From a virus, in IMG/VR virus record IMGVR_UViG_3300025632_000038, positions 1 through 36,680 of that record: a stretch of DNA of 36,680 nucleotides; one strand, written 5' to 3'. Shown piece by piece: positions 1 to 36,680 of the stretch. Numbering within the stretch: position 1 is the stretch's first letter; each line of letters starts with the position of its first letter. The notes under the pieces are model-generated. The model was not told where the DNA came from. It saw only the letters and a program-made list of their open reading frames with translations, and did no database searches. Position numbers and translations under genes: made by a program.

Positions 1-264
1 GTTTATCTTGTAATGTCTCTGTCAAGGCAATCTAGGGAACAACAAGAGTCTTTAAAAGAATTAGAAATAGAAAATAAAGGTCAGTCTGAAAGTATTAACA
101 ACATGGAAGGAATGATTATAAAATTAATTAGCAGATGGAACGAATCAGACGCTGTAAGAGATAGAAGGTATGAACAAATGATGGAAGCTGTTGGAGATTT
201 AGAAAAACAATTATCAAGGATGGATGGTATAATGAGTAGAATGAATGGGAATGGTGGTAGATAA
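1..264 (+). CDS. Coiled-coil small protein, 5' end probably cut by window edge
   Basis: Unrecognised protein. The reading frame is open from base 1 and the first ATG is at 13, just after codons for V-Y-L-V. That short hydrophobic run followed by a charged heptad-like stretch suggests a membrane-anchored coiled-coil protein whose start lies outside the window. If the ATG at 13 is used, the product is 83 aa. It has no cysteine and is rich in Glu, Gln, Met and Ser, with a long helix and a Gly-rich end (NGNGGR). The next gene starts at its stop codon (ATGA-type overlap), so the two are translationally coupled. A spanin-like or lysis-accessory role is possible because a holin-like gene follows, but nothing in the sequence proves it. 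Confidence 0.6.
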   Translation, partial: VYLVMSLSRQSREQQESLKELEIENKGQSESINNMEGMIIKLISRWNESDAVRDRRYEQMMEAVGDLEKQLSRMDGIMSRMNGNGGR

Positions 265-485
265 TGAAATTAGCAGATATATACAATATACAACAAGACA
301 AAACAAAAGAAAAAAAAGTAGTTGTAGAAATACCAGCTGTTAGTTCTTTAATAAAACATTTAGATTTATTATATTCTATTGTTATTAATAATCAAATAAA
401 AGAACAACAAAAAGATGAAATTCAACAAATATCTTGGTTTAATAACGGTCAAGGTTCAAAAGATCAATCGGATAGTGTAAACTAA
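264..485 (+). CDS. Hypothetical small protein
   Basis: A 73-aa protein that I do not recognise. Its start overlaps the previous stop codon and its stop overlaps the start of the next gene by one base, so it sits in a fully coupled small operon. It has a Lys/Gln-rich N-terminus, a mildly hydrophobic middle (SLIKHLDLLYSIVI, about residues 28-41) that is too short and mixed for a certain membrane segment, and a polar Gln/Asn/Ser-rich tail. It has no cysteines and no catalytic motif. It lies between a coiled-coil protein and a holin-like protein, so a role in lysis or envelope contact is conceivable but unproven. Confidence 0.55.
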   Translation: MKLADIYNIQQDKTKEKKVVVEIPAVSSLIKHLDLLYSIVINNQIKEQQKDEIQQISWFNNGQGSKDQSDSVN

Positions 486-631
486 TGGATAGTTTAAAAG
501 TTTCTCTTGGGAGTGTTGGAAGTGGAGCAATGTTATTTATGGATTTACTTCCATATGTATTAGGTATTATAATTGGAATAATGAATATTATATATTTATA
601 TTATAAAATTAAAAAAACAAAGGAGTCGTAA
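485..631 (+). CDS. Small single-pass membrane protein, holin-like
   Basis: A 48-aa protein starting at the ATG that overlaps the previous stop by one base. Residues about 15-43 form a strongly hydrophobic stretch (MLFMDLLPYVLGIIIGIM and onward), followed by a basic tail (YYKIKKTKES), which gives a single membrane helix with a positive cytoplasmic end. Size and architecture fit small phage holins or pinholins, but small membrane proteins of many functions look the same. An M15-type endolysin is encoded at the right edge of the window, so lysis genes may be close together if the genome is circular. Its last codons contain the AAGGAG ribosome site of the next gene. Confidence 0.6.
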   Translation: MDSLKVSLGSVGSGAMLFMDLLPYVLGIIIGIMNIIYLYYKIKKTKES

Positions 632-858
632 TGGACATTAAATCAATGTTAGTAAAATTAGCAGAAGAGCAAGCTGATAAAATGCAAGACCAAGCAGTTG
701 GGCATATTGCTTCAGATGATTTTTCAGATAAACTTTCAAAGCTTTTAAATGATAAAATAAACATACCTTTTGTTAGTGAAGAAAAAGAAGGTAAGATGTT
801 TAAAGAATTAGTAGAAGTAATTCAATCGTTAGTAGTTGGAATGATTAAAGGCAAATAA
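631..858 (+). CDS. Hypothetical acidic helical protein
   Basis: A 75-aa protein preceded by AAGGAG at 620-625, five bases before the ATG, the best ribosome site in this part of the window. The sequence looks mostly helical, with charged heptads (KLAEEQADKMQDQ) and a hydrophobic C-terminal helix ending in VVGMIKGK. It has no cysteines and no motif I recognise. It separates the holin-like gene from the cluster of tiny basic proteins. Function unknown. Confidence 0.6.
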   Translation: MDIKSMLVKLAEEQADKMQDQAVGHIASDDFSDKLSKLLNDKINIPFVSEEKEGKMFKELVEVIQSLVVGMIKGK

Positions 859-859
859 A

Positions 860-1018
860 ATGGCTAATAAAAAAGAAATTAAAGTAGGCGATAAAAAAGT
901 AGTTTTAAATTCTAAATCAAAAAGTTCTAATTCAGATAAACATATTAAATTTCTTTACTCAGAAATAACTGATTTAAGAAGTAAATTAGAAAAAGTATTA
1001 GTAAGAATGGGATTATAA
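860..1018 (+). CDS. Hypothetical 52-aa Lys/Ser-rich protein
   Basis: A small gene using the ATG at 860 immediately after the previous stop; no Shine-Dalgarno sequence is visible, so termination-reinitiation is likely. The product has a basic Ser/Lys-rich N-terminal half with a short beta-like motif (KVGDKKVVLNSKSK) and a C-terminal amphipathic helix (LYSEITDLRSKLEKVLVRMGL). Spacing to the next gene is one base. Its position, coupling and helix make it a credible gene, but no family is recognised. Confidence 0.5.
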   Translation: MANKKEIKVGDKKVVLNSKSKSSNSDKHIKFLYSEITDLRSKLEKVLVRMGL

Positions 1019-1019
1019 A

Positions 1020-1226
1020 ATGGCTAAACCAATAAAAAAAATGTTATCATCTGCTAAGTGTAGACTTCAAGGCAAATCATACGATGCAAGTGCAGATAAG
1101 TGCATAGATAAAGTTAAAAAGAAAAAACAATCAAAAGAATCTTCTATGTCCCCACAAGAGTTTACTAGATATAGATTAAATAGAATGAAAAAAGGAACTC
1201 TTTCTACTAAACCAAAAGGGATGTAA
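1020..1226 (+). CDS. Small basic two-cysteine protein
   Basis: A 68-aa, strongly basic protein (pI clearly high from KKKKQSK, RYRLNRMKK and similar runs) with cysteines at about residues 14 and 28 spaced by CRLQGKSYDASADKC. This is the first of at least six neighbouring genes that encode short Lys/Arg-rich products, most with paired Cys. No transmembrane or catalytic motif is visible. DNA or RNA binding, or packaging inside the virion, is possible from charge alone. Starts directly after the previous stop with no clear ribosome site. Confidence 0.55.
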   Translation: MAKPIKKMLSSAKCRLQGKSYDASADKCIDKVKKKKQSKESSMSPQEFTRYRLNRMKKGTLSTKPKGM

Positions 1227-1227
1227 A

Positions 1228-1509
1228 ATGTCTAAAGGTAAAATGCCAGCAAAGAATAAAAAGAATTTTCGTTCTACTGAATCAGGGGCTGGAATGACAG
1301 CTGCTGGTGTTGCTGAATATAGAAAAAAGAATCCGGGTTCTAAATTAAAAACAGCAGTAACTGGTAAAGTAAAGCCGGGAAGTAAAGATGCTGAAAGAAG
1401 AAAATCTTATTGTAGTAGATCAGCGGGTCAAATGAAAATGCATGGAATAAGTTGCAAAAAAACACCTAAGAAAAGAATCTGCGCAGCTAGGAGAAGGTGG
1501 AAATGTTAA
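1228..1509 (+). CDS. Small basic Cys protein resembling the DUF6321 type
   Basis: A 93-aa protein with the order AAGVAEYRKKNPGSKLKTAV, then PGSKDAERRKSYCSRSAGQM, then a C-terminal RICAARRRWKC. That layout (a short A-x-G-x-x-x-Y segment, a central S-[YF]-C-x-R-x-x-G-x-M box and a final A-x-R-x-W-x-C) matches my memory of a phage family of unknown function, DUF6321. The name is from recall and not from a search. Four cysteines may form a small metal or disulfide fold. It is the largest of the basic cluster and is followed at its stop codon by another gene of the set. Confidence 0.65.
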   Translation: MSKGKMPAKNKKNFRSTESGAGMTAAGVAEYRKKNPGSKLKTAVTGKVKPGSKDAERRKSYCSRSAGQMKMHGISCKKTPKKRICAARRRWKC

Positions 1510-1653
1510 ATGTCTAAAAAAGATGCTTGTTATCATAAAGTAAAAGCTAGATATAAAGTCTGGCCATCAGCATATGCTTCAGGGGCATTAGTTAAATGTC
1601 GTAAAGTTGGAGCTGCTAATTGGGGTAACTCAAGTAAAAAGAAAAAGAAGTAA
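1510..1653 (+). CDS. Tiny phage protein with RYKVWPSAYASGALVKCR motif
   Basis: A 47-aa gene starting right after the previous stop. It contains CYHKVKARYKVWPSAYASG and then LVKCRKVGAANWG, a pattern I recognise as widespread in small proteins of marine and environmental phages (VWPSAYASGxLVxCRKxGAxNWG), always of unknown function. Two cysteines flank the motif and a poly-Lys tail ends the protein. The motif strongly supports a real gene despite its length. The next gene begins within its stop codon. Confidence 0.7.
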   Translation: MSKKDACYHKVKARYKVWPSAYASGALVKCRKVGAANWGNSSKKKKK

Positions 1654-1847
1654 TGGCAAAAGAAGGATTAAAGAAATGGTTTTCTCGCAATCAAGGTAAA
1701 GGTTGGGTAGATTGTAAAACAGGAAAACCTTGTGGTAGACGTAAAGGTGAAAAACGAAAAGGATACCCAGCTTGTAGACCTACAATGTCTCAATGTACTT
1801 CTGCAATGAAAAAGAAAACAAGCACTAAAAGAATTAGTTGGAAATAA
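1653..1847 (+). CDS. Small Cys/Lys-rich protein resembling the DUF5872 type
   Basis: A 64-aa protein: GLKKWFSRN at the start, then GWVDCKTGKPCGRRKGEKRKGYPACRPT, then a Cys-containing basic tail ending KRISWK. The order [GL-x-x-WF] ... [WVD] ... [CGR] ... [YPxC] matches my recollection of DUF5872-like phage proteins. Four cysteines (about residues 21, 27, 41, 48) could bind a metal. It overlaps the neighbours by one base at both ends. The antisense frame over this gene is also open but has no supporting signals. Function is unknown; it belongs with the basic cluster around it. Confidence 0.65.
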   Translation: MAKEGLKKWFSRNQGKGWVDCKTGKPCGRRKGEKRKGYPACRPTMSQCTSAMKKKTSTKRISWK

Positions 1848-2122
1848 TGGCTGACGTATTTGGATTATCTGATGTATCATCTCCAGACACAGGTAGAGGA
1901 AAAGTTCTTAAAACTGGAGGAACAAGAAGGAAATATAATATGAAAAAATCAAAAGGTAGTGCATCAGAAAGATTAATAGAGTGTATGAAAAAAGCTAAAA
2001 CAAATGGCGATAGAAGACAATGTAAAGTTATGCATTCTATTAGAAGTAAAACAACAAGGCAACAAGGTTACAAATCAAGAGATAGTATACTTGATAGAAC
2101 ACAAAAAAGAAAAAAGGGGTAA
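1847..2122 (+). CDS. Small basic two-cysteine protein
   Basis: A 91-aa protein beginning MADVFGLS. I chose the ATG at 1847, which overlaps the previous stop, over an ATG nine bases upstream, because all neighbours use the same stop-start coupling. The N-terminal third is polar (SSPDTGRGKV); the rest is basic, with a central C-x11-C pair (ECMKKAKTNGDRRQC) and a RSKTTRQQGYKSRDS tail. No family is recognised. It continues the run of short Lys/Arg/Cys-rich products. Confidence 0.55.
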   Translation: MADVFGLSDVSSPDTGRGKVLKTGGTRRKYNMKKSKGSASERLIECMKKAKTNGDRRQCKVMHSIRSKTTRQQGYKSRDSILDRTQKRKKG

Positions 2123-2125
2123 ATT

Positions 2126-2272
2126 ATGCCGGGTAAAGCAAAATGTAGTGTAGATTGGAAAAAGTTAGGATATAAGAGTATGCAAGATTGCATGAGTTAT
2201 GGTTCTAAAAAAATGGGTAAGAAAATGAAGAAAGGTGGATCTATGCCATCTAGGATGACGAAGTCTTATTAA
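2126..2272 (+). CDS. Tiny basic two-cysteine protein
   Basis: A 48-aa gene between the previous stop and the next ATG, which overlaps its stop. The product has CSVDWKKLGYKSMQDC near the N-terminus, giving a C-x14-C pair, followed by a Lys/Met/Ser-rich basic tail. The C-x14-C spacing closely echoes that of the 1020-1226 product, so these could be distant paralogues. No known family. Coding is supported mainly by tight packing and composition. Confidence 0.5.
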   Translation: MPGKAKCSVDWKKLGYKSMQDCMSYGSKKMGKKMKKGGSMPSRMTKSY

Positions 2273-2454
2273 TGTCTAAAAAGATTAAAGTAGACTTATT
2301 TGGTAACGATAAAGGATTAGGCGACACAGTTGGTAAAATCATACAAACTGTTAGTCGTGGTAAAATAAAGGAGTGTGGAGGATGCAAAAAAAGGAAAGAT
2401 ATATTGAACAGGCTCGTCCCTTATCGGAACAATACCAAGAAGACCTACGAATAG
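2272..2454 (+). CDS. Small protein with CGGCKKRKDxLN motif
   Basis: A 60-aa protein with GLGDTVGKIIQTVSRGKIKECGGCKKRKDILNRLVPY. The pattern GDT-(x)-K ... CxxCKKRxxxLNxxxPY occurs in many small phage proteins of unknown function, so I regard the frame as real. It probably binds a metal or adopts a helical hairpin. Its last 73 bases overlap the next gene in a different frame, which is unusual because both frames show coding character. The ATG overlaps the previous stop. Confidence 0.6.
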   Translation: MSKKIKVDLFGNDKGLGDTVGKIIQTVSRGKIKECGGCKKRKDILNRLVPYRNNTKKTYE

Positions 2455-2630
2455 ACAATAACTTTGAAAGGTTAGAAAGCAAAGAAGGTGGTTTAAGATT
2501 AGATGTCTTTGACCATGATTCTAATTCCGAAATAGATTTTTCTGAAAGTGATTGCAGTTTATGCGAATTACCAGAGAATGCTCAACAATATATTATAGAA
2601 GATATAGAGTACGAAGAATCGAATGCCTAA
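2382..2630 (+). CDS. Acidic hypothetical protein overlapping the preceding gene
   Basis: An 82-aa protein starting at the ATG at 2382, chosen because AAGGAG at 2368-2373 lies eight bases upstream; a GTG at 2373 is less likely. The first part is basic/helical, the remainder very acidic (DVFDHDSNSEIDFSESDC and on to EDIEYEESN), with two cysteines (CSLC). It contrasts sharply with the basic proteins before it. Its end overlaps the start of the nozzle-like gene by eight bases. No function is recognised. An acidic small protein next to a tail gene could be an assembly factor, but that is speculation. Confidence 0.55.
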   Translation: MQKKERYIEQARPLSEQYQEDLRIDNNFERLESKEGGLRLDVFDHDSNSEIDFSESDCSLCELPENAQQYIIEDIEYEESNA

Positions 2631-5373
2631 ACAAACCTTTAAGATAGAAGGGTTTCATGGTGGACTAAATACAAATGCAGACCCTAGAGACATTTCTGAA
2701 ATCCAATCTCCCGATATAAAAGATGTTAAAATAAAAAATATTGGGAAAATTGAACTTCTTGGTGGAGTATCAACTGCTTCAACGTCTAATACAATATCAT
2801 TATTAAATAACAAAGGTTTATTTGTTATGGATTCTGATAATAAAGTTAGCGATAATTCTTCATCTAACGAATCTTTAATTTTTGTTTATGATGATGGAGG
2901 AAATAGTTTTGATGTAAAAGATAGTGGGGCATGGAATACAGCAGAAATATCTTTAGACACAAGCAATCCTGTGTTTTATTCTTCAGATGGAGTATTAAGA
3001 ATTGGAGATGGAGATCTTATTGTTTCTGGAGCTTGGTATGGATATGTAAATAGAACTTTATTTAAAAGTTTAAATTCCTCTTCTGGGCTTATTAACAATT
3101 TTATTTCTGAAAATCAATCTATACAAAAACCTTCGTCTGGAAAATGTTTAATATCTGATCCTGAAGTTGGATCTGATGGAGATACAATAAATTCGTCTAA
3201 TTCTGAGTATGATGGGAATATAGCAGATGGAAGTGGGACAAGAGAACCTATTGTTCATTCGTCCGTTAATCTAAGAGTAGGGATTCAACATAATGAAGTA
3301 TTTGAAAACGATGTAACTGCTTGGTCTAGAAACTCATCGTCTCCTTTTGATTGTTCATTGTCTGAACCTGCTGAATCAACTATATATCCAGTTTTAGGAA
3401 ATAATGTCATTTTAGCAACTGGTGATTCTAATAAAACCAAACATATTATGACATTAAATCATAATGATAGTGGAACTGAATTAATAACAGAATTAGGAGA
3501 TGATGAATCTTTTATTTTTTGCGTTTATATTTCTTCTTCAGAATTAGAAGAATTAGACTTTATTTCATTAAACGCTAGTGACAATTCTAGTAATAATGCT
3601 CTTTGGAAATTTTATTCTTCCGATTTAATAAGTAATTCTTGGAATATTCTTGTTGCAAATAGATCTAACTTTTCTACATCTGATCTTGATTTTGAAGAAT
3701 CTATTAAAAGTTTTTCTTTAACTGCGCAACAAAAATGGGGAGGTTCTTATGGAACGGGAAATTCTAGTACAGATGCTCCAGACGTTTATTGGTCAACCCC
3801 TATTAAAGCAAAAAATCCGGGATTAGAGGGTTTTCCTTCTGGGGAATATGAATTTCATTATACTTATTTATACGATGAAGAAAAACAAGAATCCTTACCT
3901 TTTAAATTTGATGATGTAGATAGTGGAGCATTTGAATTTAATAAAATTAATATAGTAGGCGGATCTGTTCTTTTTAATTTTGATATATATACACTTCCTT
4001 TCAATAATGATAATAGCACTTATTCACTTTCTAAAAGAATAATTGGGTCTAGAATATATTATACAACAAAAGAAAACGATAATTATTTCTTAATAGGAGA
4101 AGTAGATTTTATAGATAAAGGATTTAAGTGGTTTCCTGAATCAGATACTATTGATTATGATATGATTAATAGTAATCATAGTTCAGGTATATTATCAAAA
4201 GCTAGTTTAATAAAAAATATAACTCCTGATTCTGCTAACATAGTAGATACATTTAAAAATATAAATGGTTTTAATACTCAAGTAAAAAGTTTAGAATGTA
4301 AATATAAAACAGCTGTTGTTCATGGTAGAAGATGTTATGTAGGTAATATTAAAAAAGATTCAAAACTTCACTCAGATAGGATGATAAAAAGTAGAGTTAA
4401 TAAATTTGATACATTCCCTAGTGATATGGGAGTTGTTGATGTTGCAATAAGAGATGGAGAAAGTATAGTTAAACTAGAAGCTTTTGCAGATAGAATATTA
4501 CAATTTAAACAAAAAAGTTTATACATAATTAACGTAGCAGAAAATATAGATTTTTTAGAAGATGTATATAGAAATAAAGGATGTGAGTTTGATTATCATG
4601 TTACTAAAACTGATTATGGGATTACTTGGTTTAACAAATTTGGTGTTTATTTATTTAATGGTAAATCTGTAGTTAATTTATTAGAAAGAGATAATATTAA
4701 ATTAATTAATGAATCTGATTGGGAGGCATTTATTACAGATGGCGAAGATGGCTCTGCTGATGATACAGATATGTCTTCTGCTCATATAGCTTATATACCA
4801 AAAAGAAGACAAATATTAATTAAAAATGAAAATACAGATATTTTAATATATGATTTATTACTGAGAGCTTGGACAAAAGGTATAGGTAAAATAACAATAT
4901 CAGATTCAAAAATGACTAATTTTGCTCTTGATTCCGATCAAGATTTATTTTATATAACTAATAATGATTCTACAATAGCAACTTTTAATCCAAATTCAAA
5001 AACTTCAAATAATTTTGTTTATACAACAAAAGATATTGATTTTGGACAACCTTCAGTTCGTAAAAAAATATATAAAGTTTATATTACATATAAATCTAGT
5101 GGTACTACTAATGTTTTAGTAAAATACGATACAAACGGACATACAGATTATAATTTACTTTTTGCTGATGGTACAAATTTTACAAGCAATGAATTAGTTT
5201 ATGATAGTGGAAATGCTAATAAATGGATAACAGCAGAGTTAAAACCTAATACATCTTCTGAAGCAAACAATGTAAATTCTTTTGCATTGCAACTTACAAC
5301 AGATTCATCTGTTCCTCCTACATTTCAAATAAATGACATAACAATAGTTTATAGAATTAAAAATGTTAAATAG
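2623..5373 (+). CDS. Tail nozzle / tail tube B-like protein
   Basis: A 916-aa protein. The N-terminus has GFHGGLNTNADPRDI (residues 10-24), followed by PDIKDVKIKNIGKIELLGG. This is the opening typical of large podoviral tail nozzle or stabilisation proteins (T7 gp12-like function, or related beta-propeller tail proteins). The long middle is beta-rich with Ser/Asn/Asp loops. Toward the C-terminus, GITWFNKFGVYLFNG and IPKRRQILIKN with a following WTKGIG look like propeller blades. It is followed by the fibre gene, overlapping by 11 bases. In this role it would form the distal tail tube through which DNA leaves. The length is somewhat above T7 gp12. A dedicated tail hub or surface protein is the alternative. 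Confidence 0.65.
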   Translation: MPKQTFKIEGFHGGLNTNADPRDISEIQSPDIKDVKIKNIGKIELLGGVSTASTSNTISLLNNKGLFVMDSDNKVSDNSSSNESLIFVYDDGGNSFDVKDSGAWNTAEISLDTSNPVFYSSDGVLRIGDGDLIVSGAWYGYVNRTLFKSLNSSSGLINNFISENQSIQKPSSGKCLISDPEVGSDGDTINSSNSEYDGNIADGSGTREPIVHSSVNLRVGIQHNEVFENDVTAWSRNSSSPFDCSLSEPAESTIYPVLGNNVILATGDSNKTKHIMTLNHNDSGTELITELGDDESFIFCVYISSSELEELDFISLNASDNSSNNALWKFYSSDLISNSWNILVANRSNFSTSDLDFEESIKSFSLTAQQKWGGSYGTGNSSTDAPDVYWSTPIKAKNPGLEGFPSGEYEFHYTYLYDEEKQESLPFKFDDVDSGAFEFNKINIVGGSVLFNFDIYTLPFNNDNSTYSLSKRIIGSRIYYTTKENDNYFLIGEVDFIDKGFKWFPESDTIDYDMINSNHSSGILSKASLIKNITPDSANIVDTFKNINGFNTQVKSLECKYKTAVVHGRRCYVGNIKKDSKLHSDRMIKSRVNKFDTFPSDMGVVDVAIRDGESIVKLEAFADRILQFKQKSLYIINVAENIDFLEDVYRNKGCEFDYHVTKTDYGITWFNKFGVYLFNGKSVVNLLERDNIKLINESDWEAFITDGEDGSADDTDMSSAHIAYIPKRRQILIKNENTDILIYDLLLRAWTKGIGKITISDSKMTNFALDSDQDLFYITNNDSTIATFNPNSKTSNNFVYTTKDIDFGQPSVRKKIYKVYITYKSSGTTNVLVKYDTNGHTDYNLLFADGTNFTSNELVYDSGNANKWITAELKPNTSSEANNVNSFALQLTTDSSVPPTFQINDITIVYRIKNVK

Positions 5374-6757
5374 GGAAGAAAGAAAACTTTTACATCACAA
5401 ATCTAAACAACCAACATTAGGTAGAGGTAAACCTGATGAAAGTGATGGATTTGAAGGTGATATAGCATATAGAAAAATAGAAGGGTCTGGAACTGTTCAA
5501 TATATTAAACAAGATGGATCTTGGGTTGCGATGTCTTCTTCTGGTACTATGCCACCCAAAAGAAGTATAATTAAAAAATCTGAAGAAAGTTCTTCTATTA
5601 GTATACATTCATCTTTATCTGGATTATTATCTGACGATCATTCTCAATATCTTTTAGTAGATGGTACTAGAGCAATGACTGGTAATTTAAATATGGGCAG
5701 TCAAAATATAGGATCAGTAACAGATTTAGATGTTGATGGGCATACTACTTTAGATAGAGTAAGTATTAATACTACTGATGGGGTTTTTTTTGTAACTGGA
5801 TCTAATGATGTTGATTTTCGCACAACTGGATCTGGTCAATATAAATTATTAATAGCTGGAACTTGCGATTGGAATACATCAGTTACAGATTGGGATAATT
5901 CAGGTGCATTTGATTTAACATCAGTAGGAGATATAACTATTGAAACATCTGGTGCAGATACAGATAAAACAATATTAATAAAAAATACAAATAATGATAC
6001 ATCTGCATTTAGAGGAATACATTTAAAAGTAGACTCTCAAGGAACAGCTTCTTCTCAAAATAGTATATTAATTGAATGTGATAATAGAGCTTCTAAGGGT
6101 GGTGGAATTGGAGTAGATATAAGAAGTGAAGATGGAGTATTAATAAGAGGGGAAGATGCTAATAATAGTGACAAATCTAATGTTCAAATAAGAGCAACTT
6201 CATCTATTGATTTAGGAGGAGGAACTAATTCTATTACGGCAACTATTGGAGTTCCTGAAAGAGTAAAAGTACATGGAATATTTGAAACTTCTACTTTATA
6301 TAGACCTGCTACTGATAAAGTAATAACGACAGATATAGGAACAAATACAGATGGAGATGCCACAAAAGAGCATGTAAGATTTGAAGCTATAGATACTTAT
6401 AATTTAGTAAGGGCAATGACTCATAAAGCTTCTGGTACAATTACAAATGGAAGTACATTGACAATTGTAGATAGTGATAATGATGATAATCAAATAGGAA
6501 CAGTTTGGAAAGTTACTATTTATTGGCATAATGGTAGCAATAATCCAAATTTACAAATATGGTATTGTTTTTTAGGAACAACAAGCAGTGATACTTATTA
6601 TATTGAACATAAAGAAGTGGAAAGTTTAGATAGTGGTGGAGGTTCTGGTACTTTAACTTGGACATCTAGCTCTGGTATTGTATGGACAAATAATAGTGGA
6701 AGCGATGCAATAACTAGAGCATCTGCATTAAAAATACAAAGTGCAAGTGATTTTTAA
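5363..6757 (+). CDS. Tail fibre protein
   Basis: A 464-aa protein with the hallmark fibre repeat around residues 88-120: LLSDDHSQYLLVDGTRAM followed by TGNLNMGSQNIGSV. This DDHxQYLxxxGxRxMxGxLxMGxxxI pattern is common in tail fibres and precedes a long beta-structured shaft. The remainder is rich in Thr, Ser, Gly and Asp, as expected for a trimeric beta-helical fibre. No chaperone triad or hydrolase motif was seen, so I read it as a binding fibre rather than an enzymatic spike. The N-terminal about 60 residues (basic, then GDIAYRKIEGSGTVQYIKQ) probably attach to the tail. It follows the nozzle-like gene directly. Confidence 0.75.
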   Translation: MLNREERKLLHHKSKQPTLGRGKPDESDGFEGDIAYRKIEGSGTVQYIKQDGSWVAMSSSGTMPPKRSIIKKSEESSSISIHSSLSGLLSDDHSQYLLVDGTRAMTGNLNMGSQNIGSVTDLDVDGHTTLDRVSINTTDGVFFVTGSNDVDFRTTGSGQYKLLIAGTCDWNTSVTDWDNSGAFDLTSVGDITIETSGADTDKTILIKNTNNDTSAFRGIHLKVDSQGTASSQNSILIECDNRASKGGGIGVDIRSEDGVLIRGEDANNSDKSNVQIRATSSIDLGGGTNSITATIGVPERVKVHGIFETSTLYRPATDKVITTDIGTNTDGDATKEHVRFEAIDTYNLVRAMTHKASGTITNGSTLTIVDSDNDDNQIGTVWKVTIYWHNGSNNPNLQIWYCFLGTTSSDTYYIEHKEVESLDSGGGSGTLTWTSSSGIVWTNNSGSDAITRASALKIQSASDF

Positions 6758-6813
6758 ATGTTGTATAATAACAACAGCAATCTTAAATTAAATAGTAAAA
6801 GTATATAATTTTT

Positions 6814-7605
6814 ATGGCCACATCAAAAAAAATAAAATCAGCAATTAGATCTAAGGGATCGTCTCAAAGAGAATTTTCAAAAAATTTAGCTGATGTTAGA
6901 AGTAGTTTACAGGAATCTGATTTTTCAAATAAATTATTTGATTTAAAATCAAAAGAAAGAGAATCAAAATACGATCTTGCCTATTCTGCTATAGATTTAG
7001 GAAGTACATTAGCTTCTAGTTTAGAACAAAGAAATGAATTAAAATCTAATATAAAAGAATTTGAAGGGTCATTAAAAGATACTCAAGAAATGAGAATTGA
7101 AAAAAAGCCTTCTTTAATTGATGTATTTAAAAAGAAAGGTTCTTTATCTAGTTATTTACAGGGAGACCAATACTATTTAGGAGATAAAAGTTTAGGAAGT
7201 AAATATGATGTAGCTGCTTTAGGAAGTGAAATAAAGTCTAAAAGAGAAGCTTCTTTATTAATGTCTAATTCTATTACTAATGATACTTTAATTGAAGATT
7301 TAAATTTAGAAGAACCTAAAAATAAAACTACTAGTGACTTAGAAATTAATATACCTCAAAAAACTAAATATAAAGATGGGAAAGAATTTCTTAAAGAGTA
7401 TCCAAAAACAAGTAATGCAATTAAAGAAATGTTAGATCCCACTCCTTATATTAATCCTGATTCAAACCCTTCTTTGGATGATTTTTTAGATGAAAATAAA
7501 ATGTTTGAAAATCAAGATTTTAAAGAATATGAATTAATAAATAACCCTAATAAAAATAATATGAATTATGTTATTCAACAAACTGGTTTAGCAAAAAAAG
7601 GTTAA
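6814..7605 (+). CDS. Candidate internal virion protein 1 (coiled coil)
   Basis: A 263-aa protein with no recognised domain. The N-terminal half is helical and charged (REFSKNLADVRSSLQESDF, then long Lys/Glu helices) and the C-terminal half is Asn/Lys/Pro-rich and probably extended. The start ATG at 6814 lacks a clear ribosome site. It opens a block of five genes between the fibre and the end of the rightward arm, the place where T7-type phages encode small internal virion proteins. That position is the only basis for the functional guess. Confidence 0.5.
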   Translation: MATSKKIKSAIRSKGSSQREFSKNLADVRSSLQESDFSNKLFDLKSKERESKYDLAYSAIDLGSTLASSLEQRNELKSNIKEFEGSLKDTQEMRIEKKPSLIDVFKKKGSLSSYLQGDQYYLGDKSLGSKYDVAALGSEIKSKREASLLMSNSITNDTLIEDLNLEEPKNKTTSDLEINIPQKTKYKDGKEFLKEYPKTSNAIKEMLDPTPYINPDSNPSLDDFLDENKMFENQDFKEYELINNPNKNNMNYVIQQTGLAKKG

Positions 7606-7606
7606 C

Positions 7607-8311
7607 ATGAATAAAAAACTAGCTAAACAAGGAAGATTTGGAGATACTAAAATAGCAAAAACTTCTAAAGGAAGTTTATGGCATGTTAGTAAAGAAGAAA
7701 AAAAATTAATAGACGATTATGGAATACTAGGAGAACAGATAGTAGATATGGTTGGATCAGGAACTATTAATCCTAAAACTGGATTAGAAGAAAAGTTTCC
7801 ACCATTAATGGCTGCTTTAGCTGTTGCTAGTTTCGCTACTGGTACTGCTCAATCTTATGGAAATACAAGAGCTGCTAGGGAACAAGGAAAAACTCAAATG
7901 GGGTTTCTAGATGATTCTTTAAGTTCATTAGGCAAAGCTGAACAAGCTTTAAAAGATTCATTAGGTAGTAGTTTATCTTTACCTACATTAGAGTCTGAAA
8001 GAGTTGTTGGTTCTATTGGAGAGCAAGGTGCTAAGACATTAGGACAGATAAGATCTAAACAAGAAAATATATCAGGTGCATCTGGTTTTGCTAATATTAG
8101 TATGAATACCGATATGAAAAAAGAAGCTAGAAAAATGTATCAAGAAAAAATAGAAGAAGTTGATATTTCTTTAAGTAAAAACTTAAGTGATATTTTATCT
8201 GGTTATGAACAACAAAAATTTGAAATGGACTCACAAAGACAACAATTAGAGCAACAAAAGAAACTTGCTCAACAACAATCAAAAACTAAATATTTTGGGA
8301 TATTCGGATAA
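7607..8311 (+). CDS. Candidate internal virion protein 2, Ala-rich hydrophobic segment
   Basis: A 234-aa protein. Residues about 65-80 (PPLMAALAVASFATGT) form an Ala-rich hydrophobic segment, followed by helical repeats and a Gln-rich coiled-coil C-terminus (QQLEQQKKLAQQQ). An N-proximal membrane-active segment with a Gln-rich coiled coil is what T7 gp14-like ejection proteins show, and the gene position matches. An AAAGG ribosome site lies in the preceding gene's last codons. The next gene overlaps the stop by one base. The assignment as an ejection protein is inference from architecture and order. Confidence 0.55.
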   Translation: MNKKLAKQGRFGDTKIAKTSKGSLWHVSKEEKKLIDDYGILGEQIVDMVGSGTINPKTGLEEKFPPLMAALAVASFATGTAQSYGNTRAAREQGKTQMGFLDDSLSSLGKAEQALKDSLGSSLSLPTLESERVVGSIGEQGAKTLGQIRSKQENISGASGFANISMNTDMKKEARKMYQEKIEEVDISLSKNLSDILSGYEQQKFEMDSQRQQLEQQKKLAQQQSKTKYFGIFG

Positions 8312-9255
8312 TGTCTAAAGCTTTAGATTCATTAAATAGTATATTAAGATACTCACAAGCAAGAGAACAACAAAAGATTGATAGGTCTTTAAGCTTATTG
8401 GATATGGGAAATAGATTACAACAGCAAAAATATGCTAGAGAAGAACAAATACAAAGAATGAGCATTGCAAAAGAAGCTGCTAAAGATGCAAATGAATTAA
8501 GAGATCTTGAAAGAGAGTATAGATTTGATCCTGAAAGAATAAAAAGAAAAGATGAAATAGAAAAAACAAGTTATGAAATTAATAAAATAGCTTTAGAAAA
8601 TGCAAAGAATAAACAAACAGACGAAGAAGTAGATAAAGTATTCTTAGCATTAGATAAAATGCAAATAAAAGAACAACAACAACAAATGAAAGAAATAGTA
8701 TCTGCTAACATAATACCTTCAGGTGTTATAAATTATTTAGTTAATGTATGGGATGAAGATGTAACAGATATAAATAGTTCAATGGTAAGTTTTCATAAAA
8801 AAGATATAGAAGAAAAAAGTGAAATACAAAATTTTATTAAACAACCAAATAGTACAGAATTAATAAATTCATTAATATACGATATAAAAACTTCTACTGT
8901 TGGTGAACCAAAATATTCTAAAACTTTAAGAAGTTTAAATAATTTACCTAATGATTATTTTAATTACGATATAACAAAAAAAGTTCAGTATTTTGATATA
9001 AAAGATAAAATTGATAAAACTATATCTAATATAGATTTTTATGACAAACAAGAAAACATGATAGACCTTAATCAAGCGATTGAAAGAAATGTTGAAAAAA
9101 AAATAAATAAAAAATTACGAACAACTCTTGATTTTATTCAAGATAATGTAGAAGGCGTTGATCAATATATTTCCCCAGAAACATTTGAATCAATGTTGGG
9201 AATGTTAAATCCTGAAACTGGAAAAAATTACACAAGAGAAGAATTAGGATTATAA
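8311..9255 (+). CDS. Candidate internal virion protein 3 (Gln/Glu coiled coil)
   Basis: A 314-aa protein. Residues about 14-125 are almost entirely helical and rich in Gln, Glu, Lys and Arg (for example QQKYAREEQIQRMSIAKEAA), a long coiled coil. The C-terminal part is more globular, ending in LNPETGKNYTREELG. No enzymatic motif. It starts on the previous gene's stop and is followed by the giant protein gene three bases later. By position it would be the T7 gp15-like element of an ejection assembly, although the sequence itself is not diagnostic. Confidence 0.5.
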   Translation: MSKALDSLNSILRYSQAREQQKIDRSLSLLDMGNRLQQQKYAREEQIQRMSIAKEAAKDANELRDLEREYRFDPERIKRKDEIEKTSYEINKIALENAKNKQTDEEVDKVFLALDKMQIKEQQQQMKEIVSANIIPSGVINYLVNVWDEDVTDINSSMVSFHKKDIEEKSEIQNFIKQPNSTELINSLIYDIKTSTVGEPKYSKTLRSLNNLPNDYFNYDITKKVQYFDIKDKIDKTISNIDFYDKQENMIDLNQAIERNVEKKINKKLRTTLDFIQDNVEGVDQYISPETFESMLGMLNPETGKNYTREELGL

Positions 9256-9258
9256 AAT

Positions 9259-12200
9259 ATGCCAATAAGTGAATCTATTAGGAAAGTAGCTTTAGAGTTA
9301 GAAAGACAAAAAAGAGAAAATTTAAATAACCCATCTCAATCTTTAAATGTATATCAAATAAATCAAACTAATAATCAAGAACAACTTACTGATAGACAAA
9401 AATTTGATTTACAAAGAAAAAAACAACAAGAAAGATTAAAATCTTTACAAGAATCTTCTTCCTCCTCTCAAACTAATCCAGATCAAAATCTTGGAGTTCT
9501 AAAAAACTTAGGTCAATCTTTATATAAAGGTGCGGCTGCTGGTCTGTACGAATATGGAGAATCTTTTGCAATTGGAGCTCCCGGATTAGCTGAAGCTAGT
9601 TTAAAAAGATTTGGGGATGTTGATTTAGGAATACAAGAAACAGTTAGGGAATACCAAGAAGAAGATCTTTTTGCTAAAGTTGCTGGTGGAGTAGGTATGG
9701 GAGCCGGTTATTTAACAGGCCTTCCAGTCAGATTAACAACTCGTCTTCTTGGTGGAGCTGCTACTCTTGGAGCTGCTAAATTATTTGGTAAAGAAACAGT
9801 TAAATCAGCTGTTAGTACTATAGCAAAATCAGCAGCTATAAAAGGAGGAAAACCTTTATCTAAAAAAGCACAAAAAGAAATTACAGAAAAATTTTCTAAT
9901 GTTCTTTCTAAGACAATGAAGTCGACAGGTTTAAAAACTGCAAAAGCAAGTAAAACATTTGAAAAAAGTTTTGCTACAAATATAAATGCTAGGATAGTCC
10001 AATTGCAAAAGTCTGGTCAAATTAATTCAGCTCAAGTTGATGCAATGAGAAAAATGGCTAATGTGGTTGCTAATAAAGGTGTTCCTGTTCATACTCTTCA
10101 AAGTTTAGCTTTTGCTAAATTCGGTACAGGGATGAAAGGAAGATTCATGGGTGAATTTCTTGAAGATGCATTTGTTTTTTCAATTGCTGACGGAGCAATG
10201 AGTATTACTCAACAAGGTCAAAGAATATTAAGAGATGAACAAGATTCGATTAATTTTGGATTTGGTATGGGTGGAGTAATGAGAGAAGTAGCTTTTGGTT
10301 TTGCAGCTGGAACTGCGGTAAACGTAGGAGCTTCCTATTTCAAACCTGTGGGAAAAATGTTAAAATCTAAAGTTGATTTTGGTCAAGGAGTTAGATCTAT
10401 TTTAGGTAAGAATACATATAAAGATAAAAGTTTAACGTATTTAACTGGCCAATTAACTCATATGGCAGAACAAAATAAATATAATTTAAGATCTACTAGA
10501 TTAAATTTTACTAAAGATGGTGAAAAAAGCTACATAGACTTAATGAAGTTTAATAAAGGTAATGAAAAACTAACTAAAAAATCACTTGAAAAAGAACTTA
10601 GAAGAGAATTTGGAGATGATGCAGAGAAAAAAGCTATTGATTGGTTAATGTCTGAAAGAAAACAATATGGTAAGGATATAATAAGAGAGTCTGTAAAAGA
10701 AGGTTTTGAAAATTATAAAGTTTTATTTCCTAGAATGATGATGACTGGTGCTATTATGTCTGGAACTCAAGGTTTCCAAAATTATATAGAAGCAGGAGAT
10801 CAATTTGAGTTTGACCCTACAGACTATATATCTAATTTTGTTATTGGTGGATTCACCATGAGAAGAGGTAATTTCGGTAAAGTAGATATTGACACTAAAA
10901 TACAAAAATTAAGAGAAGGACTAGATGCTTTAGGCGTAGAGTCTAGTAATACATTTTTTGCTTCTAGTTTATCAGGTGGGAATGAAAGATTTGGAGTAGG
11001 TCTACTAAGGGATAATCCTGAATTAGCAAAATTATTAGAAGATGAAAGAATTGTTAGCGATGAAGATGATAGTATTACAAATGATTCAATGGCAGAAAAT
11101 GAAAGAACATTTTTAGATCTTGATTCAGGACAACCAATTGATCCTTATGGCGGTAGAATGAATATATTAAAAGGATTAATGGATGAAGACTTCAACCATG
11201 TAAAGACATTAAATCAAATAACAGATAAACAAGCATCTAAAATTATTAAATTATTAGATTCTCAAGGTTTAAAGACTGCTGAAGATTTTGATAAAGCTTT
11301 ACAAGATAGGGTAGGTGAAGCAACATCGGGTATGGAAGAATCTCTTGTAAGCGTATTAAAAGATCTTAATTCTGCTAATTTAGATGATCCAAATTTCTCT
11401 ATTAAAGAAAATAATCAAGGTATTACAATTCCTGCTAATTTAAAAATTAGTAATGAGCTTCTTGAAAGAGCTCGTAATGGAGAATTTTCAGAATGGTTAT
11501 CTGATAAAAAAGGATCTGAAGCTGAAGAAGAATTATTAGACGCTGTAAGAAGTATTGAAACTGTTATAGCTGTTACTGAAGGTTTAGGTAGGACTTCTTT
11601 TGATACTTCTCAAAGTGTTAATAAAATTGATAACGCTTCTAATTTAAAAACAATATATGATATTATAAGAAAATCTGAAAATAGTATTGACGAATCTGTA
11701 TCTAATAAAGATGGTAGGTCTAGTTTTAAATTTACAGAACTAGAATCTTACATTATTCCTATGATGAGAAATATGGGAAACAACAATACAAAAAAAATAA
11801 TGAGCGTCCTTTCTGAAAAGAATATGGATTCAAAACTATTAACTTTATTTGAAAATGCTGGTATCTTAGTTAAAAAAACTGGAGAACCATATAAAATAAT
11901 AAACGATTATTCTTCTATAAAAACATCAGATGATGCTAGTAAAGTTGATTTAGGTAAAATACATGGCATACTAAAAGCTTTAGGAGAGTTTGAAATAACA
12001 GAAACTCCGAATAACCAACAAGTAGAAATAAGCAATGTAAATAGTCTAAAAGGTCAATTAGGTAGTTTAGGAGTAAAAGTAGACTTATTAAATAGAAAGA
12101 ATTTAGAGTTCATGTATCAATTAGTTTTAAATGATATAAATAAAATTAGATTAAAAAATTCTGTTGTTGATCCTTCTGATGTAGATTTTATTATTCAACA

Positions 12201-15200
12201 ATCTGGTGATCCAAATCTTAGTATTCCGGGAGTATTAGACGATAAAGGAATAAGGAATTTTCAATTAAAGAAAGTATCTATACCTAGTAATTTAGAATTA
12301 GAAAATAGGTATAATACGATATTAAGTAATTTAAAGAAAACTAAAGTTGTTAATATAGTTTCTGATGTTGTCCGATTAAATCCTGAAGATGCAGATGTTT
12401 TAGAGAAAAAAATAAATAATATTTATTCAACAGATAGATCATCTGATAATATAAAAATAGAAACATTATTTGAAATGATGTCTAATAGAAAGTTGACTAC
12501 AATAAAACAACAAATGCAAGAACACATTCTTCAATTTGGTGATCAAGCTAGAATAGACATATTGAATATGTTAAAGCAACAAAATATTATTGAAAGAAAT
12601 GTAGATGGCGATTTAAATATAATAGAAGACAATTTAACTATAGAAAAATTTGAAACAATAAAACAATTTGTAAATAGAAAAGGAATGCCTTCTGAATTAG
12701 TTCAACAAAGAATTGATGAAAGAAAGGAAATAAATAGAAAATATATAAAAGATTCTAGTGATGTAATTAAAAACCCTTCATTAAGTATTGATCAATTTTT
12801 TTCAAAATATAAATTAAAACAAACACTAGATGATGGATCTATAAATTATGTTAGTCATGCAGATTCTGATAATATTGATAAGAAAAATTTATTTGATAGT
12901 TTAATATTTGAAGATAGTGATGAAGGAAGAGTAATAAATAGAAACTCTATACAAAGAATTGCTGATCAAATAGCAACAAAAGAAAATGTAGATTTTAATA
13001 ATTTAAAACTCGAACAAAAAGAAAAAGTTCTTGCAGATATTAATCAAATAGCATTTGGTAGTAAAGATAGAATCTCTACTGTTAGAAAAATGAGCATTAG
13101 AAATAACGAGTTATCAATTGATGAAAATAAAGAAATTATGCAAAGGAATCCTGTTCATTCTTACTTTGAGTCTTTAGATTTAGATTATGGAATATTTGAT
13201 AATACTATTGTATATACAGAATTTAATCAAAATGGAAACTTAGTAGAAAAAACATATAATATTCTTCAAACTCAAAACATTCCATTAAGCCTAGTAAATC
13301 AAATACAAAAAATAAGAGATAGGGTTTCATCTAGTTTAAATAGTAAAAGTTTAAATCCTTCTGACCCTATTTCTCCTGAACCAAATGATATAGGTATAAA
13401 GAAACTAGATGTTTATGATGGAATGGATAGTATTATTATTAATACGAGAGATCAACAAAAAATTGTAGATGATTTTTATCGATTTCACAAAGAGCACGTA
13501 GACAAAGTAGATAAAAAAACAAGGAATGTATTAAACAAATTGAAAAAATCATTTGATAATGCTGAAGATATATACAAATATAAAGAAGACAAAGTCGAAT
13601 TAGCAACTAGGTTTTTAGTATTTGAAGTAGCTTTTAAGAGTAAAGAAAATGATGTTTTTTATAAAGTTCTTAATGAAACAAATCCTGAACAAGTAGACAA
13701 ATATGTAAAAAGAATAAAACTTGTTACTACAAAGAATTTTGTTAGACCGACTAAATCTTATTTAGAATCAATAAAACAAGCTAGAGAACAATTACTAGGT
13801 AAAGAAGATAAAGTAGTAAAATTAATTAATAAAAGAATAAGAAAAAAAGGTCATAATGTTGTTGTTTGGGATGATGACTCTTCTGAATCAATGTCTCAAT
13901 TAATCAATGATTTAAAAGAAGAATTTCCAGAGTTTAAAGATTATAATCTTAACAATATAATAGGTACAGCTCATTCAAAGGTTTCTGCTTTTGATAGTAT
14001 ATCTTATCTTTCTAGAGATGCTATGATGGAATATCATTCTTATTTAGGTCACGATACAAATTCTACAAACCCTATTAAACCAGTTATTTCATCCCAAGGT
14101 GAAGGGAAAACTCTTTTATATGGTAAGACTTTGTTTGTTTATTCTCCTGCTCTAGATGGGTTCTTTAAAAACAATCCAACAGTAGATATTTTACTTACTA
14201 AATCTGGTGCAAAAGCATACGATGAAAAAGATGGTGAAGAGTCTACAATAAAAAATGTAAGATTTGATGATTTAAATAAAGAGTCTTATTCTTCTTTGAT
14301 AAAAACTATTGATATAGATGCTTTGGGTTTGAGACCTGAGAAAGATGCAAGTTTACTATCAGCTAGTGTTTCTGATGCTGATTATAATTACATGAATTTA
14401 GATGAACATTCAAAAGCATTTTCAGAAGTAGAAGGTGAATTAGACGCTAATCTTAAAACAATGAAAGACATAATGTCTGATCCATATAGAATGAATGCCT
14501 TTATGAGAAGTAAAATGGAAGAAGGTAAGATTCCTCAAGACTCTCAAGAAGGTTCTTTGCAAAACTTAAGTAATTTAATGTATTACTTGCATTTAAAAGA
14601 CTCTGCAGACCCTACAGATTATAGTATAAATCAAGTTCAAAAATATTTAGCAAAAGAATACATAGATACTATATTTTCTAATAGAAGAGCGATTACAAAT
14701 AGAGTTTACGATGAAGACCCCGGTGTATCTTTTAGGTATGGAGGTCAAGCACCTCTTGTTGTTTCTGGTAAAAGTCATTTGGGAGAAGGTAAAAAAACTA
14801 GATTACTACCAACTCTTTTTAATGATCAAAATAAAATGATTCTTAGAGGTCAATTAATGTTACCTCATAAAGAAAAAGATACTAAATTATCTCAATTAGG
14901 GACTAAAGAAATTAGAATAGTACAAAATGAAAAGGTTTTAACTGTATCGGAATTTATTAATGAAGCTAAAGCATCTACAGAAATAAGCAAAGAAAGTATT
15001 GATGTTTTAGATGCATTTGAAGATCAAATAAAATCTGATGGTACTTTAGGTTCTGCTCATGAAATGATTAATGCAATATCTCAAGAAACAGGAACTAGAT
15101 ATGAAGTAGGTGTAATCTCTAGAAGAAATCCAAGAACAAGACCAAACGATATTACATTATTAGGTTTAAAGGGATTTTTAGAAGAAAGTCAGGGGTTGGG

Positions 15201-17880
15201 TGTAGAAATTAATAGTTTTGATGTTGCAAATGTTTATGAAGGTGATTATGATGCTGATAAAGTAGATTACTTTTTTGCTCACGATGATTATATGTTTGAT
15301 TATATTAAAAGAAATCAAGCTTATTATGTCCAAGGAATTGATCCCTCTGAATTACAAAATTCTCCTACATTTACTTTCCAAATGGAAGCTTCAGATTCTA
15401 GGTCTTCTATTTTATCAAAAATTGGTAGTTCAATATCTTATAAACAAGGTATTGGTATTGTTCAAAAAACTCCTAGAAAAATAAATTATTTACAAAATTT
15501 AGGGAGCAATGAATATTTGTTTGATGATGCACAATCAGAAGCTTGGGAAGATGAGATAAGAATTAATCCAGAAACTAATGAAAAGATCGGCCCTTCATTG
15601 CTATATAAAAGTGGAGACAATCAATTTGTAACTGTTGACACTCAAACGTTAGCTTACTATCAAAGAGCTGGTTTAGAAATTCAATATATTTTAGATGGAT
15701 CAGGAAAAATAAATAAAAACATAGCATCTGATATTTATAATTGGGCTGATAAATTCTTATTTCCAAAAAATTCAGAATCAATTTCTCCTAAAAAAGCAAC
15801 GAGTACAGATATAAATGAAATTATAAAAAATGGTCAAACTCCAGATGGCAAAAGAGTTAGAATATTTCAAAAGTTTACATTAGACGAAAAAAGTGGCAAG
15901 TATAAAACATCAACTGAACTTAACAATGCTGACAAATTAATTATTAAAGAATTTTTAAATCAACAAAATAAGTTATTAAATGCATTTGGAGATCAAACTT
16001 ATACGGAAGGTTCTCCTAGAAAATCTACTTTTTACGATTTATATAATGGAAGTAGAGTATTTAGAGATTTTCACAAAGATGTATATAAAGGGTTAGAAAG
16101 GCAATTATTTTATAAAAAGAAACCATTATCTAGTAAAGATAAAAAGTATTTAAAAGGTTTATTAAACCCAGAAAGTGGAGCATTTGAACCTATTGAAAGT
16201 AATATTAAAGAAATATACGATGGAGAAGGTGGTGGTTATTTAGATAGAATGGCTGTAGCAATTGCTAAAAGCGAATTTATGGAAGATAAAAAACAATCTA
16301 ATCTTGATATAGAGACATATGTTGAAGTAGATAATTGGTTCAATAATATGTTGAATACGCCTTCAGATGATGATGGGAACTTTGAATCAATAAATAAAAA
16401 AGAAAGTGAAGAGTTTATTTTAGATGTAGAAGAAAAAATAATTGATTCTTCTATTGATAAAATCAGTAAAGGGATTGTTAAGGACACAAAAGAATTTAAT
16501 TCTTATATAGCAACTATTAAAAGATTGTCTAATAAAAAGAAATTTATTGAAAAAAGTTCTTATGGATGGAGATGGAAAAAACATAAAATAGATGGATTGA
16601 ATTTTGTAATAAATAAAATGCAAGAAAATGTTCAAAATAAATATAAACAAAATATTAAAAACATAAATCCTTTTAATTTAAAGTATAAAAAATATATACC
16701 TATTGAAGATAGCAATCTAGTTAAATCTATTATTCACTCTAATTCTTTACATGCTTTTTTAAAGAAAAAACATTTTAGTGATTATGATAGTTGGACTGAA
16801 ACTTTAGGAGTAGACACTGATGCTCGTAAAGACTTACAATCAATAAAAGATTTTAACGCAAAAGTTTTAGGTGGAAATACATTAATAGATGACATTATCC
16901 CAAATGGAAAGAGAACAATAATAACAGATAATCGTATGTTTGATTATATACAACAACATAAAACTGATATTAGTAACGTTTGGGAATTAAGACAAAAATT
17001 CTTATTAAATAAAATAAACAAACATGGTATAAATTTTTTATATGCTTATATGGAGCCTACTAGAGACAGAACTTCTATAGGTGTATTTAATAATAGAGCA
17101 ATTGCTATTCCTTATAAAGAATCAAAAAGATACTCTCATGGTATTCAATTACTAACATCTATGGCTCAAGGAAATGAGAAGTTATTTGATTCATTTGAAG
17201 GTGTTATGGTGAAAGATTATCAAACAGAATCCAAAGGACATTTAATAGATATTCTTAATGCTAATGAACATTATAGAAAATTCTTTACTAAAGATGTTGA
17301 ATTAATGGACTTAACAGATCCTTCTTATGATAATTATCCTTTAATGGGTTTTGATAAAAATACAGAAAATAGATTAAATACTAATATGGATTTTAGTTGG
17401 TCTGCTAAAATGTTATCATCAGATCCATTATCTACAATAAATAAATCTACAATAGAAGTATATAGAGATTTTGTTGAAGTGTATACAGATAAAACTAATG
17501 AAGATTTTATTGAATTTACTACTAAATTAAATGATATTGACGAGTATTCTGCTAGAACGGATTATGTAAATCCTTTAAGATATATGGAAAAAAGGTTGTC
17601 TTTAGATGAATTATTTAGAAAATTAAGTAAAGATAATGTATACGATGTTATTGGACAAGATGGAAAACCTAGTAATATGTTAGAAGATGATAAATATTTA
17701 AATAATAAATTTTTTAAATTCAAACCTAAATTAGTTAAAACTAATCAAAAGTTAATAAGTATGATGAAAGGAATGAGAGAGATGAAAAATGAATTAAATA
17801 GATCTGTTAGAGAAAATCCAGCGGGAGATTCTGGGCATGAAACTATTAGAACTATAAAGGAGATAGCAGATTGCCTGTAG
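9259..17880 (+). CDS. Giant virion protein with RNA polymerase-like double-psi beta-barrel motifs
   Basis: 2873 aa, the largest gene in the window. Residues about 139-178, 333-361 and 493-535 are Gly/Ala-rich and hydrophobic, suggesting a membrane-interacting N-terminal part. Residues 1955-1965 read RRNPRTRPNDI and residues 1995-2001 read GDYDADK. That pair matches the R-x-P...I and D-x-D-x-D signatures of the Mg-binding barrel of RNA polymerase beta' and of cellular RNA-dependent polymerases. Residues 1642-1654 (VDILLTKSGAKAY, with K1648 and K1652) resemble the lysine-bearing second barrel. Order and spacing resemble single-chain polymerases of the QDE-1/YonO/crAss-virion type. The rest is helical and unrecognised. 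Its place among ejection-protein genes suggests an injected polymerase. The motifs are seen directly; polymerase activity is inferred. Confidence 0.6.
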   Translation: MPISESIRKVALELERQKRENLNNPSQSLNVYQINQTNNQEQLTDRQKFDLQRKKQQERLKSLQESSSSSQTNPDQNLGVLKNLGQSLYKGAAAGLYEYGESFAIGAPGLAEASLKRFGDVDLGIQETVREYQEEDLFAKVAGGVGMGAGYLTGLPVRLTTRLLGGAATLGAAKLFGKETVKSAVSTIAKSAAIKGGKPLSKKAQKEITEKFSNVLSKTMKSTGLKTAKASKTFEKSFATNINARIVQLQKSGQINSAQVDAMRKMANVVANKGVPVHTLQSLAFAKFGTGMKGRFMGEFLEDAFVFSIADGAMSITQQGQRILRDEQDSINFGFGMGGVMREVAFGFAAGTAVNVGASYFKPVGKMLKSKVDFGQGVRSILGKNTYKDKSLTYLTGQLTHMAEQNKYNLRSTRLNFTKDGEKSYIDLMKFNKGNEKLTKKSLEKELRREFGDDAEKKAIDWLMSERKQYGKDIIRESVKEGFENYKVLFPRMMMTGAIMSGTQGFQNYIEAGDQFEFDPTDYISNFVIGGFTMRRGNFGKVDIDTKIQKLREGLDALGVESSNTFFASSLSGGNERFGVGLLRDNPELAKLLEDERIVSDEDDSITNDSMAENERTFLDLDSGQPIDPYGGRMNILKGLMDEDFNHVKTLNQITDKQASKIIKLLDSQGLKTAEDFDKALQDRVGEATSGMEESLVSVLKDLNSANLDDPNFSIKENNQGITIPANLKISNELLERARNGEFSEWLSDKKGSEAEEELLDAVRSIETVIAVTEGLGRTSFDTSQSVNKIDNASNLKTIYDIIRKSENSIDESVSNKDGRSSFKFTELESYIIPMMRNMGNNNTKKIMSVLSEKNMDSKLLTLFENAGILVKKTGEPYKIINDYSSIKTSDDASKVDLGKIHGILKALGEFEITETPNNQQVEISNVNSLKGQLGSLGVKVDLLNRKNLEFMYQLVLNDINKIRLKNSVVDPSDVDFIIQQSGDPNLSIPGVLDDKGIRNFQLKKVSIPSNLELENRYNTILSNLKKTKVVNIVSDVVRLNPEDADVLEKKINNIYSTDRSSDNIKIETLFEMMSNRKLTTIKQQMQEHILQFGDQARIDILNMLKQQNIIERNVDGDLNIIEDNLTIEKFETIKQFVNRKGMPSELVQQRIDERKEINRKYIKDSSDVIKNPSLSIDQFFSKYKLKQTLDDGSINYVSHADSDNIDKKNLFDSLIFEDSDEGRVINRNSIQRIADQIATKENVDFNNLKLEQKEKVLADINQIAFGSKDRISTVRKMSIRNNELSIDENKEIMQRNPVHSYFESLDLDYGIFDNTIVYTEFNQNGNLVEKTYNILQTQNIPLSLVNQIQKIRDRVSSSLNSKSLNPSDPISPEPNDIGIKKLDVYDGMDSIIINTRDQQKIVDDFYRFHKEHVDKVDKKTRNVLNKLKKSFDNAEDIYKYKEDKVELATRFLVFEVAFKSKENDVFYKVLNETNPEQVDKYVKRIKLVTTKNFVRPTKSYLESIKQAREQLLGKEDKVVKLINKRIRKKGHNVVVWDDDSSESMSQLINDLKEEFPEFKDYNLNNIIGTAHSKVSAFDSISYLSRDAMMEYHSYLGHDTNSTNPIKPVISSQGEGKTLLYGKTLFVYSPALDGFFKNNPTVDILLTKSGAKAYDEKDGEESTIKNVRFDDLNKESYSSLIKTIDIDALGLRPEKDASLLSASVSDADYNYMNLDEHSKAFSEVEGELDANLKTMKDIMSDPYRMNAFMRSKMEEGKIPQDSQEGSLQNLSNLMYYLHLKDSADPTDYSINQVQKYLAKEYIDTIFSNRRAITNRVYDEDPGVSFRYGGQAPLVVSGKSHLGEGKKTRLLPTLFNDQNKMILRGQLMLPHKEKDTKLSQLGTKEIRIVQNEKVLTVSEFINEAKASTEISKESIDVLDAFEDQIKSDGTLGSAHEMINAISQETGTRYEVGVISRRNPRTRPNDITLLGLKGFLEESQGLGVEINSFDVANVYEGDYDADKVDYFFAHDDYMFDYIKRNQAYYVQGIDPSELQNSPTFTFQMEASDSRSSILSKIGSSISYKQGIGIVQKTPRKINYLQNLGSNEYLFDDAQSEAWEDEIRINPETNEKIGPSLLYKSGDNQFVTVDTQTLAYYQRAGLEIQYILDGSGKINKNIASDIYNWADKFLFPKNSESISPKKATSTDINEIIKNGQTPDGKRVRIFQKFTLDEKSGKYKTSTELNNADKLIIKEFLNQQNKLLNAFGDQTYTEGSPRKSTFYDLYNGSRVFRDFHKDVYKGLERQLFYKKKPLSSKDKKYLKGLLNPESGAFEPIESNIKEIYDGEGGGYLDRMAVAIAKSEFMEDKKQSNLDIETYVEVDNWFNNMLNTPSDDDGNFESINKKESEEFILDVEEKIIDSSIDKISKGIVKDTKEFNSYIATIKRLSNKKKFIEKSSYGWRWKKHKIDGLNFVINKMQENVQNKYKQNIKNINPFNLKYKKYIPIEDSNLVKSIIHSNSLHAFLKKKHFSDYDSWTETLGVDTDARKDLQSIKDFNAKVLGGNTLIDDIIPNGKRTIITDNRMFDYIQQHKTDISNVWELRQKFLLNKINKHGINFLYAYMEPTRDRTSIGVFNNRAIAIPYKESKRYSHGIQLLTSMAQGNEKLFDSFEGVMVKDYQTESKGHLIDILNANEHYRKFFTKDVELMDLTDPSYDNYPLMGFDKNTENRLNTNMDFSWSAKMLSSDPLSTINKSTIEVYRDFVEVYTDKTNEDFIEFTTKLNDIDEYSARTDYVNPLRYMEKRLSLDELFRKLSKDNVYDVIGQDGKPSNMLEDDKYLNNKFFKFKPKLVKTNQKLISMMKGMREMKNELNRSVRENPAGDSGHETIRTIKEIADCL

Positions 17881-20708
17881 ATTGCAATACTATAAAAAAT
17901 CCATTAACATCTAGGTTAATAAATGGAATAGAGGATTGGGCTAATAATCAAGAAACTCAAGATAATGTTAGAGCTCCTTATCAAGCTGCTATATCAATGT
18001 TTGAATCAAGATTTAATATCCCAATAGAAGCAGCTGCTTTATTAGGAAAAGATCAAACTAGGAACTTTTTAAGTACAGGAAGTATTGAAAGATTTAAACT
18101 TGACTTAAAAGAATATGTCGGTAGAGTAAAAAAAGGTTCTTTAACTGGATGGGAAGCAACAGAGAAGTTTTTAACTGGAACAATGTTAGGTAAAAAAGAT
18201 CCTGTTTTAGCTGAAAGTTTAAAAGAAATAAGAGATATTGTAAATAATAATTCATTAAGAGAACAGCAAACAACCTCAGAATTTCTTAGCATTATAGAAG
18301 ATATAAAAGTTTCTGGAGGTGTTGAATTTGGAACATTTACTGATAGAAAATTTAATAAAGCATTAAAAGAACATAGAAGGCTTCAACTAGCACATATAAA
18401 AGCTTTAGACTCTACAGATAACGAATTAAGATTAAAGACAGAAAAAGAATTAAAAGACTTTGAACGTAATGGAAATGTAAGATCTTTTGTTGATTTTGTT
18501 AAAATTATTGAAAAAACTATGCCAGCTGCTATAAAGTTAAAATACGAAAATGAGAAAAAATTAGCAGATGATGGAGATAAAGAAGCGATTGATAGAGTTA
18601 AGAGATATGATTCAGGCGATTTGTTAGTAAAAATTTCACCAAAAGTTGATTCAGACAAAGAATATTTACGACAAGTAGGCGTTGACGAAAACTTAATAAG
18701 AGCAGTAACAAAATATAATGACTTAATGAATAAGTCTTATTCTACTTTAAAATTGGGTATAGACAAAAAAATAGATACTATTATTAAAAAAATAGAAAAC
18801 AAACAAGGTTCTTTTGATTCTATAGAAAAACTACAAGAACTAAAAGACAATCTAAAGTCTAAATTAATGCCTAAGTATAAAGAAGATGGATACTTTCCTC
18901 ATTTTACTAATGAATTGAATGCAAAATTTATGGACAAATTAATGCCATATTTTGATAAAATGGAAACTTCTCAAATTGATGGTAAGCATAAATCTAAAGA
19001 CATTGACGATATAATTAATGAGTTAAATGTTGCAATACCTTCTTTTGCTAAAGCTAGAACTCAAAATACTAACTATGATTATAACAGAAATTTTGTAGAT
19101 GTTATTAGTACATATATTCAACAGGTAAATAAATTTAATACAAATGCTTTCTTAACTGATTCACATCTTAAATCATTAGATCTTGCTAGAAAAATGTATG
19201 GAGAACCTAAAGATTCGCAATACTCTGGTAAAATAGTAGACACAATTGAAAGTTTATATGGTTCTATGAATGGAGATGCAACAGTTAAAGGTTCAATGAA
19301 TGAAATTAAAAAAGCTCTTCTTTCTTATCAATTTATAAATAAATTAGGTTTTAGTCCTAGATCAGCAGCTAGAAACTATACTCAGGTATTAATGAATTTT
19401 GTAACATTTGGAAGTTCTAATATAATTCAATCAAGAAAATATTTAAAACAAAACGCTCTTGAATTTAATTTAGATGAATTTTTAAAAGATGCTAACTTGT
19501 ATATGGATACTTCAGAAGCTGCTATAGAATCTGGAATAAATGTAAAAAGTGCCAATGAAATTAAAATTAGAAGAATGAATGAAGAAGGAAAAATAATTTA
19601 TTCAGATGAAGGGAGTTTTGCATATAAAGGTTTAAAAGTATTTTCTTCTGGTTTATCTAAAATTGCACAAAAAAGTTCTTGGATGCATAGAACAGTTGAA
19701 AATTCTAATAGAAAATTTACAGCTAGTATTGCATTTGGGCAGATTAATAAAGTAATGGACGAAAGTGATAGATTTGAAAGGTATCTTCAAAAGAGAATAG
19801 AAAGTGGAGAACTAAAAGGGACTGTTGCTAGTAATAAAAAAAGATATGCAAAAGCTTATGCTAAGAATATGGTTATATTAAATCATTTTGATTATGAATC
19901 ATACGCTAAGGCTAAAGTAATGAAAGAAGGTGTAGGTCAGTTTTTATTTCAATTTCAACATTACGGAATGGAATTTTTAGAAAGAAACTACTCTGTAATG
20001 AGAGAAGCAAAATCAGATTTAAAATACGCTGAATCATTTAAAGATGCCAAGGGTGTTCATAAGTTTATGAATATGGGGTTTGCTTATTTTCTAGCACCTG
20101 CTTTAATTAGTTATATTAGTGGGTATAATCAAACTTTAGTAGAGCATACAGGAAAAGAAATCCTAGATGATCTATCTATGATATTATTTTCAGATCTTGA
20201 CAATGAAGAAGATCGTGAAAAAATAAACAAACAATTCTTTGGAAAAGGCATTATTACTTCTAAGCTTGGCCCTACTGTTGGAACTATATTAGATATAGGT
20301 GTAATGACAGAGTTATTAAATGCTGATAATGAGTACCTAGATAACCTAGCTTTCTCAATTGGTGAATCTACAAGTGATAGTAATATGGATATATCAATGC
20401 AACAATTAAAAATGATAAATCAAATGTTAGGTAGGACTGTTGATAGATATATACCTATGTATAGTAGAGGACATTTACCAGATGCTATTATGCAGGAAGT
20501 ATTTACTGCTTACCCAAAAGGAAAAGATCCAAAAACAGGAGAAGATCAAAGGACTTTAATTAGAGACATATCTCCTTTTATAGAAAAAAACTATCCACAA
20601 TACTTTGATAAAATAAAAAAGAAAAAGAAATCTAAAAAAAGATATAAAAATCTTCCATTATCTTTAAGAAATTCTTTATTATATTTAGAGAAAGAAGGCA
20701 AACGTTAG
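17871..20708 (+). CDS. Large candidate internal virion protein, 945 aa
   Basis: A large protein starting at TTG (17871) with AAAGGAG upstream at eight bases spacing; it overlaps the giant gene by ten bases. It begins MPVDCNTIKNPLTSRLINGI and is mostly helical. Residues about 492-515 (LGFSPRSAARNYTQVLMNFV) look like the conserved core of C-terminal domains found in very large phage polyvalent/virion proteins, though I cannot name the family with certainty. Residues about 732-752 (FMNMGFAYFLAPALISYISG) form a hydrophobic segment. The C-terminus is strongly basic (KIKKKKKSKKRYK). I saw no convincing lysozyme or transglycosylase motif. Last gene of the rightward arm; an ejected partner of the giant protein is the most likely role. 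Confidence 0.6.
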   Translation: MPVDCNTIKNPLTSRLINGIEDWANNQETQDNVRAPYQAAISMFESRFNIPIEAAALLGKDQTRNFLSTGSIERFKLDLKEYVGRVKKGSLTGWEATEKFLTGTMLGKKDPVLAESLKEIRDIVNNNSLREQQTTSEFLSIIEDIKVSGGVEFGTFTDRKFNKALKEHRRLQLAHIKALDSTDNELRLKTEKELKDFERNGNVRSFVDFVKIIEKTMPAAIKLKYENEKKLADDGDKEAIDRVKRYDSGDLLVKISPKVDSDKEYLRQVGVDENLIRAVTKYNDLMNKSYSTLKLGIDKKIDTIIKKIENKQGSFDSIEKLQELKDNLKSKLMPKYKEDGYFPHFTNELNAKFMDKLMPYFDKMETSQIDGKHKSKDIDDIINELNVAIPSFAKARTQNTNYDYNRNFVDVISTYIQQVNKFNTNAFLTDSHLKSLDLARKMYGEPKDSQYSGKIVDTIESLYGSMNGDATVKGSMNEIKKALLSYQFINKLGFSPRSAARNYTQVLMNFVTFGSSNIIQSRKYLKQNALEFNLDEFLKDANLYMDTSEAAIESGINVKSANEIKIRRMNEEGKIIYSDEGSFAYKGLKVFSSGLSKIAQKSSWMHRTVENSNRKFTASIAFGQINKVMDESDRFERYLQKRIESGELKGTVASNKKRYAKAYAKNMVILNHFDYESYAKAKVMKEGVGQFLFQFQHYGMEFLERNYSVMREAKSDLKYAESFKDAKGVHKFMNMGFAYFLAPALISYISGYNQTLVEHTGKEILDDLSMILFSDLDNEEDREKINKQFFGKGIITSKLGPTVGTILDIGVMTELLNADNEYLDNLAFSIGESTSDSNMDISMQQLKMINQMLGRTVDRYIPMYSRGHLPDAIMQEVFTAYPKGKDPKTGEDQRTLIRDISPFIEKNYPQYFDKIKKKKKSKKRYKNLPLSLRNSLLYLEKEGKR

Positions 20709-20716
20709 TAGTCTGC

Positions 20717-20742
20717 CTCCTTACTCCTAGTCAGCAAAGGAG
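20717..20742. terminator. Weak hairpin between convergent operons
   Basis: The two arms of the genome converge here with only 35 bases between stop codons. CTCCTT (20717-20722) can pair with AAGGAG (20737-20742), a 6-bp stem with a 14-base loop. No long U-run follows on either strand, so it is at best a weak bidirectional terminator. Position is the main support. Confidence 0.25.
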
Positions 20743-20743
20743 A

Positions 20744-20926
20744 TTATGCTGTAAATCTATCGCTTAGTTCTTGTTCTAATAATGATTCTAACTTTTCTGT
20801 TGTTTCTTTTAATGCACTAGCCATTTTAAGTAAAAAAGTGTAGTCGTTTTTTTCTATTGCTAATTCCATATTTTTATTTACTTTACCCATTACTTTTACA
20901 TAGGATTTAATTGTACTATCTATCAT
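20744..20926 (-). CDS. Hypothetical helical protein
   Basis: A 60-aa protein, last gene of the leftward operon. It is predicted almost fully helical with alternating charges (MASALKETTEKLESLLEQEL), so a small coiled-coil or helical bundle. Its ATG overlaps the stop of the RuvC-like gene, showing coupling. No known domain. It may be an accessory to the resolvase because of the coupling, but this is only context. Confidence 0.55.
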   Translation of the reverse strand: MIDSTIKSYVKVMGKVNKNMELAIEKNDYTFLLKMASALKETTEKLESLLEQELSDRFTA

Positions 20927-21423
20927 TACTCTTCTCCTTGTTCTGTGTACATTCCGTACATTGTTATTAATATAGCATCAGCATTCCACAATGTAACTTT
21001 TTCAGATGTGTAATTACTTGCTATTTCTTTTAATTTATTCTTCCTATCTTTTTTAACTTTAGGAAGTTTCTCTCCTATTTTATTCTCCCAAAACTTCATC
21101 CATTTTTGTGGAGATACTTCTACTATTTGTTTTAAGTCTCTAGATGTATGTCCTATTTTTGAATGCAATAAACCCATCCAAACTCCGTAGTTTACTCCAA
21201 ACTTAAACAAAGAACTTCTTCCATCATGAGGCATAGCATGTACTTTTTCTATGTATGCTATTATTTTTTTTTGATTATAAGATGATCTTGCTATATTTAA
21301 ACCTATATCTCTACGGACTATTAATTCGTGACATTTTTGAGATCTTACATTTATTTCTTTTGAATTAGTATAGCTTAATGCTCCACTAGCTCCGGGATCT
21401 ATTCCAATTACTGTTATATTCAT
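20926..21423 (-). CDS. RuvC-like Holliday junction resolvase
   Basis: A 165-aa protein with the RNase H-fold acidic residues in the expected order. D9 lies in VIGIDPGASGALS, E59 in IIAYIEKVHAMP, and D149 in LWNADAILI, with VSPQKWMKFW and KKDRKNKLKEIA between. The pattern G-[IV]-D-P-G-x-x-G and the E-K-V-H-A-M-P box are typical of phage RuvC-family crossover junction endonucleases. It would cut branched recombination or replication intermediates before packaging. It belongs to the same operon as the Rad52-like and Cas4-like proteins. It overlaps the upstream gene by four bases (ATGA). Length is normal for the family. Confidence 0.8.
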   Translation of the reverse strand: MNITVIGIDPGASGALSYTNSKEINVRSQKCHELIVRRDIGLNIARSSYNQKKIIAYIEKVHAMPHDGRSSLFKFGVNYGVWMGLLHSKIGHTSRDLKQIVEVSPQKWMKFWENKIGEKLPKVKKDRKNKLKEIASNYTSEKVTLWNADAILITMYGMYTEQGEE

Positions 21424-21782
21424 TGTGCATCCTTTCTATGTGTATAATTATGAGAACTTTTATAAGACTTTTTTCTATAAGGTTTGTAATATTGTTTTCT
21501 AATTTTGTATTTATCGCTTAGTATTTCACCTTTAAATAATTTAATTACTTTATTTACGATAGGGAATACTACCTTTTTTAAATTAGTATTGTAATATTTG
21601 CTACAACCTTTGTTTAAAATCTTCTTAGGTATTGCTTTCGGGGATGTATTTTCGATTTCTTTAAACCAATAACATTGATTTTTGACTTCGTAGTAACACC
21701 CCCTACAGCTTTTATTATTATCTACCAAGAGTATCTTTTTCTGCTTCTTTGTGGTCGTTATAGAACTTGCATTTATTACCAT
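21420..21782 (-). CDS. Basic Cys-containing hypothetical protein, start uncertain
   Basis: Up to 120 aa. The ATG at 21782 would overlap the helicase gene by 65 bases and has no ribosome site. A TTG at 21728 would remove 18 residues of low-complexity sequence (ASSITTTKKQKK) and reduce the overlap to 11 bases, which I consider equally likely. The body has CRGC, then a third Cys seven residues on (YEVKNQCYWF) and a fourth in NKGCSKYY, suggesting a four-Cys metal site. The tail is very rich in Lys/Tyr/Arg/His. No family recognised. It lies between helicase and resolvase, so a nucleic-acid role is plausible. Confidence 0.5.
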   Translation of the reverse strand: MVINASSITTTKKQKKILLVDNNKSCRGCYYEVKNQCYWFKEIENTSPKAIPKKILNKGCSKYYNTNLKKVVFPIVNKVIKLFKGEILSDKYKIRKQYYKPYRKKSYKSSHNYTHRKDAQ

Positions 21783-23052
21783 TGAAACCCATAGGGTAAG
21801 TACCTATTTTACCATATCGACTTTTAGCAACAATAACTTCACTTTTGAATTGATTGTACTTTTCACTATCAAAATTGTGTCCATAAAATACAAACATCGC
21901 AGCTTCAGCAGCTTGTTCAATTACACCTGATTCAGCATAATCACTCATTCTAGGTCTAGGATCAAATCGTTTTTCAATATCACGATTCAATTGAGATACT
22001 AGCAATCCAGAACAATTCTCTTGTTTACATATCCATTTGTAATCATTAACAATCTTTTCTATTTCAAAGCGTCTATCTTTATTTTTCAATCCACTTTCGA
22101 TTAGTTGAATGTAATCATCAATAACAATGTCTGGTTTATGTTTTGTTATTTCCCTAATAGAATCATCTAGAGTTCTTATATCATCATATGCGATTAAGTC
22201 TTTGTATTTCTCTCTTACATATTCAGATACACTTTCTAATGCTATTTGTTTCTTTTCATCTGTTATACCTGCTCTAATCATCGAATAAGTAAGGTCTTGT
22301 GATTCCATTACAAATAACTTTTTCATAGTTTCTACATTACTCATCTCACGATTAAATAACATTACACTATAACCTTGTTCGATTAAACCTCTAACAATAT
22401 TTAACATTAGAGTAGTTTTACCATGGCCTGGTCTTCCTCCAAGAACTGTTAATTCTTTACGAGTCATTCCACCTGCAAAGCTATCTAAGTTTCCAAGACC
22501 AAAATTAATTAAATTAGTCTCTTCCTTTACTGCTATTTTAGCTTCATCTACAACATCGGATATATCTTTTATTTTAGAAGGTTGTATGTTGCGTAATTCA
22601 TTGATTAATCTATTGTGTTTTTCTAGAATGCTACCAACGTCTTTATAGTTCTTAAAACTAGCATTAAGTAAATCTTGAGCAGACTTAGCAGTCTCTCTTT
22701 GAATATACTTTTCCCAAACTATTTTAGCATAATGTTCTACTTTGCTTTTACTTACAATAGATTCTTGAAGATCAAGTAAATAAATAGTATCTTTTTCTCC
22801 TGTCGATTCAAACATTTTATCACCAACAGTTATAACATCAATTGGTACTTTATTCTTATATAACTCTTTCATTGCTTTGAACGTATTTAATGCATCTTTA
22901 GAATAAAAAGCATCATCATTTCTTATCCAAGCCATAGCAATTTCCATTTCTATGTCTTTTCCAACGAGTATACAACCTAATATTCCATGTTCTGCTTCTA
23001 TATTACATGGCATTACTTTTAATGAAGCAACACCTTCGTCTATTTCTTTCAT
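21718..23052 (-). CDS. DnaB-like replicative helicase
   Basis: 444 aa from the ATG at 23052, which has AAAGGAG upstream; an in-frame ATG 33 bases earlier lacks support. The N-terminal DnaB domain opens with PCNIEAEHGILGCIL (residues 15-29). The RecA-like core has Walker A GGRPGHGKT (205-213), Walker B DIVIDDY (308-314), the SQLNR motif (353-357) and IVAKSRYGKIG (407-417). This is the complete set for a hexameric 5'-3' replicative helicase. No primase or DNA polymerase is present in the window, so host enzymes or genes in the unsampled part must supply them. Length is normal for DnaB/phage helicases. It sits between the methyltransferase and a small Cys protein. Confidence 0.88.
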   Translation of the reverse strand: MKEIDEGVASLKVMPCNIEAEHGILGCILVGKDIEMEIAMAWIRNDDAFYSKDALNTFKAMKELYKNKVPIDVITVGDKMFESTGEKDTIYLLDLQESIVSKSKVEHYAKIVWEKYIQRETAKSAQDLLNASFKNYKDVGSILEKHNRLINELRNIQPSKIKDISDVVDEAKIAVKEETNLINFGLGNLDSFAGGMTRKELTVLGGRPGHGKTTLMLNIVRGLIEQGYSVMLFNREMSNVETMKKLFVMESQDLTYSMIRAGITDEKKQIALESVSEYVREKYKDLIAYDDIRTLDDSIREITKHKPDIVIDDYIQLIESGLKNKDRRFEIEKIVNDYKWICKQENCSGLLVSQLNRDIEKRFDPRPRMSDYAESGVIEQAAEAAMFVFYGHNFDSEKYNQFKSEVIVAKSRYGKIGTYPMGFNGNKCKFYNDHKEAEKDTLGR

Positions 23053-23062
23053 ATTATCTCCT

Positions 23063-23893
23063 TTAAAACAAACCCATTTGATCACTAGGTTCGTAGTTTA
23101 TTATTAAGTATTCTTTTCTCTCTTTATTTCTATTTTCGTCCGTAGCTCCTTGATATTTTAAAGTAATAGTTCTTACGTCATACTCTTTATACAAATCAAA
23201 GACCTCTTCTCTGTAGTCGTAGGATACCATAAATTTACCACCATTATTATGTATTTTATCAACTTTTTCTTTTAATCTGATATGGTCTTCAGCATTAAAA
23301 TTATGTTGATAATAGTCTCCTTTATCTGTTGCTATGAAATAAGGCGGATCGAGATACCAAAAATCGTTTTCTTTTGGTTTATACCTATCTATAAGATCTC
23401 CAAAGTCTAAGTTTTCTATCGTTGAACCTCCTATCTTTTTTCTTGAATACTCAAACTCTTTCATCCAATTTTTATTCCAATCTTTTACCATTGACATAGG
23501 TGTGTGAATTAATTTATTAAAACTATGTCTTATACAATAAAAGTATTTAGCAGCCCTTAAAGGATCTGGTATTTCTATGTGTTGCTTTTCTTTTATTTCT
23601 GTACGAAACCCATCAAACAATTCTCTAGACTTAGGCAACCAATCTAAGTAATAAACTAATTTATCTAAATCATACATTATACAATTATATAAATTAACTA
23701 TGTTATTATCTTTGTCATTTAAAACATTCCATTTTGCTTTTTCTTTTCTAAAAAACATAGATAACCCACCAGAGAATACTTCAAAATACCTATGGTGAGG
23801 AGGTATAAGAGGAACAAATTGTTTGCTCAACATATACTTCCCACCATAATAAGGTATTACAATAGGGCAATCGTACCAATCAAGAGATGGCAA
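23063..23893 (-). CDS. Dam-like DNA adenine-N6 methyltransferase
   Basis: 276 aa. YYGGK (15-19) is the amino-terminal AdoMet motif, FEVFSGGLSM (37-46) is motif I, and LDPPY (181-185) is the catalytic DPPY motif IV. The order fits class D12/Dam methyltransferases. The likely start is a TTG at 23893 with GAGG six bases before it; no ATG lies upstream of the essential YYGGK motif. It overlaps the DUF932 gene by 14 bases. No restriction endonuclease is adjacent, so it is an orphan enzyme that may protect phage DNA or affect packaging or transcription. Target specificity (GATC by family) is presumed, not shown. Confidence 0.85.
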   Translation of the reverse strand: MPSLDWYDCPIVIPYYGGKYMLSKQFVPLIPPHHRYFEVFSGGLSMFFRKEKAKWNVLNDKDNNIVNLYNCIMYDLDKLVYYLDWLPKSRELFDGFRTEIKEKQHIEIPDPLRAAKYFYCIRHSFNKLIHTPMSMVKDWNKNWMKEFEYSRKKIGGSTIENLDFGDLIDRYKPKENDFWYLDPPYFIATDKGDYYQHNFNAEDHIRLKEKVDKIHNNGGKFMVSYDYREEVFDLYKEYDVRTITLKYQGATDENRNKERKEYLIINYEPSDQMGLF

Positions 23894-24677
23894 CTTTAGC
23901 CTCTTTGTATGCTAACTTCTTAATCTTAGGATACAATCTCTGTTCTAATCCATGAGTAGAATCTAGATTTCTATTCATATGATGTGTTAATACATTAGTA
24001 CCTACATTTAATAAATCCCAAAAAGTTCTAGGTTTTTCAATGATAATTTTATCAGTAACCAAAGTATTTGCATAATCTGGAAACATTTTCATCATTTCAA
24101 TTAAATGATTTTCTTGGAACTTTGTTTCTGCAAGTATCGGAAACTCTTCTTTAAATACAAGTTTTGTTTTATCAACAGTTTCTTCAATAACATTACTAAT
24201 ATCATTAAGAGAAATATTAGATTTAATATGTTTGTTTTTGTATTTACTTGCAACAATTCCTACTACCATGCCATTTAGACATATCAATCTAAACGCACCA
24301 CCTAGTATATTTAAACCAACAGTTCCATTATAACTATTCATAATGTTAATTTCAGGAGTCATCTCATCTGCTTTAGACATTTTAACAACTTGTTTTGGAA
24401 AGTGCCAACTAAATTGTGTTTTTGCACCACCATTCAAGACATTAACTTCTTTAGGTTCACCTCCTAATTTCTTAATAAGTGGTTCTGCTATATTCATAAT
24501 AGTTTCATTCTTTACAAGTTTGTAACTATTTGTCATACAACTAAGAACTTTATTATTATCTTCTCTTACTATGAATTTATATCCAGTTTTATCAAGTAAC
24601 GTAACATCTTGTTTGTCATCTAATGGATAACCAACTGCTGGTACTTCTTTTACTGAAAACATTGCGTCCTGTAACAT
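23880..24677 (-). CDS. DUF932-family protein
   Basis: 265 aa. The middle shows TQFSWHFPKQVVKMSKADE, INIMNSYNGTVGLNILGGAF and RLICLNGMVVG, the conserved signature of DUF932 (related to DUF945), a family common in plasmids and phages and of unknown biochemical role. It lies between a small membrane protein and the Dam-like gene within the replication operon. It has no obvious catalytic triad or metal-binding cluster. The start ATG is one base after the previous stop and is preceded by AAAGGAG. Family assignment is from recall of the motif. Function remains open, though association with replication or anti-restriction loci is typical. Confidence 0.75.
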   Translation of the reverse strand: MLQDAMFSVKEVPAVGYPLDDKQDVTLLDKTGYKFIVREDNNKVLSCMTNSYKLVKNETIMNIAEPLIKKLGGEPKEVNVLNGGAKTQFSWHFPKQVVKMSKADEMTPEINIMNSYNGTVGLNILGGAFRLICLNGMVVGIVASKYKNKHIKSNISLNDISNVIEETVDKTKLVFKEEFPILAETKFQENHLIEMMKMFPDYANTLVTDKIIIEKPRTFWDLLNVGTNVLTHHMNRNLDSTHGLEQRLYPKIKKLAYKEAKVAIS

Positions 24678-24678
24678 A

Positions 24679-24837
24679 TTACTCTCCTTTGTTTTTATTT
24701 GACATTTCTTCTAGTTTTTCTCTAAACATATCTACCGCTACTACCATTAATATCATACCAAGACCTATTAATAATACTGATATGCTAAGTAAAAACATAC
24801 TTCCTATCCACTCTGCTAATGTTAATATAACCATCAT
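24679..24837 (-). CDS. Small membrane protein
   Basis: A 52-aa gene. ATG at 24837 (a second ATG follows at once) with AGGAG upstream. Residues about 3-36 are strongly hydrophobic (ILTLAEWIGSM, then FLLSISVLLIGLGMILMVV), enough for one membrane helix, followed by a charged tail FREKLEEMSNKNKGE. It is inside the early operon, unlike the holin-like gene at the left end, so it may act early on the host membrane, but no family is recognised. Its last codons carry the AAAGGAG of the DUF932 gene. Confidence 0.6.
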   Translation of the reverse strand: MMVILTLAEWIGSMFLLSISVLLIGLGMILMVVAVDMFREKLEEMSNKNKGE

Positions 24838-24859
24838 TTTTCTCTCCTATTTTAGTTTA

Positions 24860-24933
24860 TAAACTCCCCTAACATAGCGCCAACCATTTGTCATCGATTT
24901 TTTTTATTAAATCAATTATTTTAGGGGAGTTTA
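24860..24933. repeat. 13-bp inverted repeat flanking a small intergenic element
   Basis: TAAACTCCCCTAA (24860-24872) is exactly complementary to TTAGGGGAGTTTA (24921-24933), with a 48-base spacer. In the leftward transcript the spacer contains a second near-perfect stem (ATTGATTT with AAATCGAT, one G-U pair). It lies between two coding genes and ends about 20 bases before the ribosome site of the small membrane protein. It could be a structured 5' leader, a processing site or a terminator; no long U-run follows. Confidence 0.5.
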
Positions 24934-24935
24934 AT

Positions 24936-25304
24936 TTATTTTATTATTGGTGGTGTAGATCCTAATCTTTTTCTTTCGTTTTCTACTATAGTATCGTGAT
25001 TTTTATCTGAATTAGATATTACTGTTCTAAGATAAGCGAATCCTTTACCATGCTCAAAACTTCTTGAAGTATAAAAAGTCTCTATACCATAATCTATTAA
25101 TTGATCTCTGCATTCTTTAATACCATAAAGAAACTTGTGAAATTCATATCTACTATCTGAAGGAACATTATTTATTATTAGTTTAGCAATTCTAGTTATT
25201 TGCTCTCTTGTTCTTCTGTTCCTTACTTTTAGTAAGTCTCTTATATCTAAGCTAATATTTCTACTAGACTTTGATTGGTATCCACACGCAGGACACTTAT
25301 TCAT
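24936..25304 (-). CDS. Hypothetical protein with N-terminal CPACG
   Basis: 122 aa using the ATG at 25304 (preceded by AAAGG); a GTG 21 bases upstream is possible. It starts MNKCPACGYQ, a typical zinc-knuckle half. Only one further Cys (KECRDQ) is seen, so the metal site would be incomplete unless shared or completed by His. The middle is basic and helical (RNRRTREQITRIAKLIINN), consistent with nucleic-acid binding. It overlaps the upstream Cys-rich gene by eight bases, and the two may be functional partners. No family recognised. Confidence 0.55.
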   Translation of the reverse strand: MNKCPACGYQSKSSRNISLDIRDLLKVRNRRTREQITRIAKLIINNVPSDSRYEFHKFLYGIKECRDQLIDYGIETFYTSRSFEHGKGFAYLRTVISNSDKNHDTIVENERKRLGSTPPIIK

Positions 25305-25551
25305 TGTTACCTTTACAATCTTCACATTTCTCTCTCTTTTTTCCGTAAGTTGGAAAACTTTGATAATGCTTTACTACAAAAGATCCTCTTCTTTTTTGTT
25401 TTAGATTTCTCATACTAGCTTTATCGTACTCCCAACATCTTTTGCAAGAACTACAAAACTTTATTTTTTTGTCTGCTCTTCTCGCATCAGTATTACATCT
25501 ATCAGACTCAAATAAATTAGGGTCATGAACTTTATTTATTAACCAATTCAT
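25297..25551 (-). CDS. Small zinc-ribbon-like protein
   Basis: 84 aa with C33-x2-C36 (FCSSCKRCW) and C76-x2-C79 (KCEDCKG), two CxxC knuckles about 40 residues apart, plus C19 and C39. The stretch between is basic (RNLKQKRRGSFVVKHYQ). This layout fits a zinc ribbon or treble-clef that binds nucleic acid or protein. It overlaps the next CPACG protein by eight bases. No specific family can be named. Confidence 0.6.
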   Translation of the reverse strand: MNWLINKVHDPNLFESDRCNTDARRADKKIKFCSSCKRCWEYDKASMRNLKQKRRGSFVVKHYQSFPTYGKKREKCEDCKGNNE

Positions 25552-25560
25552 ATATTCTCC

Positions 25561-25854
25561 TTATATTACTTTAACTTCTGTTGTGCATCCCCATCTATGT
25601 TTTCCTAAATAGAAAGGTCTATCTTCTTTATTCACTTGATTAACTTTAGTTACTAGAACAGATGTTGATACTTTTGTATGATTTAATATTACTGCTTGAG
25701 TATCCGATTGAGTTCTAATTAATTCTCCTATTTCTATATCTTTTATAAAAGTATATCCATCGCTACATTCTATAATAGGTTTATTAATCAGAGCAAGTTT
25801 CGCAAGTTTGTCCGCCATTTCTTTTTTTTTCTTCAGTTTTGTTGCCATTTTCAT
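25561..25854 (-). CDS. Hypothetical beta-rich protein
   Basis: 97 aa. The ATG at 25854 has AAAGGAG six bases upstream, which decides the start even though it places the first 71 bases inside the preceding gene. The N-terminus is a lysine-rich helix (ATKLKKKKEMADKLAKLAL); the rest looks beta-rich (GYTFIKDIEIGELIRTQ, TSVLVTKVNQVN), possibly a small barrel. Two cysteines. No family is recognised. Confidence 0.55.
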   Translation of the reverse strand: MKMATKLKKKKEMADKLAKLALINKPIIECSDGYTFIKDIEIGELIRTQSDTQAVILNHTKVSTSVLVTKVNQVNKEDRPFYLGKHRWGCTTEVKVI

Positions 25855-26032
25855 CGTCTTCTCCTTTGTAAAACATATCTACTATTTTTTCTAATTCATC
25901 TATAAGATTATCAATACCATTAAAATGGTCTGATCCTTTATACATTCTTAGTGCCATTAGCATTAACAAAGCTTCATTTTTACTATCAAAAGCTATTGCT
26001 GGTTGTTTAGTTTGTGTTCGTGTTTTTTTCAT
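25784..26032 (-). CDS. Hypothetical protein with C-terminal CxxC
   Basis: 82 aa. The ATG at 26032 has GGAGAG upstream. The N-terminus is basic (MKKTRTQTKQ), the middle helical (NEALLMLMALRMYKGSDHF) and acidic, and the end carries TCETC. It is the first gene after the structured leader at 26035-26156 and would be the direct target of any control there. It overlaps the next gene by 71 bases in another frame. Function unknown. Confidence 0.5.
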   Translation of the reverse strand: MKKTRTQTKQPAIAFDSKNEALLMLMALRMYKGSDHFNGIDNLIDELEKIVDMFYKGEDDENGNKTEEKKRNGGQTCETCSD

Positions 26033-26034
26033 TT

Positions 26035-26156
26035 GTCTCTCCAGAGGGTGAGGGTGATGCCGAGAGAGAAGAGACAGGACATTGAAGATAATATTAACAC
26101 CACCCTCGTCTCTAAATTACTGATTTATTATATATAAATACAAGTATTCTCTCTCG
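26035..26156 (-). promoter_or_regulatory. Structured mRNA leader with competing stems and possible pseudoknot
   Basis: In the leftward transcript, CGAGAGAGAA (26156-26147) pairs exactly with UUCUCUCUCG (26070-26061). AGAGAC (26113-26108) pairs with GUCUCU (26075-26070), nested inside it. GAGGGUGGUG (26107-26098) pairs with CAUCACCCUC (26059-26050) with one mismatch and crosses the first stem, which gives a pseudoknot topology. The GUCUCU strand can instead pair with AGAGAC (26040-26035), which overlaps the ribosome site GGAGAG of the next gene. The last part (26041-26080) is about 60% GC, double the surroundings. Pairings were found by eye. Confidence 0.45.
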
Positions 26157-26178
26157 ACAAACTACTTAATTAGAAAAG

Positions 26179-26808
26179 TTAGAATGGAACGTCATCATCT
26201 ACTTCATCTTGAGATAATTCTTCTCCACCTTCCCATAAAACAATTTCTTTTGCTTTAAGAGTAGTTCTTTTCTCTTGTTGATCTAATGGAAGATCTTTAG
26301 TATCTCTTGTTATATAACTATGTGTCTCTAAGTCTATAATAACAGGTTTACCAATAACATCTTCTTCTTCTATTAGCACTAGTTTCTTTTTACCATCTGA
26401 CTCTTCTAACTCAATACCAAGACCCTCTAATAATTTAAAGTATCTACTATTTTTGTTTGCTGAAGATGTATCAGTAAAGATAAAGAAACCATTGTCATAG
26501 TATTTTTTACCCGGAAGATGGCTGCACTTTATTTCTTCTTGTACTCCAGTTTCATCTGCGATAGGTATTCTATTACCATTCACATCTAATCTGTATTTAT
26601 ATCCATCCATTTCCCATAGTAATTGAGTCTCATCAGCAGATTCATCTGCTAATTGATAACACATATTAACTATAATTGCTTCTCCTGCTCTAGTATTTAC
26701 TTCTTTAGTTGTTAAAGAAACAATATGAGCTGGATATTTACCTTCTTCTGTTGGTATAAACTCAGGTCTGTTTGAAGGTTCAAATACTACATCTAGTTCT
26801 TTTGCCAT
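26179..26808 (-). CDS. SSB-like single-stranded DNA-binding protein
   Basis: 209 aa. The body is beta-rich (EGKYPAHIVSLTTKEVNT, AIIVNMCYQLADESA) as expected of an OB-fold or DUF669-like phage protein. The C-terminus is DEVDDDVPF, an acidic tail ending in Pro-Phe like the partner-binding tails of bacterial SSB. It is encoded four bases after a small gene that itself follows the Rad52-like gene, the usual SSB/recombinase neighbourhood. It would coat ssDNA and recruit operon partners. Absence of a clear Walker motif argues against a RecA-type alternative. Strong AAAGGAG ribosome site upstream. Confidence 0.65.
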   Translation of the reverse strand: MAKELDVVFEPSNRPEFIPTEEGKYPAHIVSLTTKEVNTRAGEAIIVNMCYQLADESADETQLLWEMDGYKYRLDVNGNRIPIADETGVQEEIKCSHLPGKKYYDNGFFIFTDTSSANKNSRYFKLLEGLGIELEESDGKKKLVLIEEEDVIGKPVIIDLETHSYITRDTKDLPLDQQEKRTTLKAKEIVLWEGGEELSQDEVDDDVPF

Positions 26809-26811
26809 TTT

Positions 26812-27087
26812 TTAAACTCCTTTTGGTTTTGTTATTGTGTATTTTTCCATTAGTTTCTGATATTCAGCTTGAAACTCTTTCATTTCTCCGGTTGGTTTTA
26901 TTTTACTACCACCACGAAAGTACAATCTAGGTGATACATAAACATCATCTGATATTCTAAAGTATCTTTCTGTTGATCCTTTCTTTGTAGAAACATTACC
27001 AGATTTACTTAGAGCTTTCTCTGCTGTTTTAGATAATTGACCAGATTCTCTTAATCTCTTCAAATCATCTTGTTTTATTTTTCCCAT
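26812..27087 (-). CDS. Hypothetical basic protein
   Basis: 91 aa, with AAAGGAG before the ATG. The first half is helical and basic (KQDDLKRLRESGQLSKTAEKA) and the second half has VYVSPRLYFRGG. No cysteines and no known motif. It lies between the Rad52-like and SSB-like genes, so a recombination-accessory role is suggested by context only. Confidence 0.55.
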   Translation of the reverse strand: MGKIKQDDLKRLRESGQLSKTAEKALSKSGNVSTKKGSTERYFRISDDVYVSPRLYFRGGSKIKPTGEMKEFQAEYQKLMEKYTITKPKGV

Positions 27088-27088
27088 T

Positions 27089-27721
27089 TTATTCTCCTTT
27101 ATCCTTTAAAGAATCTCTTTCTCTTGTTAGTTTAGACAAAGAACCATTGTAGTTTGCAGTATTTAGAACTTGATCTTTTATCAAACCATGTATCTTTGTC
27201 ATTTTATCTTCGCTTATTTCAGATGCAACTAGAAGTATTTCTTGCTTTTGATCATCAGATAGTTCAAGATCTTCTATTTGATTTCTGTATACATCATCTG
27301 CGATATTCATATACATATTAAATGCTTTCTTAATACAATCTGTATTAGCTGCTTTAACATCGTTACCAATATCAACAAACTCTCCTGTTGCTCTTTTTGT
27401 TTGAAGTCTATGAGCAGCTACCATATCACCAGTTCTCCAGATACCTTCATCATACCATTTCAATCTACCATGAACAACGTAAGCTGCTCCACTTAGATTT
27501 TCTGATTTATGTATTTCCCAAGACCATCCGGGGAACTCTTTGTCTGCTATTTCTCTCATATATGAATACTCTACATAATCTGCTCCAGCTCTTTGCTTAA
27601 TGAAAGGTTTTGGAGTTTTCATAAATGATACTTTCTTGTGTTTTATTGTTATTGCTTTTCTAATATCCTCTACATTAGACAGGGATACTTGATCTGTAAT
27701 AACAGTTGTATTGTTTTCCAT
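27089..27721 (-). CDS. Rad52/Sak-like single-strand annealing protein
   Basis: 210 aa. Residues about 49-140 carry the family pattern. YVEYSYMREIADKEFPGWSW is followed by AAYVVHGRLKW, TGDMVAAHRLQTKRATG, and then DIGNDVKAANTDCIKKAFNM. The A-x-[SN]-D-[AC]-x-K-[RK]-A-F segment near residues 125-134 is the clearest Rad52-like signature. Such phage proteins form rings that anneal complementary ssDNA. It is coupled in one operon with a Cas4-like nuclease and an SSB-like protein, a classical phage recombination module. The C-terminal 60 residues are charged and helical. An Erf-type annealing protein is the alternative. Confidence 0.7.
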   Translation of the reverse strand: MENNTTVITDQVSLSNVEDIRKAITIKHKKVSFMKTPKPFIKQRAGADYVEYSYMREIADKEFPGWSWEIHKSENLSGAAYVVHGRLKWYDEGIWRTGDMVAAHRLQTKRATGEFVDIGNDVKAANTDCIKKAFNMYMNIADDVYRNQIEDLELSDDQKQEILLVASEISEDKMTKIHGLIKDQVLNTANYNGSLSKLTRERDSLKDKGE

Positions 27722-27733
27722 TTGTTTTCCTTG

Positions 27734-28510
27734 TTATTTTTTTAATAGTGATGGACAAATACTACTAAATTGACAATATCTACATTCCCAATCTTCAAAA
27801 GGAACACCATACGAAATACCAGCTTCAAGAAGATCAGAGTTTTCAAAGTCTTCACCTGCGTCTGTTAGTATTTCATTTAGTTCCTTCCAATAAGATTCAG
27901 CATTTTTTATGTATTCATTGCTTACAATCTGCTCTCTCATTAAAGAAGTATTTTTGTTATACCATATTAGAAACATATTTATTCTAACATCTTCGCCAAA
28001 CTCTTCTTTAATTGCTAAAGCGTAACTACCTAATTGTAACTTATAGTTAGTATCTGTTGTTGCGACTCGGTTTTCTTTCCGGCCAAACTTTGTTGTCCAT
28101 TTGTAAGCTGCAACTGTTTTAAAATCATAAAGATTAAACTCAGTTACTTCTCCATCTGTAAACAAAGCTTCTCCAACATCGTAAGTACCTACTAAATTAT
28201 ACTCTGGAACAGATACTTTTTGTTCTGAATATAATTGTACGGCATTTTTTGGTTGAAGTCTTTCTTGTTCTTCTTGTATTATCTCGTTTCTCCAATTAAC
28301 TGCTTCTTCTATATCACTATGTGTAATAGTTCCAAGTCGAAGTAGTCTTAAGGATTTGTCATCCATTTCTTTTTTATCATACCCGAAGAAGTTATACATT
28401 TGTTTTCTATAACAACTACCAGCAGATGATGCATGAAACTCTTCGGAGTCTCTTGCTCTTTGTTTATTTAAATGACTAAGATAATCTGTGTATACTTTGA
28501 TTAGATCCAT
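27734..28510 (-). CDS. Cas4/RecB-like PD-(D/E)XK nuclease with Fe-S cysteines
   Basis: 258 aa. Nuclease core: H64 in GTITHSDIEEA, D111 in LVGTYDVG, D129-x-K131 in NLYDFKTV, and Q159-x3-Y163 in LQLGSYALA, the complete PD-(D/E)XK set. C33 (AGSCYRK) with C243, C246 and C252 (ECRYCQFSSIC) form the four-Cys iron-sulfur arrangement of Cas4 and AddB-type nucleases. There is no CRISPR array or other cas gene, so this is a phage exonuclease that likely makes ssDNA for the Rad52-like annealing protein next to it. Length and motif spacing are normal. Start ATG is preceded by AGGGAGAG. Confidence 0.8.
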   Translation of the reverse strand: MDLIKVYTDYLSHLNKQRARDSEEFHASSAGSCYRKQMYNFFGYDKKEMDDKSLRLLRLGTITHSDIEEAVNWRNEIIQEEQERLQPKNAVQLYSEQKVSVPEYNLVGTYDVGEALFTDGEVTEFNLYDFKTVAAYKWTTKFGRKENRVATTDTNYKLQLGSYALAIKEEFGEDVRINMFLIWYNKNTSLMREQIVSNEYIKNAESYWKELNEILTDAGEDFENSDLLEAGISYGVPFEDWECRYCQFSSICPSLLKK

Positions 28511-28532
28511 ATTCTCTCCCTATGGTTACCTA

Positions 28533-28561
28533 AATTTAATAATATCAATATTTAGAGTCAA
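28533..28561 (-). promoter_or_regulatory. Possible internal leftward promoter
   Basis: On the minus strand TTGACT (28561-28556), a 17-base spacer and TAAATT (28538-28533) lie just upstream of the nuclease gene. The -35 is good (5 of 6) and the -10 weak (4 of 6). It could boost the recombination module. Confidence 0.3.
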
Positions 28562-28564
28562 TTA

Positions 28565-28651
28565 AAAATGTAAGAGTGTCCGGCTTTTATCTACGCATCG
28601 TAAATCTCACACACTCGGTTTTATTAGTGTTGGCTTCAACTCTTACATTTT
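28565..28651 (-). ncRNA. Candidate structured RNA (three-way junction)
   Basis: AAAATGTAAGAGT (28565-28577) pairs perfectly with ACTCTTACATTTT (28639-28651), a 13-bp closing stem. In the minus-strand RNA the 61-base interior folds into two further hairpins. ACACU/AGUGU has a 10-base loop; AUUUACG/CGUAGAU has a 3-base AUG loop and one G-U pair. The 3' end runs into five U residues, as in an intrinsic terminator. It lies between the 28665-29024 gene and the nuclease gene. It may be a small RNA, a riboregulator or an elaborate terminator. Folded by eye only. Confidence 0.45.
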
Positions 28652-28664
28652 ATCCACATACCAA

Positions 28665-29024
28665 TTACTCTAACTTACTTTCTAACCATCTAACAAATCC
28701 AAAAGTATGTGCAATACCTTTAGCTCCAATGTTAAATTGAGTCAATCTACTTAATCCCCAAAATTCTGAAGGTCTATAATATTCGGGATCATATAGAGTT
28801 GTCATCTTCCAATCATACAAAGTAATAACTTCATTTGTTTTATTGTTTCTGAAATAATAATCTCTAGATACTTTATATCCATCTGATTCATTTCCAGATC
28901 CAAATACAGAATCTACAAGAGAAGGAATTAATTTACATACTCTTTGAAGACTTGATCCTGTTATATCTTCGTTAGTTATTTCTTCTTCTTGAGCGTCAAT
29001 AAGATAAAAAGGTTCATTATTCAT
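28665..29024 (-). CDS. Hypothetical acidic protein
   Basis: 119 aa, AAAAGGAG before the ATG. The sequence is mixed alpha/beta with aromatic-rich C-terminal half (TLYDPEYYRPSEFWGLSRL, then AHTFGFVRWLESKLE). One cysteine. No known domain. It lies between the winged-helix protein and the structured RNA element. Confidence 0.55.
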   Translation of the reverse strand: MNNEPFYLIDAQEEEITNEDITGSSLQRVCKLIPSLVDSVFGSGNESDGYKVSRDYYFRNNKTNEVITLYDWKMTTLYDPEYYRPSEFWGLSRLTQFNIGAKGIAHTFGFVRWLESKLE

Positions 29025-29038
29025 TGCTTTCTCCTTTT

Positions 29039-29593
29039 TTATTGTTCACTTACTAAATACCAATATTTCTCCCCACAATCATCATCCCATGCACTAACTT
29101 CTGATAAGAAGAGATCTCCATGTAAATGACAATAATCTACATCTTTTTTCTTTATTGGTTTATAGTACCCTATTCTAAGAACTCTTGTTCCATCTAAAGA
29201 AGAAGTAAACTTTATTTCTTTGTATCCTTTTATCATCAATAGTAATTTAATCTTATCTTCCATGTGATATATAGAATCTTTTATGAGTTCTGCATTTTTA
29301 TCATCACTATTAATAGGAATTACTGGAGAAACAAGTCTTTTTGTTATTGAGCATTTTCTCTTTTCAACTGTTTTTAGGAATCCATCTTTTTTTAATCCGT
29401 TTACTCTTCCACTTACAGCATTTATGTCAAAACCAGTAAGAGATGAAATTTCTCTCAATGAAATACCATTGAATATGTTTTCGACTCTATCACAATGAGA
29501 TTTTACAACATATAATATTTTATCTCTTTGTGTTTTCATTGTTCCTTCTTTATTAATTTCTTTGTATGCGATTTTACTTGTTGTTGCTATCAT
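29039..29593 (-). CDS. Winged-helix DNA-binding protein, putative regulator
   Basis: 184 aa from the ATG at 29593 (GAGGAG upstream); the ATG at 29539 (AAGGA upstream) would give 166 aa beginning MKTQRDKILYVVKSH and may be the true start. Residues about 30-75 read GISLREISSLTGFDINAVSG and then RVNGLKKDGFLKTVEKRKC, the helix-turn-helix plus wing of MarR/GntR-type or phage DNA-binding domains. The C-terminal half is beta-rich with four Cys/His (DYCHLHGD, DDCGEKYW). It could regulate the leftward operon; a target is not visible. It overlaps the upstream gene by 20 bases if the long start is used. Confidence 0.6.
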   Translation of the reverse strand: MIATTSKIAYKEINKEGTMKTQRDKILYVVKSHCDRVENIFNGISLREISSLTGFDINAVSGRVNGLKKDGFLKTVEKRKCSITKRLVSPVIPINSDDKNAELIKDSIYHMEDKIKLLLMIKGYKEIKFTSSLDGTRVLRIGYYKPIKKKDVDYCHLHGDLFLSEVSAWDDDCGEKYWYLVSEQ

Positions 29594-29927
29594 TGTTTTT
29601 CTCCTCTTTTTTCATTGCTTCTTTGTGATCTATTCTATTTAATAAGTTTGATTTCATTAAAGCAGAACTAAAGAATACATCGATAAGCTTCATCATTCTT
29701 TTGTAAGCAACTCCTTTATATTCTAAGTTACCTTTGTTATATGATAATATATACGAATTGACAACTTCCATTTTCTTTGAACTATACATATTTATTTCCT
29801 CTTTTATTTTTCCTTGTTTGTGTTTATTCATCCAGTAATTGACATCTTCTTGAGTACCTAATTCTTCAAGCAAACCTTCTTGATCGTTTTTTTCACATAG
29901 GTAATCTATAAATCCCATTTTACTCAT
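29574..29927 (-). CDS. Hypothetical protein
   Basis: 117 aa, AAAGGAG seven bases before the ATG. Helical and charged, with a polar Asn/Lys/Glu tail (KEEKNNDSNNK). The middle (GVAYKRMMKLIDVFFSSAL) may form a hydrophobic helix. No recognised motif; one of several small unknowns at the promoter-proximal end of the leftward operon, where phages often place host-takeover genes. Confidence 0.55.
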   Translation of the reverse strand: MSKMGFIDYLCEKNDQEGLLEELGTQEDVNYWMNKHKQGKIKEEINMYSSKKMEVVNSYILSYNKGNLEYKGVAYKRMMKLIDVFFSSALMKSNLLNRIDHKEAMKKEEKNNDSNNK

Positions 29928-29938
29928 TATATTCTCCT

Positions 29939-30172
29939 TTATTTTTTTAACCAGTACTCTAATGTTGGATCATCATCCCAATCTATCATTTCATTCATAG
30001 CTTTTATTTGTACATTAAGACTTTGAATCTCAGCATCTAATACAATAATTGCTTGTTCTAAACTTCCAAACTTCTTTACAAAACGATTAATTGTATCTTG
30101 TTTATATTTAGACCAGTTAAACTCTTTGCTTTCTATTTCTTTTAAATTTTTAAACAACATCGTTAATCTCAT
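29939..30172 (-). CDS. Hypothetical coiled-coil protein
   Basis: 77 aa (or 73 aa from an internal ATG at 30160). Helical throughout: NLKEIESKEFNWSKYKQD followed by LEQAIIVLDAEIQSLNVQIK, with an acidic tail. It overlaps the upstream gene by 23 bases. No domain recognised. Confidence 0.5.
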   Translation of the reverse strand: MRLTMLFKNLKEIESKEFNWSKYKQDTINRFVKKFGSLEQAIIVLDAEIQSLNVQIKAMNEMIDWDDDPTLEYWLKK

Positions 30173-30413
30173 CTACTAAATTTGCAGCCTCGTCTTGTAT
30201 TGAATTAGCACGATAAAAAAGATCATTGATTTTATCTACATACTCTTCATTTTGTTTGTTTAATCTTTTTAGTTCTTCTACAATATTAGCATAAGAAATA
30301 ATTTTACTTTCATTAACTTTCCGTCCGAAGTCTTTAACTAATTTATCTTTCGATTTACTTTCTAATTCCCAATTAATTATATCTTTATATATATCACTTG
30401 ATTCTTTAACCAT
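30150..30413 (-). CDS. Hypothetical coiled-coil protein
   Basis: 87 aa with AGAGGAATAG upstream of the ATG. Mostly helical with heptad-like spacing (IVEELKRLNKQNEEYVDKIN). No cysteine and no known motif. Part of a run of three short helical proteins of similar size and composition, possibly paralogous, though I see no clear sequence match. Confidence 0.5.
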   Translation of the reverse strand: MVKESSDIYKDIINWELESKSKDKLVKDFGRKVNESKIISYANIVEELKRLNKQNEEYVDKINDLFYRANSIQDEAANLVDEINDVV

Positions 30414-30416
30414 AAT

Positions 30417-30641
30417 CTATTCCTCTTTTGTTTGATTTTTTGTTTCGTTTAATTGATCTTCTATTTCTTTCAAGCATTCACTATACCCAATATAATAACC
30501 TACTATCTGATCTAAGTTTTTTAAATCATCATAGTCTTTTTTTAATGGTTCACCAAAAGAAGTTATATATTCTTTACAATGCTTTACTTTTTCATTTACT
30601 CTCTCTAGTGTCATTAATGCTCTGAACTTGCTTATCTTCAT
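30417..30641 (-). CDS. Hypothetical helical protein
   Basis: 74 aa starting MKISKFRALMTLERVNEKVK; AAAAGGAA upstream. Helical and acidic at the C-terminus (ECLKEIEDQLNETKNQ). Its first five codons are repeated almost exactly at the end of the upstream gene (30660-30674), a sign of a local duplication. Function unknown. Confidence 0.5.
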   Translation of the reverse strand: MKISKFRALMTLERVNEKVKHCKEYITSFGEPLKKDYDDLKNLDQIVGYYIGYSECLKEIEDQLNETKNQTKEE

Positions 30642-30656
30642 ATTTTTTCCTTTTGT

Positions 30657-30848
30657 TTACTTACTTATCTTCATGCCATAGTTCTTTTCTAAAGTATTTA
30701 GAATTGAAATACATAAACCTCTTTCTTTAAATATTTCTTTTAGCTTCTTACTATGATAACGAGGGCTATAATTATATTTAATAAGGTCTAGCCTTCTCAT
30801 TTCTTTTTCAACAAGATTAAAAATATATTTTTCTTGGTCTTTATTCAT
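30657..30848 (-). CDS. Hypothetical basic helical protein
   Basis: 63 aa with AAAAGGAA upstream. Basic and helical (KEMRRLDLIKYNYSPRYHSK). It ends MKISK, copying the start of the next gene. No known family. It is the first gene after the long non-coding stretch at 30849-31235. Confidence 0.5.
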   Translation of the reverse strand: MNKDQEKYIFNLVEKEMRRLDLIKYNYSPRYHSKKLKEIFKERGLCISILNTLEKNYGMKISK

Positions 30849-31235
30849 CTTTACTATTCCTTTTGTTTATTTAAATTAAAGTTTAGACGAGGGCTGACTT
30901 AGTATAAAGCCTGATTCCATACTTCTCTTTATTCGTAGGTCTATGTATAAATACACTTCTTATAGAATAAATACAGATGGTGTCCGCTTTTTGCAGATTT
31001 TAACTAGTATAGCTTTATACATACCAACCCTTTGATTCATCGACTTGCCGAGTCTAGTCTAAGTTCTTGCACTGCTGACTTCCGAGGTAAAGTAGAACTG
31101 CGGAGTCCTTATACATTACAATCAACAGCGCAAAAAAAATTTTGATCAGTTTATACCGAGTAGCCCGTTATCCCTCTACGGAAATAATCTAGTTTTAACT
31201 CTCTTAGACACATTGATCAAGGTCTAGGCGACTAA
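30849..31235. other. 387-base non-coding region with GC-rich hairpins
   Basis: No supported gene on either strand. The part at 31041-31110 is about 50% GC, far above the surroundings. Visible elements: a 7-bp stem with one bulge (31077-31084 with 31101-31107); a competing 6-bp AGTTCT/AGAACT stem (31062-31067 with 31094-31099); GACT/AGTC at 31042-31054; a bulged hairpin at 31156-31181; a 9-bp inverted repeat (30902-30910 with 31012-31020); and the direct repeat GCTGACTT (30893, 31074). A run of eight T's on the minus strand lies near 31133-31140. No tRNA clover-leaf was found. A structured RNA, leader or replication origin are all possible. Confidence 0.5.
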
Positions 31236-31475
31236 TTACCAATCACTTCTTGTACTACCATAATGTTTAAACATTTTAAATAATAGCAAAGCTTTCTTAC
31301 CTACTCCTCTACATTTATTCAATTGACTTTCGTTAACATTTTTAGTAGCATTATATAATTCATCTAAATTTAATCTAGAGCAATACACTTCATCTTCTTT
31401 CCCAATACATTTATCTAACGCAAACAACAATGGATTAGGCAACAGCTCGTACGACTTAATCGGTTCTCTCAACAT
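31236..31475 (-). CDS. RNA polymerase alpha C-terminal domain-like protein
   Basis: 79 aa from the ATG at 31475 with AGGAG five bases before it; an upstream in-frame ATG lacks a ribosome site. Residues 35-73 (LNLDELYNATKNVNESQLNK, then CRGVGKKALLLFKMF) match the pattern of the alpha-CTD: a helix, then L-x-x-x-[RK]-[NG]-[VL]-G-[KR]-[KR]-[AS], then a helix, which is also a helix-hairpin-helix motif. The whole protein is about the size of an isolated alpha-CTD, without the assembly domain. It might bind DNA or host sigma/activators. A generic helix-hairpin-helix protein is the alternative. Second gene of the leftward operon, so made very early. Confidence 0.6.
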   Translation of the reverse strand: MLREPIKSYELLPNPLLFALDKCIGKEDEVYCSRLNLDELYNATKNVNESQLNKCRGVGKKALLLFKMFKHYGSTRSDW

Positions 31476-31579
31476 AATTACTCCTATAATGTTAATACCC
31501 AAGTTATCTTAAAATTACTATATATATACATAAACTATCTATGCGTCTGTATGCATACAATATAGGCTACTAAACACAC

Positions 31580-31609
31580 ATTCTAGACATATATGTTGTA
31601 TCTAGACAA
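31580..31609 (-). promoter_or_regulatory. Possible second leftward promoter
   Basis: Minus strand: TTGTCT (31609-31604), an 18-base spacer, then TAGAAT (31585-31580), 5 of 6 matches to the -10. The octamer TCTAGACA is repeated at 31582-31589 and 31601-31608 and overlaps both boxes, so it may be a regulator site. It would serve the alpha-CTD-like gene. Confidence 0.35.
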
Positions 31610-31641
31610 GTAGTTTAATGTAGTTAAAGTTAAAATAGTAA

Positions 31642-31665
31642 TGGGAGCAAACTTAATTACTCCCA
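31642..31665 (-). terminator. Weak hairpin after the first leftward gene
   Basis: TGGGAG and CTCCCA (31642-31647 with 31660-31665) form a 6-bp stem with a 12-base loop directly after the first leftward gene. Minus-strand sequence following it is U-rich but interrupted (TTACTATTTT). It may attenuate transcription ahead of the second promoter. Confidence 0.35.
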
Positions 31666-31671
31666 CCCTAA

Positions 31672-31959
31672 CTATCCTATTGTTCCAATATGAACTGTTT
31701 CTTCTTCTACTGGAGCGTATACTGGTTCATAACCATCTGCTACACACATATCATTTATCTCACGAAGATTCATTTCAAGAGCACGTTTAATGTCAGACTT
31801 AGATTGTATTGACACACCAAACGCACGATTCCACCCACGCTTAACAGGTGCTTTAAGTATCTGATCGAGACTACTTAACTTCAACTGCTGAGCCTTCTCA
31901 AGGTAGTAAGACCTTGGAACTTTTGTAAAAACTTCAGCTTTCGCTGCTTGCTTAGACAT
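31672..31959 (-). CDS. First gene of the leftward operon, hypothetical
   Basis: 95 aa with AAAGGAG before the ATG, first in line after the strong leftward promoter and therefore probably the earliest and most highly expressed leftward gene. N-terminus KQAAKAEVFTKVPRSYYLEK, then a basic middle (KAPVKRGWNRAFGVSIQSK) and an acidic end (APVEEETVHIG). Its DNA is visibly richer in G and C than neighbouring genes, hinting at recent transfer or at selection for expression. Not recognised; host-takeover or decoy functions are typical for this position. Confidence 0.6.
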   Translation of the reverse strand: MSKQAAKAEVFTKVPRSYYLEKAQQLKLSSLDQILKAPVKRGWNRAFGVSIQSKSDIKRALEMNLREINDMCVADGYEPVYAPVEEETVHIGTIG

Positions 31960-32016
31960 AACTTTCTCCTTTATGACTATTGTTAATTAATTATCAAAAT
32001 AATAATCAAATCAAAA

Positions 32017-32034
32017 ATAACTAAAATTAGTTAT
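32017..32034. promoter_or_regulatory. Palindromic operator candidate
   Basis: ATAACTAAAATTAGTTAT: two perfect 8-base arms with a 2-base centre, in the 5' leader of the leftward operon. The size fits a dimeric repressor site; the winged-helix protein at 29039-29593 is one possible ligand. Confidence 0.4.
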
Positions 32035-32040
32035 ATCAAA

Positions 32041-32085
32041 ACCCCCATATAGGGGGTATATATAGAGAAAAAGGCTACTTATCAA
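32041..32085 (-). promoter_or_regulatory. Main leftward promoter with overlapping inverted repeat
   Basis: Minus strand TTGATA (32085-32080), a 17-base spacer and TATATA (32062-32057) give a good sigma70-type promoter about 100 bases before the first leftward gene. Immediately downstream, ACCCCCATATAGGGGGT (32041-32057) is a 6-bp inverted repeat that spans the expected transcription start. It could be an operator or a 5'-end hairpin. Confidence 0.55.
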
Positions 32086-32118
32086 AATCCTACAATTTTT
32101 TTAGTAAATAACTGGGGT

Positions 32119-32147
32119 TTGTACTTGTATTAGTATTGACCTATCAT
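32119..32147 (+). promoter_or_regulatory. Main rightward promoter
   Basis: TTGTAC (32119-32124), a 17-base spacer and TATCAT (32142-32147, 5 of 6). It points to the terminase arm and its -35 lies 33 bases from that of the leftward promoter, so the two are back to back. The -35 is weak (3 of 6), suggesting an activator or a different polymerase. Confidence 0.4.
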
Positions 32148-32189
32148 TTAACTTAGTGGGTGGTTGGGCAAGGGAAAATAAAGGTATAT

Positions 32190-32411
32190 ATGAATAAAGA
32201 GATAATAGGACTATTAAAAGAAAGACTTGAGAAAGGGAAACGAGAATACAATCAAGAACTTAATCCTTTCGATGGTAGAGTATGGGAAATAGAAGCTTTA
32301 GAAGAAATATTAGATGGTATGATATATACCGCTACATCTATATTAAAAATAATACATAAAAAAAAAGTAAATGGCAAACCTGATAGAAAGTATAGCAAAT
32401 CTGCCTCTTAA
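32190..32411 (+). CDS. Hypothetical helical protein
   Basis: 73 aa; ATG at 32190 with AAAGG five bases upstream is preferred to a GTG at 32160. Helical with charged residues (LLKERLEKGKREYNQELNPF) and a C-terminal basic tail (KKKVNGKPDRKYSKSAS). First gene of the rightward arm. No family recognised. Confidence 0.55.
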   Translation: MNKEIIGLLKERLEKGKREYNQELNPFDGRVWEIEALEEILDGMIYTATSILKIIHKKKVNGKPDRKYSKSAS

Positions 32412-32574
32412 AAAACAACAAGACATATTAAGTAGTTTAACTAATAAATTAGTTGCTATTGAAGTAGATGATAAAATTTATTTAATACCCGAAGAAATAA
32501 GCGATTTAATTGATGGTCTATCAGAGCAAGTATTAATATTAACAGATAAATTAATATGGAAAGCAGAAGAATAA
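32371..32574 (+). CDS. Hypothetical protein
   Basis: 67 aa, overlapping the previous gene by 41 bases and the small terminase by 19 bases. No clear ribosome site, so coupling is needed. The sequence is helical and acidic (LIPEEISDLIDGLSEQVLIL). It might be an accessory of packaging by position. Not recognised. Confidence 0.5.
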   Translation: MANLIESIANLPLKKQQDILSSLTNKLVAIEVDDKIYLIPEEISDLIDGLSEQVLILTDKLIWKAEE

Positions 32575-33329
32575 AAAACATAAAACACTTTGTATATGAT
32601 GATTTAGAAGAATTTAAAAAAGATCATCCTAATACAGTTGTGCATCCTGATTGGAGAAAAGCAGACGAAAATAGTTGGGTGTATAGTGACGATGATAGAA
32701 TTGTACAATTATTAAAAGTTAAAAAAATGGTAAGTCATCATTCAGATACAAAAAACTATAAATATGCAGATGGATGGGTACGGACTGTCGTAGGTAGTTT
32801 TATTAATAAAAAATCTACAAAAATGGATACAGACTTTTCTAGTCACCCTAATAGATATACATTTTCTAAAACAATAAAAAACACTTCCGAAAGAGTACAT
32901 AAAAGAACTAAAATCACCAATAAAGAAAAAGACTTTGCTACAAATGTTGTTGTAGGCATGGGTGCTTTAGATGCATATAAAAATGCTTTTAAAGAAGAGT
33001 CTAATCAAAAAGCTAGAAAGAAAGCGACTATATTATTAAAACAGGAAAGAGTAATGGAAGAAATACAAAAATCAGTGCTTGACGTTGCAAAAGGTTTAGG
33101 AATAGACCACGAATATATATTAAGTAAATTAAAACATCTTGCTGATTATAGTGAAGATGATAACATAATTTTACAATCTGCAAAAGAATTAGGTAAAATA
33201 GTAGGAACATCAAACAACAATATAAAACAAAAAGAGGTAGGTCTAATGGGTGTATTTCAAGGGTTCTCACAAGAACAATTAGAAGGTGCGTCTAGAGATC
33301 AAAAACAAATCGAAGGAGAATCCAAATGA
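32556..33329 (+). CDS. terS: Terminase small subunit with extra N-terminal domain
   Basis: 257 aa. Residues about 120-170 (TNKEKDFATNVVVGMGALDA and then AFKEESNQKARKKATILL) are a typical small-terminase DNA-binding module: the K-x-x-x-F-A...G....A...A[GF]-S/E..A pattern and following helices. The N-terminal about 115 residues form a separate domain containing HPDWRKADENSWVYSDDDRI, which I do not recognise. The C-terminal part is helical (oligomerisation), followed by a polar Gln/Glu tail. It recognises the packaging site and feeds DNA to the large subunit encoded 1.3 kb downstream. Confidence in the family is good, in the extra domain's role none. Confidence 0.72.
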   Translation: MESRRIKNIKHFVYDDLEEFKKDHPNTVVHPDWRKADENSWVYSDDDRIVQLLKVKKMVSHHSDTKNYKYADGWVRTVVGSFINKKSTKMDTDFSSHPNRYTFSKTIKNTSERVHKRTKITNKEKDFATNVVVGMGALDAYKNAFKEESNQKARKKATILLKQERVMEEIQKSVLDVAKGLGIDHEYILSKLKHLADYSEDDNIILQSAKELGKIVGTSNNNIKQKEVGLMGVFQGFSQEQLEGASRDQKQIEGESK

Positions 33330-34240
33330 TATGTCCTTATTGTAAGTCTGCTCATACTAAAAAAAATGGTACAATTAAATTAGGCAGTAAAAGTCACATG
33401 AAAGGAGATAAACCTAAACAACAATATGTTTGCAATAGTTGTAAGAAAAATTTTTCAATAACATACGAAGTATTAGAAAACACTCCATATGCTAATAATA
33501 GAGATGTAGAACCCGGAGATGTATTAAGTGTTAAAAGTAAAAAGACATTACGAGTTCATGGATTAACTGATGTTCATGTAGGAGCAGTAGAGTTTGATAG
33601 TGAAAAGTTTCATCGAGCTGTACAAATGATTGCAGAAGATAAAGATGCAAGATGGTTTGGTAATGGAGATTTACTAGAATTAATTCCACCTAATTATAAA
33701 ATTAGTCAAGACGGACAAGATATTCCACCCGATGAACAATACCTAGAGTTTATAAGATTAATAGAACCAATCAAAGACAAGTGTTTATTTATTCGAGGGG
33801 GAAACCACGATTATATTAGGTCATTTAATATATTAAACTTTGATGTATGTAAAGTCCTTGCCGAAGCAATGGAAGTTCCTTACTTTAGAATGCCCGGATA
33901 TACTAAAATAACTATTAAAGATAAAGAATATAAATTAGTTAGTGGTCATGGTAAAGGTGGAGGTAAGAATGGAGATATGGAATTAGATAAAATGGCTTCA
34001 GTATATAGCGAAGGAGATGTATTTTTCTTAGGACACAATCATCAATTATATGTAAAACCTATGCATAGTTTTGTTGTTAGTAAAGATGATCAAGAAGAAG
34101 AAAGAAAAAAATGGTACATAAGAGGTGGATCATTTCTTAAATATGCTGATTACGCTAGATACTCTTTTTATCCTTTAGCAAGAACTGGATGGGTTACTAT
34201 GGAGTTCTCAGAGAAAGGAGTCGAGTGTTGGGAGAATTAA
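33326..34240 (+). CDS. Zinc ribbon fused to calcineurin-like metallophosphatase
   Basis: 304 aa. C3-x2-C6 (CPYCK) and C36-x2-C39 (CNSCK) form an N-terminal zinc ribbon. The rest is a complete calcineurin-like phosphoesterase: D82-x-H84 in LTDVHVG, GNGD (112-115), GGNHD (158-162), GHGK (207-210) and LGHNHQ (235-240), the five metal-binding motifs in order. Such enzymes in phages include SbcD/Mre11-like DNA nucleases and nucleotide phosphoesterases; the zinc ribbon suggests nucleic-acid binding. It is encoded between the two terminase subunits, overlapping the small subunit by four bases and with a strong GAAGGAG ribosome site. A packaging- or DNA-end-processing role is inferred from position. 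Confidence 0.75.
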   Translation: MICPYCKSAHTKKNGTIKLGSKSHMKGDKPKQQYVCNSCKKNFSITYEVLENTPYANNRDVEPGDVLSVKSKKTLRVHGLTDVHVGAVEFDSEKFHRAVQMIAEDKDARWFGNGDLLELIPPNYKISQDGQDIPPDEQYLEFIRLIEPIKDKCLFIRGGNHDYIRSFNILNFDVCKVLAEAMEVPYFRMPGYTKITIKDKEYKLVSGHGKGGGKNGDMELDKMASVYSEGDVFFLGHNHQLYVKPMHSFVVSKDDQEEERKKWYIRGGSFLKYADYARYSFYPLARTGWVTMEFSEKGVECWEN

Positions 34241-34434
34241 AAAAACCTATAGACGATGTACCCAACGAATTAGAATTAGATGAAGCTATTGTCTATTTAA
34301 AAAAATTAGATAAGATGATTTCTCAAGATTTTATATTGTACAATATGACTTCTACTACATATTATAATATTAAACGGATGCAAAAAATTATAAGAATGTT
34401 AGAAATTCCTGAAAAAATAAAGGAGCAGGCATGA
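34225..34434 (+). CDS. Hypothetical helical protein, non-ATG start
   Basis: About 69 aa. AAAGGAG at 34214-34220 precedes a GTG (34225) and a TTG (34228); an in-frame ATG at 34189 lies deep inside the preceding gene and lacks a ribosome site. The product is helical and acidic (ELELDEAIVYLKKLDKMI) with a basic C-terminal half. Coupled to the next gene, which overlaps its stop. Unknown. Confidence 0.5.
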   Translation: MLGELKKPIDDVPNELELDEAIVYLKKLDKMISQDFILYNMTSTTYYNIKRMQKIIRMLEIPEKIKEQA

Positions 34435-34631
34435 AGAAGAAAAACACAATTACTAAACACGATCTAAGAAGATCTATAAAAAGTATATATCAACAATTAA
34501 GTTTTGTCACAGAAAGACTTAGAGTTACTGAAACATTATTTAATGATTTTATAGAAATGGAAAAACTAGAAGATAAATTTAAAGACCACCTAGATGGCAA
34601 ATATCAACAGTCAGAACATAAACAAAGCTGA
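34431..34631 (+). CDS. Hypothetical helical protein
   Basis: 66 aa, AAGGAG before the ATG. Basic N-terminus (MKKKNTITKHDLRRSIKSIY) followed by a long helix (SFVTERLRVTETLFNDFIEM). It overlaps the large terminase start by 38 bases. No family; may be a packaging accessory by position. Confidence 0.5.
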   Translation: MKKKNTITKHDLRRSIKSIYQQLSFVTERLRVTETLFNDFIEMEKLEDKFKDHLDGKYQQSEHKQS

Positions 34632-36162
34632 AGAAGCATTACAATTAGCGTATAAAGACCTTATTTCTTTTGGTAAATTATTTTTACCAGATGATTTTAT
34701 GAGGTCTGAAACTCCATTTTTTCATTATGAAATATCTGATGCAATAGATGATAAAGAAGTAAAACAAACTGCAATCATAGTTCCAAGAGGTCATGGTAAA
34801 ACAGTTCTTACTAAAGCTTCTATTATAAAAGATTTTGTATTTGCAAGTAAAGAAAACTTTTTATTTTATGCTTGGGTATCCGCTACACAAAAATTAAGTG
34901 TAGGTAACATGGATTATATTAAATACCACTTAGAAAATAATGATTCTATACGATATTATTTCGGGCCAATGAAAGGAAAAAAATGGACGGAAGAAGATAT
35001 AGAATTAGTAAACGGATGCAAACTTATAAGCAAGTCTAATGTAGCAGGTATTCGTGGTGGTGCAAAGTTACATAAAAGATACGACCTTATTGTTCTTGAT
35101 GATTTTGAACATGAAAACAATACAATAACAAAAGAAGCTAGAGATAAAAATGCAAACTTAGTTACTGCAGTTGTTTATCCTGCTATTGAACCACATACAG
35201 GAAGACTGAGAGTTAATGGTACTCCAGTCCATTATGATTCTTTTATAAATCATTTAATAAATAAACACGCTAAAGCAAAAAAAGAAAATAAGTCTTTTGC
35301 TTGGAAAGTAATTACATATAAAGCTTTATTAGACGAAACTACTCCATTGTGGGAAGGATGGTTTCCATTGTCAAAAATAGAAGAAAAGAAAAAATTCTAT
35401 GCAGATTCTGGACAACCTCAAAAATTCTATCAAGAGTATATGATGGAAGTTCAATCAAAAGAAGATGCTATATGGAGAAGAGAACATATACGATATTGGG
35501 AAGGATACTTTAAACACGAAGATGGTGTTAATTTTTTAATAAAAGACAATGAAGAAATCCCAGTTAATACATTTATAGGTTGTGATCCTGCTACAGATAT
35601 TGATACAAAACATTCTGATTATAGTGTAATAACTGTTATTGCAATTGATGGAAATAATAATTTATATGTATTAGAATACGAAAGACATAGAAGTATTCCT
35701 ACTATTGGATCTAAAAATCCAGATACAGGAGAAGTATTAGGCAAAAAAGGTGTAGTAGATTTAATATTAGAATTACATGAAAAGTATAATTGTAGTTCTT
35801 CAACTGTAGAAGATGTTGCTATGAATAGAAGCATATTCCAAGCGTTAAACGATGAAAGAAGAAGATTAAATAAATTTAGTATATCTGTTATTCCTGAAAA
35901 ACCGGGAGGAACTCAAAAGCGAAATAGAATTTATTCTGGTCTTTCTGCACGTTTTAGTACAGGAACTGTATATTTAAAGAAAAATATGTTTGATTTAATC
36001 AACGAAATCCTTACTTTTGGCCCTAAGATGGCTCACGATGACACAATTGAGAGCCTTTATTACGCACAAATTCATGCTTTTCCACCAAACATGAAAAAAG
36101 ATAAAAAAAAGAAAGGTTGGTTTAAACCAAAAAGAAAAGCAAAAAGTTGGTTAATATCATAG
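34594..36162 (+). CDS. terL: Terminase large subunit
   Basis: 522 aa. ATPase: Walker A PRGHGKT (64-70), Walker B LIVLDDFEHE (165-174), and the coupling motif region VNGTPVHYDS (208-216). RNase H-like nuclease: GCDPATD (329-335), then TVEDVAMN (404-411) and AHDDTIESL (480-488), the three acidic sites. This is the complete motor-nuclease that packages and cuts phage DNA. Length is normal. It starts within the preceding small gene (38-base overlap). The basic tail (KKKGWFKPKRKAKSW) may contact DNA or portal. The portal gene is not in the window. Confidence 0.92.
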   Translation: MANINSQNINKAEEALQLAYKDLISFGKLFLPDDFMRSETPFFHYEISDAIDDKEVKQTAIIVPRGHGKTVLTKASIIKDFVFASKENFLFYAWVSATQKLSVGNMDYIKYHLENNDSIRYYFGPMKGKKWTEEDIELVNGCKLISKSNVAGIRGGAKLHKRYDLIVLDDFEHENNTITKEARDKNANLVTAVVYPAIEPHTGRLRVNGTPVHYDSFINHLINKHAKAKKENKSFAWKVITYKALLDETTPLWEGWFPLSKIEEKKKFYADSGQPQKFYQEYMMEVQSKEDAIWRREHIRYWEGYFKHEDGVNFLIKDNEEIPVNTFIGCDPATDIDTKHSDYSVITVIAIDGNNNLYVLEYERHRSIPTIGSKNPDTGEVLGKKGVVDLILELHEKYNCSSSTVEDVAMNRSIFQALNDERRRLNKFSISVIPEKPGGTQKRNRIYSGLSARFSTGTVYLKKNMFDLINEILTFGPKMAHDDTIESLYYAQIHAFPPNMKKDKKKKGWFKPKRKAKSWLIS

Positions 36163-36171
36163 GGAGTTAAA

Positions 36172-36507
36172 ATGACTTTAAGTAAAAATCAAAAAAAATC
36201 AATTAATAAAAAATGCAGTTCTTTTAAAGGTGAAAGCAAATCTAAATGCATTGCAAACGCAAAAAGACAATATAAAGAAGCAAAAGCAAAAAACGAACAA
36301 CATGGAAAAAATATTGATAAAATAGAAAATACATATGAGAAAGAACAAAATCAAATAAAAAAAGATACAAAAAAATATGGAAAAGCTGGGGCAAAAGCAT
36401 TATCAACTATTCGTTTTAAAAAATCTAAAGAAGGAAAAAAATACTCTAGTAAAGGAACGGAAAAACGTAGAGATGTTAAAACACAAAAATTTCCATATAG
36501 TAGATAA
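36172..36507 (+). CDS. Small basic protein
   Basis: 111 aa, AGGGAG before the ATG. Extremely Lys-rich (KNQKKSINKKCSSFKGESKSK, then KRQYKEAKAKNEQHGKN) with two early cysteines (C15, C26). Composition is like the basic cluster at 1020-2454, to which it might be joined in a circular genome. DNA binding or virion packing is possible. No family recognised. Confidence 0.6.
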   Translation: MTLSKNQKKSINKKCSSFKGESKSKCIANAKRQYKEAKAKNEQHGKNIDKIENTYEKEQNQIKKDTKKYGKAGAKALSTIRFKKSKEGKKYSSKGTEKRRDVKTQKFPYSR

Positions 36508-36509
36508 TT

Positions 36510-36680
36510 ATGTATAGATTTGGAAAAAAAAGCAAAGAAAGATTAAAGGGTGTAGATTCTAATTTAGTAAAAGTTCTTAATGAATTAATTAAAATAATGG
36601 ATGTAACCATTATAGAAGGTGTGCGGAGTAAGGAGCGGCAAGAGCAATTATTAGCACAAGGGAAAACTAAAACAAAGTAT
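36510..36680 (+). CDS. M15-type peptidase endolysin, truncated by window edge
   Basis: 57 aa visible. FGKKSKERLKGVDSNLVKVL and IIEGVRSKERQEQLLAQGKT match the start of VanY/M15C peptidases (T5-type L-alanyl-D-glutamate endolysins): F-G-x-x-S-x-x-R-L-x-G-V near the N-terminus and E-G-x-R-[ST]-x-E-R-Q-x-x-L. The zinc ligands (SxHxxGxAxD and following) would lie downstream, outside the window. It would cut host peptidoglycan at lysis. The left edge of the window does not continue this gene in any frame, so sequence is missing between the two edges. Confidence 0.75.
   Translation, partial: MYRFGKKSKERLKGVDSNLVKVLNELIKIMDVTIIEGVRSKERQEQLLAQGKTKTKY

Follow-up and report, generated by a model that had tools for sequence, protein, structure and literature searches.

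A putative virion-packaged RNA polymerase with a predicted two-barrel core in the giant protein of an uncultured tailed-phage lineage

Gene organization of the window

The window analysed here is the whole of IMG/VR record IMGVR_UViG_3300025632_000038, a stretch of 36,680 bases that is regarded as a tailed-phage genome because it encodes a terminase large subunit. A giant protein of 2873 residues is encoded on the plus strand, and its motifs and neighbours are collected in Table 1. All the motifs named in an initial annotation of this DNA were recovered at the residues assigned to them there.

Table 1. Features of the window in order of position
Feature	Position	Strand	Evidence or remark
916-aa virion-type protein (putative stabilisation/tail protein)	2623..5373	+	Assigned solely from position and N-terminal sequence; family searches negative
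Cassette gene 1 (263 aa), upstream of the putative polymerase	6814..7605	+	Order conserved in family
234-aa protein, candidate ejection protein (small, internal to the virion)	7607..8311	+	Conserved order; weak Venkman gp46 likeness
314-aa coiled-coil-like protein directly upstream of the putative polymerase	8311..9255	+	Conserved order
Giant protein, 2873 aa, with predicted single-chain two-barrel RNA polymerase core	9259..17880	+	ORF, translation, 58 homologous contigs
N-terminal region, residues ~1–559	9259..10935	+	Fastest evolving; glycine/alanine-rich amphipathic stretches
Predicted polymerase core, residues 1380–2420	13396..16518	+	AlphaFold2 on 32-sequence alignment, pTM 0.73; Foldseek to gp66, QDE-1, RDR2
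Predicted barrel B (lysine barrel), residues ~1600–1660; invariant K1623 (nt 14125–14127) and K1652 (nt 14212–14214)	14056..14238	+	Invariant columns, predicted strands
VDILLTKSGAKAY, residues 1642–1654, lysine segment named in the initial annotation	14182..14220	+	K1648 variable, K1652 invariant
Predicted barrel A (metal barrel), residues ~1827–2008	14737..15282	+	Predicted strands
RRNPRTRPNDI, residues 1955–1965	15121..15153	+	Counterpart of R-x-P motif: rpoC RAPTLH, crAss-like RNAP YRIPT
GDYDADK, residues 1995–2001, predicted Mg-binding D-x-D-x-D (D1996, D1998, D2000)	15241..15261	+	Aspartates in 99/99 loci; hhalign to crAss-like DxDxD
Long helix, residues 2058–2081, candidate bridge helix	15430..15501	+	Predicted helix at model 679–702, invariant IG..K..R
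945-aa protein, last cassette gene	17871..20708	+	Conserved order; 10 nt overlap with the putative polymerase gene
D12 class N6-adenine DNA methyltransferase gene	23063..23893	-	Adjoins DUF932 protein gene at 23880..24677
Terminase large subunit	34594..36162	+	phrog_38, E 2.6e-73

The giant gene belongs to a cassette whose order, with proteins of 263, 234, and 314 residues, the giant protein, and a protein of about 945 residues, is kept throughout the family. An ORF of 904–1026 residues follows the giant gene at a spacing of −40 to +16 nt at almost every locus that contains this ORF in full. Virion-type genes lie upstream of the cassette. The first 62 residues of the 234-aa protein (window positions 7607–7795; GDT...HV...GSGTINPKTGLEE) share 40% identity with Venkman gp46, a weak likeness to a member of a T7-like virion cassette that perhaps reflects a common ejection-protein signal, and comparison of Venkman gp49 with the 916-aa protein revealed no similarity. 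The initial annotation placed the giant gene among ejection-protein candidates, and this placement agrees with the conserved cassette, which includes small putative ejection proteins and has structural genes alongside.

Relatives of the window extend this picture. The 50,339-base relative G001 (loci L074 and L075) encodes a tail fibre, a major head protein (phrog_1328), a portal (phrog_156), terminases, and an endolysin, and it is regarded as a near-complete, circularly permuted genome because the portal gene is split across both contig ends. The terminase, capsid, and portal proteins show approximately 24–28% identity to those of named phages, and none of the best named matches is crAss-like. 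Contigs of the lineage reach approximately 54 kb and have no close named relative.

The block on the opposite strand contains replication genes, namely those of a DnaB helicase, a Holliday resolvase, the D12 methylase, and a PD-(D/E)XK nuclease. Searches of eight contigs for family A and B DNA polymerases (PF00476 and PF00136) gave no match, and the controls of these searches worked. The near-complete relatives G001, G002, G013, and G014 carry genes for DnaB helicase and resolvase and have no recognizable family A or B DNA polymerase. Additionally, two non-coding stretches were observed near the junction of the divergent blocks, at 30849–31235 (387 bases, with a GC content of 0.36, above that of the genome) and at 31503–31671 (169 bases). 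These stretches are candidates for an early promoter or structured RNA region; neither gave an Rfam match, and searches for a phage-specific promoter motif, promoter-like repeats, and Rfam families found nothing convincing.

Conservation of the giant protein

To describe the family, we gathered relatives by four scans of IMG/VR, which yielded 58 contigs, some with more than one locus, and a total of 99 loci with 37 distinct sequences. Homologs of the giant protein were found neither in named phages nor in GTDB genomes. The complete ORFs of the relatives span approximately 2820–3000 residues. Among the IMG/VR relatives, identity to the window protein in the core ranges from 97% down to approximately 31–34%, and in the half preceding the core it falls to 23–26% for distant relatives.

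All 99 loci contain R.PRT.P.D followed by.D.D.D. The second motif reads GDYDADK at 94 loci, GDYDVDK at four, and GDYDYDK at one, so that alanine, valine, or tyrosine, respectively, separates the second aspartate from the third. Hence, the three aspartates singled out by the initial annotation are retained in its homologs without exception. That annotation had further regarded D-A-D as a divergent form of the motif, a view that does not hold up, since relatives also carry D-V-D and D-Y-D and the crAss-like versions DFDID and DFDVD lack the glycine as well. In the 32-sequence alignment, the invariant positions are K1623, G1650, K1652, R1956, P1958, R1959, T1960, P1962, D1964, and G1995–K2001. 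In contrast, K1648 is replaced by glycine in L013, L017, L018, and L020. Residues 1642–1654 had been proposed as the lysine-bearing barrel; the proposal fits K1652 and fails for the variable K1648, and the other invariant lysine is K1623.

When the window protein is compared with relatives of 66–68% identity, the most conserved 50-residue blocks are residues 1951–2000 (95%) and 1601–1650 (93%), and these two blocks coincide with the two proposed barrels. Against the 97% relative, dN/dS is approximately 0.01–0.14 across the core segments, with 0.14 in residues 1601–1700 and approximately 0.05 in residues 1941–2100, and it reaches 0.44 in the first 500 residues, where dN is 0.043 versus 0.002–0.015 in the rest of the protein. 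Collectively, the results indicate that the polymerase core is under purifying selection and that the conservation of the motifs exceeds chance.

Predicted structure of the core

Residues 1380–2420 were modeled with AlphaFold2 from the 32-sequence alignment, giving a pTM of 0.73 and a mean pLDDT of 75. In the Foldseek search with this model, the best PDB match is gp66 of the crAss-like phage phi14:2 (6vr4; E 2.4e-6, probability 1.00), followed by QDE-1 (E 1e-3 to 4e-3) and maize RDR2 (probability 1.00), and the probabilities for 6vr4, QDE-1, and RDR2 range from 0.96 to 1.00. The non-virion RNA polymerases (nvRNAPs) of PhiKZ and AR9 are also matched, with lower probability, and matches ranked lower still are noise, with cellular β' subunits scattered among them at probabilities below 0.1. 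The TM-scores to PDB entries are low, at 0.17–0.36 for the best five, which we read as a common core with differently placed domains. The matches in the viral model library include several crAss-like polymerases as well as close relatives, for which TM is 0.69 and 0.67. The control model of residues 560–1660, comparable in size and pLDDT (pLDDT 75, pTM 0.43), gave nothing below E 0.6 in Foldseek, and the polymerase signal is absent from it. Separately, several viral proteins among the BFVD entries beginning with A0A516 match the core at TM of approximately 0.24–0.43, which suggests that environmental viruses harbour additional lineages of two-barrel polymerases not yet described.

In the model, the predicted strands of barrel A are 1827–1834, 1860–1862/1865–1868, 1949–1956, 1964–1973, 1982–1984, and 2001–2008, and those of barrel B are 1608–1612, 1620–1623, 1625–1627, 1644–1647, and 1652–1654. 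Around the metal-binding motif, the predicted order runs from strand 1949–1956, which ends at R1956, through strands 1964–1973 and 1982–1984, the short helix 1986–1990, and the D1996–D2000 loop to strand 2001–2008 and a further helix. The same strand-helix-loop-strand order is expected for rpoC around RAPTLH...NADFDGDQMAVH. Collectively, the model predicts a two-barrel RNA polymerase fold, the outcome that the initial annotation had anticipated from its reading of the motifs as double-psi barrels of a polymerase, and the fold match together with the invariant aspartates argues for that reading. The barrel order of single-chain polymerases that it had put forward is also that of the predicted barrels, with B before A as in gp66 and QDE-1.

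Sequence comparison with known polymerases

To compare the motifs with those of known enzymes, we used 14 crAss-like sequences; in most of them YR[IV]P precedes D-[FY]-D-[IV]-D. A gap-free pairing of the window protein (RRNPRTRPNDITLLGLKGFLEESQG) with a crAss-like sequence (YRIPTEGKQSISILKVVGFLDDIQG) is possible over the segment that starts at R-x-P and ends at the next Q-G. With hhalign, barrel A aligns to the 14-member crAss-like profile with RxP on RxP and DxDxD on DxDxD (P 0.001), a score matched by none of 200 column shuffles. For barrel B alone, 8 of the 200 shuffles score as high, which is not significant, and for the long core the figure is 2 of 200, which is marginal. At a low threshold, the alignment of the long core is collinear and pairs FDSIS with DAQ-x-[FY]I, VDILLTKSGAK with IDxVxFxSxxKVG, and GGQ with GGxxIQ, followed by RxP and DxDxD. 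The crAss-like barrel-A HMM finds the correct position in the distant members L042, L048, L021, L044, and L015, all of which beat all their own shuffles; on the window protein itself the match is within noise, as 5 of the 140 shuffles with a reported match score at least as high. Only the 14-member profile aligned the motifs, and hhalign of the family against the single sequences of gp66, gp64, and gp96 gave nothing useful. As a separate observation, Flavobacterium phage Fpv1 (L063), which is outside the Crassvirales classification, has a 13.2-kb 'virion structural protein' gene with a crAss-like DYDID polymerase motif.

Predicted barrel B resembles both the rpoB segment NK1073GVIS...PVDIVLNPLG and the crAss-like segment K...IDxVxFxSxxKVG. 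In E. coli rpoB, K1073 (HGNKGVIS) precedes PVDIVLNPLG at a spacing similar to that between K1623 and VDILLTKSG in the window protein.

Searches of Pfam, PHROGs, and PDB sequences with the giant protein returned chance matches only. Since Pfam also misses gp66 and P23-45 gp64, which are proven RNA polymerases, the missing Pfam match is weak counter-evidence. The profile match to the haloperoxidase 9iz8 (E 0.0012) was rejected, as it runs past the motif without the aspartate pattern, concerns an unrelated enzyme, and is absent from the fold search. In 11 contigs, the Pfam RdRP family PF05183 stayed without a match even at E 10, with a positive control in B. subtilis. The T7-like RNA polymerase family PF00940 likewise gave no match, but the control of the same search was silent; moreover, T7-like RNA polymerases are absent among the Foldseek matches listed for the core model.

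Discussion

Based on these observations, the giant protein of the virion block contains, by computational analysis, a predicted polymerase core of the two-barrel kind that is conserved and whose catalytic residues are intact. In our view, this protein is likely a single-chain DNA-dependent RNA polymerase of the two-barrel type that is packaged in the virion, and we infer its packaging, ejection, activity, and DNA template. Both double-psi β-barrels would be located in one chain, with B (K1623 and K1652) before A (R1956-x-P1958 and D1996-x-D1998-x-D2000), as in gp66 and QDE-1. The aspartates would bind the metal ions and the protein would synthesize RNA. By analogy with gp66, P23-45 gp96, and N4 gp50, and drawing also on an analysis of transcription genes in crAss-like phages (PMC7886860), we expect that the giant protein would be stored in the head. 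It would then be ejected through the short tail, a morphology that this phage presumably has, ahead of the DNA and together with the neighbouring small proteins, and it would transcribe the first-entering phage genes before the host RNA polymerase is used. The N-terminal half may, as a guess, have a role in packaging, passage, or membrane contact, and its first approximately 559 residues are possibly an ejection or membrane part.

A bolder version of this proposal describes an independent injected lineage of two-barrel RNA polymerases, apart from those of Crassvirales and P23-45, in which the giant protein is the sole phage-encoded polymerase of a widespread, uncultured group of small-genome phages and possibly also primes replication. 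Because the near-complete members have no recognizable DNA polymerase and a second RNA polymerase was not found, the entire programme would be set off by one ejected protein. We hold this version only tentatively and think it rather doubtful.

The remaining explanations question the virion location, the activity, the product, or the fold itself. It is unlikely that the protein is a two-barrel RNA polymerase made late and transcribing late genes within the cell, like the non-virion enzymes of P23-45 and PhiKZ. Such enzymes exist (PMC10770324), and packaging is not readable from sequence; however, the giant gene sits well inside the structural block, beside putative ejection proteins and away from the early genes, and approximately 1400 residues are N-terminal to the core, whereas the non-virion gp64 of P23-45 has only 616 residues. 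Distinctly improbable is a virion or ejection protein of polymerase descent that retained the fold and lost catalysis, as might be argued from the letters around the aspartates, which deviate from the canonical DFDGD. Against this, the three aspartates, R1956, P1958, K1623, and K1652 are invariant, whereas the flanking regions show only approximately 25–30% identity, and crAss-like gp66, which is reported to be active, likewise lacks the glycine (PMC7886860).

We give even less credit to the reading of the protein as a primase or as a PolD-like DNA polymerase with two barrels. PolD has the same two-barrel core (PMC4996933), and the missing family A and B DNA polymerases would be consistent with such an enzyme. 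However, PolD has no entry among the 50 listed PDB Foldseek matches for the core, those listed being RNA polymerases; the giant gene is in the virion block, apart from the DnaB helicase, resolvase, and nuclease genes of replication; and phages of such size often rely on the host DNA polymerase. Finally, it is hardly credible, and already largely refuted, that the motif is a coincidence within a tape-measure or ejection protein of the ordinary sort, for although the pattern R.P.{25,50}D[FYLIVW]D.D turns up in 15 of 1800 family proteins after shuffling, so that the bare R-x-P/D-x-D-x-D pattern alone is within chance for a protein of such length, the fold match is specific to RNA polymerases, the control model is clean, and the residues are invariant in 58 contigs.

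Virion-packaged two-barrel RNA polymerases are already known from crAss-like phages and P23-45. The putative enzyme of this uncultured bacterial virus points to an additional lineage of viruses that bring a transcription enzyme of their own into the host cell. If this is true, a further lineage, whose longest contigs are approximately 50 kb, would imply that delivery of a cellular-type polymerase to the host is commoner than thought, and the family joining cellular RNA polymerases and the eukaryotic RNA-silencing polymerases would gain a deeply divergent branch. With family A and B DNA polymerases missing too, the start of transcription and replication in this lineage becomes a concrete question.

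Comparison with known systems

E. coli rpoB and rpoC provide counterparts of the window motifs in the right strand order, namely RAPTLH...ADFDGD and NKGVIS...PVDIVLNPLG; in contrast, they are two subunits rather than one chain, and there is no sequence-level match. In the N4 operon, the giant vRNAP (gp50, Schitoviridae) is encoded with ejection proteins (PMC12633501). The cassette plan of the window is similar, with a giant single-chain protein encoded together with small putative ejection proteins. However, the N4 vRNAP has a T7-like RNA polymerase fold, whereas the window core matches two-barrel polymerases by fold.

The initial annotation saw the only parallel in crAss-like phages, which is too narrow, since gp96 of the Thermus phage P23-45 is a two-barrel virion RNA polymerase fused to the tape measure protein (PMC10770324). 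Like gp96, the window protein would be a two-barrel RNA polymerase within a giant phage virion protein. In gp96, DFDGD lies near residue 779 of 5002, whereas DYDAD in the window protein lies at 1996 of 2873. A signature of a tape measure or tail tube was not found in the window protein, and hhalign did not match it to gp64 or gp96. QDE-1 and plant RDR2 have the same single-chain two-barrel fold, and the N-P-x-x-x-P-x-D-I wording of the window protein presumably resembles theirs; they differ in being eukaryotic RNA-silencing enzymes, that is, cellular RNA-dependent RNA polymerases.

The closest counterpart by fold is gp66 of phi14:2 (6vr4), the best PDB match. Like gp66, the window protein would be a single-chain giant virion protein with barrel B followed by barrel A, and it has R-x-P approximately 40 residues before a D-x-D-x-D with a non-glycine residue and approximately 800–870 residues after the motif. 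In contrast, sequence similarity to gp66 is significant only locally, in barrel A, and the window chain is approximately 700 residues longer, mostly before the barrels. The lineage also differs from Crassvirales in its contigs of at most 54 kb and its head genes, none of whose best named matches is crAss-like. Because these features give no indication that the lineage belongs to Crassvirales and only the sequence similarity of barrel A is significant, we do not file the protein as a member of the crAss-like family. Our best reading, by analogy, is that the protein, from a lineage outside Crassvirales, functions in the way crAss-like gp66 does and would represent a new lineage of an already known kind of polymerase.
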